Part shown: positions 1 to 64,000 of the stretch, one piece after another
Layout of the letters: each line of letters begins with the position of its first letter
Numbering within the stretch: the stretch's first letter is position 1
Source of the DNA: Gonatopus flavifemur
Lineage: Eukaryota; Arthropoda; Insecta; Hymenoptera; Dryinidae
Direction of reading: 5' to 3'
Length of the DNA stretch: 64,000 nt
Assembly (NCBI GenBank): GCA_018340375.1
Contig: JAFFJZ010000002.1
Coordinates: 12,976,001-13,040,000 of the forward strand
Made by a program: the position numbers and the translations under genes
Notes under the pieces: model-generated
The model's database searches: none
The model's input: the letters and a program-made list of their open reading frames with translations, nothing else
What the model was told of the DNA's origin: nothing

Positions 1-1227
1 GTATTTTTGTTCGAGTACAACAAATTTCTTTGTAGGTGGTAGTCACAATTTTTTGGAGGGAAATTCGACAATCATTTTCTAAAGTATATGTTCGAATAAT
101 TTACGAGAAAAATTCCAAATTCTTTTCATGTTTCATAACGTTGTTGCACTCATAAACTTCCCGTGCGAAAAAGCTTTAATTTGGAATTGTCATAACTTTC
201 AAACGACATACTTCAACATTCTCAATTGCAACTTTCATATCTTTGAATGCAGAACCGCATATTTCTTTGAAAATATCCAGTTTGAAAGCTTTTTTAGTAC
301 AGAAAACAACTCGTAACAACGTCGTTATTTTACCTTACACGCAAAAAACAAAAACCAATGATGTCTGAAATAACACAATCTCATAGTAATTTTTTTCCAT
401 TGAAATTGATCAAATATCAACAAAATGACTGTAACAAATAGCCCTATTCGATATTGTATGTTATTTTTCTGATATTCTGTCATAACTCCTTCTTCTTCGT
501 GCAGCCAATAGTGAATTGTATACTTCCGAATAAAATGTGATGATTATATGGATAATATCGACTGAAAGATATTTCAACATCTGTAGACCATTCGTTAGAC
601 AAATGTGAAGACTCAAGCAAGGTACCGATGTTACGTAAAACTCTTTAGTATTTTTTCTCCCCAACGCATCGACATTTTTCATGTCTTACACAAAAAGGGG
701 AAAATGAAACGAAAAAAAGTATATGAAAAGGATGTACATTGAATTTATAATTTTGTTATAATTAATCTTTTCTTTCTGATTCACTCTGTTGCATTAGATT
801 CCACGAATCACGTCAATGAAGGAACACTGTTGAAGACATCCAGAATAAAAAATCCATTTCTGGAATTAATGAGACAAATAATCAAAGTCGAACTAAATGG
901 GAATTCTCTTTTAATTGGATAGATTGAACTTTACAAAAGTTAATTGAAGAAATGAATGTAAGAAAAAGGTGATTCGGAATGAAATCAAAGACTCGACGAA
1001 GTTTTGATGAAGATTGATAAAAATCTGAAGAATTTCTATTTCTAGAATAAAGAAAAACTCCTGAATATTTCAAAATTTCATAACTGAAATTAAGGAAACT
1101 GTACAAAATGATATTATCGAAGATTGGAAAACATTTTCAAAGATTTATCTTGGAGGTATGCGACAACTTGAGGCATAATCATTTCTCATTTGATGATTTC
1201 TTCGTATGTAAAATTTGGGAATTCATA
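1..1227. other. AT-rich non-coding DNA, nothing recognised
   Basis: I see no coding exon, RNA gene or clear repeat boundary in this stretch. Short ORFs on both strands are interrupted, have AT-driven composition and no recognisable domain. Confidence 0.5.
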
Positions 1228-1465
1228 CACACGGAGAAAATTTTGTAGTAAAAATTGATATTTTTATATCGTAGCAGTGGGATATACTTTATCGTGGTGG
1301 AAAGCACCCCATGAGTATGCGACAAATTACCACAACTCTTCTCGAAGTCAATATGCGGAATAACAAGAAAATACAAAGTTGTAGTTCCTATCGTCATAAT
1401 CGAGTATATCCCACGGATACTATACTGTGTCTAATAATCTTTGATATAAACTTTTCTCTGTGCGG
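1228..1465. mobile_element. Degenerate foldback MITE (CACGGAGAAAA family)
   Basis: The left end carries CACACGGAGAAAATTTT and the right end TTTTCTCTGTGCGG. Inside, GTGGGATATACT near 1268 is answered by AGTATATCCCAC near 1402. The arms are diverged, so this is an old, non-autonomous inverted-repeat element. The same terminal motif recurs at 3076, 10143, 30720, 40042 and 45307. No target duplication is convincing. Confidence 0.55.
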
Positions 1466-1880
1466 ATACGCCAAACTGTTTCAAACTTGGTAAAGAATTT
1501 CATAAAACTTTTCAACTGAGTAATACATCTGAACTGACCGCATGATGTACACGAGGGTTGCCTGATTTAGACTGATGTCTTAATTTGATCACGTTCACAT
1601 GTTCGCAAGTCGTAGACCCATTCGGAATTCGAGCACGGTATTGGAATGCTATATCTTTCAAGAGTGATCTACAAGACACAAAATAATTTATTCCTATTTT
1701 GCTTATAATGACAATTTCATTTAGCGTTGCCAGATCGTACATTTTAATTTTCAATGATTTGTCATGCTATTCAATGGTACCGAATGATTCGGTGATTCCG
1801 TTGGAACTCGTAACTTTCTGGCAACACTGATCTCATTAATTTGCAATGTACATAAAATTCATGAGAAATACGAAAGAGTA

Positions 1881-2243
1881 CCCAGGTAGAAATATCCTAT
1901 CAAATCCTATTACGAATGGTGAAATTTCTGATTAAATATCGTTGAATTCGATTGAAAATTATTCATATTTTCCCATTCGTCAATGGAATTTTATGCACTA
2001 AAAGAATTTTATTATAAAGATTACCGTGAATTTCAGTAGTCAAAGGACAAGTGAAAATTCTTCAAAAAAAATTACTGTGCAGCTTGTGAAAATGAGCGAA
2101 TTTCTAAACAGTTGAAAGTGATATTTTCCACAAGTTTTACAGGATTCACAGTAATATTTTGAAAAATTTCTACTTGTCCCTCGATCACTGAAATTTCAAG
2201 GTAATTTTTCAAATTAAATTTTTCCAGGATAGACATTTCTGGG
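1881..2243. repeat. Imperfect palindrome, MITE-like
   Basis: The start CCCAGGTAGAAATATCCTAT pairs with the end GGATAGACATTTCTGGG. Inner arms also pair: GACAAGTGAAAATTCTTCAA near 2048 with TTGAAAAATTTCTACTTGTC near 2159, around a centre at about 2110. The element is non-coding; the short minus-strand ORF across it reads through the palindrome. Confidence 0.45.
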
Positions 2244-2277
2244 AGTGTTTTTTTTTTAATCACGTACATGAATTCAG

Positions 2278-2378
2278 GTTCATACACATTTTACACGACA
2301 TTTGATGTGCAAAAACATAAAACGTTTATAGATTATGTTATAGTTTGCAATGAATTTCATGTAAAATGTGTATGAAAC
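2278..2378. repeat. Short inverted repeat (about 100 bp)
   Basis: GTTCATACACATTTTAC at 2278 is mirrored by GTAAAATGTGTATGAAAC ending at 2378. It abuts the previous palindrome and may be a separate small MITE or a piece of it. Confidence 0.45.
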
Positions 2379-2465
2379 TTCCAGCAAAAACATTGAATTT
2401 AATGCAGAAATTTCTAACAGCCTATGTTTCTGAAATTTAGACTTCTCATATGAAGAAACGTATGA

Positions 2466-2620
2466 TAGCAGAAACGCTCTAGTGATTTACAGGATTTGTA
2501 ACGCTGCTCTATAGCAAAATTTGAGATAAAATCGATTGAACCAATTTGGAACCAGTATATGTCGAGTTTTTCTCTGGTTCAGCATTATACACCTCGTAAA
2601 TTACTATAGAGCATTTCTAC
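2466..2620. repeat. Imperfect inverted repeat, MITE-like
   Basis: AGCAGAAACGCTCTAGTGAT at the left pairs imperfectly with ATTACTATAGAGCATTTCTA at the right. A CTCTATAG motif also occurs inside. It is non-coding and boundaries are approximate. Confidence 0.4.
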
Positions 2621-2639
2621 CAGGGTTTGAATTCACTCC

Positions 2640-3072
2640 TGTTATTCTCTCAAACCATCGCCACCTACGGGGGCCGTCACCTTCAAGTAGAATTCTGATG
2701 TAGAATCAGTGAAAAAACGACATGCAGGAGACGGAGGAATATGCGTATGAAAACCAATGCCGGAGGACATCTCTCCATCACCCTCACGTCGCTTCCTCAT
2801 TGAGCAATCGTTCTTACACCGATCTGTCTCATCCCCCATTCTTCATTAGGAGTCTATATGGAGGTGAGGTACCCCTATCGGTGGTGTTGCCATGTCAGTT
2901 ACACATATCTCCAGACTCAATCCCGCAAAACACTTCATATAACAATTTTCTAACTCTGCCAGCTAGGAATGTGACTCTTTGGCATCTCAGGACCTACCTT
3001 GGACCAAGTTGTCGCGATCCAGCCCAAGTTAGAGCCTTTGATGGTCCAATTCGGAAAAAGAGCAATTTCTAG
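2640..3072. other. GC-richer segment with a 116-codon open frame, function unknown
   Basis: This stretch is visibly less AT-rich than its surroundings and holds a plus-strand frame of 116 codons (2722-3072) and an overlapping minus-strand frame. Neither has a domain, signal peptide or splice sites I can recognise. It could be an eroded transposon fragment or a remnant exon. I do not call a gene. Confidence 0.3.
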
Positions 3073-3075
3073 CTG

Positions 3076-3261
3076 CACGGAGGGAAATTTAGAGTTAAAT
3101 TCACTAGGATACTTTGTAACCGAGGAACAGATTGAACCTATATTGAAATTTATTATGACGAGACAATAGAAGTCTAATCTACAATATTTTACAGTGAATT
3201 CTATTAGAAAGTCAGTCTGTTTCTCCCCCATAATAAATTCAACTATAAATTTCTCTGCGTG
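3076..3261. mobile_element. MITE, CACGGAG family
   Basis: The left end CACGGAGGGAAATTTAGAGT pairs with the right end TATAAATTTCTCTGCGTG. The element is 186 bp, non-coding, and related by its ends to the elements at 40042 and 45307. Confidence 0.6.
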
Positions 3262-3652
3262 TGGATTATTATGGCTGACGATAGATAGAATGAAGGTTTG
3301 TGCAATACCCATTGACATTGGTTGTAAATATATATCAATGTGGAAAGTGAATAACTCAAATCTTGCTGTAACATGTCTGCTTCATCGTTCCTCCAATATT
3401 TTTTGAAAGGAAAGTTGGCGGAAAGTTGTTCTCAATATTTGGTCACTGCAAATCACGGTGAATTCGAAAATTGAGGTTGCAACATCTCCATACAATCTTG
3501 GAATTCGAAAAATCTTTTACTCTATGTACTGAAAACAGTATTTTTGAGATGTTTTGATCCTCTTCCATAAACCCCCAGATTTGGAATTACATACAAAGAC
3601 CTCGAGAGAAGCATTTCATTTTTTTAGGTCCTACAGGGAGAAAACTGGTATA

Positions 3653-4189
3653 GTAAAATATGGACGGACCAAACATTTATTTACTACAATCAAAATCACG
3701 TAGTTATTCTAATTGAACGTATCGTTAATTCAACTATCCATGGGGAAGGGGGAATACGGGCCAATACTGGCAAATCCAAAGCTACCAAAACTATCAAAAC
3801 TGGCAAGAAGTCGGGATGGTTACATCATTTTACATAAGGGCCTGTATAACATTGCCAACCGTGGCAGTACTGTTCATTCGTATGCGCCAACTATGTTAGA
3901 ATTCTGGCATTCCAACTTCACCCAAAAAGTATCGATTGAATACTGGTCCAAGACTGTCTGTCCACTCAAATCGATATCGTTTGAAACTCGTCCAATAGGT
4001 TGTATGAATTGAAAAATAATGATGACCCTGGATAGAAACAATTGTTCCGACCAGAGGTTGGCAAATATAACCTTGCCAGTAACGGGCCATTTGTCGACCT
4101 CGGCAATTTCCACATGGGTAGGCGTATTGTAATTTCGATTGAGTCGTTCAACTATTTTGATTGTGCAGTTTGGTCTGTCCATATTTCAC
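3653..4189. mobile_element. Candidate TA-flanked MITE, 537 bp
   Basis: Terminal inverted repeats of about 22 bp with two mismatches: GTAAAATATGGACGGACC on the left against GGTCTGTCCATATTTCAC on the right. Both ends are flanked by TA (3651-3652 and 4190-4191), as Tc1/mariner-type elements leave. Inner arms also pair around GGGCCAATACTGGCA. Three overlapping minus-strand ORFs and one plus-strand ORF of about 100 codons lie inside. They follow the palindrome and match no transposase that I recognise. Confidence 0.55.
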
Positions 4190-4269
4190 TATTCGCTTAG
4201 TGATTATCACTATTCTTTCTATTTTTCTCCGTGTATTATAATTTTTCATTGTGACCATGAATTTTAAAT

Positions 4270-4490
4270 GATACTCGGTAAAAAATTTCGTGTTAGAAAC
4301 AGTGCACACAAAATTCATGTTAAAAATTAACAGAGTTGATCGTCAAATTCACAGATTTTCAATGTAAATTTGTAACACTTTTGTGTTGATTTCTCACCTT
4401 CGTGTCAATATTTAACACAAATTTTGAATGAACCGTTTGGGACATGCAAATGTGTTGAAAATACACAAAATTTTCTACAATGTACCATCA
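4270..4490. mobile_element. Degenerate MITE, ACACAAAATTTT family
   Basis: It contains AACACAAATTTTGAATGAAC and ends in ACACAAAATTTTCTACA. Order and spacing match the better preserved copies at 45855-46041 and 50092-50300. Boundaries are approximate. Confidence 0.5.
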
Positions 4491-6798
4491 AATTATTTAT
4501 TCATTAACTTGTTTTTTCGAACAAAATAATCCAATGATAATCCAATACTTTTTTTCCCATAAATGAAACTTATTATGAATATTATATTGGATTCCAATTT
4601 TTTTCAATAACGATATGCCAGAGTTGGATATACGAAGAATATGAGAAAACAATACGACAATAAATTTAAAAACTATAAAAACAATATCGAAACATTGAGA
4701 AAAAATGTTGAAACTTACAATGAAACGAAAAGTTTTATCGTTATTCTTCGAGGATCGATATATTGTTCTCATCACAAGTTAGAAGAAGAAGTGCGATGAT
4801 TCTCGGATGGATTGCGAAGTTTCTAATCGAAAAACTTTGCGTTACAAAATTCAATGAACAATCTGAGTCTACTTCACGTTCGGAGGAGTAATTACGAATC
4901 TTTAAAATCACTCAATGAATTGTCACTTGCTTTGATTATTTGACAAGGAGGTTATACTGGTTCTTTGATTCTAGTTTGGAACTCTACACCGGAATTCAAC
5001 TTCCAAATTAGCTTCAACTACATATTGTGCAAGTTTGAATGATGAGGGATTTTTTTCAACCGCTAGATTCAACCATTTATGATACAAGGATTTCCTCCCC
5101 AAGATAGGAAAACAGTAGCGGATAGCAAAACATGTGACACCTGCATGTCGCCCAAACGCTAAGAACCGCTGTTTGTCAATCTTGAGGAGTTTGGTCACCG
5201 AAAGTAGGAAAACAAACACGCCAATTTGTCGGAAGCACTATCTATGATATTTTTAGAAAGCTGATCCTTCCAATTTTCTTCGAGCGTACCAAAAATGGGT
5301 AGGGTGAGAGCTGAAATGTTGACTGTTGAGTTATCAACATAAATTTGTACTTTGAAATGTCTTGCTCGCTACTTAAAATCAGTTTCTAAATTGCAAACCT
5401 GCATGAATAAATGACGGGAAGACTGGCTTGCACAGGCTACGTGACATTGCACGTGAATAACGCGTAACTGATTCAGAACTTCATAAGTGTTCATGTCGAG
5501 ATACTTGAGAAGAAAGAAGAGCAAATACAGGAATATAAGTGAGAAAAAGAGGAAAATGAGTTTCATTACAAACGTAATTGTGTAGTTGAAATGAAGGTGC
5601 CGATGATAAAGAAAAAGATTGCATTTAATAGTCCGAGGATATGCGAAAATAACAACGTAGAGAGATAGAAACTACTCGATTACCTACCTAAACGCAGCGA
5701 TACGGTGTATCGATTCGAAGTGCTGGAAGTGTTTAGGAAGAGAGGGAATAATTGAAGATGAAGAAATCCCGAATCGATTGTGAGACTTGAATTCTAAGAT
5801 GTAAAGATAAAATCGAGGACATACAGATCGTGGAATGGTGGAAGAGGAAAATAACAAAAACGGAAATCAAATAGAATCAACAAACGAAGATCTCATGTCA
5901 CATATCGTAAAGAATTATGAATTCGGATAATGTAACAGAATATATATTTAAAACGTGAAGAACAAATATAATAAACAATGTGAATACTTAATGCTGTCAA
6001 CGTGCAAAGTGAGTGAAGGATGTTACATTCTAGACGGAAAAAAAGTACACGTATGAAACAGAGAAATAACGTTTTGTCAACGGATACGTATACAAATACA
6101 GAATTACGTCAGAGAATGTGACGTCAGTTGATATTGATGATAGATGTAACGTGTGTTGGTATTATTGGAATCAAAAAGATTATTCTTTCTCGAGTAAATG
6201 CCTATCAACATCAATTCATTCCCGTGTAACGGGAGGAAGATGGATTGCGGTAATTTTTAATTCAATAAATGTCACTTTAGATATTTCCCTTTGGGTTAAC
6301 GCAGGTTTATCATTTGAAATCCTGTATGTCTTTTACTGGAAGAAATAATTAAATTTCACATCATATGAGATTTCAATGGAACTCAAATGATATGTGAGGC
6401 CAAAACATATGTCGAAAACAATTCAAATTTCATCATGTTTGAGTACAGAATTTGTATGCGAGTTTCATATATTTTATATACATTTTAAATATATATAATT
6501 ACATAATTATACAGTACAGACGAGTATATCAAATCACTCATCCAAGTATTCAAACGGATCGTATATTTTGAAATTCCAAAACCAGTCATTACAAATCCTC
6601 CTCTAATTAAAGTTTGCAATTGAAACGTATGTACGGGTTTCATTAGGTATTTGAATTCAACATTGTTCCTCTTCCGTTGCTTTTAACTATCAACAATTTC
6701 ACATGATGAATAATTAAATAAAACTAAGTGTCTTCATCAATACCATCTGTTGTATCATCATTATTTCATCAAGTTCGAATCTTCTCCAGATGTAATGA

Positions 6799-6820
6799 AT
6801 ATATATATATATATATATAT
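6799..6820. repeat. AT dinucleotide microsatellite
   Basis: Eleven uninterrupted AT units. Confidence 0.9.
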
Positions 6821-7707
6821 TCACGATATGATTTGGCCTCGTTGTTATATTTTTAGATTCAACTATAAGAAAGATGGGAGAAACAAAAAAGAACAAGCTG
6901 AAAGAAAAGTGTGAGAATGCACATACTGGTTTCTGGCATGCATTCCATCGTAAATGCACAGGCAAAACTTTTGAATTTATCGAATACCGTCGTTCGGAAG
7001 ACTATCGAATTCCTACGACGCTTATCGTTGTGCTTATGGGATCATTTTCACACTTATCACGGTTATATATTTCTTCTCGTAACACCGAGATATTATAATT
7101 TATGGAAAATATTATATCTCAAGATTATAAGATTGTTGAATATTTAGGAAAAACATATCGAAATGTCGAAAGGAAACCTCATTAAATTCGATTGTTGTGC
7201 AAAACAATGAAGAGTAAAATCGAAAGAAAAAATGGAGACCGCTGAATACACGCTGTAGGGGAATTTAATAAGAAAGAAAAGATGATTGAAAACGTCATCG
7301 ACGCGAGTCTCGGTGGCTCAAACAAAACGTTCCCAAGTATAAAGAGAGAAACGGAGAGGAGAGACGAATAAGCCAACGAGGAAGCTAAATCATTATGTTG
7401 TGTTAACGTAACATCGCACTAACGGGAAATGGGTTAAGGACGTTAAGGTCGACCCTCAGTTTTGTGTAATAGAGGGATAAAAGAGGAAGAGGGAAAGAAA
7501 GAGGCAGAGAGTTGAGAGGGAAACGAGATAAAGAGTGAGAGTGGATTAATTTCGTTTCACAATTAGCTCTAAACCATCTCGTAAATCACGTCCAGAGTTC
7601 ATTGGAATTATATTTTGAACTGATTTGGATTCTTTTGGAGTATCGTTCAAAGTATAATTTGTAATACGATCTACTTGGATTGATATATGAAAACACAGAA
7701 CTAACAA

Positions 7708-7716
7708 AAATATAAG
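7708..7716. repeat. Left 9-bp target site duplication
   Basis: AAATATAAG abuts the left terminus and is repeated exactly at 10108-10116. Confidence 0.85.
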
Positions 7717-8633
7717 AGGTCCATGATGAACCTGAACTCGCTACAAGCGATTTTGAGGAAGGATTTTGATTATTGGATAATTTAGGGCTAATTGAGTGCC
7801 GAATTAAAGAATCTTGAGGTCCACTGGGAACGCTAGAAACTGCGGCGGTTCCGCCACAAAGTAGGATGAAATCTTCTCAAAAAATGTGACATGTTTAGAA
7901 TTTAAAGCTAATTGAGATCTCTAAGAATCCCATATGAGGATTTTTGAAAAACCGCCCCGGATCGTCGAAGGGATGAATGAAAGAGCAATGAAATTGAACC
8001 TAGTAGATCATATCTAGACAGATACAACGAGAAAGAAGAATGTTACACACGTACGAAGATATGTTAAGCTGGAACCATCACAAGGGAAAATCGAGGTTTT
8101 TCGGCAAAAATATAATATGAGAATTGAGAGCTAATTTAGAGCTCTAAGGATCCTAAATGAATATTCGCGAAACACCAACCTGTGGATGTTATATTGAGAT
8201 AAACTTGAGGAATGATGGGAGAAGCAACAGAATGATTTTGGGATGAGATAGAATTCAATATTCTAGGCAGTGGAGAGCGGAATCGACCTGCAAAAACCTT
8301 GTCGAAGCTACTACGGTGGTAGAGGAAGATTTTCTAAGCAAGAAACACTATGAGGGAAGATTACGGTGTTTCGGAAAAGATATAATATGACAATTTAGAG
8401 CTCATTCAAAGCTCTAAGAATCCCACATGAACATTCTCAAAAAACAGCAACGGACAAGCGGTCAACAGACAAGAAATTTTTTTCGAAATTCAAAATTCGC
8501 GCTCTATACAGACCTAGATAAAGTCTCAAAGAATCATCCCTGGAAATTTCAGATTTTTTTATCAATTCAGTTTCGCGTATTTTAGTGCAAGAAAATGTGC
8601 TCCGATGGTAACTCTGGTATCCTCTTAAATCTT

Positions 8634-8852
8634 CACCCAGAGAAATGGTTTACTTGAATATGAACCTACTAGAGATTTAATTGTATCCAATAAAATTTTA
8701 TTTGAAATGAATAAACATTTATTCGGAGGAAATAAATTGTTTATTTGATCCAACTAAAACTCTAATAGGTTCATATATAAATAGACATTGTAGTTGAGTT
8801 AAACAAATTTTCGTTGAATCAAATAAATCCAGGTATACCATTTTTCTGGGTG
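8634..8852. mobile_element. MITE nested in the 2.39 kb element
   Basis: CACCCAGAGAAATGGTTTAC at the left end is mirrored by GTATACCATTTTTCTGGGTG at the right end. Inner arms pair at GAACCTACTAGAG and CTCTAATAGGTTC. The element is non-coding. Confidence 0.7.
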
Positions 8853-10000
8853 TTTAGTAACAGTTTTGTGTAAAAAGTTATAACAATTGGTTGCTAGCTT
8901 CACAGTTGCCAGTTTCAGTTTCCGTCCTTATTATTATACCCATATATTGGCACACAAATTTTATAAAATATATTCATGCTTGAATTCAAAAAATATGATT
9001 CCAATTCAACGAAAAATTTGTCCATTGAACTGAAGCATTGTTTTCAATGGAAACCAGGTTCATCAGAATGAGAGAAAAAAAGTTCTTTTTTCAGTGAAAG
9101 GAATTGGGTCCCTCAGTGCACGCCAAAAATTCTCATAATATATTGAAGCGACCAAATCATGTTTATCGGTCAAATTTTCTTTTCATCATGACCGTCGAGA
9201 TCAAGACAAGACCAAGACTTGGATGTTGTACAATTTCGTGTTGTCTTGTCTTTTGTTTACCCCTAAATGTTACACGAAAAAAATTAGTGATCCAAATTTT
9301 CGTTGACTGGTAACTCACTGGATTTTAATAATTCGTTGACTCTTTTCATTACTTCGACGATCAGGAAGGAAAGTGAATTTCATTGGGGAAACAATGGACA
9401 AAGTGTCAACAAATTATTAGAACCCAGTTTACGAATTCTCTTCGAACTTGTGCTCCGTCCAAAAGTGATATACTAGTCAATGAACATTTGGATCATTATT
9501 TTCTTCGGTGTATGTTGAGATAAACGTGAAAAGAAAAGAAGAAATCACCCAAATGATTTTGAGATGAAATAGGATTCAATATTCTAAGCAGTGGGGAGAG
9601 GAATTCGAAATCCAAAATCCATATCGAAATCACTACGGGAGGTGAGAAAGATTCTAAGAAGATATGATGATTCGCTGAGCTGGAACCACCACAAGGGAAA
9701 ATCACAGTTTTTCAAAAAGAATATAATAAGAGAATTCAGAGGTAATTTGGAGCTCTAAGAATTCCACATGAACATTTTGGAAAAACTACCCCATGTATGT
9801 TATATCAAGACAAACGGACTGGAATTCCTCTCTTTCACTCATTTCAAAATCGTCCAATCAATTCCCTCTCTTCTCTCCCACGTTTTCCTCTCTCCAACGA
9901 TCCGTGGAGTTTAGAGATTCAGAATTAGCTCTGAATTTCCTTATGTCAATTTTTTATAGATGATTTCATCCCACTTTGTGGCGGTTCCACTTTCCCATGA

Positions 10001-10026
10001 ACCTGGAACCTGGAACCTCGAACCTC
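10001..10026. repeat. 7-bp minisatellite (ACCTGGA type)
   Basis: Three to four imperfect tandem units built on AACCTGG lie inside the right arm of the 2.39 kb element. Confidence 0.6.
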
Positions 10027-10107
10027 AATTGGCTCTAAATTAGCTTCAAATTATCCAATAATCACCTCCCTCAAAATCGCTTGTCGCGGGTCCAGGTTCA
10101 TGGACCT

Positions 10108-10116
10108 AAATATAAG
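10108..10116. repeat. Right 9-bp target site duplication
   Basis: AAATATAAG abuts the right terminus of the 7717-10107 element. Confidence 0.85.
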
Positions 10117-11487
10117 TTCACATGAAGAAGAGGTTGAATTGTACACGGAGAAAAATTTGTAGCAGAGATCTCCACAATAATAGCGGTTTTGGGAAACATG
10201 AGCGTTTATGAACATTTCTTCTAATTTGTGGTAATTTTTTTTTTAATTTATGGTACTATGTGTTAGATGCAAAGTTATCTTCACCAAAATAAGGTATAGA
10301 TTGCCATAATTAAAGGAAAAGTAACGCATAAATGCTTCTCAGTGTAGTCAATGAATGTACAGTGATGAATTCTGCAAAAACGTCTTTGCAATACAAGCAT
10401 ACAATTTTTTAATTCCTCAAAAATGTTGATTTTCATGAGAAACTCTACTCGATCTGAAGTGTTAATTAGTTCTCAAAAAAATTATTCAAAAACACATTGA
10501 AACATTCTCCTTTACTGACTATGTGTGATACAATGATTGTCTGTATGTTTTATTTCAGTCTGTTAATATCTCTTTGACAAATAAGTTTCAGTAAATATAC
10601 CACAAATCATCACTCACTTACTCACTCATCTCACGTGTCTTACAAAACCCTTCCAACAATAGCTAATAAAATCAAACTTGAACATTTATGTTTTGCTTTT
10701 GTAGATGTGAATCACATCATAATATTATGACTCTTGCGAGCGATATGTCCCTGTCGAATAAAATGATATACGGCAAAGTTACGCTTTTTTTTTTTAGTAT
10801 GACTGGATCACGTCTCGTGAATGCATAATATATTACACTGTGACATTTTTCTACACCAGAATTCTAAAGGAATCAAATTCAATCGGTGAGAATACCAATA
10901 ATTTTTCCTTTTATTTATTTTGCCTGTCAATCTACCCCAACTTGACCTCTGTATAGATTCACGTTCCACCATTCGATCCATTCGGTCATGAAATTATCAA
11001 ATTGTAAACATTTCAACGCATTTATTTTACCGTACCTCTATACTCTCCTCATTGGAAATTCATTCAATTTCTTTTGATTCCCTTCAGTCAGAGAAATTTC
11101 TTGCGCCATGTTGAAATTGTTTGATGAATGTCGATTATTATCTTCAATTATAGATCTCAATTTCATCGTTAATGATTCGATGAATACATTTAAAAGCTAA
11201 TTATTCCCATGTTTCGGATTCTTCATCGAATATTCAACTTTCACTCGCTTTTATATGTGCAATTTATCGAAACATTTTTCATCCATCATTGCGCTTTCGT
11301 CATCGGAGTCGGCTGTGAAAGAGAGAAGAATAGTTTCTTCATTTGCAAAATTTCCGTCTTATATTGGTAAAAGAAATAATGAGTCAATCAAGTTGGGAAA
11401 ATATTCACTCATGAAAATGTGTGTATTGATAATTTAAAATACGTACAGGAAATACAGCGAGTAAACGCCGTCAATAATCGGCTGAGG
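10117..11487. other. Non-coding region, nothing well bounded
   Basis: A CACGGAGAAAAATTTG end of the MITE family starts at 10144, with a loosely matching TTCTCAGTGTAG end near 10338. The rest is AT-rich DNA without a recognisable gene. Confidence 0.4.
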
Positions 11488-11868
11488 TATCTCTCCAAAT
11501 TCCTTGGAGTGCAAGATTCCACTCTTACAGAGTGAGTTTTCACTCCATAAAAGTGAATGTTCACTGTACCGTTAAGGAAGTTTTAACTCGCTACAAGGGG
11601 ATACCAGCGCCGGGACATTAGCCAAATTTATTCTGACATTTTATTCAAAAATGAATATCGCTCTATACAGACCAACTTTATCAATTATCTCTATAGAGAG
11701 ATATTTTGATTTTATTGCTTCATTTTTTAATAAAATGTCAGAATAAATTTAGCTAATGTCCCGGCGCTTGTATCACCTTGAAAAGTGAAACCATCGCTCC
11801 AGAAGTGTGAAAATCCTCCCTTATAAAGTGGAAACTCACTCTCCTCCAATAAATTTAGAGAGATGGTT
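11488..11868. mobile_element. Outer MITE carrying a nested MITE
   Basis: ATCTCTCCAAATTCCTTGGA at the left pairs with AATAAATTTAGAGAGAT at the right. GAGTGAGTTTTCACTC-type arms lie on both sides. The middle is interrupted by the separate palindrome at 11594-11780. Confidence 0.55.
11594..11780. mobile_element. Nested MITE with GC-rich termini
   Basis: The left arm contains GATACCAGCGCCGGGACATT and the right arm AATGTCCCGGCGCTTGTATC. Pairing continues through ATTTATTCTGACATTTTATT on both sides. Arms of about 75 bp surround a short loop holding GCTCTATACAGACC, a motif also present near 8509 and 53952. Confidence 0.8.
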
Positions 11869-14800
11869 CCTGTTCAACGATCCACGATGGGTTTCTCGCC
11901 ATTGGTACAAGGATAGTGAATATTGAATGAATACAAAAATAAACTCTTCTCTCAGTGTAACAAGGGAGCCCAGTCGTGGAACCATGCTATGATCGGCAGA
12001 TGTACGGCTATGCTAATCAATCAATGAATTGATTCTTTGTCACTGATCAAAGTGCGATCCACTACCGACGGGAATTTATTCCGAAATTGAACATTTCGGG
12101 TTGTTAATGACCTTCGACTAAACCGAGTATCTGTAGTCCAGAGTTCTGTTATTAAATTAATCTGCGGATTGTACAAAGCTCTCTGTGAATACTGAAAAAA
12201 ATTCAAAAACTTGAAAGCAACGATCAATCAAATACAACTGACGACTAACAATCAAAAAGCTTTAATGTAAAAAAAAATTAATTTTGAATTCCAAATTGAA
12301 TCCGCATCGGAAGTTTATCATTCGAAGTGGTTTTTAATCAGCCAAAATATTCATGTCTGATATTACAACGATTGAAACAACAACGTTTCACCAATAAAAC
12401 AAACAAGTGTGATCAATTTATGGTCAGTAATCGCCATTGATAGGTCACGTTCAAACGCTATAAATTCTGGTCGTAAGTCGAAATCATTTAGCCTCATTAC
12501 TGGATCAATCATTATTTTATACGTGCCCGCTTATTCACCGCAATTCCCAAACCCACATGATCACCCTACAATCAACCCCCGATAAGCCATTAATGGGTGC
12601 CATGAACATGCGATTATCGAAGTCTATAATTCAACGATGCGCCATTATTGAACCGATTGATAAACCCTGCACAGAAAACAAGATACCAATGACCAGAAGT
12701 ACATATTTCGATTTTAATTTTTTACAATGAGAATTCAAAATTGAGAGTCAAAATTCTACCCTCATTTCAATTTTGGAGTAAATTTCGCAATCGGGTATAC
12801 TCAATAACCTTATTTTACATTCTTGTCACTTGTTTTTCGCTGAATGACAGAAGTGTCTGGTTCATACATGAGAACGAAATACCATTGTCATAATAAAAAC
12901 ACGTTTAACGCGACAAAATTTCCACCCTGTCAGTATGATACTTTTGTTCCTGTTGTAATTTTCTCCTCTGCATATATCTTAGCATATCATGTTCTTTCAT
13001 GCCGAAGTAACCTGTGCATTCATGAAGATGATTGGATTATTTCCAAGCATGATTCTTCTTGACGGAGGAGCTTGAAACAAACTTAAACAAAGCGCAGACA
13101 TGTTGAAATTATAAATGTCACATCATTTTCTTTCGCTGAATGATACGATAAAAGCGAATATCAGAATCCGATTCGATAATCCCTCCGACCCTGCAACATT
13201 TTTCAAAATCATAGATAGAAGTGAATCCATGACAAAAATATCGTAAAATACACAATACTGTTAATTCATGGATTCGGTAATGAATTTTAATCTAATAAAA
13301 ATGAACAATTCGTTATAATGTAATCATTATTTTTCAATAACCGTTTTGGCACGTTGAGAGACATTAGTTTTAGCTATCACACACAAAGAAAGCAGAGAAA
13401 GATGGTTGGCAAAGCAAAAGAGAAATCTCGACGAGTAAGTACCCAAGTAAATTCGGCTTGCGTGCATAAACTGAAATCCTCGGTCCTCCTCTTCTTTTCG
13501 CTTTACCTCGATGAGAAGCTGCTTTACGAGGTTAAATCGATTTCAATTCAGGTCGGTATATAACCAGCGCCAGTTTGCGAATTCCCCGTCATAAATCTTT
13601 TTTAACTTATTTCGCTGTGACGAAAAAAATGCTTTACCACTTTATCGTGGAATCGCAAACTTAGAAATATTTCGTGCTCAAACTTTGATGAATCAAAAGT
13701 CTCGGAAGGTGCTATATATCGAGGGAAAAAAATTGCGGTCGTGTAATTTTGACGTTCCCTCTTTAATCGAATGAGGTGGAGCGAATATTGAACGGAGGAA
13801 TGAATGGTTTTACACGTGAATTGGAGACACCTTTATATTTTGAAAAAATCAGAATTGTATTTCTTTTTTGTTTCAACCGCATTTAATTTTCATTTACACA
13901 CGTCGAGCATGATGGATATTATAAATTCCACTATTTTATGCAGAATCAATTTTTTTTTTCATTAATTTTTATGACATTTGTTGTTTTGCGGAATGAATGA
14001 GTATATTAAAATTCTTCACTGATGGATATTTCACATTCAAGTGATCTGGAAGCTTGATTTTTGATGGAAAAAATGTGATGTTTATGTAATGCTGTTACTT
14101 ACATTCAATGGAGACGACTGATTGTATAAAAATACTAACTTGATTCGCTCACCTGCAACAGATAATGAGAAATAAAAGGTTAATTATATGACATGTTCAT
14201 GATATAAAAACTGATTATGTTTTTCTACTTCTTTCGAAAACTATAAATGGGAATGCTTGAATATGCATGAATGCATTACACCGTTCAATCATTCCATTCC
14301 GAAGAAGCAGATCCGTTTGGATCCATTTTTTCTCAATTCAGGTCATAACTTCATTAAAAAATTCAATTAAATTCTTACTTCTTTTCAAATTGAAATTCAA
14401 AGGGTCGAAAAAGTTATGATATCCCTACAATAGTCGCGAGTTATGAAGTGGATTGAGAAAGTCTTTCTCAAGATTCCAAAGATAAGTAAATTTACAATTA
14501 CAATGATGTGTACTTTATTGTTACTTCAATTTTTTCTGTTGCATAATTCACAAAGTGATTACTGTGATTCAAGGAATATTTCGAGGTTGACGATACATAT
14601 GATAATCGATAAAAATGAACTGATCTCCAATGTGAATTTCAGATTGACAAATCAGGAGTAATGAAAATCAATTGTCCTCTAAGAAACGTTGAGAAAGCGA
14701 CAAATGTTGCATTATCAAGATTTGGGACTGACTCAGGATTTTTGTTCCCCCATTTATTCTTCCATTGACATGAATGAGAATCATTCTAGTACTATTTTTC

Positions 14801-15043
14801 TATTTCTTTCTGTCTCAAATATTTTTCTCCAAAAGCATTAAAAAAGGCGACTCACATTATGGTGAAAACGGTAATTTAGAATACAAAATGCATAATTTAA
14901 ACAATAGTTAGAATTGCATGAAAAATGATTATCTGTGCATGAATTTGAAGTTTTCTACGAATACAATTTTGTCCCAATAATTCGGGTTAAGTAATATATT
15001 CCCCCTTCTATCTCTAGCGAGAGATAAAAATATACCTAGGAAC
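11869..15043. other. Non-coding region left of the Foldback element
   Basis: No exon, RNA gene or well-bounded transposon was recognised. A small inverted repeat (AGTTTGCGAATTCC near 13572, GGAATCGCAAACTT near 13649) is the only structure seen. Frames of 60-72 codons have no identifiable domain. Confidence 0.45.
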
Positions 15044-15052
15044 AATTGAAAC
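15044..15052. repeat. Left 9-bp target site duplication of the Foldback element
   Basis: AATTGAAAC lies directly before terminal GTGTCTGTG and is repeated exactly at 27472-27480. The shared direct repeat can be read as 11 bp (ACAATTGAAAC), because the terminus itself ends in AC. Confidence 0.9.
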
Positions 15053-15193
15053 GTGTCTGTGAAGTTGGCATATCAAATGTCAGCATCGCACAAAAAAGCA
15101 CCAGTTCTAGTCGCATCCACTATAGTTCTACAGTTCTTGATAAGTTACAACAATAGTTCCGGGTAAATTTGTGAAAAAAATCGATTTTGAAAA

Positions 15194-15684
15194 AATGATA
15201 TGCTAAGTTCTTCTACAATATGACAGCATCGCAGGGAAAATGGATGGAAATGGACTGTATCTCGGAGTTCTAGGGATGATTGGGATGCGAGGATGTCAAA
15301 ACAAGGGAGTTCTAATGCTAGAAGTGCTTGGGAAATTTTTTTCAGGAATTAAATGGAATGATATGCTGAGTTCTTCTACAATATGACAGCATCGCAGGGG
15401 TAATGGAAGGAAATTGACTATATCTAGGAGTTCTAGGGATGATTGGGATGCGAGGATGTCGAAACAAGGGAGTTCTGATGCTAGGAGTGCTTAAGAAATT
15501 TTTTTCGGGAATTAAATGAAGAGACATGAGGAGTTTTTCTACGATGTAGTAGCAGCGCAGGTGGAACCGCTGGAAGTGGACTATATCTCGGAGTTCTACG
15601 GCTGATTGGCATGTGAGGATGTCACGGAACGAGAGTTCTGATGTTGGGAGTAATCAGGGAGTCAATTGGGAGTCCCAGAGGATC
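15194..15684 (+). repeat. Three subterminal modules of about 160 bp (left arm)
   Basis: Modules begin near 15194, 15357 and 15516. Each contains a TTCTACAATATGACAGCATC-like block (diverged in the third), then a GAGTTCTAGGGATGATTGGG-like block, then GGAATTAAATG. The third module leads into the 31-bp array. The mirror set is at about 26844-27330. Confidence 0.8.
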
Positions 15685-18600
15685 GGGAGTTCCGACCAGC
15701 ATATCATTGAGAATCGAGAGTTCTGATCAGCATATCCTAGAGAATCGATAGTACTGACCAGCATATCATCAAAATCGATAGTTCTGACCAGCATATCGTT
15801 GAATATCAACAGTTCTGAGCAGCAAATCATTGGGAATCAATTGTTCTGACCAGAATATCATGGAAAATCGATAGTTCTGACTAGCATATCATGGAAAATG
15901 GGAGTTCTGATGAGCATATCAAAGAAAATCGATAGTTCTGAACAGCATCTCATGGAAAATCGATAGTTCTGACCAGCATATCATGGAGAATGGAGAGTTC
16001 TGAAGAGCATATCATAGAAAATCGATAGTTCTGACCAGCATATCATGGGAAATCAATAGTTCTGACCAGCATATCATAGAAAATCGATAGTTCTGACCAG
16101 CATATCATAGAGAATCGATAGTTCTGATCGGCATATCATAGAAAATCGATAGTTCTGACCAGCATATCATAGAAAATCGACAGTTCTGACCAGCATATCA
16201 ATGAAAATCGATAGTTCTGACCAGCATATCATGGAAAATGGAGTTCTGACCAGCATATCACGTAGAATGGGGAGTTCTGATGAGCATATCATAGAAAATC
16301 GATAGTTCTGACCAGCATATCATGGAGAATCGATAGTTCTGACCAGCATATCATAGAAAATCGATAGTTCTGACCAGCATATCATAGAAAATCGATAGTT
16401 CTGACCAGCATATCATAGAAAATCGACAGTTCTGACCAGCATCTCATGGAAAATCGATAATTCTGACCAGCATATCATAGGAAATCGATAGTTCTGACCA
16501 GCATATCATAGAAAATCGATAGTTCTGACCAGCATATCATGGAAAATGGAGAGTTCTGACCAGCATATCATGGAAAATCGATAGTTCTGACCAGCATATC
16601 ATGGAAAATGGATAGTTCTGATCGGCATATCATAGAAAATCGATAGTTCTGACCAGCATATCATAGAAAATCGACAGTTCTGACCAGCATATCATAGAAA
16701 ATCGATGGTTCTGACCAGCATATCATGGAAAATGGGGAGTTCTGATGAGCATATCAATCATCGATAGTTCTGACCAGCATATCATGGAAAATCGATAGTT
16801 CTGACCAGCATATCATGGAAAATGGATAGTTCTGACCAGCATATCATGGAAAATCGATAGTTCTGACCAGCATATCATGGAAAATGGATAGTTCTGATCG
16901 GCATATCATAGAAAATCGATAGTTCTGACCAGCATATCATAGAAAATCGACAGTTCTGACCAGCATATCATAGAAAATCGATGGTTCTGACCAGCATATC
17001 ATGGAAAATGGAGAGTTCTGACCAGCATATCATGGAAAATCGGAAGTTCTGACCAGCATATCATGGAAAATCAATAGTTCTGACCAGCATATCATAGAAA
17101 ATCGATAGTTCTTACCAGCATATCATGGAAAATGGAGAGTTCTGACCAGCATATCATGGAAAATCGATAGTTCTGACCAGCATATCATGGAAAATGGAGA
17201 GTTCTGACCAGCATATCATGGAAAATCGAGGGTTCTGACCAGCATATCATGGAAAATCAATAGTTCTGACCAGCATATCATGGAAAATCAATAGTTCTGA
17301 CCAGCATATCATAGAGAATCGATAGTTCTGATCGGCATATCATAGAAAATCGACAGTTCTGACCAGCATATCATAGAAAATGGAGAGTTCTGACCAGCAT
17401 ATCATGGAAAATCGAGGGTTCTGACCAGCATATCATGGAAAATGGGGAGTTCTGATGAGCATATCATAGAAAATCGATAGTTCTGACCAGCATATCATAG
17501 AAAATCGATAGTTCTGACCAGCATATCATAGAAAATCGATAGTTCTGACCAGCATATCATACACAATGAATAGTTCTGACCAGCATATCATAGAAAATGG
17601 AGAGTTCTGACCAGCATATCACAGAACATCGATAGTACTGACCAGCATATCATGGAAAATGGAGAGTTCTGACCAGCATATCATGGAAAATCGATAGTTC
17701 TGACCAGCATATCATGGAAAATCAATAGTTCAGACCAGCATATCATAGAAAATCGATAGTTCTGATCGGCATATCATAGAAAATCGATAGTTCTGACCAG
17801 CATATCATGGAAAATGGAGAGTGCTGACCAGCATATCATGGAAAATCGATAGTTCTGACCAGCATATCATAGAAAATCGATAGTTCTGACCAGCATATCA
17901 TACACAATGAATAGTTCTGACCAGCATATCATAGAAAATGGAGAGTTCTGACCAGCATATCACAGAACATCGATAGTACTGACCAGCATATCATGGAAAA
18001 TGAAGAGTTCTGACCAGCATATCATGGAAAATCGATAGTTCTGACCAGCATATCATGGAAAATCAATAGTTCAGACCAGCATATCATAGAAAATCGATAG
18101 TTCTGATCGGCATATCATAGAAAATCGATAGTTCTGACCAGCATATCATAGAAAATCGACAGTTCTGACCAGCATATCATAGAAAATCGATAGTTCTGAC
18201 CAGCATATCATAGAAAATCGATAGTTCTGACCAGCATATCATAGAAAATCGACATGTCTGACCAGCATATCATAGAAAATCGATAGTTCTGACCAGCATA
18301 TCATGGAAAATGGAGAGTTCTGACCAGCATATCAATGAAAATCGATAGTTCTGACCAGCATATCATAGAAAATCGATAGTTCTGACCAGCATATCATAGA
18401 GAATCGATAGTTCTGATCGGCATATCATAGAAAATCGATAGTTCTGACCAGCATATCATAGAAAATCGACAGTTCTGACCAGCATATCATTCTGACCAGC
18501 ATATCAATGAAAATCGATAGTTCTGACCAGCATATCATGGAAAATGGAGAGTTCTGACCAGCATATCACGTAGAATGGGGAGTTCTGATGAGCATATCAT

Positions 18601-19717
18601 AGAAAATCGATAGTTCCGACCAGCATATCATGGAGAATCGATAGTTCTGACCAGCATATCATAGAAAATCGATAGTTCTGACCAGCATATCATAGAAAAT
18701 CGATAGTTCTGACCAGCATATCATAGAAAATCGACAGTTCTGACCAGCATCTCATGGAAAATCGATAATTCTGACCAGCATATCATAGGAAATCGATAGT
18801 TCTGACCAGCATATCATAGAAAATCGATAGTTCTGACCAGCATATCATGGAAAATCGATAGTTCTGACCAGCATATCATGGAAAATGGAGAGTTCTGACC
18901 AGCATATCATGGAAAATGGGGAGTTCTGATGAGCATATCAAAGAAAATCGATAGTTCTGAACAGCATCTCATGGAAAATCGATAGTTCTGACCAGCATAT
19001 CATGGAGAATGGAGAGTTCTGAAGAGCATATCATAGAAAATCGATAGTTCTGACCAGCATATCATGGGAAATCAATAGTTCTGACCAGCATATCATAGAA
19101 AATCGATAGTTCTGACCAGCATATCATAGAGAATCGATAGTTCTGATCGGCATATCATAGAAAATCGATAGTTCTGACCAGCATATCATAGAAAATCGAT
19201 GGTTCTGACCAGCATATCATAGAAAATCGATAGTTCTGACCAGCAGATCATGGAAAATCGATAGTTCTGACCAGCATATCATAGAAAATCGATAGTTCTG
19301 ACGAGCATATCATAGAAAATCGATAGTTCAGAGCAGCATATCATGGAAAATGGAGAGTTCTGATGAGCATATCATATAAAATCGATAGTTCTGATCGGCA
19401 TACCATAGAAAATCGATAGTTCTGACCAGCATATCATAGAAAATCGATAGTCCTGACCAGCATATCATAGAAAATCGATAGTTCTGACCAGCATATCATA
19501 GGAAATCGACATTTCTGACCAGCATATCCTAGGAAATCGATAGTTCTGACCAGCATATCATGGAAAATGGAGAGTTCTGACCAGCATATCATGGAAAATC
19601 GATAGTTCTGATCGGCATATCATAGAAAATCGATAGTTCCGACCAGCATATCATAGAAAATCGATAGTTCTGACCAGCATATCATAGACAATGAATAGTT
19701 CTGACCAGCATATCATA
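15685..19717 (+). repeat. 31-bp satellite array, left block (about 130 units)
   Basis: The consensus unit, in two halves, is ATAGTTCTGACCAGCATAT plus CATAGAAAATCG. Variants replace ATCGATAG with ATGGAGAG, ATCGACAG or ATCAATAG, and GACCAG with GATCGG or GATGAG. The outermost units are degenerate while interior units are homogeneous. Higher-order repeats are visible, such as an 11-unit (about 341 bp) block bearing ATCACAGAACATCGATAGTA near 17620 and 17961. Confidence 0.95.
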
Positions 19718-22700
19718 GAACTGTCGATTTTCAAGGATATGCTGATCAGAACTCTTCATTTCTGATGATTTGCTGGTCAGAACCATCGATTCTCTATGAT
19801 ATGCTGGTCAGAACTATTGATTTCCTATGTTATGCTAGTGAGAATTATCGATTTTATTTGATATGCAGGTCAGAACTATCGATTTTCTATGATATGCCGA
19901 TCAGAACTATCGATTTCCTATGATATGCTCATCAGAACTCTCCACTTTCGATGATTTGCTGGTCGGAACTGTCGATTTTCTATGATATGCCGATCAGAAC
20001 TATCGATTTTCTATGATATGCTAGTCAGAACTATTGATTTTCCATGATATGCTGGTCAGAACTATCGATTTTGTTGGATATACTGGTCAGAACTGTCGAT
20101 TTTCGATGATTTGCTGATCAGAACTATCGATTTCCAATGATATTCTGGTCGGAACTATCGATTTCTAGGGGATGCTGATCAGAACTATGGATAATCAATG
20201 ATTTGCTGAACAGAACTGTCGATTTTCTATGATATGCTGGTCAGAACTATCGATTTTCTATGATATGCTGGTCAGAACTATTCATTGTGTATGATATGCT
20301 GGTCAGAACTATCGATTTTCTATGATATGCTCATCAGAACTCCCCATTTTCCATGATATGCTGGTCAGAACTCTCCATTTTCCATGATATGCTGGTCAGA
20401 ACTATCGATTTTCCATGATATGCTGGTCAGAACTATCGATTTTCTATGATATGCTGGTCAGAACTATCGATTTTCTATGGTATGCCGATCAGAACTATCG
20501 ATTTTATATGATATGCTCATCAGAACTCTCCATTTTCCATGATATGCTGCTCTGAACTATCGATTTTCTATGATATGCTGGTCTGAACTATTGATTTTCC
20601 ATGATATGCTGGTCAGAACTATCGATTTTCTAGGATATGCTGGTCAGAAATGTCGATTTCCTATGATATGCTGGTCAGAACTATCGATTTTCTATGATAT
20701 GCTGGTCAGGACTATCGATTTTCTATGATATGCTGGTCAGAACTATTGATTTTCCATGATATGCTGGTCAGAACCCTCGATTTTCCATGATATGCTGGTC
20801 AGAACTCTCCATTTTCTATGATATGCTGGTCAGAACTATCGATTTTCTATGATATGCTGGTAGAACTATCGATTTTCTATGATATGCTGGTCAGAACTAT
20901 CGATTTTCCATGATCTGCTGGTCAGAACTATCGATTTTCTATGATATGCTGGTCAGAACTATCGATTTTCTATGATATGCTGGTCAGAACTGTCGATTTT
21001 CTATGATATGCTGGTCAGATCTATCGATTTTCTATGATATGCCGATCAGAACTATCGATTTTCTATGATATGCTGGTCTGAACTATTGATTTTCCATGAT
21101 ATGCTGGTCAGAACTCTCCATTTTCTATGATATGCTGGTCAGAACTGTCGATTTTCTATGATATGCCGAACAGAACTATCGATTTTCTATGATATGCTGG
21201 TCAGAACTATTGATTTTCCATGATATGCTGGTCAGAACCCTCGATTTTCCATGATATGCTGGTCAGAACTCTCCATTTTCCATGATATGCTGGTCAGAAC
21301 TATCGATTTTCCATGATCTGCTGGTCAGAACTATCGATTTTCTATGATATGCTGGTCAGAACTATCGATTTTCCATGATCTGCTGGTCAGAACTATCGAT
21401 TTTCTATGATATGCTGGTCAGAACTATCGATTTTCTATGATATGCTGGTCAGAACTGTCGATTTTCTATGATATGCTGGTCAGAACTATCGATTTTCTAT
21501 GATATGCCGATCAGAACTATCGATTTTCTATGATATGCTGGTCTGAACTATTGATTTTCCATGATATGCTGGTCAGAACTCTCCATTTTCTATGGTATGC
21601 TGGTCAGAACTGTCGATTTTCTATGATATGCCGATCAGAACTATCGATTTTCTATGATATGCTGGTCAGAACTATTGATTTTCCATGATATGCTGGTCAG
21701 AACCCTCGATTCTCCATGATATGCTGGTCAGAACTCTCCATTTTCTATGATATGCTGGTCAGAACCATCGATTTTCTATGATATGCTGGTAGAACTATCG
21801 ATTTTCTATGATATGCTGGTCAGAACTATCGATTTTCCATGATCTGCTGGTCAGAACTGTCGATTTTCTATGATATGCCGATCAGAACTATCGATTTTCT
21901 ATGATATGCTGGTCAGAACTATTGATTTTCCATGATATGCTGGTCAGAACCCTCGATTTTCCATGATATGCTGGTCAGAACTCTCCATTTTCTATGATAT
22001 GCTGGTCAGAACTATCGATTTTCTATGATATGCTGGTCAGAACTGTCGATTTTCTATGATATGCCGATCAGAACTATCGATTTTCTATGATATGCTGGTC
22101 AGAACTATCGATTTTCCATGATATGCTGGTCAGAACTATCGATTTTCTATGATATGCTGGTCAGAACTATCGATTTTCTATGATATGCTGGTCAGAACTA
22201 TCGATTTTCCATGATCTGCTGGTCAGAACTATCGATTTTCTATGATATGCTGGTCAGAACTATCGATTTTCTATGATATGCTGGTCAGAACTATCGATTT
22301 TCTATGATATGCTGGTCAGAACTATCGATTTTCTATGATATGCTGGTCAGAACTGTCGATTTTCTATGATATGCTGGTCAGAACTATCGATTTTCTATGA
22401 TATGCTGGTCAGGACTATCGATTTTCTATGATATGCTGGTCAGAACTGTCGATTTTCTATGATATGCCGATCAGAACTATCGATTTTCTATGATATGCTG
22501 GTCAGAACTCTCCATTTTCCATGATATGCTGGCCAGAACTATCGATTTTCTATGATATGCTGGTCAGAACTGTCGATTTTCTATGATATGCTGGTAGAAC
22601 TATCGATTTTCTATGGAATGCTTGTCAGAACTATCGATTTTCCATGATCTGCTGGTCAGAACTATCGATTTTCTATGAGATGCTGGTCAGAACTATCGAT

Positions 22701-25700
22701 TTTCTATGATATGCTGGTCAGAACTGTCGATTTTCTATGATATGCTGGTCAGAACTATCGATTTTCTATGATATGCTGGTCAGAACTATCGATTTTCTAT
22801 GATATGCTGGTCAGAACTATCGATTTTCTATGGTATGCCGATCAGAACTATCGATTTTATATGATATGCTCATCAGAACTCTCCATTTTCCATGATATGC
22901 TGCTATGAACTATCGATTTTCTATGATATGCTGGTCAGAACTATCGATTTTCTATGATATGCTGGTCAGAACTATCGATTTTCCATGATTTGCTGTCCAG
23001 AACTATCGATTTTCTATGATACGCTGGTCAGAACTGTCGATTTTCTATGATATGCCGATCAGAACTATCGATTTTCTATGATATGCTGGTCAGAACTATT
23101 GATTTTCCATGATATGCTGGTCAGAACCCTCGATTTTCCATGATATGCTGGTCAGAACTCTCCATTTTCTATGATATGCTGGTCAGAACTATCGATTTTC
23201 TATGATATGCTGGTAGAACTATCGATTTTCTATGATATGCTGGTCAGAACTATCGATTTTCCATGATCTGCTGGTCAGAACTATCGATTTTCTATGATAT
23301 GCTGGTCAGAACTATCGATTTTCTATGATATGCTGGTCAGAACTGTCGATTTTCTATGATATGCTGGTCAGAACTATCGATTTTCCATGATTTGCTGTCC
23401 AGAACTATCGATTTTCTATGATACGCTGGTCAGAACTGTCGATTTTCTATGATATGCCGATCAGAACTATCGATTTTCTATGATATGCTGGTCAGAACTA
23501 TTGATTTTCCATGATATGCTGGTCAGAACCCTCGATTTTCCATGATATGCTGGTCAGAACTCTCCATTTTCTATGATATGCTGGTCAGAACTATCGATTT
23601 TCTATGATATGCTGGTAGAACTATCGATTTTCTATGATATGCTGGTCAGAACTATCGATTTTCCATGATCTGCTGGTCAGAACTATCGATTTTCTATGAT
23701 ATGCTGGTCAGAACTATCGATTTTCTATGATATGCTGGTCAGAACTGTCGATTTTCTATGATATGCTGGTCAGAACTATCGATTTTCTATGATATGCCGA
23801 TCAGAACTCGATTTTTTATGATATGCTGGTCTGAAACTGATTTTCCATGATATGCTGGTCAGAACTATCGATTTTCCATGATATGCTGGTCAGAACTGTC
23901 GATTTTCTATGATATGCCGATCAGAACTATCGATTTTCTATGATATGCTGGTCAGAACTATTGATTTTCCATGATATGCTGGTCAGAACCCTCGATTTTC
24001 CATGATATGCTGGTCAGAACTCTCCATTTTCTATGATATGCTGGTCAGAACTATCGATTTTCTATGATATGCTGGTAGAACTATCGATTTTCTATGATAT
24101 GCTGGTCAGAACTATCGATTTTCCATGATCTGCTGGTCAGAACTATCGATTTTCTATGATATGCTGGTCAGAACTATCGATTTTCTATGATATGCTGGTC
24201 AGAACTGTCGATTTTCTATGATATGCTGGTCAGAACTATCGATTTTCTATGATATGCCGATCAGAACTATCGATTTTCTATGATATGCTGGTCTGAACTA
24301 TTGATTTTCCATGATATGCTGGTCAGAACTCTCCATTTTCTATGGTATGCTGGTCAGAACTGTCGATTTTCTATGATATGCCGATCAGAACTATCGATTT
24401 TCTATGATATGCTGGTCAGAACTATTGATTTTCCATGATATGCTGGTCAGAACCCTCGATTTTCCATGATATGCTGGTCAGAACTCTCCATTTTCTATGA
24501 TATGCTGGTCAGAACTATCGATTTTCTATGATATGCTGGTCAGAACTGTCGATTTTCTATGATATGCCGATCAGAACTATCAATTTTCTATGATATGCTG
24601 GTCAGAACTCTCCATTTTCCATGATATGCTGGCCAGAACTATCGATTTTCTATGATATGCTGGTCAGAACTGTCGATTTTCTATGATATGCTGGTAGAAC
24701 TATCGATTTTCTATGATATGCTTGTCAGAACTATCGATTTTCCATGATCTGCTGGTCAGAACTATCGATTTTCTATGATATGCTGGTCAGAACTATCGAT
24801 TTTCTATGATATGCTGGTCAGAACTATCGATTTTCTATGATATGCTGGTCAGAACTATCGATTTTCTATGATATGCTGGTCAGAACTGTCGATTTTCTAT
24901 GATATGCTGGTCAGAACTATCGATTTTCTATGATATGCTGGTCAGGACTATCGATTTTCTATGATATGCTGGTCAGAACTGTCGATTTTCTATGATATGC
25001 CGATCAGAACTATCGATTTTCTATGATATGCTGGTCAGAACTCTCCATTTTCCATGATATGCTGGCCAGAACTATCGATTTTCTATGATATGCTGGTCAG
25101 AACTGTCGATTTTCTATGATATGCTGGTAGAACTATCGATTTTCTATGGAATGCTTGTCAGAACTATCGATTTTCCATGATCTGCTGGTCAGAACTATCG
25201 ATTTTCTATGAGATGCTGGTCAGAACTCTCCATTTTCCATGATATGCTGGTCAGAACTATCGATTTTCCATGATCTGCTGGTCAGAACTATCGATTTTCT
25301 ATGATATGCTGGTCAGAACTATCGATTTTCTATGGTATGCCGATCAGAACTATCGATTTTATATGATATGCTCATCAGAACTCTCCATTTTCCATGATAT
25401 GCTGCTATGAACTATCGATTTTCTATGATATGCTGGTCAGAACTATCGATTTTCTATGATATGCTGGTCAGAACTATCGATTTTCCATGATTTGCTGTCC
25501 AGAACTATCGATTTTCTATGATACGCTGGTCAGAACTGTCGATTTTCTATGATATGCCGATCAGAACTATCGATTTTCTATGATATGCTGGTCAGAACTA
25601 TTGATTTTCCATGATATGCTGGTCAGAACCCTCGATTTTCCATGATATGCTGGTCAGAACTCTCCATTTTCTATGATATGCTGGTCAGAACTATCGATTT

Positions 25701-26843
25701 TCTATGATATGCTGGTAGAACTATCGATTTTCTATGATATGCTGGTCAGAACTATCGATTTTCCATGATCTGCTGGTCAGAACTATCGATTTTCTATGAT
25801 ATGCTGGTCAGAACTATCGATTTTCTATGATATGCTGGTCAGAACTGTCGATTTTCTATGATATGCTGGTCAGAACTATCGATTTTCTATGATATGCCGA
25901 TCAGAACTATCGATTTTCTATGATATGCTGGTCTGAACTATTGATTTTCCATGATATGCTGGTCAGAACTCTCCATTTTCTATGGTATGCTGGTCAGAAC
26001 TGTCGATTTTCTATGATATGCCGATCAGAACTATCGATTTTCTATGATATGCTGGTCAGAACTATTGATTTTCCATGATATGCTGGTCAGAACCCTCGAT
26101 TTTCCATGATATGCTGGTCAGAACTCTCCATTTTCTATGATATGCTGGTCAGAACTATCGATTTTCTATGATATGCTGGTAGAACTATCGATTTTCTATG
26201 ATATGCTGGTCAGAACTATCGATTTTCCATGATCTGCTGGTCAGAACTATCGATTTTCTATGATATGCTGGTCAGAACTATCGATTTTCTATGATATGCT
26301 GGTCAGAACTGTCGATTTTCTATGATATGCTGGTCAGAACTATCGATTTTCTATGATATGCCGATCAGAACTATCGATTTTCTATGATATGCTGGTCTGA
26401 ACTATTGATTTTCCATGATATGCTGGTCAGAACTCTCCATTTTCTATGGTATGCTGGTCAGAACTGTCGATTTTCTATGATATGCCGATCAGAACTATCG
26501 ATTTTCTATGATATGCTGGTCAGAACTATTGATTTTCCATGATATGCTGGTCAGAACCCTCGATTTTCCATGATATGCTGGTCAGAACTCTCCATTTTCT
26601 ATGATATGCTGGTCAGAACTATCGATTTTCTATGATATGCTGGTCAGAACTATCGATTTCCTATGATATGCTGGTCAGAACTGTCGATTTTCTATGATAT
26701 GCTGGTCAGAACTATCGATTTTCTATGATATGCCGATCAGAACTATCGATTTTCTATGATATGCTGGTCAGAACTATTGATTTTCCATGATATGCTGGTC
26801 AGAACTATCGATTTTCCATGATATGCTGGTCGGAACTCCCGAT
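19718..26843 (-). repeat. 31-bp satellite array, right block in inverse orientation (about 230 units)
   Basis: The same 31-bp unit as its reverse complement, read as GATATGCTGGTCAGAACTAT and onward. Units next to the centre (about 19720-20220) are the most diverged. A 28-bp deletion unit, GCTGGTAGAACTATCG, recurs about ten times between 20860 and 26171 in large copied blocks. A 2.5-kb segment starting near 22830 recurs near 25335. No single-copy DNA separates this block from the left block. Confidence 0.95.
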
Positions 26844-27330
26844 TCTCTGAGACTCCCAATTGACTCCCTGATTACTCCCAACATCAGAACTCTCGTTCCT
26901 TGACATCCTCACATGCCAATCAGCCGTAGAACTCCGGGATATAGTCCACTTCCAGCGGTTTCCCTGCGCTGCTACTACATCGTAGAAGAACTCCTCATGT
27001 CTCTTCATTTAATTCCCGAGAAAAATTTCTTAAGCACTCCTAGCATCAGAACTCCCTTGTTTTGACATCCTCGCATCCCAATCATCCCTAGAACTCCTAG
27101 ATATAGTCAATTTCCTTCCGTTACCCCTGCGATGCTGTCATATTGTAGAAGAACTCAGCATATCATTCCATTTAATTCCTGAAAAAAATTTCCTAAGCAC
27201 TTCTAGCATTAGAACTCCCTTGTTTTGACATCCTCGCATCCCAATCATCCCTAGAACTCCGAGATACAGTTCATTTCCATCCATTTTCCCTGCGATGCTG
27301 TCATATTGTAGAAGAACTTAGCATATCATT
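26844..27330 (-). repeat. Three subterminal modules of about 160 bp (right arm)
   Basis: Inverse counterpart of 15194-15684 with only scattered substitutions and short indels. The 67-codon minus-strand frame here belongs to the transposon arm and is not a gene. Confidence 0.8.
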
Positions 27331-27471
27331 TTTTCAAAATCGATTTTTTTCACAAATTTACCCGGAACTATTGTTGTAACTTATCAAGAACTGTAGAACT
27401 ATAGTGGATGCGACTAGAACTGGTGCTTTTTTGTGCGATGCTGACATTTGATATGCCAACTTCACAGACAC

Positions 27472-27480
27472 AATTGAAAC
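27472..27480. repeat. Right 9-bp target site duplication of the Foldback element
   Basis: AATTGAAAC lies directly after terminal CACAGACAC and pairs with 15044-15052. A further copy with its flank occurs at 33521-33529 because of the 6-kb duplication. Confidence 0.9.
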
Positions 27481-29753
27481 GCTAAAAAAATGTGAAACAT
27501 ATTTAGAAAGAAAAATCATCAAAATTAAGGTGCTGTAACAGATTGAAAAATTATTAAAGAAAAAACATATCGGTCGCAAGGATAATCGGATCATTGGAAG
27601 CTTACAAGTGTAGAGAAGCCTAATACGTGGTAAGAATTTCTCTCCGAAAGGAATGCTTTAAATCCCTCGGGGAGCCATCGAGGCTCAGATTAATTTTGAA
27701 ATCTCGTGGAGTTGAAGTTCCTTTGACGAGACCTATATTGTTTGTCTAGTGGAACTTAAATCATTTCCACACAGAAAGGAAAATAATACAAAAATTGACT
27801 GCGTTGACGATAATGAATCGTTTTGATTCTTCAAATTGAAAATCCACTTTTAGTTTAGGTACTGGAAAAGTTTGTTATACAAATTGTATTCTTTCCCTCC
27901 GTGTAGGACGATCCCATACTTCTGCGTGACCAGTTCCAGTTAACGTACAAACCGAAGAAGTATGAGATTGTTCTATTAGCTATATCAGCAGAATTTTTCG
28001 TTCAATGATCCCTGTTAGATTGATTTGTTCCGATCCGGAATAGCACACCAGGCCTTTCGTTGGCCTTTCTTGGCAGCATTTTTAGTCATGAAAATAGTTC
28101 ACTTTGATTTTTTAGAATTCGATAAATAATTCTTCATAACCTGAGTTCGCAATCCGTGAAATCTAGAAAAATTCTACTTACTTTATCGAAATAGCTTTTT
28201 TCTGATATGTATTCCAGATTTATTTAAAAATGCATGCATTTTTTCAAATTATATATAATTCAAATCCATCAGAAACAAATGATTATCAATCTGAATCCGA
28301 ACAAATTATCTGATTCAATAATTCATGTAAAATCAATGTTTTTCGGAACACTTCTTTACAAGAAAAACGATAAAATACTTCAATGTCGTTGACCTCTTTC
28401 GACTGCAGTAACCAGTGAGTATAGATATACATATACATAGGTATCAGAGATAACAGCAGAGAGGAGTATCATAGAAAGGATGAGTTAGAAGAGGAGGATT
28501 AACACAGGGTAGAAAAAGCATCAGAAAAAATAAGAGAAAAGGGAAGCGCCCTGATGTGGCGAGGCAAGGCGCATGGCACGCCACCGGGTATCAGTGTCAA
28601 TATGCAACGCAAGTTACGAGAACCCATTAAGGCTTTGCTCTGGCAAACCTTATTCTACTTTTACTCCTTCGTGGTGCATTCTCGCACGTGCGGGTGGGTG
28701 GGTGATTGAACATAAGCACGAGACAGAAGACAGTCACGTTTGAGCATTTCTACCGATATTAAATATATCTCTTTTATTAGATTTTTTTATTGTTGCAAAG
28801 TAAAACGGGTTTTTTTTTATGCATTATTTCTCTTCTTCTCCAATTCTTTTTGTCTTCTACAAAAAATAAAATATAAACATTCATTACTTATAAAAAATCT
28901 CCCCACAAATTTTTAGTTTCACATGAATGCAATTTCTGGTGATTACAAGATTATCTCCTTATTAACAATTCGTTCTCAGTAAACATGAATTTTTTTCATG
29001 TTAATTTTCTCGGTATATATAATGTTCTATTTTTTTATATTATAAGGTTCAGTAGTTATGATCTCCATTATATGCGAGAATTTGATTTAGCATGACATGT
29101 TTTCGAGTAATCTTAATCAAGGAATTCATCCTCAAGTGAGGTATATTACATGGATGTAGCAACATTCTAATTAATCTCATGCCTGATCTTGATATTATAA
29201 TCATACTCATGAATTCAAGTGTTCTTGTATAACCTGTATAAAAACTTGATCTATTGTGGTGTGAATATGGATTTGAATATATACAAAACATGTAGATACG
29301 ATTCATTATAATTGGTGATGAAACTATAAATGAAAATACAAAATGAACTGTTAATTGGAATATTTGTTAATTAAATATTTCCAATAATCTAATAAAATCT
29401 ATTGAATTGGATTTTAAAACATGAAATGAGTAAAGAAAACATTCAAATATTCTCTTGGAACCCAAATACTTTGAATTTGAAGGTTGAAAGAAGGAAATTT
29501 CTTAAAATAATAAAATATGTATAGTATTTGATAATGACTATAGTTTTTTCGTCAGACCAAAAGGATTTTTGAAACACTTATGTGGAAAAATCTTTCAAAG
29601 TATATATAATTTATACATAATAACATATAAACTCCATTGAATAATATACAAATTATATGTATTCTGAAAAATGTTCTATTTGGGTGAATCAAGGTTTACA
29701 CAGAGAAAAATGGTCAATTAGCGCTGTTAAGATTAGTTTCAATTAGAATGATA
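27481..29753. other. Non-coding flank with a GC-rich island
   Basis: AT-rich DNA without a recognised gene. About 28545-28745 is strikingly GC-richer, with GCGCCCTGATGTGGCGAGGC, a GCACGTGC E-box palindrome near 28684 and a GGGTGGGTGGGTG run. In the second copy (34575-34780) a 62-codon frame appears only because a T run is one shorter, so coding use is doubtful. A promoter or conserved non-coding element is possible. The remainder of this flank shows nothing recognisable. Confidence 0.35.
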
Positions 29754-29961
29754 CACTGAGAAAAAGGAGAGTGAACACTACACGAGACAGTTGGATACGT
29801 TTGAACACAATTAGCAACTGAATTGTATATATTCAAATACGTACTTCGTTTGTCTAAACAGATTTGAAACAAGTAGATACTGTTCTCAATTGAGCAACTA
29901 ACTGTATTTAAACGTATCCAACGGTCTCGCGTAGTGCACTACACTTCCGTTTTCCTTAGTG
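29754..29961. mobile_element. MITE, CACTGAGAAAA type
   Basis: CACTGAGAAAAAGGAGAGTG at the left is mirrored by CACTTCCGTTTTCCTTAGTG at the right. Inner arms CAGTTGGATACGTTTGAA and TTTAAACGTATCCAACGG also pair. It is 208 bp and non-coding. The duplicate is at 35787-35994. Confidence 0.75.
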
Positions 29962-30955
29962 TATAACTTGAATAATTTGAAATATTCACATGCTTGATCT
30001 CGCAAACTGTTCGTCAAAGTACAACGCAAATCGAAGCCAAGACGATCGATTTTCCTCCTGAATGAAGGGAGAAATAAGGTAGCAGGAACTAATTAAAATA
30101 AAACTCTGAACAATATTAATTTTCATCTGTTCATCTATCTATTTCAACTGAATTCAATCAATCCAACTCGATCTCCGTTTGCAATTCGGAATATTGACAT
30201 GAATAATCTGTTCACTAACGTTTATTATCACATATTCTGATTTGAAATCATTATATATTCCATCAAAGTAACGTCTTGGTGAGTAAAGATGATGGGGGTT
30301 TCAAAAAGAGGGGAGCATAAACTGCTATCCAGTCTTTGATAAGAAATCTGTCCATTATTAAATGAGAGGGGAGTGAATGTTTTCGAGAACGTGGCATAGC
30401 TTCTAATCAACGCTTGGCTGTACTAATTATCCCTTTTTTTTCTATCGAAAATAATCAAAAACAAAGTCTCTTGGTTGTATCGAGTAATGAAATATAATAT
30501 GGCACTGAGTTTACAATCACATTAGCAATTTTGTTTGTCGTATTGAAATTTAGAATTTTCAAAATGTTCAGAGGGAATATTTAGAAAAATATTTCTGTAA
30601 ATTCACTGTAAGGAATATTTATGCGATCAAGCAAAAATCTGCAGCCTAAAGCTAGCAGCCGAATGTCATAATTCCTATATAAAATGTTCATTACAGATTT
30701 GATGATCTGGAACGTTTACACGGAGAAAAAAACTAGCAATAATATCGCTGGATCGACAATAAACTATTGTTATATATCAACCCACAATAAAATCGTAGAA
30801 ATATCGTTCAAGATTGTTGTATTGGCAATTTTATTGTTAACAAGACAACTATGTGTTGTTAGAAGAACAAAAATTATTGTACATCTGATTGTGAAGGAAT
30901 TGTGGAATTCCTTTTTTTACTCTGAAATGTATATAAATTCATCTTTTCTCCTTAA

Positions 30956-31830
30956 GGGACTAGTACCGGTTTCAAGACTAAAAAACGACCCATATTTGAA
31001 CTCTTTGTTTCTTGTTTCTTTTATTACAAAACTTTATACAAGCTCTTGCCTTCAATTTGTACATCTTTTGGGAGCGTATACAAATTTTTTTCCTTTTCTT
31101 TCATCGATCATTATTTACTACAAAGCGCCAAAGTCGAGTCCTCGAAAATGAGACCCTCACACTACGCTGAAATAATCTCAAAACTGGCATGTCTCAAACA
31201 GAAATTTCAAGTAGCGTTTCAAAGAGAAAGGTAGTTTACATCGTAATTCACCACCTATTTATGAAAAATTGAAAAAAAAAAAACACAAAATGACGGCTTT
31301 GTGAAAAAAACGATGTAAAAAACACGGATTTTTCCACCTTTTTTCCCTTTGCCAAATTTTTTTTCACCAATTTTTCTGCAATTCTTTGGTGAATTACGGT
31401 AGAGGAGATCAAAATAAACAAATGCACCAAGAATAAAACAAATCTATCTAGTGGTTGCGGAGAATAAATCAGCGCAGTTTGGAAAAATTCTATTTTGAGT
31501 AAAACGCGTTTGAAGTTTTACGATAAATTTTAAGAACATTTGAATTACTAAAACTCTCCAAGGATGGGCATTCTTGTACTCCCGGAGTATTTTCAGTAAG
31601 GAATACTTCTTGTTGACCCCATATGACAACATATTTTACACAAGACAAGAAAGTACTCCACTGAAAGTACTCCAGGAGTACGAAAATACTCCCGGCTGCC
31701 CATCCCTGCAACTCTCTTATTTTTTCGAATTTCATTACCAAATTTCAGGAGGTGATTTTTGAAGGTATAACCTTACATGAAATGTTATAGAAAAATAAAT
31801 TTTTTCAAAATTCCAACTGGTACTAGTCCC
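30956..31830. mobile_element. TTAA-flanked element, 875 bp
   Basis: The left end TTAAGGGACTAGTACC and the right end GGTACTAGTCCCTTAA are perfect inverses. TTAA stands at both borders (30952-30955 and 31831-31834), the target preference of piggyBac-type elements. No transposase frame is present. A second transposon is nested at 31559-31708. A 155-codon frame (30684-31151) crosses the left border and is therefore accidental. Confidence 0.7.
31559..31708. mobile_element. Nested hAT-type MITE, 150 bp
   Basis: Termini CAAGGATGGGCA and TGCCCATCCCTG resemble the CAGGGATGGGCA ends common in hAT elements. Flanking 8-mers AAACTCTC (31551-31558) and CAACTCTC (31709-31716) match at 7 of 8 positions. The arms pair through CCGGGAGTATTTTC. 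Confidence 0.75.
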
Positions 31831-31834
31831 TTAA

Positions 31835-32620
31835 ACATCGTTGCCCTTTAATATTCGATGAATTCATCGTAAAAGAAAACTTCATAAACGATTCATACTT
31901 TCTACCTGTACAGTATGAATCAAACGTATGATTAGTCTCAACAATATGACATCTCGAAAAGATAGGTATTCTGTTCTTTCGCCACCCTAATAATATCATC
32001 GGTAAAACACAGCACCAAATGTACAAGAATACTCTCCTTTTGCCGTGTTCGAAAGTACCGTTGGAAGGAACACCAACACCACCTTTAAAAATTTTCTATG
32101 AAAGACAAAATATAATATATGCGAATTTTTACATATATTTATATATTCATATCTTCAAGTGTTATTCGTTTATGAACAATTTGATAATGATATGATTCCT
32201 TTTTGAATTATATAATCAGTTATGAATAATTCATATTGTCGAAGAATTATGTATAAACAAATGAAGTATATGTATATATATATACATATATTGTTGTTCG
32301 AACCAACTCAGTTTTTTTTGGCTTGGAGAAAAGTTTCATTTTGAATTCTCAGATTATTCCTTCGATTGTAGGATGGGCTTTATAAATAAATAAATATATT
32401 CATAATGATATAAAATTAAAACCAGAATACATGAGAATACAGATTACATGAGAAATGCTTTTGTGAGAAGCATTGTTGTTTAAATAACAATATTATAATA
32501 ATTCAGAAATATACTTTTTGACAACTACATTCATACTGTAAGTACCACACTCCTATATTTGCACACTTTGAACCGAATCTTTGCTTACATGAAATTGCCC
32601 CGTATAATCATTAGCAACCT
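31835..32620. other. AT-rich non-coding DNA, nothing recognised
   Basis: No gene was seen. A TATATGTATATATATATACA palindrome lies near 32268. The same stretch recurs at 37869-38654. Confidence 0.45.
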
Positions 32621-33520
32621 CCATGATATGCTGGTCAGAACTCTCCATTTTCTATGATATGCTGGTCAGAACTATCGATTTTCTATGATATGCTGGTCAG
32701 AACTATCGATTTCCTATGATATGCTGGTCAGAACTGTCGATTTTCTATGATATGCTGGTCAGAACTATCGATTTTCTATGATATGCCGATCAGAACTATC
32801 GATTTTCTATGATATGCTGGTCAGAACTATTGATTTTCCATGATATGCTGGTCAGAACTATCGATTTTCCATGATATGCTGGTCGGAACTCCCGATTCTC
32901 TGAGACTCCCAATTGACTCCCTGATTACTCCCAACATCAGAACTCTCGTTCCTTGACATCCTCACATGCCAATCAGCCGTAGAACTCCGGGATATAGTCC
33001 ACTTCCAGCGGTTTCCCTGCGCTGCTACTACATCGTAGAAGAACTCCTCATGTCTCTTCATTTAATTCCCGAGAAAAATTTCTTAAGCACTCCTAGCATC
33101 AGAACTCCCTTGTTTTGACATCCTCGCATCCCAATCATCCCTAGAACTCCTAGATATAGTCAATTTCCTTCCGTTACCCCTGCGATGCTGTCATATTGTA
33201 GAAGAACTCAGCATATCATTCCATTTAATTCCTGAAAAAAATTTCCTAAGCACTTCTAGCATTAGAACTCCCTTGTTTTGACATCCTCGCATCCCAATCA
33301 TCCCTAGAACTCCGAGATACAGTTCATTTCATCCATTTTCCTGCGATGCTGTCATATTGTAGAAGAACTTAGCATATCATTTTTCAAAATCGATTTTTTC
33401 ACAAATTTACCCGGAACTATTGTTGTAACTTATCAAGAACTGTAGAACTATAGTGGATGCGACTAGAACTGGTGCTTTTTTGTGCGATGCTGACATTTGA
33501 TATGCCAACTTCACAGACAC
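32621..33520 (-). mobile_element. Truncated right end of the Foldback element (duplicate)
   Basis: It has about nine 31-bp units, the three 160-bp modules and the terminus CACAGACAC, followed by AATTGAAAC at 33521-33529. It has no left end, so it arose by the segmental duplication and not by transposition. Confidence 0.9.
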
Positions 33521-35786
33521 AATTGAAACGCTAAAAAAATGTGAAACATATTTAGAAAGAAAAATCATCAAAATTAAGGTGCTGTAACAGATTGAAAAAT
33601 TATTAAAGAAAAACATATCGGTCGCAAGGATAATCGGATCATTGGAAGCTTACAAGTGTAGAGAAGCCTAATACGTGGTAAGAATTTCTCTCCGAAAGGA
33701 ATGCTTTAAATCCTCGGGAGCCATCGAGGCTCAGATTAATTTTGAAATCTCGTGGAGTTGAAGTTCCTTTGACGAGACCTATATTGTTTGTCTAGTGGAA
33801 CTTAAATCATTTCCACACAGAAAGGAAAATAATACAAAATTGACTGCGTTGACGATAATGAATCGTTTTGATTCTTCAAATTGAAAATCCACTTTTAGTT
33901 TAGGTACTGGAAAAGTTTGTTATACAAATTGTATTCTTTCCTCCGTGTAGGACGATCCCATACTTCTGCGTGACCAGTTCCAGTTAACGTACAAACCGAA
34001 GAAGTATGAGATTGTTCTATTAGCTATATCAGCAGAATTTTTCGTTCAATGATCCCTGTTAGATTGATTTGTTCCGATCCGGAATAGCACACCAGGCCTT
34101 TCGTTGGCCTTTCTTGGCAGCATTTTTAGTCATGAAAATAGTTCACTTTGATTTTTTAGAATTCGATAAATAATTCTTCATAACCTGAGTTCGCAATCCG
34201 TGAAATCTAGAAAATTCTACTTACTTTATCGAAATAGCTTTTTCTGATATGTATTCCAGATTTATTTAAAAATGCATGCATTTTTCAAATTATATATAAT
34301 TCAAATCCATCAGAAACAAATGATTATCAATCTGAATCCGAACAAATTATCTGATTCAATAATTCATGTAAAATCAATGTTTTTCGGAACACTTCTTTAC
34401 AAGAAAAACGATAAAATACTTCAATGTCGTTGACCTCTTTCGACTGCAGTAACCAGTGAGTATAGATATACATATACATAGGTATCAGAGATAACAGCAG
34501 AGAGGAGTATCATAGAAAGGATGAGTTAGAAGAGGAGGATTAACACAGGGTAGAAAAAGCATCAGAAAAAATAAGAGAAAAGGGAAGCGCCCTGATGTGG
34601 CGAGGCAAGGCGCATGGCACGCCACCGGGTATCAGTGTCAATATGCAACGCAAGTTACGAGAACCCATTAAGGCTTTGCTCTGGCAAACCTTATTCTACT
34701 TTACTCCTTCGTGGTGCATTCTCGCACGTGCGGGTGGGTGGGTGATTGAACATAAGCACGAGACAGAAGACAGTCACGTTTGAGCATTTCTACCGATATT
34801 AAATATATCTCTTTTATTAGATTTTTTTATTGTTGCAAAGTAAAACGGGTTTTTTTTTATGCATTATTTCTCTTCTTCTCCAATTCTTTTTGTCTTCTAC
34901 AAAAATAAAATATAAACATTCATTACTTATAAAAATCTCCCACAAATTTTTAGTTTCACATGAATGCAATTTCTGGTGATTACAAGATTATCTCCTTATT
35001 AACAATTCGTTCTCAGTAAACATGAATTTTTTCATGTTAATTTTCTCGGTATATATAATGTTCTATTTTTTTATATTATAAGGTTCAGTAGTTATGATCT
35101 CCATTATATGCGAGAATTTGATTTAGCATGACATGTTTTCGAGTAATCTTAATCAAGGAATTCATCCTCAAGTGAGGTATATTACATGGATGTAGCAACA
35201 TTCTAATTAATCTCATGCCTGATCTTGATATTATAATCATACTCATGAATTCAAGTGTTCTTGTATAACCTGTATAAAAACTTGATCTATTGTGGTGTGA
35301 ATATGGATTTGAATATATACAAAACATGTAGATACGATTCATTATAATTGGTGATGAAACTATAAATGAAAATACAAAATGAACTGTTAATTGAATATTT
35401 GTTAATTAAATATTTCCAATAATCTAATAAAATCTATTGAATTGGATTTTAAAACATGAAATGAGTAAAGAAAACATTCAAATATTCTCTTGGAACCCAA
35501 ATACTTTGAATTTGAAGGTTGAAAGAAGGAAATTTCTTAAAATAATAAAATATGTATAGTATTTGATAATGACTATAGTTTTTCTGTCAGACCAAAGGAT
35601 TTTTGAAACACTTATGTGGAAAATCTTTCAAAGTATATATAATTTATACATAATAACATATAAACTCCATTGAATAATATACAAATTATATGTATTCTGA
35701 AAAATGTTCTATTTGGGTGAATCAAGGTTTACACAGAGAAAAATGGTCAATTAGCGCTGTTAAGATTAGTTTCAATTAGAATGATA

Positions 35787-35994
35787 CACTGAGAAAAAGG
35801 AGAGTGAACACTACACGAGACAGTTGGATACGTTTGAACACAATTAGCAACTGAATTGTATATATTCAAATACGTACTTCGTTTGTCTAAACAGATTTGA
35901 AACAAGTAGATACTGTTCTCAATTGAGCAACTAACTGTATTTAAACGTATCCAACGGTCTCGCGTAGTGCACTACACTTCCGTTTTCCTTAGTG
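35787..35994. mobile_element. MITE, CACTGAGAAAA type (duplicate)
   Basis: Copy of the 29754-29961 element inside the second tandem copy, with the same ends and length. Confidence 0.75.
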
Positions 35995-36987
35995 TATAAC
36001 TTGAATAATTTGAAATATTCACATGCTTGATCTCGCAAACTGTTCGTCAAAGTACAACGCAAATCGAAGCCAAGACGATCGATTTTCCTCCTGAATGAAG
36101 GGAGAAATAAGGTAGCAGGAACTAATTAAAATAAAACTCTGAACAATATTAATTTTCATCTGTTCATCTATCTATTTCAACTGAATTCAATCAATCCAAC
36201 TCGATCTCCGTTTGCAATTCGGAATATTGACATGAATAATCTGTTCACTAACGTTTATTATCACATATTCTGATTTGAAATCATTATATATTCCATCAAA
36301 GTAACGTCTTGGTGAGTAAAGATGATGGGGGTTTCAAAAAGAGGGGAGCATAAACTGCTATCCAGTCTTTGATAAGAAATCTGTCCATTATTAAATGAGA
36401 GGGGAGTGAATGTTTTCGAGAACGTGGCATAGCTTCTAATCAACGCTTGGCTGTACTAATTATCCCTTTTTTTTCTATCGAAAATAATCAAAAACAAAGT
36501 CTCTTGGTTGTATCGAGTAATGAAATATAATATGGCACTGAGTTTACAATCACATTAGCAATTTTGTTTGTCGTATTGAAATTTAGAATTTTCAAAATGT
36601 TCAGAGGGAATATTTAGAAAAATATTTCTGTAAATTCACTGTAAGGAATATTTATGCGATCAAGCAAAAATCTGCAGCCTAAAGCTAGCAGCCGAATGTC
36701 ATAATTCCTATATAAAATGTTCATTACAGATTTGATGATCTGGAACGTTTACACGGAGAAAAAAACTAGCAATAATATCGCTGGATCGACAATAAACTAT
36801 TGTTATATATCAACCCACAATAAAATCGTAGAAATATCGTTCAAGATTGTTGTATTGGCAATTTTATTGTTAACAAGACAACTATGTGTTGTTAGAAGAA
36901 CAAAAATTATTGTACATCTGATTGTGAAGGAATTGTGGAATTCCTTTTTTTACTCTGAAATGTATATAAATTCATCTTTTCTCCTTA

Positions 36988-37864
36988 AGGGACTAGTACC
37001 GGTTTCAAGACTAAAAAACGACCCATATTTGAACTCTTTGTTTCTTGTTTCTTTTATTACAAAACTTTATACAAGCTCTTGCCTTCAATTTGTACATCTT
37101 TTGGGAGCGTATACAAATTTTTTTCCTTTTCTTTCATCGATCATTATTTACTACAAAGCGCCAAAGTCGAGTCCTCGAAAATGAGACCCTCACACTACGC
37201 TGAAATAATCTCAAAACTGGCATGTCTCAAACAGAAATTTCAAGTAGCGTTTCAAAGAGAAAGGTAGTTTACATCGTAATTCACCACCTATTTATGAAAA
37301 ATTGAAAAAAAAAACACAAAATGACGGCTTTGTGAAAAAAACGATGTAAAAAACACGGATTTTTCCACCTTTTTTCCCTTTGCCAAATTTTTTTTCACCA
37401 ATTTTTCTGCAATTCTTTGGTGAATTACGGTAGAGGAGATCAAAATAAACAAATGCACCAAGAATAAAACAAATCTATCTAGTGGTTGCGGAGAATAAAT
37501 CAGCGCAGTTTGGAAAAATTCTATTTTGAGTAAAACGCGTTTGAAGTTTTTTTACGATAAATTTTAAGAACATTTGAATTACTAAAACTCTCCAAGGATG
37601 GGCATTCTTGTACTCCCGGAGTATTTTCAGTAAGGAATACTTCTTGTTGACCCCATATGACAACATATTTTACACAAGACAAGAAAGTACTCCACTGAAA
37701 GTACTCCAGGAGTACGAAAATACTCCCGGCTGCCCATCCCTGCAACTCTCTTATTTTTTCGAATTTCATTACCAAATTTCAGGAGGTGATTTTTGAAGGT
37801 ATAACCTTACATGAAATGTTATAGAAAAATAAATTTTTTCAAAATTCCAACTGGTACTAGTCCC
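36988..37864. mobile_element. TTAA-flanked element (duplicate)
   Basis: Duplicate of 30956-31830 in the second tandem copy, with TTAA at 36984-36987 and 37865-37868. Confidence 0.7.
37593..37742. mobile_element. Nested hAT-type MITE (duplicate)
   Basis: Duplicate of 31559-31708, same length and same flanking 8-mers. Confidence 0.75.
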
Positions 37865-38719
37865 TTAAACATCGTTGCCCTTTAATATTCGATGAATTCA
37901 TCGTAAAAGAAAACTTCATAAACGATTCATACTTTCTACCTGTACAGTATGAATCAAACGTATGATTAGTCTCAACAATATGACATCTCGAAAAGATAGG
38001 TATTCTGTTCTTTCGCCACCCTAATAATATCATCGGTAAAACACAGCACCAAATGTACAAGAATACTCTCCTTTTGCCGTGTTCGAAAGTACCGTTGGAA
38101 GGAACACCAACACCACCTTTAAAAATTTTCTATGAAAGACAAAATATAATATATGCGAATTTTTACATATATTTATATATTCATATCTTCAAGTGTTATT
38201 CGTTTATGAACAATTTGATAATGATATGATTCCTTTTTGAATTATATAATCAGTTATGAATAATTCATATTGTCGAAGAATTATGTATAAACAAATGAAG
38301 TATATGTATATATATATACATATATTGTTGTTCGAACCAACTCAGTTTTTTTTGGCTTGGAGAAAAGTTTCATTTTGAATTCTCAGATTATTCCTTCGAT
38401 TGTAGGATGGGCTTTATAAATAAATAAATATATTCATAATGATATAAAATTAAAACCAGAATACATGAGAATACAGATTACATGAGAAATGCTTTTGTGA
38501 GAAGCATTGTTGTTTAAATAACAATATTATAATAATTCAGAAATATACTTTTTGACAACTACATTCATACTGTAAGTACCACACTCCTATATTTGCACAC
38601 TTTGAACCGAATCTTTGCTTACATGAAATTGCCCCGTATAATCATTAGCAACCTCCATGACCATTGGTTTCTTCTCCAAATCTTTTTACAACCCTTTGCT
38701 GCCATATTGGAAAAAATCA

Positions 38720-38755
38720 TATAAAAGGACCTCATCCATGAGGATTTGTTCAGTT
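38720..38755 (+). promoter_or_regulatory. TATA box plus arthropod initiator
   Basis: TATAAAAGG starts at 38720 and TTCAGTT surrounds a candidate +1 adenine at 38752. The 32-bp spacing is the canonical TATA-to-initiator distance, and TCAGT is the common arthropod initiator core. It drives the small coiled-coil gene immediately downstream. The tandem duplication ends 66 bp upstream, so only this single promoter copy is in the window. Confidence 0.75.
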
Positions 38756-38840
38756 CAGCTCTTCAGCTGTTTTACTAGAGTTAGTCAATTTTCAGGACTT
38801 GTCAGTTTTATAGAACTCTTCAGTTCCAATCATCGATAGA

Positions 38841-39168
38841 AGTAAATACACGTTTTTCTTAATAAATTCTTTTTTTCAATGTTCAGTTTCACATTTATAA
38901 GAATCTAAACTCAACTTCTTTTTTAGTGGAAGGCCTTAAGGAATTGGAGGAGAAACTCTTTTATATCCAACAGAGGATAAGATTTAGACAAGCAGAATTG
39001 GACACGGGACGAATTACTAAAAAATTTGAAAAATACAAAGTTTTTAAAATAAATCAACAAAGAGACCTTAATAGGGAGTTGGAATGTTTAAAATCAATTG
39101 AAGAAATTAAAAGGAAGCAAGAGGAAAACTTGCGAAACCAATTGAAAGAAACTAAAGAAAATGAATAG
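38841..39168 (+). CDS. Small coiled-coil protein, start codon split by an intron
   Basis: The protein is 80 residues, very rich in Glu, Lys, Arg, Gln and Leu, for example KELEEKL at residues 5-11 and IEEIKRKQEEN in the last third. It has a single cysteine and no signal peptide or membrane segment, so a soluble helical coiled coil is likely. Exon 1 starts near 38752 and ends with A at 38841. The intron runs 38842-38926 (85 bp, GTAAAT to TTTTAG). Exon 2 begins TGGAAGGCC, so splicing creates ATG at the junction, with A at -3 and G at +4. No other methionine exists in the frame, and the unspliced DNA offers only GTG, which supports the spliced model. The stop is TAG at 39166-39168, with AATAAA at 39464. 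I do not recognise the family. Promoter, splice sites and poly(A) signal agree, so the gene is probably real though unplaced. Confidence 0.7.
38842..38926 (+). other. 85-bp intron splitting the ATG
   Basis: The donor is GTAAATAC and the acceptor AACTTCTTTTTTAG with a pyrimidine tract. Removal joins A to TG to give the start codon. Confidence 0.7.
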
Positions 39169-39463
39169 AAAAGTAAATTAAAAGTTATAGACAACGTAGT
39201 TTTAGAATGTTCAATTATCAATCAATTCAATAATTATAAGATTTTCTCATATCCACTACCCAAGAGGTGTGTATTGTGTACCGATCTGGGAATTAGTTAT
39301 TTAATTTTTGTTTTTAAATCATGAAGAATGAAGAAATGTTAAGAATAAGAAAAATTATTGTAAAGAATGCGGTATGGAATAGAATGCATGTATGAAAGAC
39401 TATTTTTATGAGAATACTCTTTTTTCCTAATTGTTTTTGTATAAATTTCAATATTCAAAGGAA

Positions 39464-39469
39464 AATAAA
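39464..39469 (+). terminator. Poly(A) signal of the coiled-coil gene
   Basis: AATAAA lies 296 bp after the stop codon, followed by a T-rich and TG-containing stretch (CTTGTAATTTTTTGTTC), consistent with cleavage near 39485. Confidence 0.6.
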
Positions 39470-39485
39470 CTTGTAATTTTTTGTT

Positions 39486-40041
39486 CAAATTCAAATCTGT
39501 TGAATTTTAATTTCATCGTATCCGAAACGAGACTTCCTCTTCCTTAATCAAGGGCATAACAAGTAACATTGTTATATCCTTTCCTGGTGTTGCGTTTAGG
39601 GCCACTTGAACGTAACACAACAATAAAATTTCAACAATTCACTTATTGCTAGTCTTACGAAACACATTTTTCTCAGTGTGGCATAACAAGCCACATGACA
39701 AGATCTGTCTGTATAACACCTACGAAAAAATGAGATAAATTTTTAAATATTTTTGCACGCACAATAAATTCTTTCGCATGCGCTATAGTGACCAATAATT
39801 TTTCTTCGTGTAGTGGGATGCTATTTAATCGATTTAAAAGTTATAAAACTGCCAATTTCAGCTCCATATTTATGCGCTGAGGAAATTCTGTAGTATTCTA
39901 TTCAATTGTTTCTGGCGAGCGAAGGGCATATGGAGTGACCAAGCAAAACAGAATTCTCTAATGTGATGAGAGAAAAAAACACCCAAAACATTTATGCGCT
40001 CTTTGGACCCTGAAAGTATGAGAAATCTTACTGTATACTTT
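39486..40041. other. Non-coding DNA with a possible eroded repeat end
   Basis: ACACAACAATAAAATTTCAA near 39615 resembles the segment near 30830 (GGCAATTTTATTGTTAACAA) in inverse. TTTTTCTCAGTGTGGC near 39669 looks like a MITE end. No gene was seen. Confidence 0.4.
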
Positions 40042-40343
40042 CACGGAGAGAAATTCGGAGATCTTAAATCAACGAACCTCACATAATTTTGCATCTTGCA
40101 CCTGATGTGAAACAAAATCAACCGATTGGTGATTTTTGATCACGAACTGTATGCTTTTCGAACACCGAACTGCTTGATTTTTAATCTCCAACTTCACGGT
40201 GAAATAATATTACGGCATTTAAGATTTATGCTTTCCGATGTTGTGATGTTTTCTCACGCCGTTCGGGATGCAAAATTATCTAATTTCGAGATAAAAAATT
40301 ACATGAAGTTCGGTGATTTAATATCTCCGAATTTCTCTCCGTG
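40042..40343. mobile_element. MITE, CACGGAG family, 302 bp
   Basis: CACGGAGAGAAATTCGGAGA at the left is matched by TCTCCGAATTTCTCTCCGTG at the right. Pairing continues through TTAAATCA-CGAAC and CATAATTTTGCATC. A plus-strand frame of 110 codons starts inside and runs out of the element, so it is accidental. Confidence 0.85.
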
Positions 40344-43300
40344 TTCCTTCATTGAAGAAAAAAAAATCATGTACCTGTATATGATGTATGGAGAAAATTC
40401 TAAAGAAAAACAGGACTTTTCATATATTTTCATGAGAAAATCTTCATACACGATGTAAATATTTATTAATTACACAAAAGTACAGAAAATTCATATTTTC
40501 TCAAATAATTTTCTTACATTCAGTGATGCAAAACGCAAAGTACAGTTTCTTCAAATCAGCTCTTAAATATCCCTCAAATCCATACATGAAAAGCAAAAAA
40601 TCAAATCTCAAGCATTTTGTTGCACGGATCCGTGGAATTCGGTCAATCAAATAAATTACCCTTTGTGAGGTTTCATTACTATTCATACTTTGAATATTCA
40701 CTTGATGTTCTAAGAAATCTCGATGAATTATATTCTACACCCTAATTTCCACTTCTAGCGTGTTTCAAACTTCCTTTTTTCTCTCTCTCTCTCTGCACGC
40801 TGTGAGGATAATTCAAACCTTTCGATCATGCGATATTATTACCTGATGAAGGAATAACAAATTTTCTTTCATATCCGAGAAGAATATAATACATTTTTCT
40901 AATGTATGCTTGAGAAACAGTTATAGGTCTTTTGCAGCTATGAAATTCTGTATACCAAATTTTTAATCTTCAGTTCTGTTGGTGTGAAATCAAGGATAGT
41001 AGGTATCAGGTTTGAAAGGAGTTTCGAATAATAACGTCCTTCTCATTATTATAACATAGCTTCCACCAATTAGCGTTTAATCGACCAAATAGTAGTTATT
41101 TTCTACTCCAAAACAGGTTAATTCGTTTAATATACTGGAAAAAAAAGGCCTAACTCGGACTGTTAATATTTCAAAACAAAATTTTTGTGAACAAATTCCT
41201 TCTTTAACGTTGTGAATTGGATCATCAAGAAGAGAAAAAAAATACGAAAATGTGCTTTTGTCATCCGAGAGAACAAGGAATGTCGGATAAACAGGGTTTT
41301 GCTGTACATGATTTATATATCCTTACGAACAAAGCAAGGTAAGTGGTATGTGATACTTGTTGAAGCGTAAAAGAGTTCAAGTTCCAATGGTTTAACTGGT
41401 TCCGGTAGAATAGATCATTGGATTACTCTTAAACAGATGCAACTATAGTCTTCTTTATTTGAAAACGTTGGCATGCGACGATGAGAAGAAACGTAAGTAC
41501 ACAACACTCGTATTCACACGGAAATGAGAATCCATTTATTAACTGTCATGTTCACAATCAGTGATACCGATCGGTCATCGTATTTTATTCCGACAAAATA
41601 AATATACTCCCTTTTTTCTATTCAAAATTTGCTGAACAATTTTCTCTCTTCATTGTTATACACTTATTACATAATTCCAGACGTAACAACATATTTTTCA
41701 TGATACAATTGATTGTGGTAGAGAATTCTAGAAACTATCATCATTTAATAACTTGTGAAAAAGTTTATTCAGAATCGCATCGTTCTTGTGGATATTTTGT
41801 ATGAGTTAATCCCAATATTTCAATGCTTAAATATGAGTACATATTATAAATTTTTTCTATAGTACAAATAAAGCATTCTTCGTATCTTCAACATAACTGA
41901 TATTCTATGATGTGAAGGGAATTTATTTCTAAAATTATTTCAGCAGACAATTGATACAAATTTCATTCTCGTGCAAAATTGTGCAGGACTCCTTGGAAGT
42001 ATGTGAAAGATATCAACAATATCTCGAAATGACATATAAATTCTTCAAACTGCATATGATAGAAAATAATATGACGTACTTCATTACAGAATATATCAAT
42101 AAACAATTCAATTCATTGTCACTTTTCCTTAATTGCACATTCTCTGAATTCGGGGTTTCACCACAATTCTCTCACTTAATCGCGTTAGGAAGTGACTATG
42201 AGTCTTCAGCATTCATCTTCTCCTCTCCTTTCAACGCTGTATCACTCTGCAATATCACATTCTCCATAATTTTACGTCCTTAGACTCATAAGAATGTGAG
42301 TTGAGGTTTGTACAATATTCATTTTACTGTCTTAAATTTTGAAATTAAATCCAATATTTTCCGTTTTATAAAAGAATAAGCTCAATTCATTTGTTTATGA
42401 ATGATGCAAATCATGGAACATGATTTCAAAGTCTTCAATGCTCTGTATATTATCTCGTATGTCAAGACCACAGTAAGTTCTGTTTTGACATCTCATATGA
42501 GAGCATTTATTAATTTACCTTTGCTTCCAACTTTTTCTTCTCCAAAATTACATCTCCGAAACATCTGCTGTACTCGAGATTGAAGGTACTAATGTATAAA
42601 TGAGGATTCTGAATAGTCTGTCTCCGAGTTCCGAATGCTCGGATTACTTGCATACACGTTTCAGAGCCAAGCGAAAGAAGTTATCATGGATTTTTAATCA
42701 AAATGAAATTAAGTATCATATTTTCATAATTTTCATTCTTTAAATTTATCTATTCTTTTTTCAAATTTCGCAATTTTATTGACGCTATTTACAGAAGAAC
42801 TTCAAAAGTTTTCAATATTTTCTGTGAATTGTTTGAATTTTTTATGCATGATTTCCGTATCAAGCATCCTGAATTTCAATTGACGATTAGGAAGAGAAGA
42901 ATTTTGGTTTAAAGCGCATAACTAATATTAATAGCAGCTAATCATATTAATTCTATTTCGATTACAGACCATCGGACCAAAACATAACTAATTCAGATCT
43001 TATCACGTTTCTCATAAGGAAAGAAGAAGAGTAAGTGGCAAAATTAGAAACTAGTGTTCTAATTTCATGCTCAAGTTGAGCATCTATGTTTGTGCACCAG
43101 TTATGTACTTTCCGAATCCTTATAAATACCTTATCAAGTCATCAGTACTTCCAGATTCGCAGAATACTAATTCAAAGTTCTCATTCCATCCGTGGACCAT
43201 GAACTCCACAATACAAATGTGCAAAACAAAAAACAATATTCTCATATATAGCTGAGTTGAATTGAAAAAGCGAATTGCATTGAAGTAAATTACAGTACAC

Positions 43301-44752
43301 AAAACGTTAATTCATTCATGTATTCAGCGGTGAATGACTCAATAGAATATTTTTTTTCATGAATATTCGATAAGTTTCAATCATTATTTCATTGTTTTGA
43401 ATAAAGATGAGACGTAATAGCAAAAGTGTTCCATTCGATTGAATTCAAGTATATGAAATCATTTTTCCCTAGCAACAATATAAGGTTATATTCTTCTGTT
43501 TCCTTTTCTTACGACGAGGCACGCGAAAGTCGTATCAAAATGATTCCTTTGGATGAAATTGTATTCCTTGAGATGATTCGAACAGGAAAAAGAGTTGAAG
43601 TTACAGAGAAAAATTACATAATCGATTTGGAATTTTGTAGGGGAGAGTTATTGAATTTCAATAACAAACGTATAAATTCACTTGTTTAACGGATCTAACA
43701 TTTCTCTGGAAGATGCAATTTGCTGTATAGATGAGGAAGGAAAAAAAATTCAAGCCGGTTAGACTGGATCTCAATGTAAAATACTTACTCGCGGTGAGTA
43801 AAAATGCTGTACTTGTCTATGACAGACACGCGAACGTGATCAACATACGCGAAGAATTTATATTTTCATCACACTTTGCAAGTATTTTTTTCATAATCTA
43901 TGCATCTGGAAATATTAAGTTTTCCTGTGAAGGATTTTGAGATGGGCTTCGGAATTTATTGTATCGACATCAGGTGTTAAGTTTTTTTGAAATACCGTGT
44001 AAAGTGTTCGAATATGCATTCATTTGAGGATAAATTGATATCAATAAAAGATTTTGAAGCTTGTAACCATGGTATCGATAGATTTTTGGGTCGATTTCTG
44101 TAGAGTCAGCTTCATATTCTTCATAAACTTTGAATTTTTCAAACATCAATAATTTCCGTAATCGATCACCATTCCATTAGAAGTGTATTCAAAACTGGAA
44201 TATCCGTCCTCGAGCAAATCACATCTGCGTATGGAGTGAATTTTCATCGCAATACACTCAAAAGGATTCCATTATATTCTCGACCTATGAATTTCAGATG
44301 TTCCGAAAGACGATCTAACAATCGGAAACTTAACACTCCATCCATTTTATCTCATCCCTACGTGTTCAAAGTTACCATAGTGGTCATGGTGATCCTGTTT
44401 GATCGCACTGAAGTCTTGGTGGTCCCATCGTCTGCTTCTGCTCATTTCCTTTGCAACTGGTCTTGCGTTAACGTAACTTGCACTGCCATCTCGTCGTACC
44501 GAATCTCGCAAACATTCGATATTTCAACCCACCCACTCGAAGTATAGAATCCACCAGCCACCGATGGACGGACGAAATTCTCCGTACCATATATCGACAA
44601 CGACAAAAAAGCGACAAATCCCTATGGAACGAGATTTATTCTTCAACGAAATAGTTCCACTTGGGCAATCTTGATTTGAAAAATTGAAAGTCGGGTATTA
44701 AAAATATGACAAATTTCCATATCGTTCATTTTCGATTATGCTCATTTGATTG
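40344..44752. other. Non-coding region with one weak exon-like stretch
   Basis: A CT microsatellite lies at 40781-40794. The stretch about 43474-43760 has less biased composition. It holds an 87-codon frame (43426-43689) with a plausible acidic and basic mix, followed in another frame by about 25 residues including DAICCIDEEGKK before a stop. This could be a frameshifted remnant of a gene or transposon, but I recognise no family. The other ORFs of 60-110 codons show no domains. Confidence 0.35.
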
Positions 44753-44754
44753 TT

Positions 44755-44967
44755 GCACCCTGCTTCAAAAATCCGATTTAACCTTATCAACTCGTCAATC
44801 AGTTTGAATCAGATTTTTGTCCGGGAATTTTCCTATTTGATCCCCTTCAAATATGATCGGTTTGAATAGGAAATTTCTACTCAATGATTAGATTTGAATA
44901 AGATCAAATTGGAAAATTCCTGGACAAAAATCTGATTTATACTGGTTTGAATCCTTCAAACAGGGCA
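44755..44967. mobile_element. Foldback MITE, about 213 bp
   Basis: CCCTGCTTCAAA at the left pairs with TTCAAACAGGGC at the right. Inner arms CAGATTTTTGTCCGGGAATT and AATTCCTGGACAAAAATCTG pair closely. It is non-coding. Confidence 0.75.
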
Positions 44968-45062
44968 GTGAAACGACACCTCTTTTGTTCAACTTCAACG
45001 AAAGATGCTTGAAAAATGAATTCAAATACCACACCGGAAAAAAAAATACTAGAGCCAAGCCC

Positions 45063-45094
45063 GTGGCGAGGCTCGATACGGCGAACCTCGCCGC
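45063..45094. other. GC-rich hairpin in AT-rich DNA
   Basis: GGCGAGG (45065) and CCTCGCC (45086) form a stem around a 14-base loop, extended by GT and GC pairs. It lies shortly after a CACACCGGAAAAAAAAA stretch. It does not fold as a tRNA and has no known function. Confidence 0.4.
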
Positions 45095-45306
45095 GTGATT
45101 GAGTCAACTATGAATATCGATTGATATAATTGAACAGGAATTTACTTCAATCGATAGCACGACTTTCAAATACAGAATTTGTGTTAGTACCTTGTTACGT
45201 TACGTCTAGGACATGAGAAATATTTCGAAGACCTCAAGTGGATTCACTCGAAACTTCGTGAGAAGAAAATATTCAATTTAAATTATGATGGTACTGGGAA
45301 GGAATG

Positions 45307-45793
45307 CACGGAGAAAAATGGAATTCGGAAGTATAGTAATCGTTGATAAGAAATTGAAGAATATTTCTTAAAACCTGAGAATATTTGTTAAAATCTGAGT
45401 TTATTTCTTAAGTTCGTAATGAAGATAAAACGGTTCATATTTTCGTTGAAGTTTATTAGAAAGAGAATGAAAATTTACCAATACTTCACAAACAATAGAA
45501 AAAATATGAATTTTCCAGAAGTCGCGCATGAAATTTTACAAAATAAATGACAAAATTTCGAAATCTCATTAATCATTTTGTGAAATTTCATACGCGACTT
45601 TTGGAAAGTGATTATTTTTTTCTACTGTTTGTGAGGTATTGATGAATTTTCATTCTTTTTGAAATAAAATTCAACAAAAATGTGAACCGTTTTATCTCTA
45701 TTACGAACCTAAGAAATACTCTCAGATTTTAAGAAATATTTTACAATTTTCTATTAAAGATTACTATATTTCCGAATTGCGTTTTTCTCCGTG
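45307..45793. mobile_element. Near-perfect palindromic MITE, 487 bp (CACGGAG family)
   Basis: CACGGAGAAAAATGGAATTC at the left, CGAATTGCGTTTTTCTCCGTG-type right end. The arms pair over about 240 bp, including GATAAAACGGTTCA against TGAACCGTTTTATC and GAAGTCGCGCATGAAATTTT against its inverse, almost without a loop. It is non-coding. Confidence 0.9.
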
Positions 45794-45854
45794 TATTTTG
45801 AATCATGAATTTCTTTCCCCATGATTGATAATAAAAGTGATTACATGTATCATT

Positions 45855-46041
45855 CACAACGAAAAATTTTGTGCCACAGGAGGTCCACTCATAATTTGTG
45901 TTGAAAACAACATATCAAAACTTAAACTCCACAGATTTTTAGTGTGAATTTAACATTTTTGTGTTAATATTTAACATAAATTGCGTCTCGACCTCCTAGA
46001 ACATACACGTGCTTTAAAAATACACAAAATTTTTCACTGTG
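45855..46041. mobile_element. MITE, CACARCGAAAAATTTTGTG family
   Basis: CACAACGAAAAATTTTGTG at the left and CACAAAATTTTTCACTGTG at the right are inverted termini. Internal GGAGGTCCACTCATAATTTG is shared with the copy at 50092-50300. It is 187 bp and non-coding. Confidence 0.8.
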
Positions 46042-46915
46042 TTGATACGTGAGTCTTGAGATCTATGAATTTCGAGTTTTCCTTCTTAATTCAAGGCAGG
46101 AAATCCAACTTTTGTCTTCAAAAGTAAAGACTTTACATGAATTTAACAAAGAATCTGAAGCCGAGGGAAGGAGCTCAATATTCTCAAATTGGTTCAGATC
46201 AGAGATTGTCGAATTGAAGATATGATAAGAATTATTTCACAGATGAAATCTTCGTGTATTTCTGCCTTTGATGATGTAATTCCGACTTTGACAGAGCAAC
46301 TCTCTTGTTAATCCGATGTGGTAGTGAATTCTCTTCTCATTGAAATGATGTAAACATTATAAATGAAGAATCTACATAATCTTGAACACGATTGTTCCAT
46401 CATTTCCTTGAAGCGTTGAATATTCTCATGGAGAGTGGAATTTCAGGTATTTTTATGCCAGTTGAAGGTTTCAAACTTGAATATATCTTCATAGCGATTA
46501 GGGTTTGGAAAACCCACATTTTTGTATCATTCATTTTTGAAGAATCAGGAATTAGTTGAGGAAATTTGGAATTGAAAATCGAGAATAAATCATGGATGAA
46601 TTTAATTCAATTTGCACTGTTGAACATTGTTTGCTCTATCATATCACACATTTATGTATATTTTCGTAACTAAAATTTCATACACATGCACTTTCAGTTA
46701 CGTGATTGGGAATTGCTCACGTTACGTATATTTAAATTTTTGTCCAGAAATGTTCAACACTGTGCAAACCCTTTGCCGAATTTCAAGGATTTATTGTCAA
46801 TTCCAAGTCTTTTTCGACAATTGTAGTACAAAGTGAATATGAATTATCACTGCAATCTTTTACCCCAACTCTAATTGAATTTTTTCCACATTAATCGAAG
46901 TGCAGGGAGGGTCTA

Positions 46916-47281
46916 GGGGGTTAAGCATGTGAAAATCGCCCCCGCGTGTATCGAGTTCAAATTCACACCACAGATAACTATGGGTGTAACATACAATTAA
47001 TTAATAGAAAATCAATTTTTTTGATTCAACTTTCCCCATCTATAATACCCTTGCAACGAAAATTGATTTTCAATGCCGCTGAAGCTAGCAGACCGCATTT
47101 ATAACCTGAGCTAATGTAAATTTGAATTTTTTAAAGATACATATTTTTAGATATTATGATTCCAAAATCCCATTCATTTCGGTTTCATCATTCTACGACA
47201 ATTCTCCGCTGAGCTAGAGTTCAAGTTTGCCAGCTCAAATCTGCTAGCTTCAGCTTCATCAATTCTCACATGTTTAACCCC
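46916..47281. mobile_element. Inverted-repeat element with GGGGGTTAA ends
   Basis: GGGGGTTAAGCATGTGA at 46916 is mirrored by TCACATGTTTAACCCCC at 47265. A second inverted pair, GCTGAAGCTAGCAGA near 47081 and TCTGCTAGCTTCAGC near 47240, lies inside and belongs to the GAAGCT MITE family. Confidence 0.7.
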
Positions 47282-48298
47282 CATGACCTTTTGCCCGAAA
47301 TTCAGAGGATTGATGTATTTCTATGATAAGTAGTAAAATAAATAAACATGACACATAATTCTAATCTATAGTTGATTCGTTAGAGAGATTACCAAGTATA
47401 GCACGTTCCACAACGTTCCCTCAAAGTATTATTGATCTCAATAAAATACACAATCTCACATGAGCAACAATTCAGTTACAGGTCGAATAAAAATTCTACT
47501 ATAAAAGCAAAGCTTCATCTCTAATGATTGGATCAGGTAAAATTTGATTTTCCATAATTACTTTATATCATAATTAAATACCGGATATTGAATTTTAGTT
47601 GTTAGAAATCAAATGACAAATAAACAAGCTGCTTCACAAAGATTGAAAAGTTATTTCTGATCAATGTTTTCCTCTTTGTAATTAAAGCAATAAATCAGAT
47701 TATTCACTCGACTCGGTTACAGTTTTGATCGACATGAATGAATCATTGCATCCTATCAAAACGTTGATAGCATGATGTCTGTAAAGTGTACGAAAAGTTA
47801 CATGCCGCGTGTATGAAAACTGGAACGCAAAGCCGACGTCAGTTTCATATAAATAGGTTCAAATGCAACAAGCTAAAGTTCTAATCATGTTCTACTTTCG
47901 CCATTACATGTTGTTATACACCGAAAAGAAACTTATATTTGCCGAAAAAAAGTATTCTTTTTGAATCAAGGTATTAAATGTTCATATCAAATTCAGTAGC
48001 TGAATCGTTTGGTAAAAATAATCAATTATCCCATCTACTCGAATATTTTATCAACATTGAAAAAAGTTCTTTAAAAATGATAAATCAACTGTTGAAAAGC
48101 TGAATGAAGTTGAAATTAAAAATAGTATCAGACAACCCCAACACCACACCCACTCGTATTTACGTCGCATTTCCGTGGACTCAGCATAGATAAATGTTAG
48201 ACGTGGATGAGAAGTGGATGAACAAAGATACCACGTGGAGGCAACGTATACGTATTTCTATAGAAATGTCCGAGGCTATACGGGAATGAATAATCCTG
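47282..48298. other. AT-rich non-coding DNA, nothing recognised
   Basis: No exon or bounded repeat was seen. Confidence 0.45.
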
Positions 48299-48486
48299 AT
48301 GAAGCTGGAACTGGCAACCGTAAAGCTAGTAGCCGATTGTTATAACTTTTCACAAAAAATTTTTATTAAGGATTTAAGTATCTGAAACGTTTGGTGGATC
48401 GCTGCCCAATCGATTTATGATACAGAAAAAAATTCAACAACGTTTAATCAAAAGTTACAACAATCGGCTGCTAACTTCAGCTTCAT
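48299..48486. mobile_element. ATGAAGCT-family MITE, 188 bp
   Basis: ATGAAGCTGGAACTGGCAAC at the left and GCTAACTTCAGCTTCAT at the right are inverted termini, with AGTAGCCGATTGTTATAACT and GTTACAACAATCGGCTGCT inside. Flanking 9-mers ATAATCCTG and ATAATCTTG match at 8 of 9. Confidence 0.75.
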
Positions 48487-50090
48487 ATAATCTTGCACTG
48501 TAAATAAAGTTGTTGAATTCCAAAAAAAAATGCTCGGGAGTTTACAACTTTGTTTTGTAAAAATAATTTTCGATTTTCCTTTTGTGGATTGACAAACAAA
48601 GTTTGGGAAGTTTCGAAAATCTCCGGTAAAATCATACATTTTTTTGTGGATATTTACAAACTTTTTACGATAATTTCCAAAGAAACTTTGTGTGAAAAAT
48701 AGCCAAACTGTCTTTGGTAGTTTTGAAAGTATTTTTTTTTACAATGTGTTCGATATGATAATTTTCAACTATAGTTCAAATTGATTGGAAACGCTTTTGA
48801 AAGATCAGAACACTCGATTTTAAACGCTCGCTGAAAAATAGGTTGACCATTCGGGTATCCAGAATATCAATTTGCTTGCATGGTTTTTATTTAATTCGAA
48901 TACAAAATGAGGTACTTCATAGAATCTCACTTACGGGGAAATCTTGTTATCTTCGCTTTAGAGACATCACGCGGAGCCGTGCGTACTACTTTTTCTTTAA
49001 AATATACTGCACATATTCGGTAATTCGATTCAAAAGCACATCTTCTAGTGTATTTTCATCATCAATGTATCGAAATCATTGAAGTTTGCATCCGAACCGA
49101 CAACTCCAATCTTTTTTTCGCTAACGTGAAATTGATCTGACATCGTTCATGTTCTTAACACCAGATTGATCGTATAATCCGAGGTAAATTCTCAACAACA
49201 GGGTAGAAAGTTTAATCCATGATAATCAATGATGCATTTTTGTTTAAAGGACGACAGTATCTTCATATTTGCTTCACATGTCGTACACACAGATTAATTT
49301 AAAATCACGTACGCTCCATTCAAAATGTAAGATGGAAGTTTACGATTGTTCGTTCTGCTAATAATCCCACTTTAACATTGATATACATACAGATATGGTA
49401 TGATTGACGTTGACATACATTGATTAATAATATTCTCATTCACTCGATGCACGTCTTACAAAAACCATTTTGCATATGAACAAGAATTTGTTTGGTCGAG
49501 GGATTATCGCCGATTTCACTCTAATTTACTTCAGAGAAACAGAAAATCATCTTTATGATGTACGTTGTAGAATTAATAGTTCCATAATTCACAGTTGGTT
49601 ATTGTCGTTATATAATCGCCATTCCGAGCTAGCTTGTGAGTTGTCCGCAGGACTGACATTTGAATTCGTGATTGTCTAAGCCACAGTGCGTTCATTCTGA
49701 AGAATAAATGTAGAATACTGAATTATAATTACAAACTATAGTAATATATCATACCTATCGCCATGATTTACGACCACTTTGAACGGATATAATTTTTGTA
49801 CAATTATTCAAATTATATAAAATTTTTATGTTTTTATTGTAGCATCATTAGAGCTGATAAGCTAAATGCAAGCACAACTGAATTGTAATACCGATTCTTC
49901 GCTGAATTCTTCTATGTGGTCTGTCATAAATCAAGCACCATAAAGCTAACCGTATTTTCTTGAATATCATAATGCATGTGAATTAACATTCCTTCCCGAT
50001 TTATTGTTCTCCACATTTTCGTCAAAATTTTTCATCTCTTTTGCAAAGAATTAATTTCGAAAGAGTGAGTAACGTTATTTATTTGTATGT
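48487..50090. other. Non-coding region, nothing recognised
   Basis: Frames of 63-79 codons occur on both strands. None has a recognisable domain or supporting splice sites. Confidence 0.4.
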
Positions 50091-50091
50091 A

Positions 50092-50300
50092 CAAAGTGAA
50101 AAATTTTGTGTATTTTTAACACACCTGTATGTCCCAGGAGGTCCACACACAATTTATGTTAAATATTAATACGAAAAATGTATCAAATCAACACAAAAAT
50201 GTTAAATTTACACTGAAAATCTGTTCATTTCAGAATTTGATATGTTGTTTTCAACACAAACTCTAAGTGGACCTTCTGTGACACAAAATTTTTCGCTGTG
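50092..50300. mobile_element. MITE, CACARCGAAAAATTTTGTG family, with TATGTA duplication
   Basis: CAAAGTGAAAAATTTTGTG at the left and CACAAAATTTTTCGCTGTG at the right are inverted termini. TATGTA abuts both ends (50086-50091 and 50301-50306). It is in the opposite orientation to the 45855 copy. Confidence 0.8.
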
Positions 50301-50787
50301 TATGTATATTAATAAAACTGTGTACCAAACTTGACGAAAAAAATTTTAATAATTAGAGAGGTTGAAAACAATCTCATGAAAAAAGTGTAACAGGAATTAA
50401 ATCCTAACCGACGTTTCTCTCTGCAACATTTCTTTTAATTAATGAATTAGAATAATAATGTCATTTTTCCTCGAAAAGATGGAAGAATTGATTCGTTTTT
50501 CGATGACAAATACTGAGGAAAAGATTGTTTAAAGAAAAGAAAAAAGAATTTACAATATATCGTAAAATTTCTCAGTACTACTCTACATATACAGTTATAC
50601 AGAAATTTTATACAAACTATATTAAATTCTATACAAATTATATATAATTTTGAAAATTTTTTCCACGTGGGATGATATAATCGTGGGGGTTAAAATTTCA
50701 AGTAAGTCAATGAAAAGATTCGTTGAAGTACGTATCGCGCCATTTTAAAAAATATAATTGTTAGAAACGAATGTTTGAAATTCCATA

Positions 50788-51145
50788 CACTGAGAGGAAG
50801 AATTCCCGGGAACAATCAAACATTTAGTTGATTTGAATAAACTCTCATCAACCCGTGTGGAAAAATTTTCAGAATTATATATAATTTTCATATAATTATA
50901 TAAAAATTATGTACAAACCATATTGAATTATATATAAATTATATATAATTTAGAAAACTTTTCTACTCGGGAACTCAATTAGATAACTGTTTCCATTGAT
51001 GAAATATTTCATAGCATATTAAATATTTGTTTGATCGAATAAATATTTAATCGAGTCAATGAAAATTTATTCAAATCAATTAAGTATTTTATGGCGACTA
51101 TTCAACTAAATATTTTATTGTTCCTGGAAATTTTTTCTTCAAGTG
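50788..51145. mobile_element. MITE with a nested AT-rich MITE
   Basis: CACTGAGAGGAAGAATTCCC pairs with the inverse of its right end near 51126-51145 (ending TTTCTTCAAGTG). Inner arms GAACAATCAAACATTTAGTT and AACTAAATATTTTATTGTTC pair. The middle is interrupted at 50852-50971. Confidence 0.7.
50852..50971. mobile_element. Nested AT-rich MITE, about 120 bp
   Basis: CCCGTGTGGAAAAATTTTC at the left and GAAAACTTTTCTACTCGGG at the right are inverted ends around ATTATATATAATTT arms. Related single ends occur near 50651-50675 (TTTTTTCCACGTGGG) and near 55280 (GAGTGGAAGAATTTTTTGAA). Confidence 0.65.
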
Positions 51146-53273
51146 TATGATATCATTTGATCACAATATTTCATTTACCTGCAATCTGCAATGCTTGCGT
51201 TGTACAATGTGCCTTTTAAGGCGATGTCCTCTTCCCTTTTTTTTCCTCAGCTTATTCAAAGGAGTGCTTTTTGCCTCGTTAGTCACAGATCACGCAGAAA
51301 ATTATAACAGTTGTACTTGATTGTAATACCCAACTCTTCCATTATATTCATAATACTGGACAAACTGTTGTTACAGATATATCTGTTACATCTACGACAG
51401 TTTTGCTACTTGAAACAACTTTGAGAGCCATTCACCAGACTATTGCATTGAAACCTTCATGACTATTTTGTGTGAAACCACTTATACAAGGACTGAGGAG
51501 ATAGTCTACTCAGTTCTTCATAGTAGGTTTAATTGCATCAAAAATACCCTTTGGGAAAGGTGCTTTATGTAAATCTTCGCCCAAACTATTAGTGGCTTTT
51601 GCTTTTTGCCGTAAACTTCGTTCACAGATGGGATCTATCAAACTACATGAAATAAATATCATACATATCCCTTCTTACATGTAAAAGTTAATATCAGTTA
51701 TTTCTAATATTTCCGAAATATCATCAAAATTGCAAACAATGTGATTTTAGAAGATCCAGAAGTTCAACAGCCCTTGCGATTTTGTTTTGTTTTGTTCTTT
51801 CTTTATTGAAGCGGAAATCAATAACTGGATGACTAAAAGAGTTCTGTTATCACAAAACTTCCCACTCAAGTGAAGAATGATCGCAGAAACGTCGTTATGT
51901 AACTGTTCATACTGAATTTCAAAGGATTAAGTCAAGTGAAGAGATTCGAATGAAGCTGAACTTGGCAGCCATAAAGCTAGCCAGTTTTGATCGAATGTTG
52001 TTGACGTTTTTTTCGTACCAGAAATCGATCAAGCAGTATCCCACTGAACGTTTTAAATAATTAAATCTCCAATAAAAGTGTCGTGTGAACAAAGTTATGA
52101 CAATTGAACTCGATAACAATCACGAAATTCGATAACATTTGGCAAAAATTTCCAGAATCAGCCTCCGCTCCTGAAATTACGTTTGATCTACTCACATTTT
52201 CATGAAATACAATTTTTCCATGTTTTTCTGAACTATATATCAAGTAACATATTGAAAATATAATTTAGAGTTCTGAATATAATATTCGGACAAGCTTTCA
52301 TATTTAAATTATTCGCATGAATTGAAATAAATCAACTTTTGTTGAAGGCACATATTCTTCTTTTCACTTACATATTCACTTTTACGAGGTGATGCCGCAT
52401 ACTATGAGATACGAAAGCCTATGAAAAGCAGCATCAAAAGCGAATGTAAAGGTCAGAAGTTGTAGAGGCAGATCGAAACTGTGATGCGTGGAACAGATAA
52501 TTTGGGATCAGGTATGACATTGTAACGTGAACTATTTGTACAAATTGATGTTGTTAATTGAATTATATGCGTCAAATAAATAATTTACACACAGGTATAT
52601 ATCGTATATCATCTTTATATCTATAATACATGTTTTATATGATTTCCATTAGAACTTTCAATGTAATTAAGTGGGTTACAATCTAGCGAGCATTGAATCA
52701 AATTCTACGAAGAACCGTACGATAAATTTGCATAGGAGAAAATATTTCTTCGTTCTGAATAAATATATATTTATTTTACTCCAATGAAATAACAAATTCA
52801 TTTGAATCATAGAACATTCATTTTAACCGAGTAAACTTTATATCGATTATAAAAAGAATGATTCAATCGAATTTGACTCAAATACTGATACTGTTTTTAT
52901 TATAACAGCAACATGCATTTTTGTTGTTACAAAAAAAAGCTGAAGCTTCAACGTATGCTTGAAATAATACCACCAATTTCTAACGATGCAACTCGTGTCA
53001 AATCTTTTATGAAGCTGAAACTGTAGTGATGCCAATTCCTCAAAGAATCGATTCTTTTTTCATACAGAATATATCGAATTTTTATCGACATTTTATACAA
53101 ATTTATTAAAACTAAATACTTTTTCTATAAAACAAAAAAAATCGATTCAGCACTCAAAGAAGAAAAGTTGCTGAAACAGCAAACCTCGAAAATTTGCTCT
53201 ACTGATATGGCAAAACTTGTTGCTGAATTAGCAAAAAATGTGCTATCACAGCAAAAATTTTGCTCTTTTAACA

Positions 53274-53533
53274 CACGCAGCGAAAAGTTACCTAAAAAAT
53301 TACTATACTTTATAGTAAAATAGGGACAAAATCACATTTTGAGGTTATGTATTATATATTGTCATTGAAAAAATTACTATACTTTCTAGTAAAGAGTGAT
53401 GGAATTCTGTGAATCTATTGATAGAAAGCATAGTAAGTTTAATAACAACATATAATACATAACCCCAAAATGTGATTTTGTCCCTATTTTACCATAAAGT
53501 GTAGTAATTTTTTAGGTAACTTTTCTCTGCGTG
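53274..53533. mobile_element. Palindromic MITE, CACGCAG type, 260 bp
   Basis: CACGCAGCGAAAAGTTACCT and AGGTAACTTTTCTCTGCGTG are inverted ends. The arms continue through ATAGGGACAAAATCACATTT and its inverse. The duplicate lies at 59481-59737. Confidence 0.85.
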
Positions 53534-53606
53534 CAAGCGCTTGCCATTCGGCAATCCAGAATTGGAGATATACAGACGACTAGAAAATTTTGCTGGATTA
53601 CAAAAA

Positions 53607-53793
53607 ATGAAGCTGAAACTAGCGGCCAAAAGCTAGCAGCCGATTGTTGTAACTTTGAATTAAACTTGATTCGAATATTTTTCATATGAAGAATTGATTA
53701 AGTGGCTTCCAACTAAGCGTCTTTGCTATTGAAATACTTTATGAAATGATTCTATCAAAAGTTACATCAATTGGCTGCCAATTTCAGCTTCAT
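53607..53793. mobile_element. ATGAAGCT-family MITE with 8-bp target duplication
   Basis: ATGAAGCTGAAACTAGCGGC at the left and GCTGCCAATTTCAGCTTCAT at the right are inverted ends, with AGCAGCCGATTGTTGTAACT and its diverged inverse inside. TACAAAAA stands exactly at both borders (53599-53606 and 53794-53801), as expected for a hAT-type element. Partial relatives lie near 8880, 30645, 51947, 52938 and 53860. Confidence 0.85.
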
Positions 53794-53999
53794 TACAAAA
53801 ACTCTTATGAAAAATTCGAGTTCAATCAAAATTGAGCTACGACGTTTAATCGAAATGTGTAATAATCGGCTGTTAGCTTCAAACTACCAGTTTCAGCTTC
53901 ATAAATCTTTTCTGCTCAATTATTCGAAAATGAAGCGATGAAATCAAAATATGGCTCTGTACAGACCATGTTTACTGATTCATTCACAGGAAGGTTTTC

Positions 54000-56900
54000 T
54001 TCTGACAAGAACGCAACGTACTTTTGTCCTGTTTCCTTGTTTCAAGTAAAATTTTCTTAAAACTAACAAATTTTACTTGAATCGAGAAAATAAAATTACA
54101 AAACTACATTTTGTTCTTGTTAGAAGCAAACCTTCCCGTGAGTGTCGAAAAAGGTCTTTATTTTCAAATAATTTGTCAGAATACATATAAAATAGAATGA
54201 CCAATACGAAATGACTGTAGTCGGGACGTTGATATCCTCTTAAGAAAGGTGCCAATTAACGGTCTATACAATGTCTCGGATTCTACTAGATGAAAATTGA
54301 TCTGACTCCAGATTACTAAATTGATGAACCTGCGGATATAAATTCAAGTCAACTGTACTATTCAAGCTCTTTACAACTGTAATAGCTGTAATCATGCGAG
54401 TACGGGTCTCGTGACCTATCGTTTCTCACTCAACGTATATTGTAATTATGAATTCATGAAAGTTGAAAAACATATAACGACACTCCAACAAATTAATGTA
54501 AATTAAAAGAACATCATGTTACAATTGCTTTTTGTATTGACGTATATTTTCTCTCCCATTATCAGCACGTATTAATTGCAAAAACATCCTCGTTAATCTC
54601 AATTGTTGAACAATAGCTATTCAGTTATTATTATCATCATCATACTGTTTCATTTTTCTGTAGTTTATCAAATTTTATATGACAGCGTTGGACATGAATC
54701 ATTATGTTCTGAGAAAGCGCAATCAATGAATGAGTTAAATGATGCTTCCAATGAAATAATGTATATCAAATTCATTCTTTTTCTCAACCAACTTTTAATA
54801 CCATTTTACAAATGTATGTTTGATCTACATTCTCTTGAAATAATAAGACAGTATTTATTGAATTGCTTATAATACGAAATAGTGACGTTAGAAATGATCG
54901 ATCCTTCAAAGATTGCAGAAAAATAGATTCCTCAGCATGTATGTACAATGGGGCCCACCTCGGTCCAATATGCGCCCCATCCTGCCAATATAGGCCCAAG
55001 ACTGAGGCAGAGTGGGTCAGAATTCATACACACCGGGGTTATAAAAATTTTGTCTTCATCTTCAATGTTCGTTCAAAGGAGAGTAATCAAATACAAAGTT
55101 ATTGAAACCCAGTATCTGCAGATAATTCTATTTCTCTCCGTGTTGAATCGGATCGATCTTTTTGTATAGAAAAAACATTTAATTTTTATACATATGTAAG
55201 ACATATCGATAACAATTCAAAAAATTTTCTATTAAAAATAAACAATCGATCCTCTTGACGTCATCCATGCAGAGTCCTGAGTGGAAGAATTTTTTGAATT
55301 ATAAATAATTTATATATAAATTATACATAATTTATGTATAAACTTCCCCATTTTAATCTTCATAAAATGTTATATTTGTTTTTTGAGGTATCTTTTTGAC
55401 TTATAGCACAGGATTTCATTCAATGGGATCAAATTGTAATGTTTCATACATATTATGAAGCTCCATACAGGGGGAAAATGTTGACCTGTGAGAAGTATAC
55501 AACTCACGTAACGTGTACAGAATTGAATACAGAAATTGCATGAAACTTGCTGAAATACTGACAAACCTCATCCAGAGAAAAAGCGAATAAATATTTGATT
55601 ACAAAATTGCTTCGGAACGTAGCTTTCATGTTTTAGTCATTGACATTATCAATTATTCACGATATAATTTGCAATTCACAAAATTTTAAATCTCAATCAT
55701 TGTCAGCCATAGAATAGTTTTTTTCGTTCATATTGTCCCATGTTTTATATTGTCATGAAGGTGGAATTTTATATAATAGCGATTATCTTCTTTTAATGGG
55801 AAAATCGATCAAACCCTAATTGTAATTTCATGAAAATTAGTATACATCAAGTGACTAACGAAAGATTCATTCAATGATTTATACTTTTATTTGATTCAAC
55901 AATATCTGGATGTTTACAGGCGTCTCGGATTTTTATAAAAACGTTAGTTGAAATAAACAAGGGTCTATATAAAGAGGTTATTAATCAAAATTGGTGGATA
56001 ATCGTGCAAACTTTGTCAACCCTGAAAACTGTCTATCCTTCTAACTTTCCGTTGTAGCCAAATTTTTAACAATACCATATTTCGAAGTATTTTCAAATGC
56101 AGAAAAATCATTACGAGTATCAAATGGAAACATTGCAGAGAAGGAAACTACAAATTTGATTAGATAAGATGAGACTTTATGCAATTGAATTCATTCCGTG
56201 GTTTCAAAATAAATACATTAACATCGAAAAGAACATTGTATCGGTTCGAAGAATAAGAATTCTACATGAATCACACGGCTTGAATTGTAAATAATCATCA
56301 CGATAAACTGAATTCTAGTGGTATCGAAGAACTTGATGATAAGAATGCGCGCATTGCATGTGGATGTATACTGAAACTGAATATTACATAAGTAAATCGG
56401 TTATATTCAATTTCATATACCCATTTGTCTCTCACAATAACTTTATAACCACACCAGTTTCATTCACAACAAGCATACGTGTACGTATATTCTTATATAC
56501 AAGTATGCTCGGTCTACTGTTTCTTACAGCCACGTTTGACATTAGTCATTGGAACGAGTTTCCTATATAAAAACCGTCAAATGAAGAGGGGTGTTCACTA
56601 CGTCGAGACGGGCTTGTAAGAGAGAAAGGCTGAAAAGAAGAGAGATAGGAAGAGAAAAAAGGGAGAGAAACAGACAGACAGGAATGTGGACGTTAAACCG
56701 ATTCCCGACCAATGAGCATCTCACGATGGACAATAAGCGTGATGGAAAGGCAAACTTCAAGAAAAACATTGAAAATTAAGTCAGTATAATGATAAGGAAT
56801 TTTGGAAGAAAAAGGGAAAGGAAAATGAAAAACTAATCAGAGACAACAGAGGGTGCTCGCGATGAACTCGGGTCGATATGATATACCGGGCGTTAATTTT

Positions 56901-57446
56901 GAAGTCTCCATGTTGCAGAATGCGAGAGAAACTTCCTAGCAACAACACTACAATTTTGCGGAAAAAAAACAAACCCTGAATGAAACATTTCCCTCACGGG
57001 ATGTCATTTCACCCTGGAACTTTGATTCAAGGAATAAATGTTCAACTGATCTACGCGTAACGTGATGCGAATAAACAATATTTGCGAAGTTACGACGAAG
57101 AAACAGGAAAAATTGACGATTCCTCCTCTCAAATGCCTCATCTCGATGAAATTTGCAAGTTTTCTTCACTCTTTTTGATAAACAAGGAACAACAAAATGA
57201 GGATGCATAATCTAAAAATCAATCAAGATATTGATATAAATGAATCATACATGTTGTTGTAGCTATTTATATTTGATATAAATAATCTCTTTGAACTGTT
57301 GAAAACACGAATACGATGTCAAGACGACAATGTACCTAATCACGTAGGGAATCTTAATTCCAAAGGAAATTATAGACAGGAATGTTATTCTCCAGTCCGA
57401 ACTAGTCATCGGAACGCAAGTAAGAATTGTATAACGAGTTATTTAC
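54000..57446. other. Presumed first-intron DNA of the PDZ gene, no further exon found
   Basis: On the minus strand, downstream of the exon donor, I looked for a continuation with the usual PDZ G-D-x-I/L-x-x-V-N-G signature and saw none. Short frames differ between the two copies through homopolymer changes and are not conserved as coding sequence. Confidence 0.4.
54935..55145. repeat. GC-richer repeat fragment related to the 3653-4189 element
   Basis: TATGCGCCCCATCCTGCCAA followed by TATAGGCCCAAG resembles in inverse the GGGCCAATACTGGCAAA block of the 3653-4189 element. It ends with TTTCTCTCCGTG, a MITE-type end. Short ORFs across it on both strands are by-products. The same fragment recurs at about 61138-61348. 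Confidence 0.45.
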
Positions 57447-57581
57447 CTTGCCACTCGTGGCTGCCGGTGAATTTTCGACGATATCATATATGACATGCGG
57501 TAAACCAGCAGTTCCGAGAAGCGAAAAACCGAATCCGGTCGAGTCGCCGCGGTTCAAAGTAACCAGCAGCTCCTCAGCCAT
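57447..57581 (-). CDS. First coding exon of a PDZ-domain protein (copy 1)
   Basis: The exon starts with ATG at 57581 in good context (GGAACATGG) and encodes 45 residues before the donor AAG|GTAAAT at 57446. Residues 5-9 (LLVTL) form the first strand of a PDZ fold. GFGFSLLG at residues 16-23 matches the carboxylate-binding loop, normally G-L-G-F-like, and ENSPAATSGK at 36-45 is the typical strand and helix with the conserved SPA(A) motif before the V/L-x-x-G-D turn. The exon therefore ends in mid-domain and the rest must lie in later exons, not found in this window. PDZ domains bind C-terminal peptides of partner proteins and act in cytoplasmic scaffolds. The exon is markedly GC-richer than its surroundings and has coding-like third positions. 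Which PDZ protein it is I cannot tell. Confidence 0.85.
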
Positions 57582-57839
57582 GTTCCAAACACATTGATCA
57601 CTTCTTATTCACTGTCATTTGAAAATTCGCACAGGAAGGTATATTCCCTTGTCAACTGTTTTTTCATTAACACCCACGCAAAGGAACCCTTCTTTTCTTT
57701 TTTGTTTTCTTCACACTACACCTCACGCCTTTCCTTTCTCTTAAAAAAAAGAACGATTCGAAGAAGTTGAAAAAAAAATTGACGCAATTACCAATCCACA
57801 TTCACTGATTCGATCGAGATGTTTTGTTTGTTTATTCAT
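57582..57839 (-). promoter_or_regulatory. Probable 5' UTR and promoter region of the PDZ gene (copy 1)
   Basis: The DNA upstream of the ATG on the minus strand has no in-frame coding extension that I recognise. It has purine-rich tracts and a TCAGTGAA initiator-like motif near 57802-57809. No TATA box at the correct distance is evident. The duplication breakpoint at 57839 would truncate any longer promoter. The partner region in copy 2 (63795-64000) is cut by the window end. Confidence 0.35.
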
Positions 57840-59480
57840 TCTATCAAACTACATGAAATAAATATCATACATATCCCTTCTTACATGTAAAAGTTAATAT
57901 CAGTTATTTCTAATATTTCCGAAATATCATCAAAATTGCAAACAATGTGATTTTAGAAGATCCAGAAGTTCAACAGCCCTTGCGATTTTGTTTTGTTTTG
58001 TTCTTTCTTTATTGAAGCGGAAATCAATAACTGGATGACTAAAAGAGTTCTGTTATCACAAAACTTCCCACTCAAGTGAAGAATGATCGCAGAAACGTCG
58101 TTATGTAACTGTTCATACTGAATTCCAAAGGATTAAGTCAAGTGAAGAGATTCGAATGAAGCTGAACCTGGCAGCCATAAAGCTAGCCAGTTTTGATCGA
58201 ATGTTGTTGAAGTTTTTTTCGTACCAGAAATCGATCAAGCAGTATCCCACTGAACGTTTTAAATAATTAAATCTCCAATAAAAGTGTCGTGTGAACAAAG
58301 TTATGACAATTGAACTCGATAACAATCACGAAATTCGATAACATTTGGCAAAAATTTCCAGAATCAGCCTCCGCTCCTGAAATTACGTTTGATCTACTCA
58401 CATTTTCATGGAATACAATTTTTTCCATGTTTTTCTGAACTATATATCAAGTAACGTATTGAAAATATAATTTAGAGTTCTGAATATAATATTCGGACAA
58501 GCTTTCATATTTAAATTATTCGCATGAATTGAAATAAATCAACTTTTGTTGAAGGCACATATTCTTCTTTTCACTTACATATTCACTTTTACGAGCTGAT
58601 GCCGCATACTTTGAGATACGAAAGCCTATGAAAAGCAGCATCAAAAGCGAATGTAAAGGTCAGAAGTTGTAGAGGCAGATCGAAACTGTGATGCGTGGAA
58701 CAGATAATTTGGGATCAGGTATGACATTGTAACGTGAACTATTTGTACAAATTGATGTTGTTAATTGAATTATATGCGTCAAATAAATAATTTACACACA
58801 GGTATATATCGTATATCATCTTTATATCTATAGTACATGTTTTATATGATTTCCATTAGAACTTTCAATGTAATTAAGTGGGTTACAATCTAGCGAGCAT
58901 TGAATCAAATTCTACGAAGAACCGTACGATAAATTTGCATAGGAGAAAATATTTCTTCGTTCTGAATAAATATATATTTATTTTACTCCAATGAAATAAC
59001 AAATTCATTTGAATCATAGAACATTCATTTTAACCGAGTAAACTTTATATCGATTATAAAAAGAATGATTCAATCGAATTTGACTCAAATACTGATACTG
59101 TTTTTATTATAACAGCAACATGCATTTTTGTTGTTACAAAAAAAAGCTGAAGCTTCAACGTATGCTTGAAATAATACCACCAATTTCTAACGATGCAACT
59201 CGTGTCAAATCTTTTATGAAGCTGAAACTGTAGTGATGCCAATTCCTCAAAGAATCGATTCTTTTTTCATACAGAATATATCGAATTTTTATCGACATTT
59301 TATACAAATTTATTAAAACTAAATACTTTTTCTATAAAACAAAAAAAATCGATTCAGCACTCAAAGAAGAAAAGTTGCTGAAACAGCAAACCTCGAAAAT
59401 TTGCTCTACTGATATGGCAAAACTTGTTGCTGAATTAGCAAAAAATGTGCTATCACAGCAAAAATTTTGCTCTTTTAACA

Positions 59481-59737
59481 CACGCAGCGAAAAGTTACCT
59501 AAAAATTACTATACTTTATAGTAAAATAGGGACAAAATCACATTTTGAGGTTATGTATTATATATTGTCATTGAAAAATTACTATACTTTCTAGTAAAGA
59601 GTGATGGAATTCTGTGAATCTATTGATAGAAAGCATAGTAAGTTTAATAACAACATATAATACATAACCCCAAAATGTGATTTTGTCCCTATTTTACCAT
59701 AAAGTGTAGTAATTTTTTAGGTAACTTTTCTCTGCGT
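59481..59737. mobile_element. Palindromic MITE, CACGCAG type (duplicate)
   Basis: Copy of 53274-53533 with shortened A runs and an altered right border (GCGTCTAGCGCTGCC instead of GCGTGCAAGCGCTTGCC). Confidence 0.8.
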
Positions 59738-59809
59738 CTAGCGCTGCCATTCGGCAATCCAGAATTGGAGATATACAGACGACTAGAAAATTTTGCTGGA
59801 TTACAAAAA

Positions 59810-59996
59810 ATGAAGCTGAAACTAGCGGCCAAAAGCTAGCAGCCGATTGTTGTAACTTTGAATTAAACTTGATTCGAATATTTTTCATATGAAGAATTGA
59901 TTAAGTGGCTTCCAACTAAGCGTCTTTGCTATTGAAATACTTTATGAAATGATTCTATCAAAAGTTACATCAATTGGCTGCCAATTTCAGCTTCAT
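59810..59996. mobile_element. ATGAAGCT-family MITE (duplicate)
   Basis: Copy of 53607-53793 in the second tandem copy, same length and borders. Confidence 0.85.
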
Positions 59997-62900
59997 TACA
60001 AAAACTCTTATGAAAAATTCGAGTTCAATCAAAATTGAGCTACGACGTTTAATCGAAATGTGTAATAATCGGCTGTTAGCTTCAAACTACCAGTTTCAGC
60101 TTCATAAATCTTTTCTGCTCAATTATTCGAAAATGAAGCGATGAAATCAAAATATGGCTCTGTACAGACCATGTTTACTGATTCATTCACAGGAAGGTTT
60201 TCTTCTGACAAGAACGCAACGTACTTTTGTCCCGTTTCCTTGTTTCAAGTAAAATTTTCTTAAAACTAACAAATTTTACTTGAATCGAGAAAATAAAATT
60301 ACAAAACTACATTTTGTTCTTGTTAGAAGCAAACCTTCCCGTGAGTGTCGAAAAAGGTCTTTATTTTCAAATAATTTGTCAGAATACATATAAAATAGAA
60401 TGACCAATACGAAATGACTGTAGTCGGGACGTTGATATCCTCTTAAGAAAGGTGCCAATTAACGGTCTATACAATGTCTCGGATTCTACTAGATGAAAAT
60501 TGATCTGACTCCAGATTACTAAATTGATGAACCTGCGGATATAAATTCAAGTCAACTGTACTATTCAAGCTCTTTACAACTGTAATAGCTGTAATCATGC
60601 GAGTACGGGTCTCGTGACCTATCGTTTCTCACTCAACGTATATTGTAATTATGAATTCATGAAAGTTGAAAAACATATAACGACACTCCAACAAATTAAT
60701 GTAAATTAAAAGAACATCATGTTACAATTGCTTTTTGTATTGACGTATATTTTCTCTCCCATTATCAGCACGTATTAATTGCAAAAACATCCTCGTTAAT
60801 CTCAATTGTTGAACAATAGCTATTCAGTTATTATTATCATCATCATACTGTTTCATTTTTCTGTAGTTTATCAAATTTTATATGACAGCGTTGGACATGA
60901 ATCATTATGTTCTGAGAAAGCGCAATCAATGAATGAGTTAAATGATGCTTCCAATGAAATAATGTATATCAAATTCATTCTTTTTCTCAACCAACTTTTA
61001 ATACCATTTTACAAATGTATGTTTGATCTACATTCTCTTGAAATAATAAGACAGTATTTATTGAATTGCTTATAATACGAAATAGTGACGTTAGAAATGA
61101 TCGATCCTTCAAAGATTGCAGAAAAATAGATTCCTCAGCATGTATGTACAATGGGGCCCACCTCGGTCCAATATGCGCCCCATCCTGCCAATATAGGCCC
61201 AAGACTGAGGCAGAGTGGGTCAGAATTCATACACACCGGGGTTATAAAAATTTTGTCTTCATCTTCAATGTTCGTTCAAAGGAGAGTAATCAAATACAAA
61301 GTTATTGAAACCCAGTATCTGCAGATAATTCTATTTCTCTCCGTGTTGAATCGGATCGATCTTTTTGTATAGAAAAAACATTTAATTTTTATACATATGT
61401 AAGACATATCGATAACAATTCAAAAAATTTTCTATTAAAAATAAACAATCGATCCTCTTGACGTCATCCATGCAGAGTCCTGAGTGGAAGAATTTTTTGA
61501 ATTATAAATAATTTATATATAAATTATACATAATTTATGTATAAACTTCCCCATTTTAATCTTCATAAAATGTTATATTTGTTTTTTGAGGTATCTTTTT
61601 GACTTATAGCACAGGATTTCATTCAATGGGATCAAATTGTAATGTTTCATACATATTATGAAGCTCCATACAGGGGGAAAATGTTGACCTGTGAGAAGTA
61701 TACAACTCACGTAACGTGTACAGAATTGAATACAGAAATTGCATGAAACTTGCTGAAATACTGACAAACCTCATCCAGAGAAAAAGCGAATAAATATTTG
61801 ATTACAAAATTGCTTCGGAACGTAGCTTTCATGTTTTAGTCATTGACATTATCAATTATTCACGATATAATTTGCAATTCACAAAATTTTAAATCTCAAT
61901 CATTGTCAGCCATAGAATAGTTTTTTTCGTTCATATTGTCCCATGTTTTATATTGTCATGAAGGTGGAATTTTATATAATAGCGATTATCTTCTTTTAAT
62001 GGGAAAATCGATCAAACCCTAATTGTAATTTCATGAAAATTAGTATACATCAAGTGACTAACGAAAGATTCATTCAATGATTTATACTTTTATTTGATTC
62101 AACAATATCTGGATGTTTACAGGCGTCTCGGATTTTTATAAAAACGTTAGTTGAAATAAACAAGGGTCTATATAAAGAGGTTATTAATCAAAAAATTGGT
62201 GGATAATCGTGCAAACTTTGTCAACCCTGAAAACTGTCTATCCCTTCTAACTTTCCGTTGTAGCCAAATTTTTAACAATACCATATTTCGAAGTATTTTC
62301 AAATGCAGAAAAATCATTACGAGTATCAAATGGAAACATTGCAGAGAAGGAAACTACAAATTTGATTAGATAAGATGAGACTTTATGCAATTGAATTCAT
62401 TCCGTGGTTTCAAAATAAATACATTAACATCGAAAAGAACATTGTATCGGTTCGAAGAATAAGAATTCTACATGAATCACACGGCTTGAATTGTAAATAA
62501 TCATCACGATAAACTGAATTCTAGTGGTATCGAAGAACTTGATGATAAGAATGCGCGCATTGCATGTGGATGTATACTGAAACTGAATATTACATAAGTA
62601 AATCGGTTATATTCAATTTCATATACCCATTTGTCTCTCACAATAACTTTATAACCACACCAGTTTCATTCACAACAAGCATACGTGTACGTATATTCTT
62701 ATATACAAGTATGCTCGGTCTACTGTTTCTTACAGCCACGTTTGACATTAGTCATTGGAACGAGTTTCCTATATAAAAAAAACCGTCAAATGAAGAGGGG
62801 TGTTCACTACGTCGAGACGGGCTTGTAAGAGAGAAAGGCTGAAAAGAAGAGAGATAGGAAGAGAAAAAAGGGAGAGAAACAGACAGACAGGAATGTGGAC

Positions 62901-63659
62901 GTTAAACCGATTCCCGACCAATGAGCATCTCACGATGGACAATAAGCGTGATGGAAAGGCAAACTTCAAGAAAAACATTGAAAATTAAGTCAGTATAATG
63001 ATAAGGAATTTTGGAAGAAAAAGGGGAAAGGGAAAATGAAAAAACTAATCAGAGACAACAGAGGGTGCTCGCGATGAACTCGGGTCGATATGATATACCG
63101 GGCGTTAATTTTGAAGTCTCCATGTTGCAGAATGCGAGAGAAACTTCCTAGCAACAACACTACAATTTTGCGGAAAAAAAACAAACCCTGAATGAAACAT
63201 TTCCCCTCACGGGATGTCATTTCACCCTGGAACTTTGATTCAAGGAATAAATGTTCAACTGATCTACGCGTAACGTGATGCGAATAAACAATATTTGCGA
63301 AGTTACGACGAAGAAACAGGAAAAATTGACGATTCCTCCTCTCAAATGCCTCATCTCGATGAAATTTGCAAGTTTTCTTCACTCTTTTTGATAAACAAGG
63401 AACAACAAAATGAGGATGCATAATCTAAAAATCAATCAAGATATTGATATAAATGAATCATACATGTTGTTGTAGCTATTTATATTTGATATAAATAATC
63501 TCTTTGAACTGTTGAAAACACGAATACGATGTCAAGACGACAATGTACCTAATCACGTAGGGAATCTTAATTCCAAAGGAAATTATAGACAGGAATGTTA
63601 TTCTCCAGTCCGAACTAGTCATCGGAACGCAAGTAAGAATTGTATAACGAGTTATTTAC

Positions 63660-63794
63660 CTTGCCACTCGTGGCTGCCGGTGAATTTTCGACGATATCAT
63701 ATATGACATGCGGTAAACCAGCAGTTCCGAGAAGCGAAAAACCGAATCCGGTCGAGTCGCCGCGGTTCAAAGTAACCAGCAGCTCCTCAGCCAT
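63660..63794 (-). CDS. First coding exon of a PDZ-domain protein (copy 2)
   Basis: Base-for-base the same 45-codon exon as 57447-57581, including the ATG context GGAACATGG and the donor GTAAAT at 63659. On the minus strand this is the upstream copy. If the duplication is real, transcription starting beyond 64000 could use this first exon and read across the 57581 copy, which lacks a splice acceptor and would be skipped or act as an alternative start. If the duplication is an assembly or haplotype artefact, there is only one such exon. The 143-codon frame at 62990-63421 lies in the intron behind it. It is broken in copy 1, so it is not a gene. Confidence 0.85.
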
Positions 63795-64000
63795 GTTCCA
63801 AACACATTGATCACTTCTTATTCACTGTCATTTGAAAATTCGCACAGGAAGGTATATTCCCTTGTCAACTGTTTTTTCATTAACACCCACGCAAAGGAAC
63901 CCTTCTTTTCTTTTTTGTTTTCTTCACACTACACCTCACGCCTTTCCTTTCTCTTAAAAAAAAGAACGATTCGAAGAAGTTGAAAAAAAAATTGACGCAA

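Follow-up and report, generated by a model that had tools for sequence, protein, structure and literature searches.

Is a 12.4-kb tract of the Gonatopus flavifemur genome that is filled by a 31-bp tandem repeat a satellite array, or is it a transposon whose cargo is a satellite? The tract lies in a stretch of 64,000 nucleotides (contig JAFFJZ010000002.1, positions 12,976,001 to 13,040,000), hereafter the window, in which positions 15,053-27,471 form a transposon flanked on both sides by a 9-bp target duplication. The features are listed below; the array borders were taken from TRF (Tandem Repeats Finder) and the unit numbers from a separate unit scan.

15,044-15,052, no strand: left copy of the target site duplication, 9 bp, AATTGAAAC
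15,053-15,687, + strand: left outer domain, 635 bp, starting with the 17-base terminus GTGTCTGTGAAGTTGGC
15,688-19,720, + strand: forward 31-bp array, about 129 units (TRF and unit scan), consensus AGTTCTGACCAGCATATCATAGAAAATCGAT
19,709-19,741, no strand: type B centre, 33 bases, at which the arrays meet head-on
19,717-26,848, - strand: reverse 31-bp array, about 230 units (TRF and unit scan)
26,838-27,471, - strand: right outer domain, 634 bp, ending in GCCAACTTCACAGACAC
27,472-27,480, no strand: right copy of the target site duplication, 9 bp, AATTGAAAC
32,620-33,520, - strand: second right arm with 9 satellite units, within a 6.05-kb tandem duplication

The terminus GTGTCTGTGAAGTTGGC is found on the + strand at 15,053 and on the - strand at 27,455-27,471. 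The left outer domain continues after the terminus with about 2.7 copies of a 163-bp module (15,193-15,624), and the interior is tandem repeat throughout, with exact internal repeats of up to 666 bp in the reverse array. A preliminary description had reported inverted termini with nearly identical outer arms of about 630 bp, an exact 9-bp direct repeat at both borders and two opposing satellite blocks of about 360 units, and all of this was confirmed: the outer domains differ by 1.7%, the same 9 bp stand at each border, and the unit scan gave 129 + 230 = 359 units. Ten open reading frames from the window matched no Pfam family above cut-off (two weak matches fell below it), and neither a tRNA nor an Rfam family at gathering score was present in the window.

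Across the 636 Mb of the genome there are 187 occurrences of the 17-base terminus and none of the reversed control. These termini comprise 85 inward-facing pairs, spanning 117 bp to 24.6 kb (the latter at C349:42733094-42757720) and 733 kb in sum, and 17 lone ends, giving a family of roughly a hundred copies. Exact 9-bp duplications were present at 51 of the 53 distinct insertion sites checked; of the other two, one had only 7 bp and one (C218:21777053-21785218) had none. The latter could be a product of ectopic exchange; a search for one of its two possible reciprocal ends gave nothing. The proposal of a transposon with Foldback architecture, 9-bp target duplications and a satellite interior, for which other loci with the same ends and duplications were to be sought, is thus upheld. 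A plain satellite array with inverted blocks, in which no transposon is involved and the border repeats are coincidental, would agree with an interior made entirely of tandem repeat, but it is refuted by the pairs of shared ends and their exact duplications, and we give it practically no credence. The empty site of the window insertion, which had also been proposed as a check, was not found in the assembly at up to three mismatches, and a search of viral contigs with two patterns gave no exact match.

One plan is common to all 25 long copies that were read from end to end, and L088 adds an extra inverted block to it: in the copies read, the arms meet at a conserved centre and there is no unique core. 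The centre is of type A in 18 copies and of type B in seven; the 33 centre bases of the window copy are the same in L018, L022, L024 and L088, with one change in L089 and two in L090. The arms range from 20 to 230 units (44 arms of 22 loci), differing both between copies and between the arms of a copy, and the inverted arms are 90.4-98.4% alike over the shorter arm (24 of the 25 copies, L088 left out) and could fold on each other. The structural marks of Foldback elements (long inverted tandem-repeat arms, variable repeat number, and a target duplication with shared ends at different sites) are therefore all present. The window copy had been thought peculiarly swollen, which did not hold, since all 25 long copies are of the same kind, although its 230-unit arm is the longest of the 44 counted. 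A unit-based analysis of four copies showed no strong short-period higher-order arrangement of units.

Part of the window does bear signs of assembly error. The second right arm, overlooked in the preliminary description, lies within a tandem duplication (26,567-32,626 versus 32,620-38,660) in which 22 of the 24 differences are changes of homopolymer length, and it is probably an assembly duplicate rather than a second insertion. That the length and palindromic form of the element as a whole are assembly artefacts would be in keeping with the presence of two such 6-kb tandem duplications in the window, one of them with almost only homopolymer differences, and with the off-register unit spacings in the window arrays (18, compared with 14 in L027 and 0-3 in each of the other 21 rows). 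Against this, both arrays are in perfect 31-bp register in 13 of the other 22 rows scanned, the same insertion is present on two contigs (one such pair) with arrays that hardly differ, and the plan is repeated at 25 loci, so we consider such an artefact very improbable. Because of its 18 off-register spacings, however, the exact array length of the window copy is less certain than that of the cleaner copies.

Some outer domains are identical between loci, which indicates recent movement: 17 of 1,460 between-locus arm pairs, involving 10 loci, match for 600 bp or more with neither a gap nor a mismatch. The window copy and its sister L024 have outer domains that differ by 0 and 0.16%, and they are 12.4 and 8.0 kb long, respectively; L014 and L016 differ by a single 62-unit block in one arm. 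The differences between sister copies are blocks of whole units, and in most copies the exact internal duplications listed are spaced by whole multiples of 31, with deviations of one to about nine bases in the window copy, L009, L023 and one case in L019. Taken from these end products, and with array lengths that depend on the assembly, the mechanism of array change would be one of whole-unit gain and loss. The near-identity of the arrays in the single pair of contigs that share an insertion speaks against this reading.

The preliminary description also suggested that the transposon seeds satellite DNA elsewhere. This was not borne out, since the exact 30-mer of the unit occurs 5,527 times genome-wide when 5,130 occurrences are expected inside the 85 paired copies (exact, assembled units only), about what the elements themselves hold. 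The family presents a satellite that spreads by transposition with no visible escape from its carrier, which bears on the question of when transposons seed free satellite DNA. By the same counts, a large free source of the exact unit is hardly to be expected, which speaks against the idea that a small inverted-repeat transposon captured a pre-existing satellite on a single occasion, so that the element would carry the array as a passenger and would not have produced it. The diverged ends L002 and L039, which already run into the array, also speak against it. The capture reading would fit the weak similarity between the unit and the outer domain, whose best ungapped match (21/31) was equalled by 6 of 200 shuffles, and we hold it to be possible but unlikely. 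In gapped comparisons, 8 of 500 shuffles did as well for the first 60 bases forward, and 484, 65, 70, 58 and 71 of 500 did so in the five others; we do not claim derivation of the 31-bp unit from the outer domain.

What moves the element was approached with a single MULE domain model, which gave 323 candidates, 150 of them scored as matches, so that the genome has at least 150 MULE domain matches. None of the 150 scored matches lies within any of the 85 pairs, the nearest being 18 kb away, and the element therefore looks nonautonomous. Ten MULE loci, read to about 1.5 kb past each match, showed no convincing likeness to the terminus or the outer domain, so that the Mutator-like transposase with the same termini that had been proposed as a target of search was not found among them. 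Two long MULE frames, L041 and L048, were read. An unusual copy (C346:608117-628962), considered as a candidate autonomous partner, had a longest frame of 82 codons in the 2.9 kb read; its left arm gives way to other DNA roughly 1 kb into the array, in what looks like a nested insertion.

The mobilising transposase is nevertheless most likely of MULE type: MULE domains are present in the genome, and the 9-bp duplication is a MULE trait, though not one unique to MULEs. It is doubtful, if worth keeping in mind, that the same Foldback-class element is moved by a non-MULE superfamily able to make 9-bp duplications, such as Merlin with its duplications of 8-9 bp, with the Foldback form convergent, as in Galileo. 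The absence of MULEs with these ends from the scored matches and the loci read would suit such a mover, as would Galileo, a Foldback form outside the MULEs (PMC3688188), and the description of FB elements as P-element-related, contrary to a MULE reading of that class (PMC7642927). On the other side, the exact 9 bp found at nearly all sites is a common length in a published table of MULE groups (PMC6446971).

Taking these data together, the family is very probably a DNA transposon of the cut-and-paste kind, nonautonomous and Foldback-like in architecture, with a presumed MULE-type transposase and presumed whole-unit resizing of its arrays. A transposase made elsewhere, most likely of MULE type, would bind the element ends, cut the element out and reinsert it with a 9-bp stagger. 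The arms would fold on each other, and blocks of whole units would be gained or lost by slippage, unequal exchange or break repair among the 31-bp units, while the ends and the centre stay unchanged. Each jump would therefore bring a palindromic satellite, already fully formed, to another locus. More tentatively, and in our view less probably than not by a good margin, the element may be a mobile satellite, a transposon with a palindromic satellite as its sole cargo. The cargo would be kept because the 31-bp units serve transposition (e.g., as repeated transposase binding sites), and repair would resize it in whole-unit blocks with every jump; satellite amplification would then be the same process as transposition, and the satellite would occur almost nowhere but inside the element.

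Several described systems resemble this family. FB of Drosophila melanogaster has 9-bp duplications, end sequences of 467-479 bp and mirrored arrays in which the number of 27-31-bp repeats differs from copy to copy and from arm to arm, and two elements are described with blocks of five such repeats around a middle region of 321-322 bp (PMC7642927). The present family shares the 9-bp duplications, distinct end domains and mirrored arrays of variable repeat number, but it lacks such blocks around a middle region; one 31-bp family fills the interior and the centre measures only tens of bases, which sets it apart from FB as described. It may be an independent or very diverged Foldback family, as the preliminary description proposed. 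Tetris of D. virilis, as reported, is nonautonomous and of Foldback structure, with arms that contain tandem repeats, duplications of 8-10 bp, kilobase-size internal arrays, a 220-bp unit and three structurally complete copies; its repeat stands alone in 39 contigs, yet fibre-FISH showed no repeat-only array (PMC4079207). Our family is likewise apparently nonautonomous, with Foldback structure, tandem repeats in the arms and kilobase-size internal arrays, but it differs in its 31-bp unit and its 85 pairs, and there is no surplus of units beyond those in the elements. Tm1 of Meloidogyne is described with Foldback-like composite inverted repeats, 9-bp duplications, repeat numbers differing between ends, a unit of about 14 bp, asymmetric outer motifs, elements of 1,080 and 2,593 bp, and one member coding for a transposase of Mutator/Phantom type (PMC3169594). 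The inverted repeats, duplications and end-to-end variation are shared, whereas the unit here is 31 bp and the one MULE model searched revealed no transposase-coding member. Galileo, of the P superfamily, has similarly long, internally repetitive, Foldback-like inverted repeats, with arms of 0.5-1.2 kb and tandem repeats that hold extra transposase binding sites (PMC3688188). A minisatellite is reported in Rehavkus and aphid Phantom elements (PMC6446971); Rehavkus and other MULEs share the 9-bp duplications but encode transposase, unlike any pair here as judged by the 150 scored MULE matches. In its manner of working the family resembles FB, Tetris and Tm1.

The long copies, giant hairpins that consist almost entirely of a single short tandem repeat, are of a known kind but unusual in size and uniformity. 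Assembly of long repeat arrays is difficult, and the closest of the cases described, Tetris, has only its three structurally complete copies. Here a young family offers 85 assembled end pairs, with as much as 24.6 kb between the ends; sister copies and the insertion shared by two contigs are among them, and in these copies the growth, shrinkage, flipping and conversion of palindromic arrays could be followed event by event.

As for flipping and conversion, arm pairing may occasionally flip the centre or copy one arm onto the other. The arm clusters of type A copies track the side of the centre, with cluster 16 on side one in 11 of 18 and cluster 18 on side two in seven; in L021 they are reversed, and in L010 and L026 cluster 16 is on both sides. 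The arms of L010 are only average in likeness (93.1%) despite its one-type outer domains, and those of L022, L089 and L090 exceed 94% for no known reason, so that arm conversion is argued mainly from L026, whose arms are 97.5% alike compared with 90.4-93.4% in 20 of the other 23 copies measured.

We identified 95 forward and 92 reverse matches to the exact 17-base terminus of the family in a search of the genome (636 Mb in 402 contigs), whereas the reversed terminus, used as a control, gave none. The matches resolve into 85 inward-facing pairs less than 30 kb apart and 17 lone ends. Within 30 kb there were also three outward-facing neighbours and one on the same strand; the latter is the arm duplicated within the window (G000:C110:12976001-13040000) and is included in the 17 lone ends. 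From end to end, the pairs measure 117 bp to 24.6 kb, with a median of 7,988 bp and a sum of 733,395 bp. The pair on contig C204 duplicates an insertion already represented on contig C110, so the number of distinct paired insertions is no higher than 84. The small contig carrying the C204 copy (L031) repeats the insertion of the C110 copy L032 (C110:35951005-35956583), with 400-bp flanks that are 100% identical on each side, and is probably an alternative haplotype or a duplicate contig.

Both borders were read at 53 distinct sites, namely all 45 sites paired among the first 100 terminus matches (C204 duplicate excluded) and eight of the other 39 pairs, selected for a pyrimidine before both ends. 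An exact 9-bp target duplication was found at 51 of the 53 (25 of 25, 19 of 20 and 7 of 8 in the three batches), and the duplications were mutually different throughout the batch of 25 and likewise throughout the batch of 20. The two exceptions were a site with a 7-bp overlap and a site without any duplication. The duplication-less copy (G000:C218:21777053-21785218; loci L091 and L092) has clean ends and may have arisen by exchange between two copies; a search for one of the two possible reciprocal ends did not find it. A 117-bp remnant, L029 (G000:C110:34351961-34352077), has an exact 9-bp duplication and is a miniature derivative of the element.

The window copy (window 15,053-27,471) is bordered on left and right by AATTGAAAC. 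Its outer domains, of 635 and 634 bp, differ by 1.7%, a 163-bp module is present in about 2.7-2.8 copies per side, and the 31-bp unit fills the interior, with 129 units in the forward array and 230 in the reverse array. The coordinates, borders, outer domains and arrays given in the preliminary description are confirmed. The same plan of outer domain, forward array, reverse array and outer domain was present in all 25 long copies read at full length (the window copy, L009-L028, L032, L088, L089 and L090), L088 having one additional inverted block within it; no unique core was seen across these 25, and patches of up to 47 bp in a few of their arrays were unrecognised by the unit scan. The array starts about 473, 555, 636, 718 or 881 bases from the element end, positions that step by about 82 or 163 bp. 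The centre, where forward and reverse arrays meet, is type A in 18 of the 25 copies and type B in seven, including the window copy, some with one or two changes. The unit scan of 23 rows (22 loci and the C204 duplicate) yielded 3,817 units, 457 of them distinct, with a mean identity to the consensus of 92.5%; both arrays keep perfect 31-bp register in 13 of the 22 rows other than the window copy. The four largest copies were sampled with five 501-bp slices each: three showed a forward array passing into a reverse array, and the fourth had other DNA, probably a nested insertion, in two of its five slices. Pairs beyond these are known from their ends or coordinates. At G000:C346:608117-628962 (L110, L111 and L125), the left array breaks into other DNA starting TGTCACG, with an apparent second tandem repeat further in (seen in frames of L111); this looks like a copy with a nested insertion.

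An exact 30-mer of the unit, in two variants, occurs 5,527 times genome-wide, a count that overlooks diverged units and comes from an assembly that may hold some arrays collapsed or lack them. The same 30-mer occurs 1,145 times in the 163,687 bp of 25 complete copies, which predicts 5,130 occurrences inside the 85 paired copies, assuming uniform density; the 397 left over could reside in lone-ended copies. As the count is near the number predicted for the elements, the earlier proposal that the element has seeded satellite DNA elsewhere finds no support in this assembly.

The family has been mobile very recently. Gap-free identity across 600 bp or more was found in 17 of 1,460 comparisons between arms of different loci; 10 loci are involved, including that of the window copy. 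The 31-bp array also follows diverged ends, among them L002 and L039, so it is no recent acquisition of the family. The window copy (12.4 kb) and L024 (8.0 kb) are sisters, with identical left outer domains, right ones differing by 0.16% and the same centre. They share an exact 779-bp match across the centre and are in register at their outer ends, whereas the array between differs, and aligning the units showed that entire blocks had been inserted and deleted in each arm. Similarly, one arm differs between L014 and L016 by a single 62-unit block (22 versus 84 units). For most copies, the spacings listed for exact internal duplications of at least 200 bp are integral multiples of 31; those in the window copy, in L009 and L023, and in a single L019 case are a few bases off. 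Between L031 and L032, which carry the same insertion, the array is stable (86 and 86 units in one arm, 31 and 32 in the other), in a single case.

When the outer domains of the 18 type A copies were clustered, 11 copies had cluster 16 on side one of the centre and seven had cluster 18 on side two. The two clusters are on swapped sides in L021, and both sides belong to cluster 16 in L010 and L026. Arm-to-arm identity in L026 is 97.5% over 2.6 kb. Values above 94% were also obtained for L022, L089 and L090, and the remaining 20 of the 24 measured copies, including L010, fall at 90.4-93.4%. We infer that L021 reflects a flip through exchange between arms and that in L026 one arm was converted by the other; for L010, support for arm conversion is limited to its outer domains.

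The family works like a Foldback transposon and belongs to the Foldback structural class. The Drosophila Foldback (FB) family proper was compared by description, and one descriptive feature of FB is lacking here. PMC7642927 describes FB elements with 9-bp duplications; their end sequences measure 467-479 bp, and blocks of five repeats of 27-31 bp, mirrored and variable in number, surround a middle region of 321-322 bp. By that description the plan and unit length are closely alike, but our family has a single 31-bp repeat family whose arrays join at a short centre. The closest precedent found for kilobase-size arrays within a Foldback element is Tetris, whose repeats, according to PMC4079207, also occur in contigs without element ends, although fibre-FISH detected no repeat-only array. 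No description of this family was found in the open-licence literature searched by topic, and it may be described somewhere.

At least 150 matches to a Mutator-like element (MULE) domain are present in the genome (150 scored of 323 candidates, with one MULE model). None of the 150 lies inside any of the 85 terminus pairs, and in ten MULE loci of about 3.3 kb each nothing convincingly resembled the terminus or outer domain; the family thus looks nonautonomous. The 9-bp duplications, together with statements on foldback elements in PMC4079207 and PMC3169594, point to a MULE as the putative transposase source. The latter paper describes Tm1, a Mutator family of Foldback form with a transposase-coding member. 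An alternative is a transposase from another superfamily: FB elements are termed P-element-related in PMC7642927, which counts against a MULE source, and Galileo (PMC3688188) shows that the Foldback form can emerge in a different superfamily, with arm repeats able to act as binding sites.

The window also contains two roughly 6-kb tandem duplications:

Window 26567-32626 and 32620-38660: first tandem duplication, 6.05 kb, repeating the element's right arm
Window 51,634-57,839 and 57,840-64,053 (past the window end): second tandem duplication, about 6.2 kb

The copies of the first differ at 24 positions. Homopolymer length accounts for 22 of these differences, and in 21 cases the second copy is the one with the loss. 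That the differences are nearly all of this kind points to an assembly duplicate that was left unpolished. The other duplication is 99.6% identical, with 10 substitutions plus indels, and may be real, haplotypic or an artefact. Two inverted-repeat palindromes, one of about 260 bp at window 53274-53533 (86% self-match inverted) and one of about 187 bp at window 11594-11780 (78%), are possibly other small hairpin elements.
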